From the NCBI GenBank assembly GCA_037349105.1, contig JAYJMM010000123.1, positions 7,068,001 to 7,132,000 on the forward strand: DNA of 64,000 nucleotides, in the 5' to 3' direction. Shown here piece after piece: positions 1 through 64,000 of this stretch. The notes beneath the pieces are model-generated. The model did not search any database and had not been told where the DNA came from. It was given only the letters and a program-made list of their open reading frames with translations. This DNA comes from Limnomonas spitsbergensis (lineage: Eukaryota; Chlorophyta; Chlorophyceae; Chlamydomonadales). Within the stretch, counting starts at the first letter, position 1. Every line of letters begins with the position of its first letter. Both the position numbers and the translations under genes were made by a program.

Positions 1-655
1 TGGATTTATCTGACGAGCCGCCAGCCCTGGCAGTGGTGGCAGGAGAAATTGCGGGATCGTGCCAGTCACCCTCAGCCATGGCTCTGTTGGTCCGCTCATT
101 GGTGGGCATGTGGACAGCCAAGCCAGCCTGCGTGGGGCCGCTGGTGGTCGCCATACGATCAGCACCCCAAGGAGACAAAGCCTCCCGGGAGGTCGAGCGG
201 ATCCAGGAGGCGTGGACGGCCCCGGCAGTCGGGCCACCCAGCGAGGTATCCCTGCTCACCCTGTGGATCAGGGTGATCCAAAAGGAGGTGGGCAAGCCAA
301 CCTCAGACGAGAGGGCAGCGGTTGCCGGACTCAAGCTGGGTGTCAAAACCACCTTGGACCCAGGCGTCAAGCCGGAGGAAACCGTGGAGGCATTCGCCCA
401 CAGGATCATGTCCACAGCAGAGCTGCTGCAAATCTCCAGAGACGCAGTGGACCACTTTGGCAGGAGGCATTCGGTGGCCCACATGTTCTACAAAGGACTG
501 CCGGGAGCAGTCAGAGTGAAACTAACAGCATTTATCATGACCGTGCCAGGGTACTTGCACATGACAGACGAGGGCCAGGTGGAGGTCCTGACGCAGACGG
601 TGCTGCTGTGGGAGAGGATCGCCCTGGAAATGGGGGACCTAGCTGCCATGGACAC
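1..655 (+). pseudogene. Duplicated fragment of retroelement gag (capsid region)
   Basis: This stretch repeats 4,347-5,003 almost base for base; by eye I saw two differences, near 307 and 617. It encodes the same capsid segment, including the AFAHRIMSTAELL and HMFYKGLPGAVRVKL stretches typical of Ty3/gypsy capsid C-terminal regions. The frame is open from the window edge to a stop at 681-683, but similarity to gag ends near 655, where the minisatellite begins. It is therefore a truncated copy, not a working gene. The near-identity implies a recent duplication over about 4.3 kb or an assembly artefact. Confidence 0.85.
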
Positions 656-670
656 GAGGTGTGGAAAGTT

Positions 671-1130
671 GTGGAAAGTGTGAAGGGGGATGAGCACAAC
701 ACCATCACACAAGGCCTGGCCGACACGCTCTGTGCCTTGGGGAAGTCGGGGGAGGTGAGTGTGGCGAGGTGTGGAAAGGTGTGGAAAGTGTGATGGGGGA
801 CGAGCACAACACCATTACACAAGGCCTGGCCGACACGCTCTGTGCCCTGGGGAAGTCGGGGGAGGTGAGTGTGAAAAGGTGTGGAAATGTGTGGAAAGTG
901 TGGAGGGGGCAAGCACAACACCATCACACAAGGCCTGGCCCACACGCTCCATGCGTTGGGAAGTCGGGTGAGGTGAGTGTGGCGAGGTGTGGAAATTAGT
1001 GGAAAGTGTGAAGGGGGGCGAGCACAACACCATCACCTAAGGCCTGGCCCACACGCTCTTTGCGCTGGGGAAGTCAGAAGAGGTGAGTTTGGAAAGGTGT
1101 GGAAAGTGTGAGGGGGAGTGTGGCAAGCGT
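671..1130. repeat. Minisatellite, about 110-bp unit
   Basis: A unit beginning GTGGAAAGTGTG, followed by a block with GCACAACACCATCAC and GGCCTGGCC, starts at 671, 781, 891, 999 and (partial) 1,099. Spacings are 110, 110, 108 and 100 bp. The array starts exactly where the gag copy stops. A diverged single unit recurs at about 1,440-1,530. Confidence 0.9.
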
Positions 1131-2049
1131 AGCAGTCTAGCAGTCCTCACTCCAGGGCTGTGATATGCTATGAAACAAAATATACAGTACGGTAATACAT
1201 GAACGAAATATAAACGAATGAAATCTGGAAAATTCCGGCGCCCAGGGCGTGCGCTTTGACCACAGACTGACTCTCCTGGTAATATAAGTGAATTCCGAAT
1301 GTCACTACAAACTGATGGCGACCGCGGCGGATAGCGACCGGCTGAAAGGTGTCTATCAGCCCCCGCAGGCTAGGGCCGGCTGACACGGTAGTCAGGATGG
1401 GCTTGTGAGGGTTAGGAGGGGGACACTGAAATCTTGACGCAATGTGTGGAAATGTGGAAAGTGTGGGAATGTGGAAATGTGGTGGGGGAAGTGTGACAAG
1501 CACACCACCTTGCCTGAAGGCCCAGCTGACGCTCTATTTGATGCCGCAAACACTACTCCGCGCACCAATCCGCGCACCACCAATAATAATGAATGAAACG
1601 CAGATTTATGAACATAGTTTTACGGTACATGTATACCGTATCACCCCCTCCTGCTCATACCGGTACTCAGACCGGCTGGCCTTGCCCGCGAGGACATGAA
1701 TGCGTCGGCGCCAATCCACCCCTACAGCAAGGGCTCGCGCACTGCCCAAACTCCGTTCACACATTTCCAACCAGCGCTCACGGTAATTCGGTATTCGGTA
1801 ATTCCAAACCCAGTCCACACCTGTTTCGAAACACCGTTCCGCCGCAAAAGCGTAAACCAAGTCGATCCGATCGGCCCCTGAGTCACACTTATCCGCACTT
1901 TTCAAACCCGTTCGTACCTGCATCCACACCCCGTTCAGGCCAAAGACATATTGCGAGCAGCTGGCCTGGCCCGCAAGAACATGCACGAAGTGGCGCCCAT
2001 CCGCTGGGTGCAGACCCTTCAGCAGGAGACGCCGCTGCGTTGGGTCGAC
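1131..2049. other. Non-coding stretch between two minisatellites
   Basis: I find no convincing gene. The stretch contains one diverged unit of the preceding array (about 1,440-1,530). It also has two loosely related blocks near 1,674-1,740 and 1,961-2,030, both starting with a GCTGGCCT-GCCCGC-like motif. The short open frames here lack recognisable domains. Confidence 0.5.
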
Positions 2050-2470
2050 CCTCGCACTCCGAAGTTCGACAGCCGGGCTGACACGCGGGACGTGGACGAG
2101 GCAGTGGCAGGTGTGAATGGGGTGTGGGGAAGGTGTGAAATTTGAGTGGGGACCCCGGACACGGAACAATGACAGCCAAGCCGACATGCGGGACGTTGAT
2201 GAGGCAGTGGCTGGTATGAACAGGGTGTGGGGAAGGTGTGAAATTTGTGTGGGGACCCCGGACACGGAACAATGACAGCCAGGCCGACACGCGGGACGCT
2301 GATGAGGCAGTGGCTGGTATGAACAGGGTGTGGGGAAGGTGTGAAATTTGTGTGGGGACTCCCGTACTCCAGATTCTGATAGCGGGGTCGACATGCGGGA
2401 TGTGGAGGTGGCAGTGGCTGGTATGAACAGGGTGTGGGGAAGGTGTGGAACTTTAGCGGGGGCCCTCTGC
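2050..2470. repeat. Minisatellite, about 103-bp unit
   Basis: The core GGTGTGGGGAAGGTGTG recurs at 2,121, 2,224, 2,327 and 2,431, giving spacings of 103, 103 and 104 bp. Units also share GATGAGGCAGTGGC. The array ends about 70 bp before the gag start of element 1 and occupies the place where its 5' LTR and leader would be expected. No 5' LTR is visible. Confidence 0.88.
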
Positions 2471-2540
2471 CCAGGAGTATGACAGCTGCCGTGGCTTTCT
2501 CTCTGCCTTCCATCAGTCCCAAGGGGAGTCATCAGAAACT

Positions 2541-4136
2541 ATGGTGGGACTGCGGGAGCTGCAGAAACGCGGCAACCCACAAGCCACAACCGCGCAGGCC
2601 GCCTCGGTAGGGCAGCCACGGGCTGACCTAGCCGCCAAGGTGGAGCCGCCAGATCCGCGCGGGGGAATACAGGCGCCAAGGGGAATCCCGCCTAGGCCAG
2701 ATCTGCACAGGATGAAACAGGCGAGGCCGCCCCGTATCCCAACAGAGGAAGCAAGAGAAGCATCGACATACGGCACACCCCAGTCCAGGTTCCCCGCTAG
2801 CGCAGACAGGCAAAGGCAAGAGGCCGTAGCCGAAGGCGACAGCAAGGAAAAGAAGGACAGTGGCCAGGCTGGCAGCCTTTACGGGTACTTCAACAACCCG
2901 GAGTGGACGCCTATCCAGGGGGAACGGCGCCCGGCAGAGGGAGAACGCTCGGGGAGCGTAAGCCAGCCAGGTCCGGCGGAACAGCCAAGAGAGCTCCTAC
3001 CAATCGGGTGGGCAGACGTCATGCAATGGGCAGCACGGCTGTGGCAGCAGGTGTGCTCCAGGTGCTTCGCCCACCTCAGTGATCAGACCCAGGCCATCGA
3101 GGAGTTCCAAAGCCACCACCTGGCGGAATGGGCGACAAAGGCCCTTATGGGCATCCCCCACACGGGGCAGGACAGGGCAACGCTGCTGGCAGCCCTACGC
3201 AGGGTGTCCAGGGGAGCAGCAGGGCCAGAGGCGGCCCTAGCTGTCAAAGCCTTCGCCGATGAGTGGTGCAAAGGCACGGCAGGGGATCAGGAAGAGCCCG
3301 AATCGGAGCAAGGGGAGCTCGAGGAGTGGGAAGGGTTCGAGGCATCCAGACTGCAGCCAGACGACCGCATGGAGGTGCGAAGATGGCAGGAACAGTCAGA
3401 AGGAACCGCACCAGCTGCAAGCCAAGCCAGGTGGGAGCGCCTGGAGGCCAGCAGTGAGCACAGTCTCCGGAACCAGCGACTGGACGTAGGGCGCAGGGCC
3501 AGACCCAGCAGCCCAGCGGCCAGCGAGCAGCCAAGGACAACCAGCTTGCAGCAGGGCTCGGTGCCAAGAAGGGCCAGCAGGCAGGAATCCCACGACCTGC
3601 TGCGCATCGTGGATCATACGGAACACAGCGGCCAAGAGGGCCAGGTGGACCACATTGCTGAGTTCCTACGGGGACGAGCAGCACATTCGCAAGGCAGGCC
3701 GGAGAGAAAGAGCCAAGGCCACAGCCAAGGAAGGCAGATTTTGCAGGAAATCAATCCAGCAGGCCCCACCGGGGGAGGCTGCCAGCAAAGGCAGGAAAGC
3801 AGGGACAACGGCCTGTCCGCTTCCGAAGCAAGGGAGTACACTGGTGGAACGCAACCCAGCAGGCACGGCAGTTACCAGCCCAGCAGGCAGGCGGAGTCAG
3901 ACGAGGATAGGCACCCGGACCCAGCGATGCAGCCTTCGGAGTGCGGCAGCCGCCCCAGAAGCATGGCAAGCGAGAGACCATATGGGGGCGGGCAGTCCCA
4001 GCGGAGTGCAGACCGCAGAGACCAACGGGACCAGCGCAGGCCAAGAGCGGCGGCGGCGGATCTGGCTCAGATCCCAGCAAATCAGACTCGGAGGACGCGG
4101 AGGGCCGCCGCCCAGGCTCCAGCAGGGAATCCATGA
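2541..4136 (+). CDS. gag: Gag N-terminal region, element 1
   Basis: A 531-codon open frame, rich in Gln, Arg, Ser and Pro. Its best-conserved part (about residues 150-250) reads GWADVMQWAARLW, then SDQTQAIEEFQSHHLAEW, then GIPHTGQDRATLLAALR. Clearly similar segments occur in element 2 (about 49,150-49,470, - strand) and element 3 (about 62,640-62,930). The tail after residue 330 is low-complexity. The capsid half of Gag follows in a different frame and overlaps this one for about 480 bp. A short acidic linker that matches element 2 lies in the third frame at about 4,030-4,130. The start is the first ATG after the minisatellite. Specific function is unknown; it is probably structural or nucleic-acid binding. 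Confidence 0.75.
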   Translation: MVGLRELQKRGNPQATTAQAASVGQPRADLAAKVEPPDPRGGIQAPRGIPPRPDLHRMKQARPPRIPTEEAREASTYGTPQSRFPASADRQRQEAVAEGDSKEKKDSGQAGSLYGYFNNPEWTPIQGERRPAEGERSGSVSQPGPAEQPRELLPIGWADVMQWAARLWQQVCSRCFAHLSDQTQAIEEFQSHHLAEWATKALMGIPHTGQDRATLLAALRRVSRGAAGPEAALAVKAFADEWCKGTAGDQEEPESEQGELEEWEGFEASRLQPDDRMEVRRWQEQSEGTAPAASQARWERLEASSEHSLRNQRLDVGRRARPSSPAASEQPRTTSLQQGSVPRRASRQESHDLLRIVDHTEHSGQEGQVDHIAEFLRGRAAHSQGRPERKSQGHSQGRQILQEINPAGPTGGGCQQRQESRDNGLSASEAREYTGGTQPSRHGSYQPSRQAESDEDRHPDPAMQPSECGSRPRSMASERPYGGGQSQRSADRRDQRDQRRPRAAAADLAQIPANQTRRTRRAAAQAPAGNP

Positions 4137-5283
4137 GACAAAAGGGAAAAGGATAGCCCTGGAGCAGGCGGAGACGCACATACAGCTGCAGAAACAGATG
4201 ATCATGCAGCTGGCAGGGGGAAAACGGTTCACCAGGATCCCCACTATCCAGGGCAACGTGCCAGTGCTGGACATGTCCCAGCCAGGGTCAGTCGCAGCCA
4301 GGCAATACTGCCAGGCCTGCAGCTCGTGGGGCTCGCACAACCGCCTGGATTTATCTGACGAGCCGCCAGCCCTGGCAGTGGTGGCAGGAGAAATTGCGGG
4401 ATCGTGCCAGTCACCCTCAGCCATGGCTCTGTTGGTCCGCTCATTGGTGGGCATGTGGACAGCCAAGCCAGCCTGCGTGGGGCCGCTGGTGGTCGCCATA
4501 CGATCAGCACCCCAAGGAGACAAAGCCTCCCGGGAGGTCGAGCGGATCCAGGAGGCGTGGACGGCCCCGGCAGTCGGGCCACCCAGCGAGGTATCCCTGC
4601 TCACCCTGTGGATCAGGGTGATCCAAAAGGAGGTGGGAAAGCCAACCTCAGACGAGAGGGCAGCGGTTGCCGGACTCAAGCTGGGTGTCAAAACCACCTT
4701 GGACCCAGGCGTCAAGCCGGAGGAAACCGTGGAGGCATTCGCCCACAGGATCATGTCCACAGCAGAGCTGCTGCAAATCTCCAGAGACGCAGTGGACCAC
4801 TTTGGCAGGAGGCATTCGGTGGCCCACATGTTCTACAAAGGACTGCCGGGAGCAGTCAGAGTGAAACTAACAGCATTTATCATGACCGTGCCAGGGTACT
4901 TGCACATGACAGACGAGGGCCAGGTGGAGGTCCTGACGCAGACGGTGCTGCTGTGGGAGAGGTTCGCCCTGGAAATGGGGGACCTAGCTGCCATGGACAC
5001 CAGGCAAGGACCGGGAGACCACCAGCAGCGGAGCCAGGGGGAGCAGCAGGCAGGTGGCGGCAGACGAGATAGGCCCAGCCAGTGGGAAGCCCGGTCTAGA
5101 GGGGATGGGCCAGGAGTTGCGCCTTACCAGAACAGCAACCAGCCCGCCAGGAAGGCAGGCAGGGCCAAGGGCGTCACGTGGGCCGACCAAGCCACAGCCT
5201 TGACGACCAGCGCCCACAGCACTGGGGGCGCCCCCAAGGCCTGCTTCCAATGCGGCAGCCTGGACCAGCTGGCAAGGGACTGA
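3655..5283 (+). CDS. gag: Gag capsid and nucleocapsid region, element 1
   Basis: The part downstream of about 4,135 is coding by homology. A stretch with NVPVLDMSQPGS and SDEPPALAVVAGEI is followed by a Ty3/gypsy-like capsid segment (TVEAFAHRIMSTAELL, HMFYKGLPGAVRVKL). At the end is the beginning of a CCHC zinc knuckle, CFQCGSLDQLARD. There the usual His is Gln and the last Cys codon has become TGA at 5,281-5,283. After that TGA the same frame stays open to 7,689, so gag and protease would be one polyprotein without the stop. The capsid would form the virus-like particle; the knuckle would bind genomic RNA. Confidence 0.8.
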   Translation: MLSSYGDEQHIRKAGRRERAKATAKEGRFCRKSIQQAPPGEAASKGRKAGTTACPLPKQGSTLVERNPAGTAVTSPAGRRSQTRIGTRTQRCSLRSAAAAPEAWQARDHMGAGSPSGVQTAETNGTSAGQERRRRIWLRSQQIRLGGRGGPPPRLQQGIHETKGKRIALEQAETHIQLQKQMIMQLAGGKRFTRIPTIQGNVPVLDMSQPGSVAARQYCQACSSWGSHNRLDLSDEPPALAVVAGEIAGSCQSPSAMALLVRSLVGMWTAKPACVGPLVVAIRSAPQGDKASREVERIQEAWTAPAVGPPSEVSLLTLWIRVIQKEVGKPTSDERAAVAGLKLGVKTTLDPGVKPEETVEAFAHRIMSTAELLQISRDAVDHFGRRHSVAHMFYKGLPGAVRVKLTAFIMTVPGYLHMTDEGQVEVLTQTVLLWERFALEMGDLAAMDTRQGPGDHQQRSQGEQQAGGGRRDRPSQWEARSRGDGPGVAPYQNSNQPARKAGRAKGVTWADQATALTTSAHSTGGAPKACFQCGSLDQLARD

Positions 5284-7689
5284 AAGACTCCCAGGGCTAG
5301 AGACGAGCGCCGCCCAACTCCCCTGGCCACCGACATTGCCACGGGGCAGGCCAGGCCGCGACAGCAGCAGTACCAACTGCCACCAAGACCGCAGGGGCAA
5401 CCTGTCAGCAGGACCTATGACAGACACCAAGGCGGCAGACAACCCCAGAGGCCGCCGCAGGGGCAGACAGGGCATGGCCAGCAGTCAGCTCATATGTCCC
5501 ACTTCTCGGGCCACTCAGCGCTTGCTGAGCCGGATGGGTGGCACCAAACAGTGTCCGAAATGCTCAGCGAGTCCGTGGCGTTGCTGACGCATGTCGGGCT
5601 GGCGCCCAGGCCTGGAGAATACAAGCAGGCCGCCCACAACGCCAGGCCTCGGTCCTTTATACCCTCATCTAGCAGTGAAGAGGAGAAGGAGCCGTTGGTT
5701 ATTGAACACGCTTCCAGGAAAGGAGCGAAACGGCTTGCCCTAAGACGACTAGCTGACGGCTTGTGCGATGTCTGTGCGCAGGTGGTCTACATTAACGAGC
5801 GGCTTACGACACTGGCGCACACCACCATGCCAATGGGAGTCACGCCCGTCCGCGGTGAGCCGGGCTGGATAGGCCAGGGTCGTACAATCACCTTCAGCCC
5901 CAAGCTGCAATACTTCACAAACAACAGGCGCGACTACAGCCAGTGCGTAGGCCTCATGGTGAAAGGGAAGGTGCTAGTGGCCCAGAAGGCACTGATGGAC
6001 TCGGCATGTTCATGCCATGTCATCACAGTCAACATAGCCGAGAAGCTGGTAGCCATGGGGGCCAAGCTGGTCCTGACGGACGAAAAAATCGGGACAACCG
6101 ATAATGCAGGAGCTAGCCTGCACGGGATCCTATTCATCTATGTCGTGTACGGGTACGGAGGCCCGAACGCGATCGTGGAGAAAGCAGCGGTCAGGGTGGT
6201 CAAGACGCCCCCTGACGCGTTTGATCACCTGGTGGGGAACCCTGAATTCCTCAAGTATGGGGGAATCCTAGAGGCAGCAGGGCGCTTAACCCTGTTCCCT
6301 CGGGGTGGAGCTGACATGCTGATCCTGCCGCTAGAGCATGCCTCCCCAGCGGGGGGCAACCAGGCGGCAGCAGCAGCGTGGGCCGGCCTGGATGACCCCG
6401 CTTGGGTGCCTGAGGAGTGGCCAGCAGATTGGGATGTGGAGAACCCAGATTTAACCCCGCAATGTGCCATGGTGACAGGTACAGGAGGCAACCCCCTGAC
6501 GCAAACCACCGTCGTTGCAAACCGCGTCGTTCGTCTGCCTGCAACAGAGGCACCTTCGGCGGCACCAAAGGGAGCCAGGCAGGCCAAGGTCAAGAAGAAC
6601 CGCGGCGCAGACGCTGAGGAGGCGTGCCAGCAGACAGGACAAAGGGGGGCCGCCGCTGCTGCAGAGCCAGAGGCCGGCCCAGAGGCCACTGCCCAGGCTC
6701 ACCCTACGCCAGCGGGCCAGGACGGTACCAGGGGTACCGGGGGCCGGCCCACCAGCGGGGACAAGGGCGGCACAGCCATGGGCCCCCCCGTGGCCGCGCG
6801 GGAGAGGGCAATGATAGCCATGGAGCAGGAGCACACCGCCCGACAGGCGGTCAGGAGTGCCATGCGAAAGCACCAGGACGGCCCCTGCGCGTACTGCGGT
6901 TTGCGCAGATCGCATACAGACCAGGAATGCGAGCAGCGGCTTAGGGAGCTCCTGGAGAACGAGCCTGGCCAGGGCGAAGCCTCGGACAGCAGGGGCAGCT
7001 GCCATCCAGGCCCCCGAGCTGCGCACACGCGGGACACCGGCTCCAGCGACGAGGAAGGTACCGACTCGGAAACTGAGTCGCAGGCAGTCCAGGACGACCC
7101 CAGGGATGCAACCATCAGCAGCCTGGAGGCTCGGGTCCAGGTACCGAGCCGGGCCATCAGGACCTCGGCCAAGCAGAAGATTGCCAGCAGGGAGGCAGAC
7201 ATATACTTCTTCAAGATGGCGCAGTCCCGGGCTGTGGCTGACGGGGCCGCAGAGAAGGAGCTATCCCGGTGGAAGAGCGAGTGCGACAGGTGGATCGCCG
7301 AGGTCAACGTGCTCAAAAGGAAGTACATGGAGGAGTACAAAAGCACAGAAGCAGCCCCAGAGCCATACCCACTTAACCCCAGTGAGGTCCAGAGGGCAGC
7401 TAGCAGCGGAGAGGCCGGGGAAGCAGAGCAGCCGCAGCCTACAGCAGAGAAGACTGCTGAACCCCCACAGCAGGCATCAAGCAGCGGAGCTAGGGGAAAG
7501 GCTGAGGAAGCCGAGCAGCAGCAGCCCTGTCACGCCCGGTATGGCACCCCGCCATATCAGCAGGGGGCACGAGGGCAGAAGCGGAGGGCACAGGGCCAGG
7601 GAGGCCGCCCGCAGCCCCCATGGCGAGCGTTGGCCGCAGGGCAGAACCAGGAGCCCCATCAGGCAAGGCCTGGCCCGAAGCCCCGTTAG
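5284..7689 (+). CDS. Retropepsin-like protease region and acidic linker, element 1
   Basis: Same frame as the capsid, open after the TGA; the first ATG is at 5,494. A protease-like core at about 5,930-6,300 contains ALMDSACSCHVITVNIAEKL, matching the active-site DSG/DTG loop of retropepsins but with DSA, and later a hydrophobic GILEAAGRLTLF. The Gly-to-Ala change makes activity doubtful. From about 6,350 the protein is Ala/Pro/Glu-rich. At 6,885-6,935 it carries a knuckle-like CAYCGLRRSHTDQEC. A related knuckle (CMFCGFECEHSDSAC) lies in element 2, upstream of the shared gag segment, so the module has changed place between family members. The frame ends at a TAG and coding continues one base further on. 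Confidence 0.65.
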   Translation, partial: KTPRARDERRPTPLATDIATGQARPRQQQYQLPPRPQGQPVSRTYDRHQGGRQPQRPPQGQTGHGQQSAHMSHFSGHSALAEPDGWHQTVSEMLSESVALLTHVGLAPRPGEYKQAAHNARPRSFIPSSSSEEEKEPLVIEHASRKGAKRLALRRLADGLCDVCAQVVYINERLTTLAHTTMPMGVTPVRGEPGWIGQGRTITFSPKLQYFTNNRRDYSQCVGLMVKGKVLVAQKALMDSACSCHVITVNIAEKLVAMGAKLVLTDEKIGTTDNAGASLHGILFIYVVYGYGGPNAIVEKAAVRVVKTPPDAFDHLVGNPEFLKYGGILEAAGRLTLFPRGGADMLILPLEHASPAGGNQAAAAAWAGLDDPAWVPEEWPADWDVENPDLTPQCAMVTGTGGNPLTQTTVVANRVVRLPATEAPSAAPKGARQAKVKKNRGADAEEACQQTGQRGAAAAAEPEAGPEATAQAHPTPAGQDGTRGTGGRPTSGDKGGTAMGPPVAARERAMIAMEQEHTARQAVRSAMRKHQDGPCAYCGLRRSHTDQECEQRLRELLENEPGQGEASDSRGSCHPGPRAAHTRDTGSSDEEGTDSETESQAVQDDPRDATISSLEARVQVPSRAIRTSAKQKIASREADIYFFKMAQSRAVADGAAEKELSRWKSECDRWIAEVNVLKRKYMEEYKSTEAAPEPYPLNPSEVQRAASSGEAGEAEQPQPTAEKTAEPPQQASSSGARGKAEEAEQQQPCHARYGTPPYQQGARGQKRRAQGQGGRPQPPWRALAAGQNQEPHQARPGPKPR

Positions 7690-7691
7690 AG

Positions 7692-8449
7692 AATGGAGAT
7701 CAACAGCCGAGGAGCCAGGGGAGTACAAGCGGATCAGGTGGACGCCACTGGAGGTCTCTGCCCAGGGCAGGACCGACAGGACCCTCGCACCTCAGAAGAG
7801 CGCATGCTACAAGTGCGGGGGAATTGGCCACCTCGCCTACGAGTGCAACCAGGCGCAGCCCTGGCGGCCCAGCAGCAGGGGCGAAAGCCGGGCGCAAGCC
7901 CCGGACGGCCCAGGGCACAGCAGCTTCAGGCAGGAGGAGCCGCCTAGCAGCAGCCAGCAGCGAATCCGCCTCCGCGACCTGTTCGAGGCAGCCAAGGACG
8001 AGCTATTCGACGTGTGGGCAGCCAGGCAGGCAGGCACCCCACCCCCAGACCATCTGCCAGGACCGCCAGAAGAATTCAGGTGGGCTGGCAAAGGAACACA
8101 TGGGTGCTTCGCCACCATCCCCAGGGGGCACGACCCAGGGTTCGACGAGCATGACACCTGGTTTGAACAGGAGTGGGATGACACATACCTAGAGGGGCAG
8201 GAAGAGCAGGCGCGGCAACCATTGGCCCCTCACGAGGGTTACGAGTCTGAGCCAGGGTCAGACCCAGAGCGGATGACCGCTGAGGCGCATGAAGGAGAAG
8301 TGCCCCAGCAAATCCACCATTGGAGGTTGGCAGTTGAGGCAATAGCCACCAACGACCTTCTGACCATGCCTATAGACTCCCCTAAAAGCACAGCCCACGC
8401 CCTGGAGCTCGTGGACTACCTGAGGCGCATGGGAGCGCCAGCCCCGTAG
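7692..8449 (+). CDS. Zinc-knuckle protein segment, element 1
   Basis: An open frame one base off the preceding one; it is open from 6,857 but coding is plausible only after about 7,690. It holds a classic CCHC zinc knuckle, CYKCGGIGHLAYEC, at about 7,807-7,850. This is followed by a Ser/Gln-rich stretch and an acidic region. The knuckle is the form found in retroviral-type nucleocapsids. The frame ends at a TAG at 8,447-8,449. I infer that this was part of the same polyprotein and that the frame change is a decay lesion or lost intron. Confidence 0.6.
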
Positions 8450-8483
8450 GAGGGATGGCTCGCCTTGCTCGCCAATTACCTAC

Positions 8484-10643
8484 ATGACCTCAGGGCCAGG
8501 GAGGGCCAGGGCCGCAGCGACTCCGAGGAAGGCTCCTACAGCCACGGCCCCGAGCCGTCAGGGGAGGCCCCTGGACATGAGGGGGGGCCAGATGACCTTC
8601 CCCGAGGCCCTGACTACCCCCCCCGACGTGTCGTGCCCAGGTACCCCAGAGGCAGGGGAGCCCGACACAGGGCCAAGGGCCGCAGCTTACGAGGAGGGAA
8701 GTGGTAGCAGCCCCCTATTGCTGGCCCAGGAGGCCACGGGGAGCATCAGCAGCCGCCTCCCAGCCGCAGCCAGTGGCAGCCGCAGCTGCAGGACAGAGGG
8801 GGGCCCGCTGGAGAGCACATGGATGAAGGTGGACGCACCCAGCGAGAGAGAGGAGTGGGGCGATCCAGAGGGGCCGCGTGACCCAGACAGCTGGAGCGAC
8901 AGCGGCCTCGATGCTGCAGAGGACGAAGGGGCCCTAAACGCACCAGGACCAGGACCCGGCGACCCCTGGCCCGGGAAGAGCTTCGTGCAATGGTACCCGG
9001 CAGGCACCGACATGCCAGCAGCAGCCACCACCGAGGCCATGATCACCCTCCCGGGCCAGTGCGCGGACGGTCTGTGCATGTTGCAAAACCTCTGGTGCAT
9101 ACCGCGAGGGGAGGTGATCTGTGTCAACAAGCAGGCCGCGCTGCAAGCAGTCGCAAGGCTGGTCTTCCCTTGGGACGCAGTCACAGCGGGGATCCTGACA
9201 GCGGCCCTTAAGGGTTGCATCCGGCCCAGCACGGCCATGGAGGAGTTCATGGGTACCGCGTGGGTGCACCCACTCTACGCGTACAGCGTCTGTGAGCTCC
9301 CGGACTGTGTGGCCAAAGAGGGAGTCGCAGCGGTCGAGGTGCAGATCAGGACCAGCACAGCAGTTCCCGACGCCGCCCGCGCTTGCGGCATGTGGCAGCA
9401 CGCCCATGACGGGTTCATGAGGACGCCATGGGCAGAGTGCTGCGTCATGAACCTCGCGCAACACCCGTTCCTGGCCAACCATGCCTTCTGCGTGCCCACG
9501 CAAGCCGCAGCCAGGCAGGCGGTTGCCCTGGCGGCACTGAGGGACCACAGCGGGTACGACGGGGCCGGGGTCATCCACCCAGGGACACCTCGCCAATGCC
9601 CCGTAGTCGTCGAGAGGGGGCAGGACATCGCCAGAGAGGTCATGGGTCAGGCGGTAACATGGGGGTACGCGCCAGGAGATGCCAGGGAAGCTATCCCAGT
9701 GGGGCGGGCAGTGGCCTACTACCATGAAGACCTGGAGGAGCAAAGCGATCAGCCGAGCCCCGTGCCACGGGCATGGGTCCACATGCACGCCAGTCGAGAC
9801 GACCAGCCCGTGTGGCTCTTCTTCAAAACAGCCACCCAGGTGCAGAGTTTCAGATGCCCCACCGTGGACATAGCGGAGAGGCATGTGAATTACATCTTCA
9901 GAGGGGCGGACCCAGCGGTATGGGCCATCATAACGATGGTCCTCAGCAGGACATTGCTGCCCGAGCAGAGATCAGCAACAGTCAAACACATCGAGATAGT
10001 GGACAAGCTGTGGGCACCCCAGAAGCAGATCAACTGCCCCACGTACGTCTCCGCGCTGCACGCCGGAGGCGGGCATGACAGCGTGGAGACGCGAGCAGGC
10101 CCTGACTCTCTCAGCCTTCGCTCAGGGCAGGCTTCAGAGCTGCCTGAAACAGTGGTTGCAGGTGGAGCAAGCAGCCTACTACAACGGCATACCATCCGCC
10201 CTGCTTCCCCACTGGTCCGCCCTAGAAGCCACGGTCCGCCTGTGGTGGCAAAGACACCCAGCAGGGGCGGTCACGCTCCACCCCCTGTTCCGCGGCGAGA
10301 ATTACGACGCAGCCCTGCGGGACCTGACGGGGCTGCTGGATCTGGGTATCGAGAACCGCCAGGAGCCACCGCGGGGGCGTTGGGGGGCATTCAGGGAGGT
10401 TGCCAGCCCTGGCAGCGCCCACAGCTCCGATGGGGCCACCCTAGACATGCCACTCGGAGGCGGGGAACAAGCTTTCTTCACCTCCCCGAGGGGGGGCAAC
10501 TACGAAGTGGATTGGCCCGATACAGACGAGGAGGTCAGCCTGGCAGGACTGCCACAGCTGCTGCCCGACTCAGATTCCGAGGAGGAACCAGCAGCCGTAG
10601 CAGCGCAGCCAGGCCCCCCAGCAGAGACAACGGCAACGGCTGA
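8484..10643 (+). CDS. Unknown domain of about 400 residues, element 1
   Basis: A 719-codon open frame. Its first about 160 residues are low-complexity Pro/Gly/Ala/Glu. From about 8,980 to 10,070 it becomes an ordered-looking, Trp/Cys/Val-rich segment with FVQWYPAGTDMP, NLWCIPRGEVICVNKQAAL, CVMNLAQHPFLANHAFCVP, VWLFFKTATQV and VNYIFRGADPAVW. I do not recognise the family. Conserved-looking content then continues in another frame from about 10,075, so the last about 190 residues of this frame are a shadow. Its position between gag-pro and RT would suit a captured accessory domain. The same region is absent from what can be seen of elements 2 and 3. Confidence 0.5.
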   Translation: MTSGPGRARAAATPRKAPTATAPSRQGRPLDMRGGQMTFPEALTTPPDVSCPGTPEAGEPDTGPRAAAYEEGSGSSPLLLAQEATGSISSRLPAAASGSRSCRTEGGPLESTWMKVDAPSEREEWGDPEGPRDPDSWSDSGLDAAEDEGALNAPGPGPGDPWPGKSFVQWYPAGTDMPAAATTEAMITLPGQCADGLCMLQNLWCIPRGEVICVNKQAALQAVARLVFPWDAVTAGILTAALKGCIRPSTAMEEFMGTAWVHPLYAYSVCELPDCVAKEGVAAVEVQIRTSTAVPDAARACGMWQHAHDGFMRTPWAECCVMNLAQHPFLANHAFCVPTQAAARQAVALAALRDHSGYDGAGVIHPGTPRQCPVVVERGQDIAREVMGQAVTWGYAPGDAREAIPVGRAVAYYHEDLEEQSDQPSPVPRAWVHMHASRDDQPVWLFFKTATQVQSFRCPTVDIAERHVNYIFRGADPAVWAIITMVLSRTLLPEQRSATVKHIEIVDKLWAPQKQINCPTYVSALHAGGGHDSVETRAGPDSLSLRSGQASELPETVVAGGASSLLQRHTIRPASPLVRPRSHGPPVVAKTPSRGGHAPPPVPRRELRRSPAGPDGAAGSGYREPPGATAGALGGIQGGCQPWQRPQLRWGHPRHATRRRGTSFLHLPEGGQLRSGLARYRRGGQPGRTATAAARLRFRGGTSSRSSAARPPSRDNGNG

Positions 10644-10881
10644 AGAACTCCCCGCAGCCGCAGCTACCCCTGCGCAGGGGGACGACCAGCGGGGCCAGGG
10701 CCCAGAAGAGAGCCCAGAGCCCCAACAGCCCCAAGGCCCCACGCGGCCACCGCACCCAGCTGGAGCAGGGGACTCATCGAAACCAGCAGCGAGGACAGCC
10801 ACCCCGGCCATGGGGGAGCCAGCGCGCCCCATGCAACGGCGGGGGAGGACCTCTGCAAGGAGCAGTGGGCTGACGAGTTAA
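10075..10881 (+). CDS. Continuation of unknown domain plus acidic tail, element 1
   Basis: This frame continues the preceding unknown region after a one-base shift near 10,075. LSAFAQGRLQSCLKQWLQVE and YNGIPSALLPHWSALEATV are helical and Trp/Leu-rich. They are followed by a strongly acidic DSDSEEE stretch and Pro/Gln-rich sequence. It ends at a TAA at 10,879-10,881, but a third frame carrying the PHD finger is already open from about 10,830. No family is recognised. Confidence 0.45.
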   Translation: MTAWRREQALTLSAFAQGRLQSCLKQWLQVEQAAYYNGIPSALLPHWSALEATVRLWWQRHPAGAVTLHPLFRGENYDAALRDLTGLLDLGIENRQEPPRGRWGAFREVASPGSAHSSDGATLDMPLGGGEQAFFTSPRGGNYEVDWPDTDEEVSLAGLPQLLPDSDSEEEPAAVAAQPGPPAETTATAEELPAAAATPAQGDDQRGQGPEESPEPQQPQGPTRPPHPAGAGDSSKPAARTATPAMGEPARPMQRRGRTSARSSGLTS

Positions 10882-11639
10882 GACAATTCGTTGCCCAGCG
10901 AGACAGGCAGCGGCTTGAGGAAGAGGCACCGTGGACGGTCCATCAGGACGTGGCCGAGACCAGGAGTAGCCGCATCGAGCTCAGCCTGCGTTTTAGGCTG
11001 CGCATGATCCCGGAGCCAGACCCCGACCCCAGGATGCAGGGGCGCAACCAAGCAGTTGAGGAGCTACGGCAGGCGTTCCAAGTCCGACTGCGGGCCCACA
11101 TCAGCGAGAGGCACGGCGCAGCACCTGCCCAGCCGCTGGAGGGCCCAGCAGGGGGGGCGAGCATGGAGCCACCAGGGGTCCCGCGGCACGCCAGCTTCGG
11201 GACAGCCAACGGAACGAGGACCTGCCCGGAGCACGCTTCGGCCCAGCTGCCAGTACCAGAAAGGGAGCAAGGAGCGGGCAGCCAAGGCCAGCCCCGCGAG
11301 GGCATCAGCGGGGTTTCGGGCCGCCCAAGCGGGACCGCCAGCTCCAGCCCAAGGGGCACCAAGCCTTGCGCAGGATGCGACCAGGCCCGCGCAGAAGAGC
11401 GCATGGTCTGGTGCGACGCATGCGGAACAGCGTGGCACGACCTGTGCATGAGGACCCCGCGGACAGTGGCAGCCAGGGTGTGCCAGTTCTGCGTGATCCC
11501 CAGGACCGTGCAGCCCAGCTGCTTGGGATGTGGAGAGAGCCTGGGCCCAGCAGGTCAGCCCAGCAGAAGATGCTGCCCGTGCCACGCCACAGCCTGCAGC
11601 ACCTGCATGGACGAGCCTGGCGTCGGTGGTAGCCGGTGA
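10860..11639 (+). CDS. PHD finger segment (internal), element 1
   Basis: This frame carries an amphipathic stretch (VEELRQAFQVRLRAHI) and a low-complexity spacer. It then has a PHD-type zinc finger at about 11,367-11,505: CAGC, WCDACGTAWHDLC and VCQFC supply a C4-H-C3 ligand set. More Cys pairs follow (CLGC, CCPCHATACSTC), suggesting an extended zinc cluster. PHD fingers usually read histone H3 tails, which would let the polyprotein contact chromatin. A TGA at 11,637-11,639 interrupts the frame, which otherwise continues into two zinc knuckles. Confidence 0.7.
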   Translation, partial: EQWADELRQFVAQRDRQRLEEEAPWTVHQDVAETRSSRIELSLRFRLRMIPEPDPDPRMQGRNQAVEELRQAFQVRLRAHISERHGAAPAQPLEGPAGGASMEPPGVPRHASFGTANGTRTCPEHASAQLPVPEREQGAGSQGQPREGISGVSGRPSGTASSSPRGTKPCAGCDQARAEERMVWCDACGTAWHDLCMRTPRTVAARVCQFCVIPRTVQPSCLGCGESLGPAGQPSRRCCPCHATACSTCMDEPGVGGSR

Positions 11640-11642
11640 TGG

Positions 11643-12266
11643 GTGTGGGCCTGCTGCGGCTGCAGCGATGCGGTACCTCCAGCATGGGGCCACGGCGCCG
11701 TCCACGACGAGCCGTGCGAGCGATGCGGAAAAAAGGGGCACGACTACCACGCCTGCCCCGCACCAAGAGTGCGAGAGGGCAGATGCGCCATCTGCTACCA
11801 TCAAGGGCACCTGTCCGAGGCATGCCCTGAGCGAAACCAGTCGCTGGGCTTCATCAGACAATGGCAGATGGAGGAAGACTCCAAGCTCGGGGTTCGGTGG
11901 TGGTGCAGCGCGCAGGAAGCCATGCCCAGCGAAAGGGAAGTGGTGTTCAGGGCAACCCACGGCAGGGCCACCGTCTCCGAGGTGCGGCAAGCCATCGAGG
12001 CGCGAAGGAGGGATGAGGCCAGCCGGGCTAGGCGGGGGGAGCAACGCCCCTTACCATTCAGGGAATGGTTCAGGGAAACAGACGACCAGCCCCTGCAGCC
12101 ATCCATGCACGCCATCCAGTGCGCCCAGATCCTGTCCATCGGGGCAGAACTCACCAAAGCCAATGACGAAGGGCGGTGGCCAGAGGACGGCGGGCCGCTG
12201 GACAACTGGCCAGTGGAGTGGAGGGTTCCGGAAATAACCAGCATGTGGACCTTCCAGGCCATCTAG
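11643..12266 (+). CDS. Tandem CCHC zinc-knuckle segment, element 1
   Basis: In the same frame as the PHD segment, directly after the TGA. Two knuckles in close tandem, CERCGKKGHDYHAC and CAICYHQGHLSEAC (about 11,720-11,830), both fit CX2CX4HX4C. The remainder is basic to neutral with WRVPEITSMWTF at the end, and stops at a TAG at 12,264-12,266. Such tandem knuckles bind single-stranded nucleic acid in Gag proteins and cellular CNBP-like proteins. Their place just before RT, not in Gag, is unusual. Confidence 0.7.
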   Translation: MWACCGCSDAVPPAWGHGAVHDEPCERCGKKGHDYHACPAPRVREGRCAICYHQGHLSEACPERNQSLGFIRQWQMEEDSKLGVRWWCSAQEAMPSEREVVFRATHGRATVSEVRQAIEARRRDEASRARRGEQRPLPFREWFRETDDQPLQPSMHAIQCAQILSIGAELTKANDEGRWPEDGGPLDNWPVEWRVPEITSMWTFQAI

Positions 12267-12272
12267 CGGACA

Positions 12273-13352
12273 ATGCTCCAGCCTCACCAGCTGGGCAGAC
12301 AACCGCGCAGCGCGGCCAGGTGCAGTGGCAGCGTCAGAGCCCAAACCGTCAGCCAGGGGAGCACTCACGGATCCGCCGCGGGCGACGCAAGCCCGGCCGC
12401 AGCAGGAGGGCGTCAAATCCCAGCCAGCAGCGGAGAAGCCATGGCAGCGGATTACGCAAGGATCAGGGCCGCCGCATCGCGAAGGGCAAAGAACATTAGG
12501 ACCCGCTTGCGCCAGCGGCGCAGGACAGCAGCAGACATAGACGTCAGCAGCAACACAAGGTGCCCAACGCCACCCACCAAGATCAGCCAAGTGGAGCTGG
12601 AAATCTCCTGGAGAGAGGGGCCGGAAGGCCAGGGCCCGCCTACCGTGCCAACAACGCCAGCCCCTACAGGGCCGCAACCCAGCCCCAGACAGCAGCCAGC
12701 ATGCAGATGCCTCCCACCCTGCACAGCCTTCAGAGGACTCTTGGCGTGCCTCTGCCACCTGGCGCTGGTGTGGCTCCTACTCTCCTGCCTCCCAGGGGCG
12801 CATGCCAGCGGACGAGGCGTGAGAGGAGGAGGCTTCACGGCAGGGCAAGGGGCATTCGTGTGCAGCAGGGAAGCAGCGGCCAAGCTGGAGCCAGGATGGC
12901 TGCGTCCGCCGGTGGATATGCCCGCCACTCGGCCCAACCGCCAGCACGGCACTCGGGACCAAGGCACCTCCAGTGCCGGGCCGCTTGCGGTAGCAGGGGA
13001 GCCGCTGACAGGGGGCGTCATCGACATGTTCCAGCCCGGCGGGGTGGTGGACGCACCCTCCGAGTACGTCAAGACTAAGGAGGGGTGGCTGCTCGGGAAG
13101 CATCCTGACTTCACCAGCGAGCAGCAGGAGCAGCTGGAGCAGAGCATGCGGGACCGCCAAGGGGCGTTCGCCTACTCCATGCTGGGACTACCAGGCTACT
13201 GCGGGGCACAGGGTGAGTTTACGCTGGCCCTAGAGGATGAGCACATCTCGTGCTTTCAGAAAGCCAGGGATATGCCGCCCCCTAAAGCCGCCATCTTCAA
13301 AGAGAAGTGCCAGCCCATGATTGAGGCCGGCATCATTGTCAGGGTCCCCTAG
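12273..13352 (+). CDS. pol: RT N-terminal region with hydrophobic segment, element 1
   Basis: Same frame as the preceding two segments. Residues about 150-175 form a strongly hydrophobic run (GLLACLCHLALVWLLLSCLP) resembling a membrane anchor or signal. From about 13,160 the sequence is the start of a Ty3/gypsy RT: a LPGYCGAQGEFTLALED stretch, then MIEAGIIVRVP. A TAG at 13,350-13,352 interrupts it, after which GGPIKFADNSVVAAKK continues in frame. I infer that the hydrophobic part is a frame-conserved spacer or an accident of decay, not an envelope gene. Confidence 0.65.
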   Translation: MLQPHQLGRQPRSAARCSGSVRAQTVSQGSTHGSAAGDASPAAAGGRQIPASSGEAMAADYARIRAAASRRAKNIRTRLRQRRRTAADIDVSSNTRCPTPPTKISQVELEISWREGPEGQGPPTVPTTPAPTGPQPSPRQQPACRCLPPCTAFRGLLACLCHLALVWLLLSCLPGAHASGRGVRGGGFTAGQGAFVCSREAAAKLEPGWLRPPVDMPATRPNRQHGTRDQGTSSAGPLAVAGEPLTGGVIDMFQPGGVVDAPSEYVKTKEGWLLGKHPDFTSEQQEQLEQSMRDRQGAFAYSMLGLPGYCGAQGEFTLALEDEHISCFQKARDMPPPKAAIFKEKCQPMIEAGIIVRVP

Positions 13353-14276
13353 GGAGGGCCCATCAAGTTTGCGGACAACTCGGTCGTAGCGGCCAAGAAG
13401 TGTGCCGAGACGGGCCTGTGGTCAGACCACCGCATTGCGCATGACATGAGGAGGATGAACCTCCACACTGCCAAGCAGGAGTTTGCCATCCCCAGGATGG
13501 AGACTATCTTTCAGAACCTAGGCACAGCTAAAGTGTTTAGCAAGGTGGAACTGAGGCCAGGATTCATGCAGATCCCCATCAAGGTCGAGGACCAGCCTAA
13601 AACAGCTTTTTGGATGGGCCCAGAACTCTGGATGTACACGAAGTTGAACTTTGGGCTGCGCAACAGGCCTCCCTTCTTCCAGCGTATGATGGAAGAAGAG
13701 ATCGCCAGAGCACATCAGGCATGTGGAACTCATGCTGGACATGCTCCACGGGGTGGGGCTGAGAGCACACCCTGACAAGTCCCTGTTTGGGTGTGCTACG
13801 GTTGAGTACCTCGGCCACAACGTCTCGGCCCAAGGGCTCACACCGCACGCAGCCAAAATAGCGGCGGTCATAGCCCTGCCTGAACCCGCATCGTTCAAAA
13901 ACATTCAGGAGGTCATGGGATTCCTGAACTTCTACCGGTGCTACATCCCGGATTTCTCCAAAAAGGCCGCATGCATCAACGCCATGCTTGTCAAGGGGGT
14001 CCCGTTTGTGTGGGGCCCCGAGCAGGCCCAGGCGTTTCAGCTGATCAAAACTGAGATGTGCGAGGGCGGCAGGGTGCTGCGCAGGCCGGACTACAGCGGA
14101 ACGGGGCCTGATGGCCTGGGGCCACCAAGGCCGTTCCTGCTGCACACCGACTTCTCTAAACAGGGCATAGGGGCGGTGCTGGGGCAGTGTGACGACAGCG
14201 GCAGGGAGTACATGGTAGCCTGCACCTCCCGTTCCCTGAACAAAACGAGAAGAACTACTCGTCGTTCCAGGGGGAA
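13353..14276 (+). pseudogene. pol: Reverse transcriptase core, defective, element 1
   Basis: The first part (frame of 12,273) shows SDHRIAHDMRRMN, VFSKVELRPGFMQIP and LNFGLRNRPPFFQRMM, the fingers/palm motifs of Ty3/gypsy RT. The catalytic Asp of motif A is Glu here (KVE for KLD). Around 13,720 the sequence jumps to VELMLDMLHGVGLRAHPDKS in another frame. The block that should hold the YxDD active site is missing. LNFYRCYIPDFSK and FLLHTDFSKQGIGAVLGQ follow, the RT connection and start of RNase H. With the metal-binding residues lost, this copy cannot reverse transcribe. Confidence 0.85.
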
Positions 14277-14600
14277 ATGCTTGCCGCAGTGTACGCCGCC
14301 CGCACATACCGCCATATGCTCTTTGGGTGCAAGGTGCATTTGGTCACGGACCACGAACCCCTCACCTACCTCATGGATAATCAGGCCCTGGTGGGGCAGC
14401 ACGCCCGTTGGGCGCTCATGCTCCAAGAACTTGACATTACCATTGTCCACCGGTCAGGGGCTTGCCACCAGAACGCAGATATCCCGTCTAGGTCACCCCT
14501 CCCGTCCTCTGATGACCGCACAAGGGCGCGGCTAGATGTAGTCGCCCCCGAGCCACAGGACCCGAGTGGGGTTGCCAGCGGGTTGCAGGTCGCTATGCTC
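14277..14600 (+). pseudogene. pol: RNase H domain, element 1
   Basis: After another frame change near 14,260, MLAAVYAARTYRHMLFG, HLVTDHEPLTYLMDN and QELDITIVHRSGACHQNADI follow. These are the helix, TDH and C-terminal motifs of Ty3/gypsy RNase H (RT_RNaseH_2 type). RNase H removes the RNA template during reverse transcription. The domain itself looks complete, but it is separated from its N-terminal strand by the frameshift. The frame runs on to 14,822 without further recognisable content. Confidence 0.8.
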
Positions 14601-14849
14601 ACTGGCCTGGGCAGGGTGAACCAGTGGCACGCAGATCATGTGGTTCGCCTAGCACAGGAGGGCAGACGGGGGTGCGCCGGCTGCGAGCCGCCGAAACTGC
14701 ATGTACAATGGCCCCGTGCGGCCAGGCCATCTCCAGCGCAAAGGATGAGGACGACGAGCAGGCACAGCCTGTCAGTACTGCAGAAAGAGCTTTCAATAGC
14801 AGGGCCAGGGCCAGGTCCTTGATCAACAATGTGCTGACAGACCTGCCCC

Positions 14850-15960
14850 GCTCGACCCCGGCCCACCTCCACGCAGGGGTCGATACGGCTTGCTTACCGA
14901 TAGAGGCGGTGCACGCCCTGGAAAAGGAGGGAGTGGTCCTGTTCGAGCCCTTCGGAGGCATGTGCTCTGGGCTTGAGATGGTGCTTAGGGCAGGCATCCC
15001 AGTCACACAGTATCTGTATGCAGACACCAGTGCCACCATGCGGGAGATCGCGGGAGGCAGGCTGGTGCAGCTGCACAGGCAGTAACCGCTGCTGTTCCCA
15101 GCGCCGGCCTTCAAGGGGGCGTTCAGGACACTGCCCCAGGACGTGTACTACATTACTGCCCAACACTTCATAGAAGCTGGGGCCCAGCAGGGTCGCCAGT
15201 GGTTTATGGTGGCCGGATGGGAATGCCACGACTTGTCGTCCGCCGGCAAGGGCAAGGGGCTCGAAGTGGACCGGAGCAAGTCTTTCTTCCCGCTCATCCG
15301 GCTGCTCGGCTCTTTGCAGATCCTGCAGAAGGCCAAGCCCAGGCATACCTGATTGAGAATGTCGCTATGCAGTTAAATCAGAGGAGCAAGAAGGCTAGCG
15401 TAGAGGCTTTCAGCGAAGTGTGCAGGATTCTAGGCAGGCCATCCCTTTTTGATGCGGCTTAAGTGGGCTCCTATGCCTACCGCACGCGCAACTACTGGGG
15501 CAACCTGGCACCAGCTGCAGACATTGAGTTTGTTATCCAGGCATCACATAGGCCACACGACGGTATTGTGGATGACATTCTGGACGAGGGTAGTAGGGCC
15601 CAGGTCGTGGCCTGCCCCGATAACGGAGGGTACCGCATCAACGTGTCCAGACAACCAAGGAGGGCGCTGCCCTGCCTCATGGCCACCCCCGCATCCTACG
15701 CATTTAAAAAACGGACAGATTGGCCTGGTGTTCAGGCCTTTGGGGGACCTGCAGGAGCCAAACGCCAACGAGAGGGAGAGAGCCATGAGGTACGCAGTTG
15801 GGTCCACTCCGCCTCGCCCAGACTTTCCTGAGAAGGATAGGAGGGCCGCCTTGGGCAGGTGCATGGATGCTTGGGCCCTCGAGGCTTGGCTCACCGTAGC
15901 ACTTGAGGTGGCCAAGATCACCCTAAAGGAGCTGGCTCGCAGGGCCCGTTTACCAGGCCC
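14850..15960 (+). pseudogene. C5-cytosine DNA methyltransferase domain inside pol, element 1
   Basis: Motifs of C5-cytosine methyltransferases appear in order. LFEPFGGMCSGLEM (about 14,938) is the SAM-binding motif I. GWECHDLSSAGKGKGL (about 15,217) is motif IV, with the catalytic Cys kept but the usual Pro before it replaced by Glu. LIENVA (about 15,351) is motif VI. GSYAYRTRNYW (about 15,466) fits motif VIII. A late NERERAMRYAVGSTP (about 15,770) resembles the motif IX/X region. Stops at 15,083 (TAA), 15,350 (TGA) and 15,460 (TAA) and frame changes near 15,340 and in the A-run near 15,705 inactivate it. It sits between RNase H and integrase. A working copy would transfer methyl groups to cytosine, perhaps on the element's own DNA. 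Confidence 0.75.
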
Positions 15961-17488
15961 AGAGCACGACCCTGCTATCGGTATGACCCTGACGTCCACA
16001 CATTGCGCCCTCGCTACTGCAGGCGAAGCATGCTCAGGCGAGGGGGAGGTGGCAGCAACGTATCGGCAGTGCCTGGGGGGGTCTGCAGCAGCAGACTGGG
16101 CGGATGCCGCCCAGGAACCAGGTGGGCAGCCAGATCCAGGACCAGATCCCGTCCGGTTCACTCCTGACGACGCAGGGGAAGTCATGGACCCACCAGGGTG
16201 CGCAGCCGGGCCTGCAGCCCGGGTGGACGTGTGGACAGACGAGCCAGTCCTGCAATACCTCCACCTGAAAGTGCATCCCCCTGGGGCAGAGACAGGAGAA
16301 CAGGCCAGGGTGCAGCGTAGAGCTGCCCCTTTCCAGTGGGAACCAGAGAGGGGGGGCGTGCTGATGAGGCTGATGCCAGACGGGCGGCGGTGTGTAGTCC
16401 CCATGCCCGAGGACAAGCAGGCAGTGATCAAGGAAGCACACACTAGCACAGGCCATTTCGGCAGCCACCGCATGGCCTTCATGATCTTGCAACAGCACTG
16501 GTGGAGAGGACTTCGGGCAGCAGTCAGAAAGGCTGTCCATGAGTGCGGGGTGTGCGACAAGGCCAGGGCGTCCACGTTCAATCACACGCAGCCCGGCCTA
16601 CACCCACTCCCTATCGAGGGTTTATTTTTCCGCTGGGGTGTGGATCTGTGCGGTCCGTTCACCACCACGCCTAGAGGAAACCGATATGTCATGGTGTGTG
16701 TGGATCACTACTCCAAGTGGGTAGAACTGATCCCTATCCCCAGCAAGGCGTCCGACGTGACGGCCTTGGCCTTCCAAAACGTGGTCGCACGGTTTGGGGG
16801 ATGCGCAGAAGTAGTCACCGATCAAGGGACCGAGTTCCAGGGAGAATTCCAGGACATGTTGCTGGATTGTTTCATTGACCATCGCACCACCTCTGCCAAC
16901 CACCCCCAGGCGGATGGGCTGTCCGAAAGGGTCGTCCAGACCCTCAAGACGGGCCTACGCAAGTGCTGCGGGGAGGGGAGCAGCGACGACTCATGGGACA
17001 GGATGGTCCCGTGGGTAGCACTGGGCTTCCGGTGCTCGCCTCAGCAGGCCACGCGCATGGCACCCTACGAAGTACTGTATGGGCAGAAGCCGGTGTTCCC
17101 CTCCAAGGTCGGAGCGGACCTATGGAGCACAGCGCGGGTAGCAACGGTGGAGGAGGCAGCAGACTTGCTCCTCGCCAGAGTGGCCAGGATCAAGAAGGCC
17201 CTCCCGGTCGCGGGCGAGCACCTCAAGATTGAACAGCACCTGGACAAGTTGCGCTACGCCAGGATCCGCGGAGGGGGATATGTCCCCCAAGTCAGGCGGT
17301 TCACCGTAGGGGACTACGTGTACGTTCAGTACGCTTCAGAGCGGCGCAGCCTCGACCCCAAGGCCATGCCAGAAATCCTGCGGGGGCAGCGGCTGGGGGA
17401 GACGGGGGCGCTGGTGTTGGAGGGAGCCGATGGCCTGACCGTAACGGGAGCGCAGTCAATTGCTCCCCATGCCACCTCCCCAACCTGA
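15708..17488 (+). CDS. int: Integrase (Ty3/gypsy type), element 1
   Basis: One uninterrupted frame. The HHCC zinc domain is at about 16,435-16,560 (HTSTGHFGSH ... CGVCDKA). The catalytic core has GVDLCGPF (first Asp), VVTDQGTEFQGEF (second Asp) and ADGLSERVVQTLK (Glu), giving the DDE triad at about 16,640-16,940. The C-terminal part has FTVGDYVYVQ and a PEILRGQRLGETGALVLEG stretch similar to the GPY/F module. Integrase inserts the cDNA into the host genome. The upstream part of this frame is the methyltransferase C-terminus and a linker. It is the best-preserved enzyme in the element. It ends at TGA 17,486-17,488, just before a PHD finger in another frame. Confidence 0.88.
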
Positions 17489-18039
17489 AAGGCAAGGTGG
17501 ATTTCGGCACCACCAGGCCCAACATCAGCCTGTCGTGCGAAGTCTGCCGCCTCCCCGACCGAGGGGAGGTCATGCTCCTGTGTGACGCCTGCAACACCGG
17601 CTGGCACATGGACTGCCTCACGCCAGCGCTGTCTGCAATACCCGAGGGCGACTGGATGTGCCCCAAGTGCAAGTCAGAACCTGGGCCGGGCCGAGAAGAG
17701 GACCCAACCGCAGGGGCGATGCCCAGCAGCCCAGCCCACCGCGAGGAGGCGCCCAGGGCGGCCAGGGCAGCAGCCAGAGCAGCCCTGGAAGCTGGGGCAA
17801 TGGACAAGCCAGAAGTGGAGGTCATGGCCACCAACCCAGCCACTAAGCAAATGGAGCGGGGCATCGCCAGACCCATGCCCAACGGGCTGTACGACATCTC
17901 ATACACCACGGGCAGGGGAGAGGCCAACATCACTCCCAAGGCGGTCCAGCGAAGGGCTAACGCGGCCATAGACGCAGCAAGAGCAGAAGAAGAGACAGCC
18001 GACAAGGGGCAGACAGCCAGGAAGGACAGGGAGGGATAG
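17449..18039 (+). CDS. C-terminal PHD finger, element 1
   Basis: In the frame one base before that of integrase, CSPCHLPNLKGKVD leads into a clean C4-H-C3 PHD finger at about 17,530-17,675: CEVC, LLCDACNTGWHMDC, WMCPKC. An Ala/Arg/Glu-rich helical tail follows to a TAG at 18,037-18,039. If the single frameshift near 17,450 is a lesion, the finger was the C-terminus of integrase. That is the position chromodomains occupy in chromoviruses. PHD fingers commonly bind methylated or unmodified histone H3, so a role in choosing integration sites is inferred. Confidence 0.8.
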   Translation, partial: SAVNCSPCHLPNLKGKVDFGTTRPNISLSCEVCRLPDRGEVMLLCDACNTGWHMDCLTPALSAIPEGDWMCPKCKSEPGPGREEDPTAGAMPSSPAHREEAPRAARAAARAALEAGAMDKPEVEVMATNPATKQMERGIARPMPNGLYDISYTTGRGEANITPKAVQRRANAAIDAARAEEETADKGQTARKDREG

Positions 18040-18535
18040 AAACCCCCTCGAACGGCAGTATGCGCTGAGCACGTGACGGAACCCGCACTTTACCTGGAAG
18101 AACGAGCCGGTGCCGGCCCTCAGGGAATAGCCCAAGGCGTCACGACAGGCACTAGTAGGCAGCAGGCAGTGGGCCAACGGCCAGCATGACGTAGCCTTGT
18201 CCCCAAGTAAACAGCTTAGTTCCCCGTTATACCGTAGTAAGCAGGAGCAGCGAGCCAAAGGAGTACATAGTGACGGAGGCTACAGCGCTGATTCAAGTAG
18301 TAGAATTGCATGACAATTGCCTTTGGAGTAGAGCCCGCCAAAGGGCCAGCCGCCTGAAGGGGAAAGTTTAGGAGAGGCACCGCTGCTAATGCACGCATCT
18401 CATGTGGCATATGTCCAGGTGTCAACGGCGCAGTGGGGCGAGAGCAGCGGGTGTTCTGCAGGACCTGTGTACCTGAATGAGGGGCTGAGTGTTGAAGAAC
18501 TTGAAGATTCTGTAGGACCGGATGAGCTCCGCTAA
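18040..18535. other. 3' untranslated region of element 1, nothing recognised
   Basis: No open frame with recognisable content. The sequence follows the last coding segment directly and leads into a TTCTGATG-rich block. I see no second LTR copy inside it. Confidence 0.5.
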
Positions 18536-19156
18536 AGATTCCGTTCGTTCTGATGCGCCCCGTTGTAGATTCGGTAGTTTCTGATGAGCTCATGCCAGGT
18601 TGCTGATGGTTTCTGATGGGTTCCGTACTTTTGATGACTTCTGATGGTTTCTGATGGGTTCCGTACTTCTGATGACTTCTGAAGAGTTTCTGATGAGCTC
18701 AGATCAGGTTCTAATGGATTCTGTGGTTCTGATGGTTTCTGATGGTTGCTGAGGGTTTCTGATGGGTTCAGACCCTTTGTTGACTGCAACCAAGCATGAC
18801 ACTGGTGACGGTACCGGATTCTGTGTGCCCTGATCAGGCCGAAGAGAGATCAGGTTCCCAGAGACCTTTGTCGAGTGTGCAGAGCCGTGGGTGGACCTAG
18901 GGTTCGCCACGGGGTTCAGTGGATTTTTCTTTGGTGAATTTCCTTGTGTGGATGTCCTGCAGCACATTTCCTGCAGCGAATTTTCTTCAGGGGATTTTCT
19001 TCCGACTGGCTGGATTGCAGTCAGATGTTTAGGAGGCTTTCGTGTTAAGGAACTGACCAGTTCTGAGAGTACATATTTTCCGATTCCAGTTTCAGTACCA
19101 CCCCTAGTCCGGCCCCCCACGCACGCCCGGTGTGCGTTTCTTGAGGAGCGGGGGGC
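18536..19156 (+). repeat. 3'-end block of element 1, shared with element 2; TTCTGATG-rich
   Basis: About 18,536-18,775 repeats the motif GGTTTCTGATGG and variants. From there on, the block through the GAGGAGCGGGGGGCGAGT at about 19,145-19,163 is also found, reverse-complemented, at 46,035-46,470 in the 3' part of element 2. Shared pieces include GGTGACGGTACCGGATTCTG and CTGGATTGCAGTCAGATGTT. It is best read as 3' untranslated sequence common to this retroelement family. Confidence 0.7.
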
Positions 19157-19388
19157 GAGTAAAAGTAGAGGCGGCACCCACCGCTAGGGTCGCCCGGGTA
19201 GGCCAACTTTCCCTCTTATACGGTACGCGGTACCTAGTTTCCCCTTAACAGCCCTTGTACCTCCGCAGTGTAGTACAAGGCGCACGTGTGTACATGTGTT
19301 GAACCATAGTTGTGAGTAGTCTGAGCCTCTCTAAGGCAGTACTGACAGCTTCCACCATTTTGGCACGGTTACTGCTTTATGGTGCGAC
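19157..19388 (+). repeat. Terminal block of element 1 (LTR-associated)
   Basis: It begins GGCGAGTAAAAGTAGAGG and ends TTACTGCTTTATGGTGCGACA. Near-identical reverse-complement blocks lie at 44,529-44,772, 44,910-45,158 and 45,789-46,034, each next to LTR sequence. The ACA end fits an LTR-type terminus. It marks the likely 3' limit of element 1. Confidence 0.6.
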
Positions 19389-20073
19389 AATTGGCTTGCT
19401 AGATTGCTGAGGGCTGCTTTTTCCATCTCTGTGTGCACACATCCCATGTCTTTTTGTGCTTTGCTCAACCCGATCTCAGCTTCAGTCCATGCTGCCTCCG
19501 CCTCTACCATGGCGGCTTCCCCATGTCCCCCTAGACGGAGGCATCGCCCCCATCCCTGGGTCATTTGGCCAATCCGACATGCAGACATGGCCTTCCATGT
19601 GGCCCACATCAGGGCTGTCTTTGATGGATTGGAATTCACTCCAAACCTGTCTGATTGCTATGATGTCTGGTGATTCAGAGAGCCTGAGAGTAGCTCATTA
19701 AGACTGCCCACCCAATTTGAGCACCATTCCCCACTCCCGAGGCTGCAAATTTGGGGCAAAGGTGGCTTGTCAGGAAGCCATGCCCCTTGCCCCATGCAGC
19801 CCCTCAGTCATGCAAGCTCCAATATCACTGCCACTGAGTTCCAGAATGCCTCAAGTCAGGTGTCCACTCTTTATTCACACATCTTGATGTTCATGTCCTT
19901 TATTCCAGGCCCCCCTTCTTATCTGAGCTGAGCCAGCCAGATCTGCCGAGGACTGGTTTTGCGAGAGGATGGAAAAAACAGCACCGGTGGTTTCAGAGCC
20001 AGAACCCTAGGCTTTACATCAGGTAATACTTCAGCTATGGAGGCCAGCATTGCAATATAACATCCTCAAAAAA
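19389..20073. other. Intergenic flank of wall-protein gene; left part of segmental duplication
   Basis: From 19,533 this matches 36,799 onward. The short open frames in both copies differ by indels, so I do not call a gene. The pentamer AACAT at 20,059-20,063 is the unoccupied target of the solo LTR that sits in the other copy at 37,334-37,815. Confidence 0.6.
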
Positions 20074-22416
20074 TTAGGGCGCACTTGCGAATATGACCAC
20101 GCTGCCTAGGGTAGAACCGGTGCAGGTTGCCACATTAGAGGCACCAGCGGGAAATATGTAAGACGACCCGCCGCCCCCATGTTGGTATGTAGAATTAGAA
20201 CCGTCCACTCCCGAGTACCCGCCACCCCCGCCGCACGACCCATTGGCACATCCATTGCCACCACCTCCAAAACCCCCAAAACCCCCAAAACCATGACTAT
20301 CAGAGCCACCAGACCCTCCCGACACCAGTGATACGCCCCCTGATCCTTGGGACCCGTCACCATCGACTCCGCTGCTGTTGAGGCCTCCCCCACCGGAACC
20401 ACAGCCACTTGCGATGCCTCCCCGCCCTAGGTCAGAGGTCTTAGGGAAGCACAATTCTGTGGTCGCAAACTGGGTGAGGGAGGCATAGCAGCCGCAGCTT
20501 CCACCGCCTCCTCCGCCGGCAATGAGCAGAGTGTCACCGCCAAAAATCTGCACCAAGGAAGCGCCGCCGCCGCCCACAGATCCAGCAGACCCATACTGCC
20601 CAACCATCACAGCCAGGATGGTGTCAGAAAGCAGGTAGAAGTCCGCCTGAACTATAGCACCATTGGCGTTGTTGGAGGCACCGCCCTTAGCGCCTGAAGT
20701 GACAATTGTGTAGTTTCCGCTTGCAATGACCTTGAAAAATTGGATTCCTTCCGACGAGTTTTGGTAGGTGACGATGCTGCTTGTCAGAAGAGCGTACTCA
20801 GTGGTGCATTGTTCTAATGTGGGGCCGGTGGGGCCGATCTGGCCACATGCAGTCATGGTCACAGCATGGTCTGGGAAGGAGGGTTGGGCCAGGCAAGTGG
20901 GTAGGATCTCACATGGGGACAGAGGGGCTGGAGGGGAAGGAGAGGGGGGAGGCGGGGAGGGGGGAGGAGGAGGGCTCGGCGATGGGGGCAGGGGGGGGGA
21001 GGGTTGGGGAGAGGGGGGGGAAGGATTTGGAGGGCTAAAGATGAAGGTGGGAGGGTGGGGAGGGGAAGGTGGAGGGGCAGGAGGAAAGGGAGGGGAGGGT
21101 TGAGGTGGGATGGGCGACGGCTGTGGAGGCAATGGGGGAGGAGAAGGAGGGGGCTCTGGCGATGGTGGTGGAGGGGGGAGTGGAGTGGGGGGGGCGGGAA
21201 GAAGTGGAGAAGGAGGAGAGGGGGGGAGCGGCATGGGGAGGAAGGGGAGGGAAGGTTTGCTTGACGGTATCTGTGGAGGGACCGGGATAGGTGGTGGGGG
21301 AGGTGAAAACAAAAATCCAGGAGGGTTCGGAGGTGGTGAGGGTGGGGTGGAGGGTGGGAGCGGTGAAGGCGGAGAGGGAGGTGGCGGAGAAGGAGGAAAT
21401 TGAGCAATTCGCTGGCCAAACATAGACGACTTGCGGTTGCTGTCCTTAGGATTGAAAGCATCGTTGGGCCACCACTTGTCGCCAAACCAGGATGTGTATG
21501 TCCAAAAGGTTATGGGGAGGCAGGTGATAAAAGTGGTGCAGTGATCTTTTTCCCAGAAAAGAACAGGGTTCATTGATGGGGATCTCTGAAAGAAGAGAAG
21601 GCTGCCGGACATGCCCAGGGAGACGCAGCCATGGAACTCAACTATCACATAGTCGGTTCCTCTTATGCCGGGGGAAAATGTGCTGGCCGACGGCCATCCA
21701 CCAGGGTAGATGGCGTGGATGAAGATGGGGGCAGAGGGGATGTTGATTGGGCTGGAGGGCACTTCGAACAGCTGGGCAAAGGCGTCCCGGGCATCGACCA
21801 TAAAGTCAGCCATGATGTTGGCGCTGGCGTTGATGGAGGCGTAGCTGACGTTGAAAGTCACCATGAAGGCCATGGTGGTGTTCTGCACTTGCGCCGAGAT
21901 ACCTGACGGTCAAGAGTGGGCATGGCAAAAAGATGAGTAAGATGAGGGAACGAGGCACATCATTCAAAGTAGTCAGCAGGTGTAGTAGGGGGCTCTCTGA
22001 CATAATTGGCAGCCAACATGTACAATAGGGGGCTATGTGATATAACTGGTGGGGCTGTTTGTCGGAGAAAGTGGTAGATATTTGGCAGGAGGGCATACAT
22101 GCACGTACACTCTTTAGTTACTAGGTGCCCAGAGCCTTTTTGAGCAGGGCCCAGAGGTGTAATGTCATTAACATGATGCATGTACACTGCATGTATGAGG
22201 TGTGACTTTGGCCAACTGCTGGGTCTACTAGGTCTACTAGGTCTACTGGATCGAAGATGACTAAGAGGTCGGTCAGACTGCGTCACGTTTGGGGTTGCGA
22301 CAGGAAAAAGTGATACGCGACACACTGGCCCAAACGCGAAACGCAACGTGTCCAAACGCCAAACGCAGACGCGGGGGGGGGGGGGGGGGGGCTTTTCTTG
22401 CACTAGCAAGCGTATG
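19533..22416. repeat. Segmental duplication, copy 1
   Basis: Sequence similarity to 36,799-40,434 runs from AGACGGAGGCATCGCC to GCACTAGCAAGCGTATG. It includes the whole large exon of a wall-protein gene and most of its intron, but not the first exon. The two copies are in the same orientation, 17.3 kb apart. Copy 2 carries one extra insertion (the solo LTR) and an expanded proline-coding minisatellite. Confidence 0.9.
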
Positions 22417-22671
22417 CCGACGCTCTGATGAGCTCAGTATTTTCAAGCACTAGGCTGTGATGGTATGCTCACTTGAAGTTTGGACGAGGAGCACGTCGCG
22501 CGTCCCATTGAGGTCGAGGCCACGAGGCGGGGAGGGCGGGGCTGGGGCACGAGAGGGAACGCCGACGACAACACTGGCACCACCAAACGTTGTTAACAGA
22601 AGAAGAAGCGGGGCGACGAGAGAGAAGAGGTGTCGGCCCCTCGAGGTGATGCAACGCTGCAGTATTGGCAT
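20074..22671 (-). CDS. Secreted hydroxyproline-rich-type wall protein with glycine-rich domain (2 exons)
   Basis: Exon 2 (21,902-20,074) encodes an N-terminal domain of about 165 residues. It is followed by about 170 residues of SPPPPSPP-type repeats, a short Cys region, and a Gly-rich domain (LLIAGGGGGGSCGCYASL, GGGGSSYIF) resembling the Gly-rich/ALK-like fold. Exon 1 (22,671-22,473) starts MPILQRC and has a hydrophobic signal core FSLVAPLLLLL. The intron (22,472-21,903) has a GTGAGC donor and a CAG acceptor, phase 1. Joining the exons keeps the frame, giving about 675 residues. Pro-rich rods are usually hydroxylated and glycosylated in algal walls. An upstream ATG at 22,749 is possible, but the later one puts the signal peptide near the N-terminus. 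Confidence 0.78.
22259..22400. repeat. MITE remnant inside the wall-protein intron
   Basis: GAGGTCGGTCAGACTGCG followed by AAACGC-rich sequence matches one end of the complete MITE at 55,646-55,859. The other end is replaced by a run of about 20 G. The same remnant lies at 40,280-40,410 in the duplicated locus. Confidence 0.6.
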
Positions 22672-22749
22672 TGGCTCACGCTCACCGGCTTGGCTCAAGA
22701 GGTCGTAGAACCTAAGGGAATTAAGAGACTTGTCAGTAAGGAACTCCAC

Positions 22750-23259
22750 GGTAAGGGACTCTTAAGTACGGGACTCATAAGTACGTCACTGGTACTGTTC
22801 CAATAGGTGACGGCGGCGCATATTTTTGGACAGAAAAAGTGACCAAGCAGTGTAATCTCAGTGATAATAATGTACAACACCTCGCCTGGCGGTTTGAATC
22901 ACCAAGGCAGAGTCGTTGTACCTGGACAGTGCTCACCCAATACCAAAAACGTATGCCGACATACAACCGGGCATACAGTTAACGAGGATTTAAGCACGGG
23001 GGCGACGTGGCAAGGCGTATCGATTATGACTCATTGGTTGGAACATGGGCGGCGATACGGTACCGTACTGCCCACAGAGCGCAGCGACAATTCGCGTCCC
23101 CAACAGTCCAACCAGAGAGTCTCTGAGTCCAACACTAGCTCGTCCCCTAGCCCACGCGTATTTCATACACGGGAAAATGTCAAAACTGCGTCGTAAGGGA
23201 TGACTGCTTCTTACGTGTGTATGACTATATGCCTACATTTCAAGTGCACGTTGTGCATC
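22750..23259. other. Upstream region of the wall-protein gene
   Basis: This 0.5-kb stretch precedes the - strand gene and should contain its promoter. I see no TATA box or other element that I can call with confidence, and no gene. Confidence 0.4.
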
Positions 23260-23800
23260 TTTAGGGATCTCCTTCATGGGATACTGTAAAGAAAGTGTGC
23301 CTAGAAAAAAAAAAGACTAAACAAAAACGTGGGGATGTTTGCCATCTTCCCCGGGTTTCTTTTGTGTCTTTACTTTTCTTGAACCCTTCGCTCTTTTTCA
23401 GGGTTGTTTTCTTTCGGGTGCGAACAACCATCGGCGTGTCAGTGCGATAACGCACGGTATGCAACAACTTTGTCTGTCACCGGCAGGTATCGAACTCGCG
23501 ACCTCCGCTTGATCAGTACCATCGGTGCTAGGCTGAAAGCGACGGACACCAGTAACGCATTACTCACGGACGAGTACGCTGGGTGGGTGGCGGGCGAGAG
23601 GTGTCATCGCCGCGCGGCCCAAAAGCTTTTCGAACACATATCGCCTAAACCCGACGTTGGGTACAATCGAATCGCATTGCTAACACGCTGCTCTTCATCG
23701 AGGCCGCGCTTGCGGTAGAACACTTCGTGGCAACCCACCCCTGGCATGTACCTGCGGAGCGTCGATAGCCGTCGCTTCGGAATAGTAGGTTTGGTGACCG
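23260..23800 (-). repeat. tRNA-like B-box repeat, copy 1
   Basis: It begins AGGGATCTCCTTCATGGG and ends near GTCGCTTCGGAATAGTAGG. At 23,488-23,497 it carries TATCGAACTC, the complement of GAGTTCGATA. This matches the Pol III B box (GWTCRANNC) inside a T-arm-like stem. Near-identical units occur six more times in the window. Open frames in it are not conserved, so it is non-coding and SINE-like. Confidence 0.75.
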
Positions 23801-23802
23801 TA

Positions 23803-24320
23803 TTTTTAGGGATCTCCTTCATGGGAGACTTAAAAAATCGTGGGGATCTTTGGCACCTGCCCCGGGTTTCTTTTGGTGTCTTTTATTTTCTTGAACCCTT
23901 CGCTCTTTTTCAGGGTTGTTTTCTTTCGGGTGCGAACAACCATCGGCGTGTCAGTGCGATAACGCACGGTATGCAACATTTTTTTCTGCCACCGGCAGGT
24001 ATCGAACTCGCGACCTCCGCTTGACAGTATCGTCGATGCTAGGCTGTAAGCGACTGACACCAGTACGGCATTAGTCACAGACGATTACGTCGGGTGGGTG
24101 GCGGGCGAGAAATGTCATCGCCGCGCGGCCAAAAAGCTTTTCGAATTCATGTCGCCTACACCCGACGTTGGGTGCAATAGAATCGCATTGCTAATGCGCT
24201 GCTTTTGATCGAGGCCGCGCTTGCGGTAGAACACTTCGTGGCAACCCACCCCTGGCCTGTGCCTGCGGAGCGTCGTGAGCCGTCGCTTCGGCATAGAAGT
24301 TTCTCTTGCGCGTGTTTGTT
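23803..24320 (-). repeat. tRNA-like B-box repeat, copy 2
   Basis: Direct tandem neighbour of copy 1, from AGGGATCTCCTTCATGGG to GTCGCTTCGGCATAGAAG. The B-box complement is at 24,000-24,009. It is followed by an A-rich tract (24,356-24,407) that separates it from the palindromic pair. Confidence 0.75.
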
Positions 24321-24407
24321 TTTTAGGGATCTCCTTCATGGGAGACTGTAAAAAAAGTGTGCCTAGAAAAAAAAAGTGACTAAAAAAAAAAAAAAAAAAA
24401 AAAAAAA

Positions 24408-25762
24408 CACGCGCAGCAGAACCTACTATGCCGGCCTGGACGGCTCACGACGCTCAGCAGGCACCGGGCAGGCGATCAAAAGATGCGCATTGACATTGTG
24501 ATTCTAATGCACTCAACGTCGAGTGTAGGCGATATGTATTCGAAAAGTTATTGCAGTCGCTGCGAATTGGGGGCCGATGACATCTCTCGCCGGCCAACCA
24601 CCCATGCTACATACCGAAACGAGTGGCGACGCTCGGCATGCACGGCCTGGGTGGCAACGCAGTGTTATGCCGAAAGTGCGGCCTCGATTGAATGCAGCGC
24701 ATTAGCAATGTGGTTATATTTTACTCAACGTCGGGTGTAGGCGATGTGTATTCGTGAAGTTTTTTGGCCGCACGGCGATGACACCTCTCGCCCGCCACCC
24801 ACCCAATCGACCGTGACTAATGCCGTACAGGTGTCAGTCGCATACAGCCTAGCACCGACGATGCTGATTAAGCGGAGGTGGCGAGTTCGATACCTGCTGG
24901 TGTTAGAAAAAGTTGTTGCATACCGTGCGTTATCGCACTGACACGCCGATGGTTGTTCGCACCCGAAAGAAAACAACCCTGAAAAAGAGCGAAGGGTTGA
25001 AAAAGAGCGAAGGGTTGAATAAAAGTAAATACACCAAAAGAAACACGGGAAAGGTGCCAAAGATCCCCACGATTTTTTTTTTTTTTTTTTTTAGTCACTT
25101 TTTTTTTCTAGGCACACTTTTTTTACAGTCTCCCATAAAGGAGATCCCTAAAAAATCGTGGGGATTCTTGCCACCTTTCCCGGGTTTCTTTTCGTGTCTT
25201 TACTTTTCTTGAACCCTTCGCTCTTCTTCAGGGTTGTTTTCTTTCGGGTGCGAACAACCTTCGGCTAACACCAGCAGGTATCGAACTCGCGACCTCCGCT
25301 TGATCAGCATCGTCGGTGCTAGGCTGTAAGCGACTGACACCAGTACGGCATTAGTCACGGTCGATTGGGTGGGTAGCGGGCGAGAGGTGTCATCGCTGCG
25401 CGGCCAAAAAGCTTCACGAATACACATCGCCTACACCCGACGTTGAGTAAAATATAACCACATTGCTAATGCGCTGCTTTCAATCGAGGCCGCACTTGCG
25501 GCATAACAGTGCGTTGCCACCCAGGCCGTGCATGCCGAGCGTCGCCACTCGTTTCGGTATGTAGCATGGGTGGTTGGCCGGCGAGAGATGTCATCGGCCC
25601 CCAATTCGCAGCGACTGCAATAACTTTTCGAATACATATCGCCTACACTCGACGTTGAGTGCATTAGAATCACAATGCCAATGCGCATCTTTTGATCGCC
25701 TGCCCGGTGCCTGCTGAGCGTCGTGAGCTGTCCAGGCCGGCATAGTAGGTTCTGCTGCGCGT
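24408..25762. repeat. Large palindrome of two inverted B-box repeats (copies 3 and 4)
   Basis: The left arm starts CACGCGCAGCAGAACCTACT at 24,408 and the right arm ends with its complement near 25,762. The centre (about 25,070-25,150) is A/T homopolymer. B boxes lie at 24,883-24,892 (+) and 25,279-25,288 (-). The right arm lacks about 40-50 bp near 25,265 that includes the CGTGTCAGTGCGATAACGCA stretch of the left arm. A copy of the left arm recurs at 57,115-57,800. The arms are about 600-660 bp and could form a long hairpin RNA. Confidence 0.8.
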
Positions 25763-27941
25763 TTTTTTTTTTTTTTTAGTCACTTTTTTTTTCTAGGCAC
25801 ACTTTTTTTACAGTTTCCCATGAAGGAGATCCCTAAAAAGTGACTAAAAAAAGCACAAAGACGGTCACCAAACCTACTATGCCGAAGCGGCGGCTCACGA
25901 CGCATTGCATGCTTCCGCAAGCGCAAGTGCGACTTTCATGAATAGAATCAGCGTATGGCATAATGTGTAGGACTGCGACTGCAACTTGTCATTTTGTTAC
26001 ACTCAAGGAATGAGGCCTTTGTCACATTGGCGGCACTGTTGTTGCCCCGGTCTATTATTCAAGACATAAAAAAGATGTACAAGTCGTCGGTGTACGGCAA
26101 CACAGTAGATTAAAGACATAAAAAAGATGTACAAACCGACCAGCAACCGACCGTCGTCAACCTGTCCCCGCTGGCCCTCGCTCGTCACCACGACCTCGTA
26201 GTAATGTCAACATCTACATCCCTGGTGTATTTAGCTGCTGATACCTCTCATTTCTTGTCGAGTGGAAAAGCGAGGGGAAACTGTGAGTCAGAGAGTGAAC
26301 AGCGATGAATGCCAGGGAGCGTGCCTGCTACAGCTGACAGCTGAGATTCAAACTGTGTTCACACTTTTCACACTCGGCACTGCCAGCCGATGCTGCTCTG
26401 GCTCGTCGCTGCTCACAATCGCTTGTGAATACGCTTTTAATATATATTGCTCGTCGCGTCCACGGTCGCATGTCAATACGCTATGTCAATACGCAAGTGA
26501 CTAGCGATGACAGCTGTGATTCAAAATGTCCACACTCGTCACTGGCAGTCGCTGCTACTAGAATACATTATCCCGCCTGTCACGAGTTCCGTCCCATGGA
26601 ACAAAAATGGGTACACACCAAACCCATCCGATGTGCCACATCATTTGTCGTATGCATTGATTGTCATACCCAAACAAGAAGTGGTCACTGTGATACCGTA
26701 ACTGATATTGGGCATGCCCTGACAAATATGATGTCTTAGTTGCAGTTCAACCAGCTTGCCTGCAAGAAAACTGACAATCACTGGTTTTAGTGGTATGAAG
26801 CGTGCCTGAACCTTTGCCCCCTACCGTATAAGCACATTCACAGCATTTTGGAGTGCAATTCCAGCCCACATGCACAGCTTTCAGCCAACAAATAAAACAT
26901 CCCACACTTATGCAGAATTTGACATGTATTTGCAACTTCTGCCCGAATCTGGAGCACTGCAAGGCATGCACATGATCCCGCCCTCACACGCCCCGCCCGC
27001 ATGCGCACCACATGCATGCACATCTCCTGCCCACATGCACAGTGCCTGCATGCACACTCCCCTGCCCATATGCCCAACACCCCGTGTGCATCCACGTTGT
27101 TTCAATGCACAGCTCATAGCGCGAATTCACAGCCCCTGCCCTCATTCGCGGCCATCCCCATGCATTCTCAGCCCCTGACCATGAACACAACACCCATGCT
27201 TGCACATTCAGCCCCCGCTGCTCAGCACCACCGCTTGCAAATTCAGCCCCGGCAGGCACAGCAGTACATCACCCCAACACGCACATTCAGCCCTTTGCAT
27301 TGCAAGAAATGCTGAATTGCGTGTGTTGGTCTCCCCATGGGTGCGCCCCCCAGGCCCCCACCCCCTGCACAGTCCCAGATGGGCAGCCTCTCCAAGTTTT
27401 ATACATAGTGCATGTGGTGCATGGCGGAATCCGGTGGTTTTGAGAGTGGCTTACGCAGCTAGTTTTTTGAAATCTGAAATGAGACAAGTCTGAATGAAGC
27501 CATGTAAATGAAGCCACGTCAGAAATACTGCGTTCATACCAGGTCGGACCCACCAATACAAAGTGTCCCCCCCCCCATAGCCGTAAATATAACCGGGGCC
27601 TATAGCCACCATTACACGTGGTGATCAGCCACGAATTCAAAGCACCCACCCAGGAAGTCACATGCTGTACACATGATACTTAGAGGAGGCCGCGACACAA
27701 TGTGTGTGAGTGTCAATTCTCCGCAACTTGCTTAAATAAATTACAATTCCTTCTTCATAACGTGTTACCGACTCTGCTTGATCCATACATCTTACCCTGT
27801 GTGCATGAAGAGGGCATGAATGGGCAGAGCTAGAAAATTCGAACAAGTTAACGACGACGCGCAACCGGGATTTTCGGTGCGTAAAATCGTAGGACGCTGA
27901 ACATGTGGAACACCTACATCGCACAGGCAATTCGATAATCA
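25763..27941. other. 2.2 kb without a recognisable gene
   Basis: It holds a trailing piece of the B-box repeat (25,763-25,915). A duplicated AAGACATAAAAAAGATGTACAA lies at about 26,063 and 26,112. A CA/TGCA-rich stretch runs from about 26,860 to 27,310. Open frames are short, overlap on both strands and show no domain. I cannot support a gene. Confidence 0.5.
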
Positions 27942-28980
27942 TTGACATGCTATGCATGCTGTTCACAGGGTAGAACGGAGCAGCCTCAAAAATCCAGGTC
28001 TGTAAGATGTCAAGCTTGCGACCAGCCCATCAGCTATGTCGAAGCCCTGAAGTGCTTGAACCGCTGCTGTCAGGACGAGTGCTGTGAAATATACGGCCAG
28101 TCTTGCCACAAGCAATGCACATGGGAGGTTGGTGCACCTCCCATGTGCATTACATGCGGCAAGGAATTGGGCGTGAAAGCACTGGCACGCTGTAGCAGCA
28201 GGGCCTGCAAGCCTGCGTGCTGCAGGAAAATGGGGATGGCCTGCACTTTGCATCGAGTCCTGGGAGAGGCGGGTGAGCAACAGGCTCGCTGCGCTGTCTG
28301 TGATGCTACCCTGGGCAGTGTGGCAGGCATGGCATGTGCCAACAGCACCTGCAACATGGCCTGCTGCCAGGCCACAGATACAGCCTGCTGTCCGCACGGC
28401 GTCAGCGGTGAGGAGGGCGAAGGGCAGGCTTCATGCGTGGTGTGCAAAGAGGAGCTTGGCATCGAGGCGGTGCATCGCTGCTTGAATGGCGCCTGCAACT
28501 TTTAGTGCTGCATGCGGGTGGGGCCTTCGTGCAAGCAACATGGTGTCGTGATTGCGGAGCAGGAGAAGGCGCCTGCAGCGTGCGTCATTTGTGCAGGACC
28601 TGTGAAGGTGACAGAAAGGAAAAAGTGCAAAAGCGGTGCATGCAGGATTGCCAGCGGCGAGGAGGTGGGTCAGCCCTGCAGGCATCATCGTGTCCTTCAA
28701 TCAGCTGTACCCTGTGTCATCTGCGCAGACTCTCTGGGCAAGGATGCATAACAGCGTTGCCGCAATAATGCGTGCCAACCTGCTTGCAGCAAGGCGGTTG
28801 GGCCGGCCTGCACTGAGCACGGCGTGGACGCTGATATGCTGCACTTCCAAGGCGCCATCTGCGTCATTTCTGCAGGTCCGATAAAGGCAACTGCAGCCAA
28901 ACTCTGCAAGAACAGCGCGTGCAAGGCTGTGTGTTGTAAGCAGGTGGGGACCTGCCATAACCTACTTCAAGCCTTCAAAA
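27942..28980 (+). pseudogene. Cys/His-rich seven-module protein, broken
   Basis: One frame, read through two stops (TAG at 28,503 and TAA at 28,749), encodes about seven imperfect modules of about 40-48 residues. Each follows a pattern like CxxC, 10-12 residues, C-x4-C-x3-CC, then C and often HGV. Examples are RCAVCDATLG, CNMACC, ACVICAGPVK and ICVISAGPIK. The spacing suggests repeated zinc-binding units of a kind I do not recognise. Neighbouring modules show different residues where the stops fall, so a Gln-reassigned code is not supported. The frame finally runs into a fragment of the B-box repeat at about 28,985. It is either a pseudogene or a gene whose introns I misread. Confidence 0.55.
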
Positions 28981-28984
28981 CATT

Positions 28985-29085
28985 AACCTCCCAGGTGGCA
29001 AAGATCCCCATATTTTTTTTGTAAAGACACAAAAAGAAGCCCGGGGAAGGTGGCAAAGATCCCCACCCTTTTTTTTGTTTTGTCG
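28985..29085. repeat. Tail fragments of the B-box repeat
   Basis: GGTGGCAAAGATCCCCA followed by a T run occurs twice (about 28,994 and 29,049). It is separated by AAGACACAAAAAGAAGCCCGGG, the same as the tail of the units at 24.4-25.2 kb and 57-58 kb. Confidence 0.7.
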
Positions 29086-29988
29086 AGTCGTGTTTGTGTG
29101 TAACGAGTGCAGGTGTGCCGTCGTGGGAGTCGTTGGGCCTGTGCTGGGGCACAGTGTAGCGCGTGTGCCTGTCGTAATATAATGGGTGTGACCCACGTGA
29201 CGGTTGTTGGGCAAGTCGAGGGGGAGAGTCGCGTGTTCCGGTCGACAGCGAGCTGACGGCTGGTGTGGTCAGGAGCTGGTCGGCTTGCGTCAACGGAGGG
29301 TCGGCGAGTTCTCGTTGTGCGAGCGAGCGAGCGTGGTGTTGACGCATTGATGATCATAATAGTTTGTGGCATCGATGATCATGATGACTAGTACAGTGCT
29401 CGCAGTGCATGTTAAGAACGGGGCATGCCCGGAGGGCATTGCTGAACGCTCGGCCGCATGGGGCTGGTAGGGCATGAGCAAGCTCAATTTCTGGTAGACC
29501 ATCCTCTGCCTGCCTACATTATTTCAAAGCCTGTTCCACGTACGCACGCTTTATGTCATCGTCTGACGCAGACTTGGTCAGCCCTAACGTCGAATAAGGG
29601 TCCTTTGCCGTGACATATGCTGCACAAGCCATGAGGAGGAGCGAAGCCTGTCCTCAAGGTGGGGCCTACAGGTATAATTATATGGAGGATGCTAGTGGAG
29701 TTGAGGTTCACACATGCCTCCCACTCCTGATGGGGCATGGTGTGCAGAGCCTGGCACCATTAGGCCGCCACGTGGATGATAAACAAGCCGATGGTTTGAC
29801 CAGGCATCGATGATACGAAAAGGGAGTGACATTCAGTCGTGTGCGGAGCTGCTTGCAAGGTATCGATCGTGTCGAGTCATCGATGTCACCCTCCTTTGCT
29901 CCGACCCTCTGAATCTAGGCTGCAGCTTGAAACTGTCATCTATATTGATGGGCTATATGATAATGTGCTTACTGCCCCGTACTTGCAG
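29086..29988. other. No gene recognised; upstream of the helical-repeat gene
   Basis: Only short overlapping frames are seen. The promoter and first exon of the following gene may lie here, but I cannot place them. Confidence 0.4.
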
Positions 29989-32900
29989 TCTAAGGAGACA
30001 GCCACCACCGCTGCCGCCGCTGCTGCTGATCCCGCTGCTCCTGTCCCGCCATCCGCAGCTCCTTTATTTCAGGGCAATGCCGCATGGCTTGCTTCACAGA
30101 GGTCTGCTGCCGAATGGGGTGCTTCGGAGAGAGATGGATTCGGATGCTGCGCGCACAGACGTTGCCTCGTCATCGTCCCGCTTGAGAGCAGCTGTATCCC
30201 ACCTTGAGGTTGCTGCGGCAACGGCTGCTGCTGCTGCTGCTGCCCCAACATCCGTGGCCACTGCTGCAGGTCAGGGCACCGCTGCGTGGTTTGCCTTGCA
30301 GAGGTCTGCTGCAGACTGGGTCACTCTGTTGGCTGAGATGGACCCTGCACGCATTCCACGCAAGGACACCGCCTATCCACCTCCTCTAGGGAAGCCAGCA
30401 ATGGCCAACCTGGCTCATGCCGTAGCGGCCTTGGGCAGCAAGGGTGCGCGTGTTCGTGGGAGATCTCTGCCAGTGATCCCAGGACGGCTGCACGCTAAGC
30501 CAGCAGCCTCGTCGCTGCTGACGTCCCTCTCATCTATCCGCTTGAGCGGCGTCGGTACCCCAGGGGCCCTAGACTCCGAGGCGACCCAGCTCCTAGATCT
30601 CGGATCGACACTGTCCACAGATCTCCGGCGCAGAAGTCGACAGGACAAGGGTGCCGTCGGACAGGATCAGGTTTCAGGGCCGGAAACTCAGCTGGGTGTA
30701 GAGCCAGCAGCGCAGCAGCCGCCCACAGCCGTGGGGCCGGCAGAGGTCTTGGAGGCGTTGGAGGCTGTGGCACCTTCGCAAAGCGCACAGCTGCTTCAGC
30801 TACAGGCCAGGGGTCAGGAGCTTGAAGGCAGGCTCCTTCAGGTGAGCGTGGGGGCTCTTAGACCTCGTCCAAAGGGCATGCTGAACATGTTTGTTTCGGA
30901 CCGTTTGTTCTGGACCGTTTGTTCTGGACGGTTTGTTCTGGACGGTTTGTTCTGGACCGTTTGTTCTGGACCGTTTGTTCTGGACCGTTTGTTCTGGACG
31001 GTTTGTTCTGGACAGTCTTTTGACTCCTCCGGCATCTGTGGCATCTCTCTCGGTGTTTAGCATGCAGGCGCTGCTTCCAAGCTTCGGTTGGCAATGTTAG
31101 CAGCACGTGCTGTATATGAAATATTCCGAGGAGCGCCTCTTGTTGATGTTTAGAGTTTTCTGGGGCCTCCTTAAGTTCCTATGAAAATGGCGGGGCTGCA
31201 TTGTGCAACAAGGATGCCATGTTGTCATGTTTTGATGGGAAGTATGACTCCCCCGGCACTCGTCTGTATTGATAGTATGCATCAATCATGAATCGCGGCT
31301 GAACCCTAAATGGACAAGTGTTACCAGGGTGTGGGACGGAGTAATCACAGCATTGGGTCTGGGCAATGATTGCTCTTCTCCTTGCTCTCCACCGGTTCAT
31401 TACGCACTGCTGCTGTTGCTGATGTGTTTTGTTCTTGTTTCAGGAGCTAGCCTGGTCGAGTCTGCAGGAGGTGGCGCGGGTGCTCCTGGCGTTGGAAAGT
31501 GTGAACTTGCAGCTGTCGGCAGGTGACAGCCGTGCGGGAGGGGGGGGGGGGGGGTAGGGGAGCGGGGATGGAGGGGAGGGAAGGGGGGGGGAGGGGAGAC
31601 AGGGAAGGGGAGGAGGGTGTGGAGGGGAGGAGGAAGGGGATAAGGGATGGAGAGGAGGGGCGGGGGGAGGGAAGGGGGGAGGTGAGGTTGGAGGATAGGG
31701 AATGAGGAGGGAGGGAGGAAGAGATGGGAGATGGGGGGAGGGGAGGGGAGAGATCGAAGGAGAGGAGGGTTTAGGGTTTAGGGTTTACACACGCACACGC
31801 GAACACGCACGCAGAGGAAGCAGGCAAGCAGGGGGATTGGGCGGGCCGTGCGGGGGCTCGGGCGCGACTCACAAACCTGCCAGGAGGACGCTCATCAGCC
31901 GACGCCCCTGCCCGCTCAGCCTCCTGGGCAGCCGTTGTTGACTACGTCGCGCGAGCCTGCGTGCGGCTTAGGTATGAGGTGTGGGCCCTCGACCTCGAGG
32001 AGTCGGCTTGCGTGGTGTCTGCCTGTGCCAGGTGCGCACATGTCGACCCGCCGCTACTGGACGCCCTCGCTAAGAGGCTGGCCGACGGCATCCGAGCGGA
32101 AGGGACAGGCTGGCTCGCCAGGCTCGCCGTGCACGACGCTGGAGGGCCAGCGATGCGGGAGGCGGCCCCCTCGTCTGCGTCTCCAGACAATGCGGCGGTG
32201 GCTGCGGCGGCAGGGCGCGTTGCCAGCAACCAGCCGTTGCATGTGTCCACGAGTGCCACGGTCAAGTCTGCTGAGTTTCTGTTGCAGATCCTGCAGGTGA
32301 TCTGTTCATGCAATCATTGGGGTATACCAACAAGAGGGTGAGGCCGGGACTGTTGTTAATTGTATCTTAAGGTACTAAGCAGTGCAAGTGTTTCTTTTTT
32401 CCGGCTACAAGCCTGCCGTCGGGAGGCTGCCCTGCGGCCGCCAAAGGCCGGATTGAGACCAAACCTGGACCGGCCTGCGGCTGGTGGCCAAAGCAGCATA
32501 CTTGGCCGCAAATGGGGCCTCCGGCCAGAAACTCGAGGTTAGCTGACATGTCGCTGAGTCACGAAAAAAGAACGCTGAGTGGTGTACGTGCAGTAGTGTA
32601 GGGTTGAGGGTTTGGGTAAAGGGTTTAGGGTACCGCACTTGATTTGTAGGCGCACTTCGGGTGCACCAGATTAACTTTGAATATGGCAGGACACTGGGAG
32701 GCCACCACTGGGCTCATGGGGACCATGCCTTGACCGGCCTACGGCTGATGTCCCAACCGAGCTTGCTGCATCAAGCCCCCCAAGCCGCCACACCGGGATA
32801 TGAAGTTGGGTACCAAAATTGGACCAGCCTGCGGCCTGTGGCCCATGCAAGCCCTCCAAGTTGTTATACTGGGATGTAGTTGCGGGTGTGGCTGAAGCAA

Positions 32901-35200
32901 CCTTCAAAATACATTGGCTAAGGTAGCGCCGATTGGGTCTGGAACAGGGGGGGATGAGGAAGGAGTGGAGAGGGGAGGGGGGAAGGAAGCTTCCATTTTG
33001 GTTGAGAGTGAGGTGAGTATGGGTGAAGCAGGCCCATGGTAGCTCACCTAGTTCAACTGCCGAACAGGTGGCTTCCTTTATCCACGCCTCAGGGCGTATC
33101 GTTAATTTATCTAAGAAGCTGGCCCCAGCGGCCCGGCCGCAAATTATATTTGTTGCTGGGCGCCTTATGAGACTGGGTCCCCCAAAATCTCTTCAGTGAT
33201 TTCCATGCTTGCTTGTAAATAAGTTACCATCCTCTTGGTTATTTCCCCATGGTGAAATTTCCTCCATAATTCGCGATGAAGCTTTGTGCCATGCGCACTC
33301 CTGCGCCATGCTGCCTCATGCACTTGGTTCACGTCAGTCATGCGAAACAGAGGTACCCCACCTTGTACAGTCGCAAGAGGGCTAGTGTTGGGCCTGAGTG
33401 TTATGGGGGCTCTATCTCTTCCCCTTAACCTCTTTTCCTTCCTCTGGGATATGCAAGGGTTGGGGTACCCACCTCCTGGACAGGTGGAAACCCTGAATAC
33501 CCCACCCCAAGAGGGTTAAGGGTTTAGGGTCCCCCCCCACACACAAATGCTGCCTCATGCAGGGCTATGACACACTGGGCCAAAGGTCCGAGCTGCTCCA
33601 GCAAGCTGCAGCAGAGGCCTTTGTCGGGCCCGTTCCCGCATCGGGCCCACGGCCCACTCCCGCCCCCGTCAAACGCTGAGATTGGCATGATGAGGACCTG
33701 TATGAATCCTCCCCGGGGCCAGTGGTCTCGTTGCGATGCCCGCCCCGCCGCCGCTGCTGCACTGCTTTACACCGCGGCAACTGGTGGAGGTCGTGTCGGT
33801 GTTCAGCCCTCCAGAAGTTGCAGCGCCGAGCAGAGTCAAGGCTGCAGGTTTCAAGGTAAGAGGTGCCCCCTAGGCTAAGGGCCTGCCGGCGGATGCTGCC
33901 TGGGGAGCAGTGCCTGAGTTGCAGATCCCACCTGTGGGGGGGTCTGCGTCTGTCCTCGCTCCCGCTTCCTCTTCAGAAGAAACGACTAAGGGAGCTGCCC
34001 GGAAGCTGCCCCAACCGCTGCCACTGTGGCGACGCCGCCTTCTGGCGGTCGCGATGGACCGCCTGGTGGAGGAGATGGCGGCGGCGGGTATGGACCCGCG
34101 GGACTGGTTCGCAGCGCAGCAGCAGCAGCAGCGCGGGATCGGAGAGCGGGCAGATGCGCCGTCACCGGCGCCCGAGCGCTCCGCAACCAGCGCAGACGCG
34201 TCCTTGGCATCACCGACCCCGGCCGCGTCCCCGTTCTTGATGCACACGGAGGCGGCCGCAGGTGGGGCGGGCGTTGAGGAGCACAGCGGCAGCGGCTTTG
34301 GGGGCGAAGACATGGGCGGTGGCTGCTCTACGTGGCACCTGAGCCTTCTCAGTCAAGGCCTGGCCCGCCCACCCCACGGCCCCTACAATGCAGGTTCGTT
34401 ACTGCAATTACTGATATTGGTATGGCACATGCTTCCAGAGTGGAGGGGTTGAAAGCAATTGGCGGCCACCCTACAGCCTCTCCTCAATGCAGGTTCGTTA
34501 TTGCATATCCTGATACTGGTATGCAGGTATGCTACATCCTTCCATAGGAGCGGGTTAAAGAGGAATTAGCTGCGCACCCTGCGGCTCCTACTCAGGTTCG
34601 TTACTGCATGTACTGATATAAGGAATCGGTATATCGTTGTATTTGGAATATATTTGTAAATATACCGTAAGGAATGGGTGTCCGTATCCTTGGTAAATCC
34701 TTGTAAATATTAGGACACCGATTCCTCATATTTTGAATATCCTTGTAAATGTAAGGAATGGGTGTCCTTCTATTTGGAATACCCCCCAAAAGATTGGCAA
34801 CTACTGCTGTGCTTGCAGGGAGGCCACCTGCTGACTGCCTCCGAAGGCGTCCATCTGGCTGAAGTCCTGTCCCGTTCAGGCGCAGAGCACGCAGCGCTGT
34901 TCACACAAATCGTATCGCTCTCTGCCTCCGCACCAACGACAGACCTCGGCCCCCGAGAGCTCGCGTCGATGCTCCGCGACGCGGAGACGATGAGCCGGGT
35001 GGGCGGGTGGGCGGGCGGCGGCGGCGAGGCAGGGTGACATCGACAGGAGCATCTCCCTGCTGCTGGCGCTGGCTCCCAAGGTGCTGTCCAGCCCTGCGAG
35101 CCTGGTGGCGGATCCGGAGACCCCGTTGGTGCTGGTAGAGGCCTGCAGAAAGCTCCGAGTCGGGCGCAGGCAGCAGATGGCGCCGGCAGGGCTGTCATTG
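29989..35200 (+). CDS. Spliced helical-repeat protein, OPR/RAP/FASTK-like, 3' end lost
   Basis: Exons visible by splice sites and content: about 29,989-30,841 (donor CAG|GTGAGC); 31,444-31,522 (79 nt, phase 0 in, phase 1 out); 31,884-32,296 (phase matches, donor CAG|GTGATC); from 33,563; about 33,700-33,855 (donor AAG|GTAAGA); about 33,910-34,390; 34,819-34,998; from 35,032 into the CCCTG array. Segments such as SLQEVARVLLALESVNLQL, LEESACVVSACARCAHVD, QGYDTLGQRSELLQQAAA and PRELASMLRDAE resemble the short helical repeats of algal organellar RNA-binding proteins. The first exon needs a frame change near 30,130, and the exon at 33,563 meets a TGA unless spliced earlier. The model is therefore approximate and the gene may be dead. 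Its C-terminus is replaced by the array. Confidence 0.5.
30886..31016. repeat. 15-bp minisatellite in intron
   Basis: The unit GTTTGTTCTGGACCG (or GGACGG) repeats about eight times just inside the intron after the exon ending at 30,841. Confidence 0.9.
31535..31790. repeat. G/A-only tract ending in telomere-like TTTAGGG repeats
   Basis: An almost pure purine strand (GGGGAGGGGAGG-like) of about 230 bp ends in about two and a half units of TTTAGGG at 31,768-31,787. Isolated AGGGTTTAGGGT motifs recur at about 32,625 and 33,510. TTTAGGG is the plant and many-green-algae telomere repeat. The tract lies in an intron. Confidence 0.7.
32297..33562. other. Long intron of the helical-repeat gene
   Basis: It starts GTGATC after the exon ending at 32,296 and ends GCAG before GGCTATGAC. 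It contains two related blocks with CGGCCTACGGC/CAGCCTGCGGC at about 32,735 and 32,822, a G-rich stretch near 32,945, and single telomere-like motifs. No separate gene is seen. Confidence 0.5.
34617..34783. repeat. Small inverted-repeat element around GGAATCGGT
   Basis: AAGGAATCGGT, AAGGAATGGGTGTCC and the complementary ACACCGATTCCT recur with TTGTAAATAT spacers and can fold back. A related fragment (ACCGATTCCTTG ... GAGGAATCGGT) lies at 44,461-44,528 directly after the CAGGG array. It is probably a short non-autonomous element in an intron. Confidence 0.5.
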
Positions 35201-35950
35201 CCCTGCCCTGCCCTGCCCTGCCCTGCCCTGCCCTGCCCTGCCCTGCCCTGCCCTGCCCTGCCCTGCCCTGCCCTGCCCTGCCCTGCCCTGCCCTGCCCTG
35301 CCCTGCCCTGCCCTGCCCTGCCCTGCCCTGCCCTGCCCTGCCCTGCCCTGCCCTGCCCTGCCCTGCCCTGCCCTGCCCTGCCCTGCCCTGCCCTGCCCTG
35401 CCCTGCCCTGCCCTGCCCTGCCCTGCCCTGCCCTGCCCTGCCCTGCCCTGCCCTGCCCTGCCCTGCCCTGCCCTGCCCTGCCCTGCCCTGCCCTGCCCTG
35501 CCCTGCCCTGCCCTGCCCTGCCCTGCCCTGCCCTGCCCTGCCCTGCCCTGCCCTGCCCTGCCCTGCCCTGCCCTGCCCTGCCCTGCCCTGCCCTGCCCTG
35601 CCCTGCCCTGCCCTGCCCTGCCCTGCCCTGCCCTGCCCTGCCCTGCCCTGCCCTGCCCTGCCCTGCCCTGCCCTGCCCTGCCCTGCCCTGCCCTGCCCTG
35701 CCCTGCCCTGCCCTGCCCTGCCCTGCCCTGCCCTGCCCTGCCCTGCCCTGCCCTGCCCTGCCCTGCCCTGCCCTGCCCTGCCCTGCCCTGCCCTGCCCTG
35801 CCCTGCCCTGCCCTGCCCTGCCCTGCCCTGCCCTGCCCTGCCCTGCCCTGCCCTGCCCTGCCCTGCCCTGCCCTGCCCTGCCCTGCCCTGCCCTGCCTTG
35901 CCCTGCCCTGCCCTGCCCTGCCCTGCCTTGCCCTGCCCTGCCCTGCCCTG
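35201..35950. repeat. Pentanucleotide array (CCCTG)150
   Basis: About 750 bp of uninterrupted CCCTG with two CCTTG variants near the right end (about 35,896 and 35,926), followed by TCCTG units. Because 5 is not a multiple of 3 and no frame has a stop, both strands are open throughout, reading PALPC or GQGRA. The array lies between the helical-repeat gene and a mariner-like fragment. Confidence 0.98.
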
Positions 35951-36715
35951 ATCTGTCCTGTCCTGTCCTGTCCTGTGGTGGTCTTCTGGCTGCTCGTGCC
36001 TGCCACAAAGTGAAGCTTGCTGATTCCCTACTTGCAGATGCCCGCATACACGTTGAGGACCAGGGGGTGATTTGGAGAGGCTTCCTCACGTACCGCTCTC
36101 TCACCCTCACCCTCCTCGCCCCAGGACACAGGCTGCACCTTCACCCCTGGGTAGGTAAATGGAAACTTCTTCCGGTCAGTGAAGAGGATGTGGCTCCAGT
36201 CCCTTCCCTTGCTGGCTTTGCAGAAGTCTAGCCGCTTATGTCGAGTTGACCCCGAAAGCTGCTTCCTAGGCGCACCCCGCAGAGCCCCATGGGAGCATAT
36301 GAGGCCCTGAAATGCAATAATTTTAGGGATGCCAATTTTGTGCTCTCGAGTAGCCATGCCTTATTTCGCTTTGCGTAGGTGTTGTACTTCCCTAGGGCAC
36401 GCCCACCATGTGTGTGCATGGTCCGGGTCACACTGATGATGTTCAAGACCTGCGAGCTTTTCTTCCGGGTACAGGGCGGGTCAGATGTATCTACACGTTT
36501 TAGGGGTACTGAGGTTTGACCCGCCGTCCCACCTGGTTCACACTAGCAGTACCAACTGCCATTTAAAGTAATCTCTCTAGGAACTGCCTCGATCGACCTG
36601 GTGTGTTGCTACATCGTCAAGTGTTGTAATCAGCTTGTCATACACGGTTTATTGAGGCATGTTGGGGTATCATTTGAATCCGAATGGCAATTGGATGCAA
36701 AAAACTGCCCGTTGG
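35951..36715 (-). mobile_element. Mariner-like element fragment, internally deleted
   Basis: On the - strand, 36,357-36,028 encodes RGAPRKQLSGSTRHKRL, DWSHILFTDRKKF and VLNVYAGIC, matching the transposase at 42,491 onward. The DNA-binding half is missing: the sequence joins ICSHGA directly to LRGAPRK, where the other copy has about 370 bp more. It too abuts the pentanucleotide array. A non-coding flank to 36,715 is shared with 42,075-42,330. Confidence 0.8.
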
Positions 36716-37333
36716 GTACAAAACTTGCGGCGGCTAAGCCTGAAAAGTGGCCAAAATCCGGCCAAGGTAGAGCCTTAAGTTGGTGTAGGTAAGGCATAGA
36801 CGGAGGCATCGCCGTCATCCCTGGGTCATTTGGCCAATCCAACATGCAGATATGGCCTTCCATGTGGCCCACATCAGGGCTGTCTTTGATGGATTGGAAT
36901 TTACTCCAAACCTGCCTGATTGCTATGATGTCTGGCGATTCAGAGAGCCTGAGAGAAGCTCATTAAGACTGCCCACCCAATTTGTGCACCATTCCCCACT
37001 CCCGAGGCTGCAAATTTGGGGCAAAGGTGGCTTGTCAGGAAGCCATGCCCCTTGCCCCATGCAGCCCCTCAGCCATGCAAGCTCCCATATCACTGCCACT
37101 GAGTTCCAGAATGCCGAGAAGAAGTCAGGGATCCACTCTTTATTCACACATCTTGATGTTCATGTCCTTTATTCCAGGCCCCCCTTCTTATCTGAGCTGA
37201 GCCAGTCAGATCTGCCGAGGACTGGTTTTGCGAGAGGATGGAAACAAACAACACTGGTGGTTTCAGAGCCAGAACCCTAGGCTTTACATCAGGTAATACT
37301 TCAGCTATGGAGGCCAGCATTGCAATATAACAT

Positions 37334-37815
37334 TGATGCAGGGCAGTATAGACAATAATGCCCTTACTTGTATCTCTTATCTGTCAATGCTGAGAGAGGA
37401 AGCGGAGACCGGGAGTCGGGAACACGGTGGAGAATCGCTAATTACATCTTGATACAATCGGTAAAGCAACAGAGTCGGCATACAATAAGATCACGAATCA
37501 ACAGAGTCTCAGAATAAGAAGACATGGCAGACAAGGCATGCCCTAGTATGTGACAAATCAGAATTACTACCACGCATAGTAGAGTCATGGGCACATTCAT
37601 AGTGTCATGGCTAGCGTGTCACTAGTCATGGCAACTAAAGTAATCACATAACTTCGGAAGGAAGGTACTTAAAACAAACACACACGGAAACGAGCTTCAA
37701 TCCGCACATAGTAATATGCGATTAGTACTAGCATGACTAAAAGCATAGCTTCCTAGCTACCATCTCTGACAAGCATTAGTTAGCATGGCACTTGCTAGGT
37801 GCCAGCTCTGTTACA
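37334..37815. mobile_element. Solo LTR with target-site duplication
   Basis: A 482-bp insert begins TGATGCAGGG and ends CTCTGTTACA, and is flanked on both sides by AACAT (37,329-37,333 and 37,816-37,820). The duplicated locus has a single AACAT at 20,059-20,063 with identical flanks, which is the empty site. TG...CA ends plus a 5-bp duplication define an LTR insertion reduced to one LTR by recombination. It is not related to the LTRs of elements 2 and 3 as far as I can see. Confidence 0.9.
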
Positions 37816-37830
37816 AACATCCTCAAGAAA

Positions 37831-39905
37831 TTAGTTCACTTTTGCGAATATGACCACGCTGCCTTGGGTGGAACCGGTGCAGGTTGCCACATTAGAGGCA
37901 AGATTGGGAGATATGTAAGACGACCCGCCGCCCCCATGTCGGCTTTCAGAACCGTCCCCTCCCAAATACCCGCCACCCCCGCCGTACGACGTACCAAATC
38001 CGTCCCCACCACCTCCAAAACCCCCGAAACCATACTTTCCAGAGCCACCATGCCCTCCAAGATTCAGTATTGCGCCCCCTCCTCCTAGGATCCCGATAGC
38101 ATCGCCTCCGCTGCTGTAGAGGCCTCCCCCACCGGAACCACCGCCACTTGCGATGCCTCCCAGCGTTAGGTCAGAGGTCTTAAGGGAGCACAGTTCTGTG
38201 GTCGCAGACTGGGTGAGGGAGGCATAGCAGCCGCAAATTCCACCGCCTCCTCCGCCGGCAATGAGCAGACTGTCACTGCCAAAAATATGCACCCATGAAG
38301 CGCCGCCGCCGCCCACTTCAGTTTCAGAAGACCCACGCTGCCCAACCATCACAACCAGGGTGGTGCCAGAAGACAGGTAGAAGTCCGCCTGAACTACAGC
38401 ACCATTGCCGTAGTAGGAGGCACCGCCCGAAGCGCCTGAAGCGACAATTGTGTAGCGTCCGCTTGCAATGACATTGAATAATTGGCTTCCGTTCGACGAG
38501 TACCAGTAGGTGACTATGCTGCTTGACAGGTTAGTGTAATGAGTAGTGCATTGGCCCCTTGTGGGGCCGGTCATGCCGGTCTGGCCACATGCAGTCATGG
38601 TCACAGCATCAGCTGGGAAGGAGGTTTGGGGCAGGCAAGTGGGTGGGGTCCCACAGGGGGCTGGAGGGGAAGGAGAGGGGGAAGGCGGGGAGGGGAAGGA
38701 GAGGGGGAAGGCGGGGAGGGGGAAGGAGAGGGGGGAGGCGGGGAGGGGGAAGGAGAGGGGGGAGGCGGGGAGGGGGAAGGAGGAGGAGGGCTCGGCGATG
38801 GGGGCAGGGAGGGGGAAGGAGAGGGGGAAGGCGGGGAGGGGGGAGGAGAGGGGGGAGGCGGGGAGGGGGAAGGAGGAGGAGGGCTCGGCGATGGGGGCAG
38901 GGGGGGGGAAGGAGAGGGGGAAGGCGGGGAGGGGGAAGGAGAGGGGGGAGGCGGGGAGGGGGAAGGAGGAGGAGGGCTCGGCGATGGGGGCAGGGGGGGG
39001 GGAGGGTTGGGGAGAGGGGGGGGAAGGATTTGGAGGGCTTAAGATGAAGGTGGGAGGGTGGGAAGGGGAAGGTGGAGGGACAGGAGGAAAGGGAGGGGAG
39101 GGTTGAGGTGGGATGGGCGACGGCTGTGGAGGCAATGGGGGAGGAGAAGGAGGGGGCTCTGGCGATGGTGGTGGAGGGGGGAGTGAAGTGGGGGGGGCGG
39201 GAAGAAGTGGAGAAGGAGGAGAGGGGGGGAGCGGCATGGGGAGGAAGGGGGGGGAAGGTTTGCTTGACGGTATCTGTGGAGGGACCGGGATAGGTGGTGG
39301 GGGAGGTGAAAACAAAAATCCAGGAGGGTTCGGAGGTGGTGAGGGTGGGGTGGAGGGTGGGAGCGGTGAAGGCGGAGAGGGAGGTGGCGGAGAAGGAGGA
39401 AATTGAGCAATTCGCTGGCCAAACATAGACGACTTGCGGTTGCTGTCCTTAGGATTGAAAGCATCGTTGGGCCACCACTTGTCGCCAAACCAGGATGTGT
39501 ATGTCCAAAAGGTTATGGGGAGGCAGGTGGTAAAAGTGGCGCAGTCTTCTTTTTCCCAGAAAAGAACAGGGTTCATTGATGGGGATCTCTGAAAGAAGAG
39601 AAGGCTGCCGGACATGCCCAGGGAGACGCAGGCATGGAACTCAACTATCACATAGTCGGTTCCTCTTGTGCCGGGGAAAAAGTTGCTGGCCGACGGCCAT
39701 CCACCAGGGTAGATGGCGCGGATGAAGATGGGGGCAGAGGGGATGTTGATTGGGCTCGAGGGCACTTCGAACAGCTGGGCAAAGGCGTCCCGGGCATCGA
39801 CCATAAAGTCAGCCATGATGTTGGCGCTGGCGATGATGGAAGCGTAGCTGACGTTGAAAGTCACCATGAAGGCCATGGTGGTGTTCTGCACTTGCGCCGA
39901 GATAC
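37831..39905 (-). CDS. Wall-protein paralogue lacking its signal-peptide exon
   Basis: Paralogue of the gene at 20,074-22,671: the same N-terminal domain, a longer Pro-rich rod, a Cys region (CGTPPTCLPQTSF) and a Gly-rich domain (LLIAGGGGGGICGCYASL). The acceptor corresponding to exon 2 is kept (TAG before GTATCTCGG, about 39,905). Past 40,434 the sequence is unrelated and no signal-peptide exon is visible. The rod gained repeats of a PAPIAEPSSSFPLPASPL-like unit. The open frame of 686 codons is intact, so it is either recently copied and not yet decayed, or expressed from a new 5' exon. Confidence 0.7.
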
Positions 39906-40434
39906 CTAACGGTCAAGAGTGGGCATGGCAAGAAGATGAGTAAGATGAGGGAACGAGGAGGTTGGCACAGCATTCAAAGTAGTCAGCAGCCATGTGTAGT
40001 AGGGGGCTCTCTGACATAATTGGCAGCCAACATGTACAACAAGGGGCTATGTGATATAACTGATGGGGCTGTTTGTCGGAGAAAGTGAGTGGTAGATATT
40101 TGGTAGGAGGGCATACATGCACGTACACTCTTTAGTTACTAGGTGCCCAGAGCCTTTTTGAGCATGGCCCAGAGGTGTAATGTCATTAACATGATGCATG
40201 TACACTGCATGTATGAGGTGTGACTTTGGCCAGCTGCTGGGTCTACTAGGTCTACTAGGTCTACTGGATCGAAGATGACTAAGAGGTCGGTCAGACTGCG
40301 TCACGTTTGGGGTTGCGACAGGAAAAAGTGATACGCGACACACTGGCCCAAACGCGAAACGCAACGTGTCCAAACGCCAAACGCAGACGCGGGGGGGGGG
40401 GGGGGGGGGCTTTTCTTGCACTAGCAAGCGTATG

Positions 40435-41460
40435 TGTGTCCACCCATTTGGGGCTACATTGTTTTGTTTCCATTCCAAGGATTTCCTTTTGTGTGTCCAC
40501 CCATTCATGGCTGCCTCGATTTGTTTCTATACTATTGTTCCATAATTAAATTATTGTAGAAATTCTTTCCTCTTTTCAAGCTGCATAACAAGCAGCGACA
40601 GAAAACAGCAAAAATGAGCAGCAATGGAAAGTTGTTGTAGCCATTGTGCTGCCAAAATAGTGATTCCAAGGTGTCCTCAAGTTATGCAATCGTGGAGATA
40701 CGCACACTTCTCAATCAGAAATCACAATACTACTCAATCAGAAAGCTCAGCATTGCTCAAAGGCTGCTAGAAGAACTGATCAACCCGCTCGGGATCCGAC
40801 GAGTAGCTGAGTGCCCCAGTGAGTTAGACTCTTGGCTGAGACTTGCTGCCATGATGTTAATGTAAAGTGTCCTTACGGGTGTGTTTATCTCCTGTGGTGA
40901 CAAGTAAGAGGTAGGATACAAAATTAAGGGAAGTGCAGCCAGTATTACGGTATGCACAAAATAGTACACATGTCAATAACTAACTTATCATGCACACATA
41001 AGTGCTTACAATTGCTGATGAAACAAATATTGGAAGCGTAGCAGTGGAGCATGAGTGACAGTCAGGAGGCATAAGCATACGAGAATTATACCTCGCGAGT
41101 CTCAGAGACCTTTATGGCGCTCTGTTGTAATCCGCCCAAAGCGTCGTGCCTTCCTTTGCCACTGGCAGTCCCAACGGTCTTGTAGTCAAACCATTGTAGA
41201 AGCCACAAACAAGGATTGTATTCATTCAACATTGAAGTATCAAGGGCAAATTCTTTCACAATCATGTGGGACAATAATGTTCACATGGATACCCGAGGGA
41301 ACAGATAGAAGGAGAAAGGCAGAGGAAGGCAAGGCAGGCATGAGTCGCGGGAGGAAACCTTTATGTGGAGAACATGGCCATCTGCCCAGATGCCCAGGCA
41401 TAGTGTTGCTTCACGGAGGGAGATCTACGGTCTACACGGTCTACTGTCGACTGTACTCCG
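40435..41460. other. About 1 kb with no gene recognised
   Basis: TGTGTCCACCCATT occurs twice at the left end (about 40,435 and 40,493). The rest is unique, moderately AT-rich sequence with short frames only. Confidence 0.5.
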
Positions 41461-42070
41461 CTCTGCGCTTTGCGAAGGTGCCACAGCCTCCAACGCCTCC
41501 AAGACCTCTGCCGGCCCCACGGCTGTGGGCGGCTGCTGCGCTGCTGGCTCTACACCCAGCTGAGTTTCCGGCCCTGAAACCTGATCCTGTCCGACGGCAC
41601 CCTTGTCCTGTCGACTTCTGCGCCGAAGATCTGTGGACAGTGTCGATCCGAGATCTAGGAGCTGGGTCGCCTCGGAGTCTAGGGCCCCTGGGGTACCAAC
41701 GCCGCTCAAGCGGATAGATGAGAGGGACGTCAGCAGCGACGAGGCTGCTGGCTTAGCGTGCAGCCGTCCTGGGATCACTGGCAGAGATCTCCCGCGAACA
41801 CGCGCACCCTTGCTGCCCAAGGCCGCTACGGCATGAGCCAGGTTGGCCATTGCTGGCTTCCCTAGAGGAGGTGGATAGGCAGTGTCCTTGGGTGGAATGC
41901 GTGCATGGTCCATCTCAGCCAACAGAGTGACCCAGTCTGCAGCAGACCTCTGCAAGGCAAACCACGCAGCGGTGCCCTGACCTGCAGCAGTGGCCGCGGA
42001 TGTTGGGGCAGCAGCAGCAGCAGCAGCCGTTGCCGCAGCAACCTCAAGGTGGGATACAGCTGCTCTCAAG
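41461..42070 (-). pseudogene. Copied exon of the helical-repeat gene
   Basis: Reverse-complement copy of 30,177-30,785, part of the first visible exon (WFALQRSAADWVTLLAEM, NLAHAVAALGSKGARVRG). There are only a few differences. It is cut on one side by the mariner-like element at about 42,075 and on the other near GCAAAGCGCA. No splice donor is retained, so it cannot serve as the original exon. Confidence 0.85.
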
Positions 42071-42074
42071 CGGG

Positions 42075-43170
42075 TTTTTGCATCCAACTGCCATTCGGAT
42101 TCAAATGATACCCCAACATGCCTCAATAAACCGTGTATGACAAGCTGATTACAACACTTGACGATGTAGCTACACACCAGGTCGATCGAGGCAGTTCCTA
42201 GAGAGATTACTTTAAATGGCAGTTGGTACTGCTAGTGTGAACCAGGTGGGACGGCGGGTCAAACCTCAGTACCCCTAAAACGTGTCGATACATCTGACCC
42301 GCCCTGTACCCGGAAGAAAAGCTCGCAGGTCTTGAACATCATCAGTGGGACCCGGACCATGCACACACATGGTGGGCGTGCCCTAGGGAAGTACAACACC
42401 CACGCAAAGCGTAGCCATAAGGCATGGCTACTCGAGAGCACAAAATTTGCATCCCTAAAATTATTGCATTTCAGGGCCTCATATGCTCCCATGGGGCTCA
42501 CCTCTGAAGAACTCCGTTGGGCTATCATAACGAGGTGGAATGAGAACCACAACATCTCCAAGACAGCTAGGCAGCTTGGACTATCCGACAGGGTTGTGGA
42601 GCACTGGGTGCAACGATATAAAGATTCCGGAGCTGTCCACGTCACTCCAAAGTCCGGCAAGAAGAGGATCCTCATCCCAGAGGCGGAGTCCCGGGCCTAT
42701 GACTTGCTGCTGAGCAACCAGCATGGTGGTGCAAAACCAGTTGCACAAGAGCTTGGGACAATAGGCTTGGTCACCAGGCCAGTGGGGAAGAAGACAGTCA
42801 GTCGAGCAGCCCGGAGGCACGCATCGGAGATTAGAAAAAAATTGAGGGTTCTGCGGGGTGCGCCTAGGAAGCAGCTTTCAGGGTCAACTCGACATAAGCG
42901 GCTGTACTTCTGCAAAGCCAGCAAGGGAAGGGACTGGAGCCACGTCCTGTTCACCGACCGGAAGAAGTTTCCATTTACCTACCCAGGGGTGCAGCCTATG
43001 TCCTGGGGCGTGGAGGGTGAGGGTGAGAGAGCGGTAAGTGAGGCAGCCTCTCCAAATCACCCCCAGGTCCTCAACGTGTACGCGGGCATCTGCCAGTGGG
43101 GAATCAGCAAGCTTCACTTTCTGACAGGCACCAGCAGCCAGAAGACCAACACATGGCAGGACAGGGCAGA
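42075..43170 (+). mobile_element. Mariner-like transposase gene, C-terminus replaced by array
   Basis: From an ATG at 42,491 the frame encodes a helix-turn-helix region (LRWAIITRWNENHNISKTAR, LSDRVVEHWVQRYKDSG), a linker, and the start of a DDE/D catalytic domain: WSHVLFTDRKKF carries the first Asp, and NVYAGICQWGISKLHFLTG resembles the strand holding the second. The coding sequence then enters the CAGGG array, so the final catalytic residue and C-terminus are absent. The frame nominally continues as GQGRA repeats to 44,500. The 5' flank (42,075-42,330) is shared with 36,480-36,715. Transposition activity is not expected. Confidence 0.78.
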
Positions 43171-44460
43171 GCAGGGCAGGGCAGGGCAGGGCAGGGCAGG
43201 GCAGGGCAGGGCAGGGCAGGGCAGGGCAGGGCAGGGCAGGGCAGGGCAGGGCAGGGCAGGGCAGGGCAGGGCAGGGCAGGGCAGGGCAGGGCAGGGCAGG
43301 GCAGGGCAGGGCAGGGCAGGGCAGGGCAGGGCAGGGCAGGGCAGGGCAGGGCAGGGCAGGGCAGGGCAGGGCAGGGCAGGGCAGGGCAGGGCAGGGCAGG
43401 GCAGGGCAGGGCAGGGCAGGGCAGGGCAGGGCAGGGCAGGGCAGGGCAGGGCAGGGCAGGGCAGGGCAGGGCAGGGCAGGGCAGGGCAGGGCAGGGCAGG
43501 GCAGGGCAGGGCAGGGCAGGGCAGGGCAGGGCAGGGCAGGGCAGGGCAGGGCAGGGCAGGGCAGGGCAGGGCAGGGCAGGGCAGGGCAGGGCAGGGCAGG
43601 GCAGGGCAGGGCAGGGCAGGGCAGGGCAGGGCAGGGCAGGGCAGGGCAGGGCAGGGCAGGGCAGGGCAGGGCAGGGCAGGGCAGGGCAGGGCAGGGCAGG
43701 GCAGGGCAGGGCAGGGCAGGGCAGGGCAGGGCAGGGCAGGGCAGGGCAGGGCAGGGCAGGGCAGGGCAGGGCAGGGCAGGGCAGGGCAGGGCAGGGCAGG
43801 GCAGGGCAGGGCAGGGCAGGGCAGGGCAGGGCAGGGCAGGGCAGGGCAGGGCAGGGCAGGGCAGGGCAGGGCAGGGCAGGGCAGGGCAGGGCAGGGCAGG
43901 GCAGGGCAGGGCAGGGCAGGGCAGGGCAGGGCAGGGCAGGGCAGGGCAGGGCAGGGCAGGGCAGGGCAGGGCAGGGCAGGGCAGGGCAGGGCAGGGCAGG
44001 GCAGGGCAGGGCAGGGCAGGGCAGGGCAGGGCAGGGCAGGGCAGGGCAGGGCAGGGCAGGGCAGGGCAGGGCAGGGCAGGGCAGGGCAGGGCAGGGCAGG
44101 GCAGGGCAGGGCAGGGCAGGGCAGGGCAGGGCAGGGCAGGGCAGGGCAGGGCAGGGCAGGGCAGGGCAGGGCAGGGCAGGGCAGGGCAGGGCAGGGCAGG
44201 GCAGGGCAGGGCAGGGCAGGGCAGGGCAGGGCAGGGCAGGGCAGGGCAGGGCAGGGCAGGGCAGGGCAGGGCAGGGCAGGGCAGGGCAGGGCAGGGCAGG
44301 GCAGGGCAGGGCAGGGCAGGGCAGGGCAGGGCAGGGCAGGGCAGGGCAGGGCAGGGCAGGGCAGGGCAGGGCAGGGCAGGGCAGGGCAGGGCAGGGCAGG
44401 GCAGGGCAGGGCAGGGCAGGGCAGGGCAGGGCAGGGCAGGGCAGGGCAGGGCAGGGCAGG
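43171..44460. repeat. Pentanucleotide array (GCAGG)258
   Basis: A 1,290-bp, essentially perfect array, the complement of the CCCTG array at 35,201. It begins inside the transposase reading frame after GGACAGGGCAGA. It is open on both strands in all frames, so very long artificial reading frames appear. It ends at a GGAATCGGT-type short repeat. Confidence 0.98.
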
Positions 44461-44528
44461 GCACCGATTCCTTGCATTTACAAAGATATTCGTAATATGA
44501 GGAATCGGTCCTAATATTTACAAGGATT

Positions 44529-45158
44529 TATGTCGCACCATAAAGCAGTAACTGCAATACTGCAGTAACTGCAATATGGTAAATACCGTAAACTCCGGTC
44601 AGGATACCTTAGAGAGGTGTCCTTTACTCACAAATACGGTACATCACCGTACACTCATGCTCCTTGTACTACAGACAAGAGCTTGTTAACAAGATAACTG
44701 TAACTGGAAGTCCCTAACTGGATGTCTCCGCCTGGAAGTCTCCGTCTCGTGGGTACCGCCCCTACTACTTTACTACGCGATGTGCGCTTCAGGTCCGTGG
44801 CGGACTTCTTTCCTCACGTCAGTGACGGACGCCTACGGGCAGGCTCAGTGACTCTTCACTGGCTGCGAGTGCTCAGCGAGTTAAGCAGCTGAGCTGGATA
44901 TTTGTATGTATGTCGCACCATAAAGCAGTAAACGTGCCAATATGGTAAACTCCGGAATCTCCGGTAAAGGCGCCTTAGAGAAGTGTCCTTCTACTCATAA
45001 ACACGGTACATTACCGTACACACAGACTCCTTGTACTTCATACAAGAGCTGTTAACTGGCTACTGTAAGGTTCGGCCCTAGCAGGAAGTCTCTCTGCCTA
45101 GGGGTAATGTCTGGGTGTCCCTGTCTTGTGGGTACCGCCCCTACTACTTCACTCGCGA
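44529..45158 (-). repeat. Stack of partial LTR-related blocks next to element 2
   Basis: A block starting TGTCGCACCATAAAGCAG and ending CTACTACTT occurs at 44,529 and 44,910, and again at 45,789. The first is followed by an LTR end piece (44,777-44,907: TGTGCGCTTCAGG to GGATATTTGTATGTA). The second is followed by the full LTR at 45,159. The arrangement suggests repeated recombination between LTR ends. Confidence 0.65.
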
Positions 45159-45786
45159 TGTGCGCTTCAGGTCCGTGGCGGACTTCTTTCCTCACGGCAG
45201 TGACGGACGCCTACGGGCAGGCTCAGTGACTCTTCACTGGCTGCGAGTGCTCAGCGAGTTAAGCAGTAGAGCTGGATATTTGTATGTATAGCAATAGACG
45301 TATGGTAGCGTAGGCCTTCTGGCCGTCTGGGCGCGATCCAGCTGGGCTATGTTAAGGGCACTTACCGCGGAACACGCGGTGAGGTAGCCGGGAGGTTGAC
45401 TGCGTACTTCTTCTTCTGCAGGGTCTCGGTTCACTACTGAGGTACTTGTCTCCAGGTAGTTCAGCTGAGGCTGAGCTAGTCTTGACTTGATATAGGTACT
45501 GACGTTATGAACACCTCAGGCCTCATGCATTGGATGCCGGCCGGAGCTTGTTACATAAGAGGTCTGTCCTTTAGAAAGGGACGAAGTAACTAGTTTAGGC
45601 AATTGCCAGGATACAGGGACCCGGCAGGCCCAATTCAGAGTACAGATTATGCTAAATCACCCTGCGTAAGCGGGTTTCTAGGTCTCAGTTCAAATCAGGA
45701 GACTCCGCAGAGAAGCTGCGGAGGCTCCGCGGCCGCTAACGGCGGCTCAAACGGTTCTGTCACGTATACGGTAATATACTGTGACA
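45159..45786 (-). repeat. 3' LTR of element 2
   Basis: On the + strand it starts TGTGCGCTTC and ends ATACTGTGACA. In element sense it is TGTCACAG...GCGCACA, with TG/CA ends. It is the same length as its partner at 53,162. Confidence 0.88.
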
Positions 45787-45788
45787 GC

Positions 45789-46470
45789 TGTCGCACCATA
45801 AAGCAGTAAACGTGCCAATATGGTAAACTCCGGAATCTCCGGTAAAGGCGCCTTAGAGAAGTGTCTTTCTACTCATAAACACGGTGCATTACCGTACACA
45901 CAGACTCCTTGTACTTCAGACAAGAGCTGTTAACTGGCTACTGTAAGGTTCGGCCCTAGCAGGAAGTCTCTCTGCCTAGGGGTAATGTCTGGGTGTCCCT
46001 GTCTTGTGGGTACCGCCCCTACTACTTCACTCGCCCCCCCGCTCCTCAGCGTTAAGCCTATCGGGCATGCGCTGGGAGCCGGAAAAAGGGGTCGGTACTG
46101 AAAAAACTTCTGGCAAAATCTGTACGCCCAGAACTTGTCAGTTCCCTAACACTGAAGCCTCCTAAACATCTGACTGCAATCCAGCCAGTCGGTAAAAATA
46201 ATTCCCTGAAGAAAATCCACTGCAGGAAATGTGCTGCAGGACATCCACACAAGGAAATTCATCAAAGAAAAAATCACTGAAACCCGTGGCGGACCCTAGG
46301 TCCACCCACGGTTCTGGGACCCTGATCTCTCTCCGGCCTGATCGGGGCACACAGAATCCGGTACCGTCACCAGTGTCAGGCTGGGTTGCAGGCAATAAAG
46401 GGTCAGAACCCATCAAAAACCCTCAGCAACCATCAGAAACCATCAGAAATCATCAGAAACCAGAATCTTT
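45789..46470 (-). repeat. 3' untranslated block of element 2, shared with element 1
   Basis: 45,789-46,034 matches 19,157-19,388 and 46,035-46,470 matches about 18,700-19,156, both reverse-complemented. It lies between the end of gag and the 3' LTR, so elements 1 and 2 share their 3' ends as well as gag. Confidence 0.75.
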
Positions 46471-47111
46471 AAACTTCTGGAAAATATGTACGTAGAAGCT
46501 CAAATCGTCTTAGCAAATCTGCCTGGTCCATGCCTTCTTCAAAAGAAAAAATCCACAGAGTCTCAGCTGAAGCGCACTGCGCAGAATCCTACAAATCCAG
46601 GCTGTTCAGCCCACTACTGGCTAGCAAACAGAGAAATTTTCGAAGTTATCAGGTTAAGCTAAGAACAACCGCTGCTCTCGCCCCACTGCGCCATAGCCGC
46701 CTGGTCTTCAATGGCCACAGGAAATGTGCGCCGTAGCAGCGTGATCCGCCCCCTACTGTGTTATCATCGCCCGAGTTGACTAATTCTCCTCGCTCATCAG
46801 CTTCATAACATATGTACTACCGTAGCCTTGCTGCTACGGTGTTTGAGAAACAAATTTTCACTATGTTGCTGCGATAGCTTTAACTCCAATCCTGCATCTT
46901 CCGTCTTCGGTCCGCTGGCTGCCGGCCCACTGCCTGCCGGGTACTAGGACAAGCCGCGCTGCGCCTGCATTTTCTGCTCTGTAGGCGCCTGCCCGCTCCT
47001 TGCCAGTTACGGCGTGGGTAACGTCACGTGCTCAGTGGCCTTGCCGCTCTGGGCTCGGCCTCAGGTCTCGGTAAGCTCCGCAAGGGCTGACTCCTCCTCT
47101 TTGTTGGAAGC
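46471..47111. other. Remaining 3' sequence of element 2
   Basis: No domain-bearing frame. Here the pol genes of an autonomous element would be expected, but only about 640 bp of non-coding sequence is present. Confidence 0.5.
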
Positions 47112-48725
47112 CTAGCGCCACCTTGGCCCATCTATGGACCGCTCGCTGGGTGACATTGGCTTCTCTTCATCCAAGGAATATCTTTCTCCAAAAAGTCTCT
47201 CCCTCCAAGAAGCCTCTCGCGCCTCCTCCTCCTCATCCGCCTCTTCCTCCTCTTCCATCTCATTCTCCTCTTCTGCCTCTTCCATCTCATTCTCCTCTTC
47301 TGCCGTAGGCCTGTGATCTGTGACCATCAGGTCCCCCATTTCCAGGGCGAACTTCTCCCACAACACCACCTGCTGCGTCAGCACAGTGAACTGCTCCTCA
47401 TCGGTCATGCACAAGTACCCTGGCACAGTGATCACGAACTTGCTCAGCTTGACCCTGGTGGCCACTGGCAGCCCCTCATAGAACATGTGCGAGACCGAGT
47501 GCCTTCTGCCAAAGTAGTCCACTGCATCCCTCGACATCTGCAGCAGCTCTGCTATGGACAGTACTCTGTGCGCAAACGCCTCCACTGTCTCCTCTGGCTT
47601 GACCTCTGGATCCAAGGTTGTTTTGACTCCCAGCTTGAGGTTGGTGATCGCGGATCTCTCATCCGAGGTCGGCTTCCCCACCTCCTCCTTTACCACCCTG
47701 ATCCACAGGGTAAGCAGGGAAACCGCACAGCACTGCTCCTCTGCTGGAGCGGCCCACTGCCCCCTGATCATTTCCACCTCCTTGGTGGCCCTGTCCCCTG
47801 CATGGGGCGCTGCCCTGATGGCCACCATCAACGGCCCCACACTGTCAGGCTTGTTGTTCCACAACCTGGCCAGGGATCGCACGAGCATGGCCATGGCCGA
47901 GGGTGACTGGCAGGATCCAACAATTTCCCCTGCCACCACGGCCAGCGCCGGTGGTTCATCCGACAGCGCCAGTCTGTTGTGTGATCCCCAATAGCCACAC
48001 GCTAGGCAATATTTCTTGGCTGCAACCGCGCCCGGGTGTGACATATCCAACACCGGCACGTTGCCTTGGATAGCTGGGATTTTGGTATATTTGGCCACCC
48101 CTGCCAGCTGCAGGACCATCTGCTGCAGCAGCTGCATGTTCATCCTTGTCTGCTCCCTATCGAGCCTCTTCATTTCCTGGTCGCTGGACTCCCGCCTGGC
48201 CCTTGGCCCGCGCCTGTCCGCTCCACCTGACCCCGACTCGTCTAAACTGGAGTTTGATCCAGATCCGCTACTGTCGCCCCCTGATGGGCTGGTACTGGCT
48301 GTTTCTGCGGCCAGCCCCATCCTGGGCTTGTCCGCCCCCGGACGACTGTCTGCCGGCCCCGCTCGCGGAGCCTCTGCTCCTCTCGGGTGGCGGCTGATCA
48401 GCCTCATCTCTGCTTTTTCTCTCCTCTGGGCCAGACTCCCGAGGCTGTGATCCTCTGCCGGATTCTGCCTGCCCCCTGGGCGGCTTCTGGCTTGGCTCGC
48501 CTGGCTGTGTCCTCCTGCCGTATTCTGCCGGCCCCCTGGGCGGCTCTTGGCTCTGCCAGTTTGGCTGTTCCCTGCCGTCTGCCTGCCCCCTGGGCGGCTC
48601 CTGGCTCTGCCAGCTTGGCTGTTTCCCTCCTGTGTAATTCCTGACGTAGGAATCAGATTGCGTTTCCCCTCTGGTTTCCTGCCTTCTTGGTCCACTGCTG
48701 CGCACACTGCCTGCAGGCTCGTCAT
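47112..48725 (-). CDS. gag: Gag capsid region, element 2
   Basis: A 537-codon frame, with homology to element 1 from NVPVLDMSHPGAVAAKKYC onward: SDEPPALAVVAGEIVGSC, TVEAFAHRVLSIAELL, HMFYEGLPVATRVKL, ALEMGDL. A Glu-rich tail (about residues 480-520) replaces the zinc knuckle and leads to a stop at 47,112. The N-terminal about 150 codons overlap the preceding gag frame and are repetitive (QARSRPGGRQ). The capsid part is unbroken. Upstream Gag lies in the frame one base different, as in element 1, so joining the two halves needs a frameshift or splice. Confidence 0.82.
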   Translation of the reverse strand: MTSLQAVCAAVDQEGRKPEGKRNLIPTSGITQEGNSQAGRARSRPGGRQTAGNSQTGRAKSRPGGRQNTAGGHSQASQARSRPGGRQNPAEDHSLGSLAQRREKAEMRLISRHPRGAEAPRAGPADSRPGADKPRMGLAAETASTSPSGGDSSGSGSNSSLDESGSGGADRRGPRARRESSDQEMKRLDREQTRMNMQLLQQMVLQLAGVAKYTKIPAIQGNVPVLDMSHPGAVAAKKYCLACGYWGSHNRLALSDEPPALAVVAGEIVGSCQSPSAMAMLVRSLARLWNNKPDSVGPLMVAIRAAPHAGDRATKEVEMIRGQWAAPAEEQCCAVSLLTLWIRVVKEEVGKPTSDERSAITNLKLGVKTTLDPEVKPEETVEAFAHRVLSIAELLQMSRDAVDYFGRRHSVSHMFYEGLPVATRVKLSKFVITVPGYLCMTDEEQFTVLTQQVVLWEKFALEMGDLMVTDHRPTAEEENEMEEAEEENEMEEEEEADEEEEAREASWRERLFGERYSLDEEKPMSPSERSIDGPRWR

Positions 48726-51588
48726 GTTGTGTTCCTCTTGCTGCGCCCTCTTGCCTTTTCCTCAGGAATTCTTCGATGTAATCCACCTGGGTTTCCTGGC
48801 CTGTGTTCTCTTTGTCCTCGATTATGCGCAGGAGTGCACAAGACTCTTGCCTGTTTGCTCTGCGCGTTGCTACGCCTTGCACAGCCATCCTGGCCAGCGA
48901 TCGGCTAGTCAACTCCGCCCTTTCGCTGGCGGCTGGGCTACTGGCCCTGGGCTCTTCCCTGCCCCTTGGCCGCCCCCTGAGGCTTGGCTCGCTGCTGACC
49001 TCACAAACCTCAGATCTGAGTGTTGGGGTTGGCGCGGCTCTTGCCTGCTGCTGCCACCTTTGCACCTCCCTGAGCTCCTCTGGCCGTTGCACTGCTGTTT
49101 CAAATCCTTCCCATGCCTGGTCCTCCTCCTCTTCTGGCTCGGATCCAGGTTCCACCTGATTTCCTGTTACCTCGTTGCACCACTCGTCTGCGAAGGCCTT
49201 AACAGCCAGGGCTGCTTCGCGACCCGCCCTTCCCTTGGACACCTGTCCAAGGGCGGCTAACAGCGTTGCCCTGTCCTGCCCTGTGTGGGGGATACCCAAC
49301 ATGGCCTTTGTTGCCCATCCCCGCAGATGATGGGATTTGAACTCCTCAATGGCTGTGACTTGATCCTTGAGCTGCGCGAATGTCCTGGAGCACACTTCCT
49401 TCCACAGGTTTGTTGCCCACTGCAAAAGTCCTGCCCAACCGAATGGCTGCATCTGCTTCTCTGGCTCCCCTTCGCCGCTCACCACATCCACGGCCCTGGA
49501 GCGCTCTGGCTCTCTAGGTCTGGTATCCTGCGCCTGTGCTGTACCTTGATAAAATCCGCGCAGGATTTCCTTGTGGCTGCCGCCTGCTCGCATCTGGCTG
49601 CTAGATCCCTCCTTGGGTGTCTGCACAGGTCTGCCCACACTGGGCGTAAACTTGGACAGCGGCGTCCCGTAGACTGTGGATCCCGCCCCTCTTTTAACCG
49701 GCACCCTGCGTGGTCGCATTGGCTGCCTTGGGCACAGCCCTGTCACTGGCTGCCGCCCCTTCTCTTCTTGTATCGGATCAGGCAGCTCTTTCTCAGATAT
49801 TAGGTCAGCCCACGGCTTTCCCACCGGTACAGCTGACTTTTCCTGTGGTTCTTTGCTGCTCTGCGGGGCCTGCCTGGTCACAGCAGGCTTGATCTCAGCT
49901 CCCTCGCGCTTGATCTCTGCAACACTGGCCTCAGCCGGGTCCTCACCCGGCTCCAGCCCCCTCTGGATGTTGGCATCCATGAGGTGCTCACATGCACTGT
50001 CGCTGTGCTCGCACTCGAACCCGCAGAACATGCATACTCTTCCGGGGTAATACCTCATGGCCTGACGCATGGCATTGCGGGTGTTCATCTGCTGCTGACG
50101 GTCACCTGTTGCGCAATCCTCCCAGAGCCTGGCCAGCTCCACATCTGCAGGCACCGCAGCAGGGAATGCTACCAGGCACACATTCCTGCTGCTGCTGTTG
50201 TTCACGGGTGCTGGCACCGGAGACCTGCTGCTCCTAGCTTCATCCACGTCACTGTCAGCTGCCCTGTCTTGTGGCAACAGCGTCTGCAGTTTCTTTGCCA
50301 AGCGACGCTTCATCATCCTCAGCTGCCTGGTCATTCTCATCTGCCAGGCAATCCCTGGCTGCCTGGCCATCCACAGCTGCCTGGCCATTCCTTTGAGCTT
50401 CTGCTGGTACCAGTTCACCTTTTCCCTCAGCATGGGTATGGAGATCCCCTGCTCCTCTGACCCCTCAGGATTCTCTGCCGCCTCCAGCTGTTTGCTGGCC
50501 TGCTGGGCCGCCCCTGGTTCTGATATTGGCACCTGGACCCCTCCTGGAGCTGCTGCCATTGGTGGTGTGACAGGCTTATCTTCTTCTGGCTGGTGCATCT
50601 GCACCAGCACCGGCGCCTGCCTGTGCTCGTGGTCCTCAACCTCACTTGGGCCAACTGGTTCCTCAGCCACCTTTTGGGTCAGCTTCTGCTCCCACGGATG
50701 CAGTTGGTCCGGCTCGCAGCCGCCGGCCACCACAGGTGTCACATGGGCTGCCTCCCTCGACAAACACAAACGTGACGCCTGCACCTGCAGTTGGCCTGGC
50801 TCACAGCCACCGATCCCTACAGGTGTCACATGAATTGCCTCCCTCTGCAAGCACCGTCGTGACGCCTGCAACTGCAGTTGGCCTGGCTCACAGCCACCGG
50901 CCACCACAGGTGTCACATGAACGTCCTCCATCTGAAAACACAGCCGTGACGCATGCACCTGCAGTTGACTTGGCTCACAGCCACCGATCCCTACAGGTGT
51001 CACATGAACTGCCTCTCTCTGCAAACCCAGCCGTGACGCCTGCACCTGCAGTTGGCATGGCTCGCAGCCACCGATCCCTACAGGTGTTACAAGAACCGCC
51101 TCTCTCTGCAAACACAGCCGTGATGCCTGCACCTGCAGTTGGTCTGGCTCACAGCCACCGGCCACCACAGTTTTCACAGGAACTGCCTCCTTCTGCAAAC
51201 ACAGCCGTGGCGCCTGCACCTGCAGTTGGCTTGGCTCGGAGCCACCGATCCCTACAGGTGTCACAGGAACCGCCTCTCTCTGCAAACCCAGCCGTGACGC
51301 CTGCACCTGCAGTTGGCTTGGCTCGCAGCCACCGGTCACTGGTTTGGGTGAAAAAGCATTCCCTATCGGAACACAGTTGATCAGGTGCAGCTGCTCGCTA
51401 GCTACCGGGCTATCCTGCCTGGGTGGGCTGGCACTCTCTGCCGTAATACAGTTGATCAGGTGCCTGGGACTTGGCTCACTGTCACTGCTGAGGATATCAA
51501 ACATGGACCAGCCGTTGGGGGACACCTGATTATTTGGCTGCTCCTCACACCTGGTCAATGCCTCTAAGGGTGCGCGCTGCTGGGGCAC
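48268..51588 (-). CDS. gag: Gag N-terminal region with 29-residue repeats, element 2
   Basis: A single 1,106-codon frame. Residues about 85-300 consist of seven full and one partial copies of a 29-residue unit of the type GGCEPSQLQVQASRLCLQRE. A coiled, basic stretch follows, then a zinc-knuckle-like CMFCGFECEHSDSAC (about residue 515). Next is the segment shared with elements 1 and 3: VPVGKPWADLISE, FGWAGLLQWATNLWKEV and GIPHTGQDRATLLAALGQ. The C-terminal third is Arg/Gln/Ser-rich and overlaps the capsid frame by 458 bp. Element 3 lacks the 29-residue repeats and the knuckle at this place, so these were inserted or lost. Confidence 0.78.
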   Translation of the reverse strand: MPQQRAPLEALTRCEEQPNNQVSPNGWSMFDILSSDSEPSPRHLINCITAESASPPRQDSPVASEQLHLINCVPIGNAFSPKPVTGGCEPSQLQVQASRLGLQREAVPVTPVGIGGSEPSQLQVQAPRLCLQKEAVPVKTVVAGGCEPDQLQVQASRLCLQREAVLVTPVGIGGCEPCQLQVQASRLGLQREAVHVTPVGIGGCEPSQLQVHASRLCFQMEDVHVTPVVAGGCEPGQLQLQASRRCLQREAIHVTPVGIGGCEPGQLQVQASRLCLSREAAHVTPVVAGGCEPDQLHPWEQKLTQKVAEEPVGPSEVEDHEHRQAPVLVQMHQPEEDKPVTPPMAAAPGGVQVPISEPGAAQQASKQLEAAENPEGSEEQGISIPMLREKVNWYQQKLKGMARQLWMARQPGIAWQMRMTRQLRMMKRRLAKKLQTLLPQDRAADSDVDEARSSRSPVPAPVNNSSSRNVCLVAFPAAVPADVELARLWEDCATGDRQQQMNTRNAMRQAMRYYPGRVCMFCGFECEHSDSACEHLMDANIQRGLEPGEDPAEASVAEIKREGAEIKPAVTRQAPQSSKEPQEKSAVPVGKPWADLISEKELPDPIQEEKGRQPVTGLCPRQPMRPRRVPVKRGAGSTVYGTPLSKFTPSVGRPVQTPKEGSSSQMRAGGSHKEILRGFYQGTAQAQDTRPREPERSRAVDVVSGEGEPEKQMQPFGWAGLLQWATNLWKEVCSRTFAQLKDQVTAIEEFKSHHLRGWATKAMLGIPHTGQDRATLLAALGQVSKGRAGREAALAVKAFADEWCNEVTGNQVEPGSEPEEEEDQAWEGFETAVQRPEELREVQRWQQQARAAPTPTLRSEVCEVSSEPSLRGRPRGREEPRASSPAASERAELTSRSLARMAVQGVATRRANRQESCALLRIIEDKENTGQETQVDYIEEFLRKRQEGAARGTQHDEPAGSVRSSGPRRQETRGETQSDSYVRNYTGGKQPSWQSQEPPRGQADGREQPNWQSQEPPRGPAEYGRRTQPGEPSQKPPRGQAESGRGSQPRESGPEERKSRDEADQPPPERSRGSASGAGRQSSGGGQAQDGAGRRNSQYQPIRGRQ
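50695..51335. repeat. 87-bp tandem repeat within gag of element 2
   Basis: Seven full units plus one partial, in phase with the reading frame. Each contains CCTGCAGTTGG-like and CACAGGTGTCAC-like stretches on the + strand. The unit length is a multiple of three, so copy number can change without breaking the frame. Confidence 0.9.
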
Positions 51589-52441
51589 TGCTTAACCCCG
51601 CCTGCTCTGCGTCACACACACTTTTCCACACTCCAGTGGCCCACTGCCCTAGCCTGTTCCACCCTCTTGGCTGAGCCAGATCCTCCTTCCTTTTTACTGG
51701 GGGCCATTCCGCAGTGGCGGCTTGTGCTCCACCCACCGCCTGCAGATCTGCAGGTTTCCTGATTACCTGACTTCCACCACGGGGCATCGTCACGTTCTCC
51801 TTTTTAACGCACTGTACAGCACTACTTGCCACTCTCATTAGCCTCTTCTGCGTCGCGTATTCTGGCCCGCTGCCTAGGTCTCTTGCTCTCCCGCACTCTG
51901 CTGCCCCCTCTGGGGCTGCCGAGGTGCCTGCCCCTTGATCACCGTGATCGGGCTCGTTCTTGACTCGTTGCGCGGCCCCTGCCCCACTGGGCAAGTCCTG
52001 CTCTGGTGCGCCTTCTGGACCACTGTCCCGATTTGCGCCATTGGTCTGCGACACCTCAACGGCCGGGTCCAATGTCAGCTCAGGGGTTCTTCCTCCCTGT
52101 CTCAACCACTGCGCATATTCCAGGCCTTGCCTTGGAATATCCAGGGTTGATTGGGGCACTGGCCCACCTCGGCTGATCCCTTTGTGCGACACTAGTGCTG
52201 AGCCGTCTGCCTGCGCCCCTGCCTCTCTGGGCGGTACGCGGCCCGGTTCTGGCACCTTGCTGTCTCCTGCGGGCGGTCCCACTGGCCCTGCCAGCTTCGC
52301 CGCCACCAACAGAGCTTCTGCAGCCAGCTCCTCACTAGCTTCCATCAGGTTTACACCCGGCTCCAGCCCCCTCAGACGCCCACTTCTCCGTTGGGCGTCA
52401 GGGTGCTGGTGCCTATCGGGATTTAGATCTACGTCTGTCAT
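51545..52441 (-). CDS. Gag leader protein segment, element 2
   Basis: From the ATG at 52,441 the protein begins MTDVDLNPDRHQHP and continues QRRSGRLRGLEPG, matching the start of Gag in element 3 (MAEINLHPDRHQHP). An open frame extends upstream to 52,492 without another ATG. Near the end, WNRLGQWATGVWKSVCDAEQ looks like a decayed second copy of the GWAGLLQWATNLWKEV segment. It ends at 51,545, overlapping the start of the next frame by 44 bp. In element 3 the equivalent sequence is continuous with the rest of Gag. Confidence 0.7.
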   Translation of the reverse strand: MTDVDLNPDRHQHPDAQRRSGRLRGLEPGVNLMEASEELAAEALLVAAKLAGPVGPPAGDSKVPEPGRVPPREAGAQADGSALVSHKGISRGGPVPQSTLDIPRQGLEYAQWLRQGGRTPELTLDPAVEVSQTNGANRDSGPEGAPEQDLPSGAGAAQRVKNEPDHGDQGAGTSAAPEGAAECGRARDLGSGPEYATQKRLMRVASSAVQCVKKENVTMPRGGSQVIRKPADLQAVGGAQAATAEWPPVKRKEDLAQPRGWNRLGQWATGVWKSVCDAEQAGLSSAPAARTLRGIDQV

Positions 52442-53161
52442 TCCTACAGGCAATTTACGAACCGCACAGTCCTGCAAGCGTGCTGGCGACACCCCCTACA
52501 GGATCTGCTAACTTTAGGCTTCTGCCCCCTTGTTCCTACTGCAATCTGGTGAGGGCTTGCGAATCAAGATCAGATGGCAGGTACAGCAATATGCAGGATA
52601 GGCCTTGCCTTCCTGCTTTTCTGCTCACTAATTTCAATCTGGCGGAATCCTCCTTCGCCTTTTCAGTTCTTCCCACCTTGCTGGCTGGGCTTCTAGATGT
52701 CTCACGTCCTGCGTGGATGTCACACGCCCTGCGTGGATGTAGCCTCTTGCGTAGTGTCCGCTCAGCTCTGCGTCCCTGCGGGGATCCTTTGGCACACCCA
52801 CAAGATTTCAAACTTGGATGTTCTATCCACAAGTTCACTTCTGTCAATGATGAAAGATTGGATCCACCTGATCACAATCTGCAGTCACACAGGTAATTAT
52901 CTGCTGGGTGTATAAATCCACAGCCAGATCTTCAAGCCACTCCTGGACTCAACACTAAGCTGCTACGCTCAGCGATTCTCAGGGTTTAACTTGGCAATCT
53001 CTCTCTGGAGATTACCACAGCAAAGTGCAGTTCAAACGCTGTCCAAGGTCGTTCGCATGCAAACAAAATTCCAATTCCGCTGCACAAGCACCTTTAGCAG
53101 GAATTGGCGAATCAAGCTGATCAGGCTAAATCCACTTCGTCCCTTTCTAAAGGACACGCGA
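52442..53161 (-). other. 5' leader of element 2
   Basis: Lies between the 5' LTR and the first gag ATG. Directly after the LTR in element sense comes TCGCGTGTCCTTTAGAAAGGGACGAAG. The first bases should hold the primer-binding site but do not start with the usual TGG. The leader is similar to 60,916-61,591 of element 3. Confidence 0.6.
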
Positions 53162-53789
53162 TGTGCGCTTCAGGTCCGTGGCGGACTTCTTTCCTCACGG
53201 CAGTGACGGACGCCTACGGGCAGGCTCAGTGACTCTTCACTGGCTGCGAGTGCTCAGCGAGTTAAGCATTAGAGCTGGATATTTGTATGTATAGCAATAG
53301 ACGTATGGTAGCGTAGGCCTTCTGGCCGTCTGGGCGCGATCCAGCTGGGCTATGTTAAGGGCACTTACCGCGCAACACGCGGTGAGGTAGCCGGGAGGTT
53401 GACTACGTACTTCTTCTTCTGCAGGGTCTCGGTTCACTACTGAGGTATTTGTCTCCAGGTAGTTCAGCTGAGGCTGAGCTAGTCTTGACTTGATATAGGT
53501 ACTGACGTTATGAACACCTCAGGCCTCATGCATTGGATGCCGGCCGGAGCTTGTTACATAAGAGGTCTGTCCTTTAGAAAGGGACGAAGTAACTAGTTTA
53601 GGCAATTGCCGGGATACAGGGACCCGGCAGGCCCAATTCAGAGTACAGATTATGCTAAATCACCCTGCGTAAGCGGGTTTCTAGGTCTCAGTTCAAATCA
53701 GGAGACTCCGCAGAGAGGCTGCGGAGGCTCCGCGGCCGCTAACGGCGGCTCAAATGGTTCTGTCACATATACGGTAATATACTGTGACA
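53162..53789 (-). repeat. 5' LTR of element 2
   Basis: Partner of 45,159-45,786, with the same 628-bp length and TG...CA ends. It is followed on the + strand by a further 74-bp partial copy of LTR sequence (53,790-53,863: GTATAGCAATAGAC to CTATGTTAAGGAC). Confidence 0.88.
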
Positions 53790-53863
53790 TGTATAGCAAT
53801 AGACTATGGTAGCGTAGGCCTTCTGGCCGTCTGGGCGCGATCCAGCTGGGCTATGTTAAGGAC

Positions 53864-54340
53864 TACCGGAAATTTCACTACTGGAAATTTCACAGTAACA
53901 CCATGGTTTACCATGGTAAATGCCCAACTTGGTTAATTTACATGGCTGGCTAAGGTGCTACCATGGTGGTACCAATGTTAACCATGGTATGTTTCTACGT
54001 TTGTCAAGTTACCATTGTTATCTCTTGGTAAGAGGAATTACCATGATGTTACCAACGTTAGTCTATGTAACATTACTGGGTTGGCCGGAAGTTACTTAGT
54101 TACCCATGTAAAATTACCTTGTCGCCCGAAAGTTACTTAGCAACCTATGTGATATTACTAGGTAGGCCGTATGTTACCTAGTTACCAATGTAAGATGACT
54201 AGGCTGGCCGTAAGCAACTTCGTAACCAACGTTACATGTCTAGGTTGACGTTACTAAGTAACCAAGGTCAATATCGTTACACCTATGCGCCCGCCCAGAC
54301 TAAGTAACCAAGGTAAAATTAAGAAGTCGGCCGCACATTA
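53864..54340. repeat. Degenerate minisatellite with 41-bp period
   Basis: GGCCG-anchored units at 54,083, 54,124, 54,165 and 54,206 each contain a GTTACTTAGTTACC-like stretch and AATGTAA. To the left, CCATGGTA motifs recur in both orientations. It is AT-rich and non-coding. Confidence 0.75.
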
Positions 54341-54724
54341 CTAAGTAACCGATAGTTCCCCTGCCCTTCTTGTTCCATTATTTATTTCCTTTCTCCCTTG
54401 CCAGAAACATTCCTTACCACAAGGTTAGTTTGTATGCATGAATGTTTCCGGATACAATTCACACAAGATGTTAGATTCACCAATATGCCATTTCGGCAAG
54501 ATTTTACCGGTATTATATTTCCGGTAAGTAGTGCGTAAGCAGAAAAGCTGATGCCACAATCAAACCTGATTCCAGTTAATGATTGTGTCATGACCCAATG
54601 ACCTCGTGCAAGTAATGAGACAAAACCCTATACTACATATATACGCGGGCATAAGCCTCGTGCTGGGGGGAGGGGGGCATGGTAGCGGAGGAGGTCAAAG
54701 TGCGTTGGTGGGAGAGGGGACAGT
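54341..54724. other. No feature recognised
   Basis: Short frames only, no repeats that I can define. Confidence 0.4.
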
Positions 54725-54836
54725 TTGATGTGGTGGGTGGAGGTGGGGCTGGTTGAGGTGGTGGGTGGAGTTAGGGCTCGTTGATGTGGATGATGGAGGT
54801 GGGGCTGGTTGATGTGGTGGGTGGAGGCGATGTTGC
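54725..54836. repeat. 28-bp minisatellite, four units
   Basis: TTGATGTGGTGGGTGGAGG-like units start at 54,725, 54,753, 54,781 and 54,809. Confidence 0.88.
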
Positions 54837-54849
54837 ACATTAAAGGCAA

Positions 54850-56000
54850 TACACGCCAGTGGTTGCATCATTATTGCAGCATGGTGGCAGAGCATGCCAG
54901 TGGGTGCGGCAATGTTGCAGCGTAGGAGCTGTTCTGGCCAGCAGTGGGTGTGGCGCTGTTGCGGTAGTGCAAAGCTCATGTAGTGCAAGCCAGAAAGTGC
55001 AGATGTATTGCAGTATTCATGCCGTGCATGGTAGTGAGGGCCTGTTCAGCCATGGACTCTTTTAAAAAGGTGCCAAAGCAGACAACAACAAGCATGAGCC
55101 TTTACCAGCCCCAACCCATGTGCGTGCCGGGAAACCAGCCCCAACCCATGTTCGTGCCGGAATACCAGCCCCAACCCATGGGCGTGCCGGAAAGCCAGCC
55201 GCAACCCATAGGCGTGCCAGGATATCCAGCCTCAAATACATGGGCGTGCCGGGATATCCAGCCTCAACTACATGGGCGTGCCAGGATATTGCTCAAAACA
55301 TGTGCATGCCGGACTTAAAAATCATTATTGCAGCATGGTGGCAGAGCATGCCAGGGGGTGCGGCAGTGTTGCGGCGTAGGAGCTGTTCTGGCCAGCAGTG
55401 GGTGTGGCGTTGTTGCGGTAGTGCAAAGCTCATGTAGTGCAAGCCAGAAAGTGCAGATGTATTACAGTATTCATGTAGTGCATGGTAGTGAGGGCTTGTT
55501 CAGCCAGGGTACTTTTTAAAAAGAAGGTGCCAAAGCAGACAACAACAAGCATGAGCCTTTACCAGCCCCAACCATGCCGGGATATCCAGCCTCAAATACA
55601 TGGGCGTGCCAGGATATTGCTCAAAACATGTGCATGCCGGACTTAGGGGTAGGTCAGACTGCGTTGCGTTTGAGGTTGCGTTTGGACTTCCAAACGCAAA
55701 CGCAGACGCGAAACGCAGGGTGGGGGGGGGGGGGGTTAGCGTTTGGATACAACATTAGTATGTTTGAATGGAATCAACTGCGCCCGTATCGTCTGATAGG
55801 CTATTTACGATTATGAATGTCAAACGCAACCCACCAAACGCGATAATCTGACCGACCCCTTAAAAATCATTATTGCAGCGTGGTGGCAGAGCATGTCAGT
55901 GGGTGCGGCAATGTTGCAGCGTGGGGGCAGTTCATGCCGGCATTGGGTGCGGCGCCGTTGCTGTAATGCAAAGCTCATGTAGTGCAAGCCAGAATGTGCA
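54850..56000. repeat. Three copies of a 130-200-bp block with interposed 30-bp repeats
   Basis: The block starting ATCATTATTGCAGCATGGTGGCA occurs at about 54,868, 55,321 and 55,866. Each includes GCAAAGCTCATGTAGTGCAAGCCAGAA. After the first, a 30-bp repeat (CCAGCCCCAACCCATGNGCGTGCCGG) occurs four times and could encode QPQPMxVPxx units. After the second, only a shortened form is left. It is non-coding as far as I can judge. Confidence 0.8.
55646..55859. mobile_element. PIF/Harbinger-like MITE, 214 bp
   Basis: The terminal inverted repeats begin GGGGTAGGTCAGACTGCG and, from the other end, GGGGTCGGTCAGATTATCGC. TTA is present on both sides (55,643-55,645 and 55,860-55,862). The sister block at 55,313-55,316 shows the same flanks (GCCGGACTTAAAAATC) without the insert. 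A 3-bp TTA duplication and GG-starting inverted repeats are typical of PIF/Harbinger elements. It contains AAACGC-rich sequence and a G run, and no gene. Confidence 0.85.
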
Positions 56001-56442
56001 GAAGTACTGCAATCTTCGAAAATATCGATTGTGTAGGCCTCAGTCGCCTCTTGTTGTGCCAAGGAAGCGATTGCTTGCAGGCGAGCGACGGTCTTGAAAT
56101 GTTGAACAATCTCGCGGCACAGCCATTAAATGTAAGATTCCGGATGAGCAGCTCGGTACTCTTTTGATAGTTCCTGCGTGTGGACAAGGAAGCAAACTTG
56201 AGATCAATACTGGGCATTGCGATACTCTAACGAACCCAAATCATTAATGTCAGTGTGCATCATGAATGCAAGCTTGCACTAGTAGCTTGAAACAAAGCCA
56301 AGCATGCACCTGATCGTAAGAGTAGCGCCACAAATGATTGCTCATTCCACCCTGACAATTTATTTGATGGCAGGCGATTGCAAGAAATGAAAGGTATTGA
56401 AAGGCCTGAGCGAGCCAAGAAGTTGACGGTATGTGTTTCGAA
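56001..56442. other. No feature recognised
   Basis: Short frames on both strands, no domain or repeat identified. Confidence 0.4.
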
Positions 56443-56992
56443 TGTTTTTAGGGATCTCCTTCATGGGAGACTGTAAAAAAGTTTGACCTAGAAAAAAAAA
56501 GTGACTAAAAAAAAAAAAATCGTGGGGATCTTTGGCACCTGCCCCGGGTTTCTTTTGGTGTCTTTTATTTTCTTGAACCCTTCGCTCTTTTTCAGGGTTG
56601 TTTTCTTTCGGGTGCGAACAACCATCGGCGTGTCAGTGCGATAACGCACGGTATGCAACAACTTTTTCTGTCACCGGCAGATATCGAACTCGCGACCTCC
56701 GCTTGACAGTATCGTCGATGCTAGGCTGTAAGCGACTGACACCAGTACGGCATGAGTCACGGACGATTACGTTGGGTGGGTGGCGGGCGACAAATGTCAT
56801 CGCCGCGCGGCCGAAAAGCTGCTCGAATACATATCGCCTACAGCCGACGTTGGGTGCAATGGAATTGCATTGCTTATGCGCTGCTTTTGATCGAGGCCGC
56901 GCTTGCGGCAGAACACGTCGTGGCAACCCACCCCTGGCCTGTGCCTGCGGAGCGTCGTGAGCCGTCGCTTCGACATAGAAGTTTCTCTTGCG

Positions 56993-57000
<8 letters not shown>
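56443..57000 (-). repeat. tRNA-like B-box repeat, copy 5
   Basis: Same unit as 23,803-24,320, with the B-box complement TATCGAACTC at 56,682-56,691. T and A homopolymer tracts follow (57,000-57,117). Confidence 0.75.
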
Positions 57001-57025
<25 letters not shown>

Positions 57026-57114
57026 TCACTCTTTTAGGGATCTCCTTCATGGGAGACTGTAAAAAAAGTGTGCCTAGAAAAAAAAAGTGACTAAAAAAAA
57101 AAAAAAAAAAAAAA

Positions 57115-58300
57115 AAAGACGGTCAGCAGAACCTACTATGCCGGCCTGGACAGCTCACGACGCTCAGCAGGCACCGGGCAGGCGATCAAAAGATGCGCAT
57201 TGACATTGTGATTCTAATGCACTCAACGTCGAGTGTAGGCGATATGTATTCGAAAAGTTATTGCAGTCGCTGCGAATTGGGGGCCGATGACATCTCTCGC
57301 CGGCTAACAACCCATGTTACATACCGAAACGAGTGGCGACGCTCGGCATGCAAGGCCTGGGTTGCAACGCAGTGTTATGCCGCAAGTGCGGCCTCGATCA
57401 AAAGCAGCGCATTAGCAATGTGGTTATATTGTGCTCAACGTCGGGTGAAGGCGATGTGTATTCGTGAAGCTTTTTGGCCGCGCGGCGATGACACCTCTCG
57501 CCCGCCACCCACCCAATCGTCCGTGACTAATGCCGTACTGGTGTCAGTCGCTTACAGCCTAGCACCGACGATGCTGATCAAGCGGAGGTCGCGAGTTCGA
57601 TACCTGCTGGTGGCAGAAAATGTTGTTGCATACCGTGCGTTATCGCACTGACACGCCGATGGTTGTTCGCACCCGAAAGAAAACAACCCTGAAAAAGAGC
57701 GAAAGGTTGAAGAAAAGTAAATACACCAAAAAAACCCGGGAAAGGTGCCAAAGATCCCCACGATTTTTTTTCTGGGCACACTTTTTTTACAGTCTCCCAT
57801 AAAGGAGATCCCTAAAAAAAAACACGGTCACCAAACCTACTATGCCGAAGCAACGGCTCACGACGCTCCGCAGGCACAGGCCAGGGGTGGGTTGCCACGA
57901 CGTGTTCTGCCGCAAGCGCGGCCTCGATCAAAAGCAGCGCATAAGCAATGCAATTCCATTGCACCCAACGTCGGCTGTAGGCGATATGTATTCGAGCAGC
58001 TTTTCGGCCGCGCGGCGATGACATTTGTCGCCCGCCACCCACCCAATCGTCCGTGACTCATGCCGTACTGGTGTCAGTCGCTTGCAGCCTAGCACCGACA
58101 ATACTGATCAAGCGGAGGTCGCGAGTTCGATATCTGCCGGTGGCAGAAAAAGTTGTTGCATACCGTGCGTTATCGCACTGACACGCCGATGGTTGTTCGC
58201 ACCCGAAAGAAAACAACCCTGAAAAAGAGCGAAGGGTTCAGGAAAAGAAAATACACCAAAAGAAGCCCGGTAAAGGTGGCAAAGTTCCCCACGATTTTTT
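57115..58300 (+). repeat. tRNA-like B-box repeats, copies 6 and 7
   Basis: 57,115-57,815 equals the left arm of the palindrome at 24.4 kb. 57,816-58,300 is the complement of the copy at 56,443-57,000. B boxes GAGTTCGATA lie at 57,593 and 58,123, preceded about 35 bp upstream by TAGCACCGACGATG, which fits a Pol III A box partly. The region 56,443-58,300 is therefore again largely an inverted pair. Confidence 0.75.
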
Positions 58301-60117
58301 ATTTCTGATGGTTCTGAAGCGAGTCAGGCCGTACAACCTCATGCTTAGTGCTTTCGAGTTCGGGCATGCTTTACCGGAAATCCCATGAGAGAAGTAGCGT
58401 CGGAAATCAGTCATAATCGCTTCTTATCTTAAATTCGCTTCGTGTGGAAAGCTTGAATCCGTCGAGCAGTCTTGGGTTCGGTTACTGACTTTGACTCGGA
58501 CTTCTATCATGGGGAAGGGTTACCGTGGCTTGCAAATTGAAGACAACATCCGCTGATGCCAAATATCTGCTCTTTTCCTCGCTGAAGTTTACAGGCTAGC
58601 ACGTTGGCGTCAAACGTCAGCGAGAAATCGAGCAGAGACAAGCACATTAGCAATAAATGTCAGCGAGGAATTGAGCCATCGACTGCATGAAAGCATGTTA
58701 GTCTTCCGTTCTGGTAAGTGGAGTACATGCATACGGTATGACAACTTGCCTGCCACAAGTGTACCAGCCATGCAGCTCACCAGCCTTGAATCCCCTTGAT
58801 GCATGCATGCACGCCGCTATGGTGACGCGCCTGTCCGCTAGCAGCTTACCTGCCACAAGGGCACCTGCCAATTCGCCATGCACATTGCACAATGCATGCT
58901 TCAAGCGTATTCGCCATGCAGCCTGCCTCACAAAAGTGTATCAGTCATAAGGCATAGATTACATGCCAAGACATGCCTATCTGCCATGCAGCTTGCATGC
59001 CACAAGCATCTAATACGATGCGCGTGGTCAAGCTCGTTACATCCTTGTACAACATTGCTCACTAGGATAGCACGATGGTCCGCCTTATAATGTCCTCTTG
59101 AATCTCTCCAGCGACCACATATGGCCATCAGCACTTTGGCCATGACCACATTTAATGCATCTAAAAATTTAGCCGCGCTGAAATAATGCAGGTACCAAAG
59201 CAATTGCGATGTATAATGGTTTGTTCTTATGCTTGCTTCACCATCGGCCAGCAGTGGTCGGACATGGTGATCTCTAGCTAAAGGCTGTCAAGTACAGCGT
59301 CATCCCAGTAGCACACTATTTCCAGGTAAGCTTGGGGATCTGCATGTTTGCTTTGTTTGGGACCAGTCATGTATCCAGACCAAAGCTTAACACCGTGGCT
59401 CTGTACTTTCCACAGGCACACACTCTGAGAAACAGAACACATTACGGGGCCTCTACCATTGTCATTGTCACCTTGATTTTCGCGCAACTACCGTCCATTG
59501 AAGCGTCGGTGAGTTTTCCTAAATGGCCATCTACGAACCGGCTGGCTGAATTGTTTATGACTTGTAGGTTAAAAGAAATGTGCTCTATGTGCTGATTTTT
59601 TGCTTCGACCCCAAAATCTCCAGGTGTTCATCCACATGGGTGGAAGCTTCGAAGAGCATCATGAATATCATGGCCAGGCATCACAATGTGTACGAAGAAG
59701 CGCACACGCTAATTTTTTTGAGATACGGAGCTGACGTAGTGCAGCTAATTGTGTTGGCTATGTGTGTCCATTTTTTATTTATTAATCAGACAATCTGCAA
59801 ATGATAACCCGTATCTTGCTAGCATTCATTTGAGGGGTATTTCAATTTTGCCCCTCCCTTTCCTTTTGACTTGAAGAGGGCTTTTAGGGTGGGGTGGTGG
59901 GTCTTTCCTTTTTATTTATGTTGTTTTCTTCCATTCCCCCTTTGCATTCAATATTATTTCCGCACAGTCTGACACTTCGGCGCCCATGCGGCCAAGCCTT
60001 CGTGGGCAAGGTGTAATCTCATTGCCAATAACACGCGCGTAGTACAACAACAGATGAATAGTGTATCACAACTATAATGCAACGGTGCATTACTAGTACT
60101 GCTTCTCTCATTAGGCC
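58301..60117. other. 1.8 kb with no gene recognised
   Basis: A few imperfect repeats of GCCATGCAGC and TGCCACAAG are seen at 58,740-59,010. Frames are short and unconvincing. No RNA gene is recognised. Confidence 0.5.
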
Positions 60118-60293
60118 AACCTAGTAAGAAGTCAGTAGGATGACCTTGGTAAAGGCCTGGTAAAAACTCAGTAGGATGACCTTGGTTAAGGCCTGGTAAA
60201 AACTCAGTAAGATGACCTTGGTTAAGGCCTGGTAAAAACTCAGTAGGATGACCTTGGTAAAGGCCTGGTAAAAACTCAGTAGGATGACCTTGG
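60118..60293. repeat. 36-bp minisatellite abutting the LTR of element 3
   Basis: Five units of TAAAAACTCAGTAGGATGAC + CTTGGTTAAGGCCTGG. The last unit is cut after CTTGG by the LTR start at 60,294, so element 3 inserted into the array or the array grew from its edge. Confidence 0.88.
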
Positions 60294-60915
60294 TGTCACG
60301 GTATATTGCGGTATACGTGCCAAAACCGTTTAGGCCGCAGTTTGCGACCTCGGAGGCTCCGCAGCTTCCCTGCGGATCCTCCTTATTTGAATAGGAACCT
60401 AGAAACCCGCTTACGCCAGGGGTTTAGCTGTCCCGTACTTTGAATTGGGCCTGCCGGGTCCCTGTATCCCGGCAATTGCCTAAACTAGTTACTTCGTCCC
60501 TTTCAAAAGGACAGACCTCTTCTGTAACAAGCTACGGCCGTCACCCAGTGCGTGAGACCCGGGTTGTACCTTAAGTCAGTACCTACAACAAGTCAAGACT
60601 ACCTCAGCTTCCGCTGAGATAGCAAGAGAACAAGACCTCAGTTGAGGAACGAGATCCCTGCCGAACAAGTAGTTCGCAGTCTACGATCCCGTACCCTCAC
60701 CGCGTGTGACGCGGTAAGTGCACCTGATTGCCTAGCTGGTTCGCGACCAGACAGCCTGAAGGCCTGCGCCAACCCTTGCTATTGCCTGACATACAAATAC
60801 AAATCTAGCAGCTTAACTCATTGAGCACCCGCAGCCAGTGAGTAGTCACGAAGTCTGCCCGTAGGCGCCCATCACTGTCGTGAGGGAGAAGTCCGCCACG
60901 GACCTGAAGCGCACA
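60294..60915 (+). repeat. 5' LTR of element 3
   Basis: It begins TGTCACGGTATATTG and ends CTGAAGCGCACA (TG...CA), 622 bp. It is similar throughout to the 628-bp LTRs of element 2, including TTGGGCCTGCCGGGTCCCTG. ACTTCGTCCCTTTCAAAAGG inside the LTR is repeated in inverted form right after it (GTCCTTTTGAAAGGGACGAAGT, about 60,921). Confidence 0.85.
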
Positions 60916-61591
60916 ACGCGTGTCCTTTTGAAAGGGACGAAGTAGATTGAGCCTGATCAGCCTGATTTGCCAGTTCCTGCAGAAGGTGTTTGTGCTGCGA
61001 AAATTTGAATTTTGCCTGTCAGCAAACTGCCTGGAATTGGGCGCTTGAACTGCAATTTGGCTGAGGTAATCTCCAGAGAGAGATTGCCAAGTTAAGCCCT
61101 GTGAATCACTGTGTGTGGCAACACAGTGCTGGGTCCAGGAGAGGCTTGAAGAATTGGCTGCGGATTTATACACCCAGCAATTTGTACCTGTGTGATTGAA
61201 GATTGTGATCAGGTGGATCCAATCTGTCATCATTGACAGAAGTTAACTTGTGGATAGAAGATCCAAGGTTAAATTTTTTCTTGGTGGGCCAAAGCATCCC
61301 CGCAGGACCGCAGAGCAGAGCGGGTACCGAGCAACAAGCCACCCAGCCAGAAAGAGGTGGGAAGAGCTGAAGGTGACGGAGGATTCCGCCGGATTTTGAT
61401 TATTAGCAAGAAAAAGCAGGAAGGCAGAGACTTGTCCTGTTTTTTGCTGTACCTGTCAACTTGACCTGACTGGCAAGTCCTCACCAGGCTGCAGTAGGTG
61501 CAAGAGGCAGAAGCCTGAGCTTTAGCAGATCCTGTTTTGGTGTTGCCAGCACATTGCAGAATCGTGTGGATCGTATAAATTGCCTGTAGGA
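60916..61591 (+). other. 5' leader of element 3
   Basis: It starts ACGCGTGTCCTTTTG directly after the LTR, where the primer-binding site is expected; no TGG start is present. The leader ends at the gag ATG. Reading upstream of that ATG, the codons KLPVG are shared with element 2, but a TAG at 61,523 limits any extension. Confidence 0.6.
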
Positions 61592-64000
61592 ATGGCAGAG
61601 ATTAACCTGCATCCTGATAGGCACCAGCACCCCGAAGTCCAGCGCCGCAGCGGGCGAGTACGGGGGCTGGAGCCAGGTGCAGACCTGATAGAGGTGGCTG
61701 ATTCACTGATTGCAGAGGAAGCCCTGCGGATGGCGGAGAAACTGGCAGGGCCAGTGGATCCGGCCGCACGGGCCTGCAAGGTGACAGGACCTGACCACTT
61801 CCTGCCCGGAGCGGCAGGAATGTTGGGCGGTGGCGCTGTGTGTGTAACAAGGACAGGCATTGGGCGAGGAGGCCCACTGCCTGCTGATTCCAGGAGCAGC
61901 CTGGAATTTGAGCAGGGTCCGACGCAGGCGGGAACCCCGGATCTGATCTTGGATCAGGTGGCTGAGGTGCCCCAGAGCAGCGGCATACGACGTGACAGCG
62001 AACCAGATGCCGCTCCGCAACAGATTCCGTCCAAGGGGACGAGAGTTGCGCAGCGAGTATTGGTAGAGCCCTGCCAGCCGGAACACAGTTCAGAGAGCGC
62101 TGCAGACCCAGAGGGGCTAGCAGGCCATGACAAATTACAGCCCGGTGGAAAGGACATGGGAAGCAGGCAAGTGCCTGCAGCGGTCAAGCGCGAGGGGGCA
62201 GGTGCCCAGCCAGCGGTGACCAGGCAGACTTGGCAGGACAGTGCAGAGCCGCTGGCAGCAGTTAAAAATTCAGCGGTGCCGGTGGGAAAGCCTTGGGTTG
62301 ACCTGATATCCGAGGAGGAGATGTCAGATCCAGCCCAGGAGGAAAGGGTGCAGCGGTCCAAGGAAGGGATGAGGCAGCAGCTGCGACATCGCAGAATGCT
62401 GTTTAGAAGGGGAGCGGGTTCCACGGCCTACGGGACACCACTGTCAAGGTTTCCACCCAGTGTGGGTAAACCGGCGCAGCGAGCCAAGGCAGAAGCGGGC
62501 AGCAGGGTCCGGACAGGCACCAGCAAGAAGGACAGCATGTATGGATTCTTCCACAACCCAGCTTGGGCACAGGAGGAAAGCTCAGGAGATCCAGAGAGAT
62601 CCAGAGCCAGGACTGTGGTGAAGGTGGAAGAGGCAATAGAGGAACAGCTGCAGCCGTTTGGCTGGGCAAGAATCTTGCTGTGGGCAACGCACCTGTGGAA
62701 GCAGATTTGCTCTAGGACGTTTGCTCATTTCAGTGACCAGGTCACAGCAATTGAGGAGTTCAAGGTCCATCACCTGAGGGAGTGGGCGACAAAGGCCATG
62801 ATGGGTATCCCCCATACAGGCCAGGACAGGGCGACGTTGTTAGCCGCCCTTGGACAGGTGTCCAAGGGAGGGGCGGAGCACGAAGCGGCCCTGGCTGTTA
62901 AGACCTTCGCAGACGAATGGTGTAACGGCGTGACAGGAGATCAGGAGGAACCTGGATCTGAGCCTGAGGACGAGGAGAATCAAGATTGGGAAGGATTTGA
63001 AACAGTGGTGCAGCGGCCTGAGGAACTCAGAGAGGTTCAAAGGTGGCAGCAGCAGGCAAGGGCCGCGCCAACGCCGATACCCAGATCAGAAGTTTTTGAG
63101 ATCAGCAGTGAGCCGAGCCTCAGGGGGCGGCCAAGAGGCGGGGAAGCGCCCAGGGCCAGCAGTCCAGCTGCCAGTGAAAGGGCAGAGCTGACTAGCCGAT
63201 CGCTCGCCAGGATGGCAGAGCAAGGCGTAGACACGTGCAGAGCCAGCAGACAGGAGTCATATGCGCTGCTGCGCATAGTGGAGGGCAAGGAGAATATTTG
63301 CCAAGAGGTGCAAGTGGACCACATCGAGAAGTTCTTGAGGAACAGACAAGTGGGACCAGCAAGGGGGACCCTGCAGGAAGTTGAACCTGCAGGCAGCACC
63401 AGGAACAGCGGACCCAGAAGGCAGGAGGCCAGGGAGGAGACGCGATCAGACTCCTACGCCAGAGACTATACTGGTGGAACACAGCCAGGCAGGCAGTACC
63501 AGGCGCCGCCCAGGGGGCAGGCAGGCAGTACGGAACAACCAGGTGGATACAGCCAGGAGCTGCCCAGGGAGCAGGCAGACGGCGCGGATCAGCGAAACTG
63601 GCAGGGCCAGGAGCCGCCCATGGGGCAGGCTGGAAACAGCGAATCAGTGCAGCAAAACTGGCAGGGCCAGGAGCCGCCCAGGGGGCAGGCTGGAAACAGC
63701 GAATCAGCGCAGCAAAACTGGCAGGGCCAGGAGCCGCCCAGGGGGCAGGCTGGAAACAGCGAATCAGCGCAGCAAAACTGGCAGGGCCAGGAGCCGCCCA
63801 GGGGGCAGGCTGGAAACAACGGATCAGCGCAGCAAAGTTGGCAAAACCAGGGGCCACCCAGGGGGCAGGCAGAATCGGACAAAGGAGCACAGCCTTGGAG
63901 ATCCAGACCTGTGGAGCAGCAAAATAGAAGTGAGGCGGGGTGGTCGCCACGTGCAGGAAGCAGAGACTCCGCAGGCAGGGCAGGCAGACGACCGTCTGGA
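61592..64000 (+). CDS. gag: Gag of element 3, intact to the window edge
   Basis: I read 803 codons from the ATG without a stop. The N-terminus MAEINLHPDRHQHPEVQRRS matches element 2. VPVGKPWVDLISEEE, GSMYGF-like and FGWARILLWATHLWKQ segments follow, then DQVTAIEEFKVHHLREW and GIPHTGQDRATLLAALGQ. After these comes an Arg/Gln-rich tail. Near the end are four in-frame 60-bp repeats (unit QGQEPPRGQAGNSESAQQNW). The capsid half, in another frame in elements 1 and 2, would start beyond 64,000. It lacks the 29-residue repeats of element 2. Confidence 0.85.
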   Translation, partial: MAEINLHPDRHQHPEVQRRSGRVRGLEPGADLIEVADSLIAEEALRMAEKLAGPVDPAARACKVTGPDHFLPGAAGMLGGGAVCVTRTGIGRGGPLPADSRSSLEFEQGPTQAGTPDLILDQVAEVPQSSGIRRDSEPDAAPQQIPSKGTRVAQRVLVEPCQPEHSSESAADPEGLAGHDKLQPGGKDMGSRQVPAAVKREGAGAQPAVTRQTWQDSAEPLAAVKNSAVPVGKPWVDLISEEEMSDPAQEERVQRSKEGMRQQLRHRRMLFRRGAGSTAYGTPLSRFPPSVGKPAQRAKAEAGSRVRTGTSKKDSMYGFFHNPAWAQEESSGDPERSRARTVVKVEEAIEEQLQPFGWARILLWATHLWKQICSRTFAHFSDQVTAIEEFKVHHLREWATKAMMGIPHTGQDRATLLAALGQVSKGGAEHEAALAVKTFADEWCNGVTGDQEEPGSEPEDEENQDWEGFETVVQRPEELREVQRWQQQARAAPTPIPRSEVFEISSEPSLRGRPRGGEAPRASSPAASERAELTSRSLARMAEQGVDTCRASRQESYALLRIVEGKENICQEVQVDHIEKFLRNRQVGPARGTLQEVEPAGSTRNSGPRRQEAREETRSDSYARDYTGGTQPGRQYQAPPRGQAGSTEQPGGYSQELPREQADGADQRNWQGQEPPMGQAGNSESVQQNWQGQEPPRGQAGNSESAQQNWQGQEPPRGQAGNSESAQQNWQGQEPPRGQAGNNGSAQQSWQNQGPPRGQAESDKGAQPWRSRPVEQQNRSEAGWSPRAGSRDSAGRAGRRPSG
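63601..63860 (+). repeat. 60-bp tandem repeat within gag of element 3
   Basis: Four units of CAGGGCCAGGAGCCGCCCAG + GGGGCAGGCTGGAAACAGCG, period 60 bp, nearly identical and in frame (20 residues per unit). Element 2 has a shorter, diverged counterpart (WQSQEPPRGQADGREQPN). Confidence 0.92.

What the first reader, a model, noticed from the sequence alone, without database searches (positions are those of the whole stretch)
14850..15960. DNA cytosine methyltransferase captured between RNase H and integrase of a Ty3/gypsy-type element
Methyltransferase motifs I, IV, VI and VIII are readable in order inside pol, flanked by RNase H upstream and the integrase zinc domain downstream. Retrotransposon-borne methyltransferases have been reported in dinoflagellates and charophytes (recalled). 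If this genome is a chlorophyte or prasinophyte, it could be a separate capture. An element that methylates its own DNA could hide from, or exploit, host silencing.
Basis: partly seen in the sequence, partly recalled or inferred. Interest (0 to 1): 0.92.

Follow-up and report, generated by a model that had tools for sequence, protein, structure and literature searches.

The report
Retrotransposon carrying a DNA methyltransferase
A decayed retrotransposon copy carries the remains of a DNA-methylating enzyme between two of its replication enzymes, and dozens of relatives, some of them in green algae, keep the same enzyme with its active site preserved, so some jumping genes seem to have kept their own DNA-marking tool for a long time.

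Summary
A C5-cytosine methyltransferase (MTase) domain lies at 14,927-15,913 (+), between RNase H and the integrase zinc domain of a Ty3/gypsy-type pol. It is split over two frames with two in-frame TAA stops. Single pieces give no significant PF00145 match; read through with X it reaches E=3.6e-5. A family profile built without the window finds it at E=2.7e-65 and 2.5e-36 and nowhere else in the window.

It is no one-copy insertion. 89 relatives were found; 19 also carry RNase H before and/or integrase/PHD after the MTase. The three named hosts are Chlorophyceae. The catalytic Cys is kept in 79 of 79 covered relatives. Sequence and fold are nearest DNMT3A/3B. Pol ends in a PHD finger.

This copy is dead. 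A gag-only sister element has A-coding-B-A-B repeats, as reported for the charophyte KnitGypsy-Dnmt3 (PMC5890265).

Best reading: a chlorophyte counterpart of the known DNMT retrotransposons, new in host range and in its PHD finger. Self-methylation of cDNA is inferred. The window's host and its own-genome copies are untested (genome search did not complete).

The parts
14927..15340 (+). MTase part 1: motif I and catalytic motif IV; in-frame TAA at 15083-15085
   Evidence: family profile without the window, domain E=6.8e-54; translations
15331..15714 (+). MTase part 2, other frame: motif VI (ENV) and motif VIII (YRTRNYWGN); in-frame TAA at 15460-15462
   Evidence: family profile, domain E=4.3e-36
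15710..15913 (+). MTase part 3, first frame again: C-terminal region
   Evidence: family profile, domain E=2.1e-12
13443..13824 (+). Reverse transcriptase remains in two frames; profile positions 146-164 not covered, and no YxDD-like motif read in any frame of 13,560-13,900
   Evidence: RVT_1 E=3.1e-5 (below its cut-off) and 0.052; three-frame reading
14011..14429 (+). RNase H, two overlapping frames
   Evidence: RT_RNaseH_2 2.4e-12 and RT_RNaseH 4.3e-16
16412..16570 (+). Integrase zinc-binding domain (H2C2), in an unbroken ORF 15434-17488
   Evidence: PF17921 E=1.2e-11
16634..16906 (+). Integrase catalytic core (rve)
   Evidence: PF00665 E=6.6e-11
17536..17670 (+). PHD finger downstream of the integrase
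   Evidence: PF00628 E=2.3e-11; the same place in P0003, P0005, P0006, P0007, P0011
11367..11489 (+). Second, weak PHD-like cysteine cluster upstream of RT (tentative)
   Evidence: PF00628 E=9e-4, 19.7 bits, below the cut-off of 24
7802..7849 (+). CCHC zinc knuckle (gag-type)
   Evidence: PF00098 23.7 bits, cut-off 20.8
2457..5283 (+). gag ORFs of the MTase-bearing element
   Evidence: 3000-3526 and 3984-4985 are 70.6% and 72.3% identical in DNA to the gag region of the element at 44.5-53.9 kb; no Pfam hit
18727..19389 (+). 3' non-coding end of the MTase-bearing element, up to a diverged B-like repeat (19245-19389)
   Evidence: 82.6% to 46448-46006; 69% to 45055-44911
44911..53789 (-). Related gag-only element: A1 53789-53154, gag ORFs within 52495-47112, B1 46034-45789, A2 45786-45151, B2 45156-44911
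   Evidence: A1/A2 98.6% over 636 bases, B1/B2 98.8% over 246 bases; ORFs
44531..44911 (-). Further partial A (44911-44775, 97%) and B-like copy (44774-44531, 72%) behind B2
60294..64000 (+). Start of a third related element: A repeat 60294-60923, gag from about 62165, running off the window
   Evidence: 81.6% (A) and 75.7% (gag) to the second element

Best explanation
A long Ty3/gypsy-type retrotransposon copy, at least 16.9 kb and now dead, carries a DNMT3-type C5-cytosine methyltransferase inside pol between RNase H and integrase, and a PHD finger behind the integrase. The MTase is an old, family-wide part of this kind of element; relatives are known from Chlorophyceae. In working relatives the MTase most likely travels in the pol complex and methylates cytosines (probably CG) of the element's own double-stranded cDNA before or at integration. 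The PHD finger most likely tethers the integrase complex to chromatin with unmodified histone H3 tails. New copies would then land in inactive chromatin already marked as methylated host DNA, so that they are not treated as foreign, at the price of low transcription. Shown here: domain order, DNMT3-like sequence and fold, kept catalytic residues, joint divergence with the integrase. Inferred: enzyme activity, substrate, timing, PHD target, benefit.
Against: The copy here is broken: two frame changes and two stops in the MTase, RT split and incomplete, further stops of all three kinds in the long frames upstream. CpG observed/expected in the element (0.62; MTase 0.55) is like that of the whole window (0.62), so no element-specific methylation scar. 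No DNA of relatives was in hand, so selection was not measured as Ka/Ks. 69 of 89 relatives are MTase-only protein fragments whose context is unseen. No MTase activity is shown. The window's host is unknown. P0074 shows a short integrase match before, not after, its MTase. PHD target preference rests on recalled knowledge of the matched proteins.
Confidence: 0.6

Rival explanations
1. The same family as KnitGypsy-Dnmt3 of Klebsormidium: one old capture, inherited or passed between green algae, so that the window holds only a further member of a described element group.
For: Both put a DNMT3-type MTase into the Pol of a Gypsy element, and both have a DIRS-like repeat arrangement with Gypsy domains (PMC5890265; here). 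That combination is unusual enough to suggest common origin.
Against: The text seen does not mention a PHD finger or say where in Pol the Dnmt3 lies. The repeats were found on a gag-only sister, not on the MTase copy.
Confidence: 0.4
2. The MTase does not act on the element but on host DNA or competitors: it shifts host methylation or shields against viruses (idea of PMC6338049).
For: DNMT3-type MTases lack strong sequence specificity (recalled); whole window CpG 0.62 is compatible with a widely methylated host.
Against: Fusion into pol beside the integrase puts the enzyme with the cDNA; no evidence on host DNA here.
Confidence: 0.15
3. A DNA-binding or structural remnant: the MTase fold is kept to bind cDNA or shape the pol complex, without catalysis.
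For: No activity has been shown; KnitGypsy-Dnmt3 expressed in yeast gave no methylation, which its authors call inconclusive (PMC5890265).
Against: Catalytic Cys kept in 79 of 79 and motif VI Glu in 75 of 76 covered relatives, although the sequences have fallen to 35-45% identity.
Confidence: 0.15
4. A separate MTase gene or transposon dropped into this one copy.
For: Single ORFs do not connect MTase and pol in the window.
Against: 19 of 89 relatives show the same order, with MTase and integrase in one unbroken protein in P0003, P0005, P0006, P0007 and P0011.
Confidence: 0.02

Closest known systems
KnitGypsy-Dnmt3 (Klebsormidium nitens; de Mendoza et al. 2018, PMC5890265)
   Same: DNMT3-related MTase inside the Pol of a Gypsy-type element; repeat structure of DIRS type (A-coding-B-A-B) with Gypsy domains.
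   Different: Charophyte host, whereas the named relatives here are Chlorophyceae; PHD finger not mentioned in the text seen; common or separate capture not tested.
SymbioDIRS-Dnmt3 (Symbiodinium; PMC5890265)
   Same: DNMT3-type MTase in Pol; the MTase methylates CG in yeast.
   Different: Tyrosine recombinase instead of the H2C2/rve integrase found here.
SymbioLINE-Dnmt (Symbiodinium; PMC5890265)
   Same: A retrotransposon with a C5 MTase.
   Different: A LINE with an orphan MTase lineage in ORF1; no integrase.
DNMT3A/DNMT3B
   Same: Nearest solved sequences and folds. In DNMT3A the MTase is joined to an ADD domain that reads unmodified H3K4 (recalled).
   Different: About 20% identity; no ADD or PWWP beside the MTase; a PHD finger lies far away behind the integrase.
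ChloroDNMTs (chlorophytes and charophytes; PMC12344493, passage)
   Same: MTases of green algae.
   Different: Often carry PWWP; relation to the present family not tested, no sequences in hand.
Chromodomain-bearing Ty3/gypsy elements (chromoviruses; recalled)
   Same: A histone-reading domain behind the integrase.
   Different: PHD finger instead of chromodomain, plus an MTase.

Membership tests
C5-cytosine DNA methyltransferase (PF00145) | Pfam match above the curated cut-off | tested here: met
   Read-through with X: 23.8 bits, cut-off 22. Single pieces do not reach it. Among 10 of the 11 first relatives, 6 pass, 2 fall below, 2 show no match at E<=0.01.
C5-cytosine DNA methyltransferase (PF00145) | Catalytic Cys (motif IV), Glu-Asn (motif VI), Arg-x-Arg (motif VIII) | tested here: met
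   Present in the window pieces; in relatives Cys 79 of 79, Glu 75 of 76, Asn 73 of 76, Arg 69 of 73 and 69 of 72 covered.
DNMT3 type | Nearest to DNMT3 by sequence profile and fold | tested here: met
DNMT3 type | Groups with eukaryotic DNMT3 in a tree | tested here: inconclusive
   Tree of 57 rows, 104 columns: family apart from the rest with support 78; DNMT3A joins the bacterial rows with support 34; only one, partial, DNMT3 row.
Ty3/gypsy (Metaviridae) | Domain order RT, RNase H, integrase with H2C2 and rve | tested here: met
   for the window; for relatives.
Ty3/gypsy (Metaviridae) | Long terminal repeats on the MTase copy | tested here: inconclusive
   None found; the 5' end lies at or beyond the window edge and the 3' end is cut near 19.4-19.5 kb. 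The gag-only sister has terminal repeats.
KnitGypsy-Dnmt3 | DNMT3-related MTase inside the Pol of a Gypsy element | tested here: met
   against PMC5890265.
KnitGypsy-Dnmt3 | DIRS-type repeats A-coding-B-A-B | tested here: inconclusive
   Found on the related gag-only element, with extra partial copies behind; not visible on the MTase copy.
KnitGypsy-Dnmt3 | Common descent of MTase, RT and integrase with the Klebsormidium element | not testable with these tools
   No KnitGypsy sequence was returned by any search.
SymbioDIRS-Dnmt3 | Tyrosine recombinase as integrase | tested here: not met
   Pol carries H2C2 and rve instead; no tyrosine recombinase among Pfam hits of the 20 ORFs scanned.

The most novel reading that the evidence does not exclude
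Chlorophytes, which in surveys seen here lack DNMT3 genes, host an old lineage of Ty3/gypsy elements whose pol holds both a DNMT3-type writer and a PHD histone reader of the kind that binds unmodified H3. That would be a self-contained targeting-and-methylation module, rebuilding in a retrotransposon what DNMT3A does with its ADD and MTase domains, kept under selection since before the split of Chlamydomonadales and Sphaeropleales, and perhaps shared with the charophyte KnitGypsy-Dnmt3 since before the split of chlorophytes and streptophytes.
Probability: 0.3. Interest if true: 0.78.

Novelty: new variant of a known kind. Interest (0 to 1): 0.6.

Why it matters
DNA methylation is mostly thought of as a host weapon against transposons. 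Retrotransposons that keep their own DNMT3-type enzyme turn this round, and so far the described cases in the papers seen were dinoflagellates and one charophyte. A family with the active site kept across Chlorophyceae, in cultivable algae such as Chromochloris, Tetradesmus and Chlamydomonas eustigma, would make the open question testable: what does a retrotransposon gain by methylating DNA? It would also supply a DNMT3-like enzyme to algae in which host DNMT3 was not found, so that part of 5mC there may come from transposons.

Tried and rejected
Separate insertion: rejected, as relatives keep the order. Changed genetic code: considered because both MTase stops are TAA, rejected because the long pol/gag frames are broken by TGA, TAG and TAA alike. 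Chance reading: rejected.

Led nowhere: LTRs of the MTase copy; first protein search with a 92-residue piece (5 candidates, none significant); host of the window by tRNA, Rfam or Pfam (no tRNA, no Rfam family at the gathering score, in 26.0-35.2 kb only a sub-threshold DnaJ match); CpG depletion special to the element (none); own genome (genome search, 15 calls, none answered).

In print: nine counted paper searches before drafting and one after it showed no paper describing this chlorophyte element family; the library lacks most subscription journals. Against novelty: PMC6338049 says in one sentence that adenine- and cytosine-methylase retrotransposons of the Ty3/Gypsy and DIRS clades occur in green algae, among others, without separating the two kinds; PMC5890265 names two earlier reports of DNMTs linked to reverse transcriptase, one of them Iyer et al. 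2011, which I did not see and which may include green algae.

Full report
What was claimed and whether it is there. The finding puts a DNA cytosine methyltransferase (MTase) at 14,850-15,960 between RNase H and integrase of a Ty3/gypsy-type pol. Single ORFs of this stretch give no PF00145 hit. The reason is decay: the domain lies in three pieces in two frames, with TAA stops at 15,083 and 15,460. Read through with X, it matches PF00145 at E=3.6e-5, above the curated cut-off, and DNMT3A in the PDB at E=1.4e-4. A profile of 11 relatives, built without the window, finds the three pieces at 14,927-15,340, 15,331-15,714 and 15,710-15,913 and nothing else in the six frames of the window.

Surroundings. 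RT remains (13.4-13.8 kb, weak and without a readable YxDD), RNase H (4.3e-16), integrase H2C2 (1.2e-11) and rve (6.6e-11), then a PHD finger (2.3e-11) follow in order on the + strand. Upstream lie a gag region from about 2.5 kb with a CCHC knuckle at 7.8 kb, two further CCHC-like motifs near 11.7-11.9 kb and a weak PHD-like cluster at 11.4 kb (read; Pfam). From the first gag ORF to the last recognisable 3' repeat the copy measures 16.9 kb. The long frames are broken by TGA, TAG and TAA, so this is a dead copy.

The family. A search with the MTase as scored region found 11 proteins with E<=1e-3 among 6985 candidates; a second with an alignment found 81 with E<=1e-10 among the 7997 candidates scored; together 89 distinct proteins. 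All 89 match the MTase profile; 20 also match an RNase H, integrase or PHD profile made from family members, 19 of them in the order RNase H, MTase, integrase, PHD; the exception, P0074, has a short integrase match before the MTase. The other 69 are MTase pieces without visible neighbours. Pfam, independent of those profiles, confirms the neighbours in 10 of the first 11 proteins that were scanned: H2C2 in six (P0003, P0006, P0007, P0008, P0010, P0011), rve plus PHD in four (P0003, P0006, P0007, P0011), RNase H in P0004 and P0008, while P0001, P0002 and P0009 show the MTase alone; P0005 was not scanned there, but its precomputed domains include rve, H2C2 and PHD. Named hosts: Chlamydomonas eustigma (P0008), Tetradesmus obliquus (P0088) and, by my reading of the label Chrzof1, Chromochloris zofingiensis (P0015). 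All three are Chlorophyceae, of two orders. Five further proteins bear EukProt labels that I could not assign.

Is the enzyme kept? The motif IV Cys is present in 79 of 79 covered relatives, motif VI Glu in 75 of 76, Asn in 73 of 76, the two motif VIII Arg in 69 of 73 and 69 of 72 (11 of the rows were in the profile used for alignment). Over six elements the MTase is on average slightly more conserved than the integrase (43.9% against 39.9%, higher in 12 of 15 pairs), and the pairwise identities rise and fall together (rank correlation 0.825). The pairs are not independent, and the two small trees agree only on P0006 with P0007 (support 90 and 99). Ka/Ks could not be computed, as no DNA of relatives was in hand.

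Repeats. A related gag-only element lies on the - strand at 53.8-44.5 kb. Its gag is 70-72% identical in DNA to that of the MTase element, and its 3' end 82.6%. It reads A1 (53,789-53,154), gag, B1 (46,034-45,789), A2 (45,786-45,151), B2 (45,156-44,911), with A1/A2 98.6% and B1/B2 98.8% identical; a partial A (97%) and a diverged B (72%) follow. This is the split-repeat arrangement A-coding-B-A-B that PMC5890265 reports for KnitGypsy-Dnmt3 (figure legend). The extra copies behind leave open a tandem duplication instead. On the MTase copy itself only the inner 3' end and a diverged B-like stretch (19,245-19,389) are left. A third element begins at 60.3 kb and leaves the window.

The PHD finger. 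Its profile matches CHD4, KMT2D, KMT2C, fly Lid and KDM5A/B, WSTF, BAZ2B, ATXR5 and PHF21A best in the PDB. Several of these PHDs read H3 unmodified at K4 (recalled). A reader of that kind behind the integrase, with a DNMT3-type writer before it, recalls the ADD-MTase pair of DNMT3A; this is inference.

How it probably works. In working relatives the MTase would methylate the element's own cDNA in or after the particle, and the PHD would lead the integrase to inactive chromatin. The authors of PMC5890265 propose that methylated cDNA avoids recognition as foreign (passage), and showed CG methylation in yeast for SymbioDIRS-Dnmt3 but not for KnitGypsy-Dnmt3, a negative that they call inconclusive. 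Here CpG observed/expected of the element (0.62) does not differ from the window (0.62), which gives no support for a special scar.

Compared with what is known. The kind is known: DNMT retrotransposons of dinoflagellates and Klebsormidium (PMC5890265: abstract, parts 1-3 of 7 and passages seen). A 2025 survey repeats these two lineages and describes ChloroDNMTs with PWWP as a separate green-algal group (PMC12344493, passages). Surveys found no DNMT3 in green algae of MMETSP (PMC9998398, passages), and DNMT3/DRM only in Cyanidioschyzon and Klebsormidium among the algae compared (PMC9861306, passages). New here, as far as ten paper searches in an open-access library can say, are the chlorophyte family and the joint DNMT3-type MTase and PHD finger. 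Some relatives score below the PF00145 cut-off, which may be why proteome scans with PF00145 missed them. Against novelty stand one general sentence on green algae in PMC6338049 and Iyer et al. 2011, not seen.

Limits. The window's host and its copies could not be examined: the genome search was tried 15 times without answer. Relatives are mostly short, unnamed metagenome proteins. No activity, expression or methylation data exist for this family in anything I saw.

Noticed in passing
window 44,531-53,861 (-): Gag-only relative of the MTase element with A-coding-B-A-B repeats 98.6-98.8% identical, so a recent insertion; it lacks the roughly 13 kb with RT, RNase H, MTase, integrase and PHD and would depend on a full element.
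   Followed up: partly
window 1-659 and 4346-5004: A 659-base gag stretch occurs twice in direct orientation at 99.5% identity although the surrounding element is decayed: recent duplication, second insertion or assembly effect.
   Followed up: no
window 35,199-35,975 and 43,155-44,463: Pentamer arrays (TGCCC/GGCAG), 155 and 262 copies, in inverted orientation within longer 97-99% identical segments (35.2-36.7 kb against 43.9-42.1 kb; 30.2-30.8 kb against 42.1-41.5 kb); beside one lies an ORF with HTH transposase domains (42,236-43,150).
   Followed up: partly
window 20,077-21,909 (-) and 37,834-39,912 (-): Two copies of a protein with long Ser-Pro-rich stretches and a glycine-rich region with a sub-threshold ALK/LTK match (2.3e-4 in the second copy), flanked by 96-97% identical DNA.
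   Followed up: no
window 23,238-25,903 and 56,445-58,307: Cluster of direct and inverted repeats around poly-A/T tracts, shared between the two places at 87-91%.
   Followed up: no
P0004 residues 600-635: A relative with RNase H and MTase has a G-patch domain behind the MTase (2.7e-8) where others have the integrase.
   Followed up: no
L001, L004, L005: MTases on IMG/VR contigs score as near to the family as DNMT3A does (73.6, 58.8 and 41.5 bits against 59.0) and group together with support 96; a viral source of the captured MTase is not excluded.
   Followed up: partly
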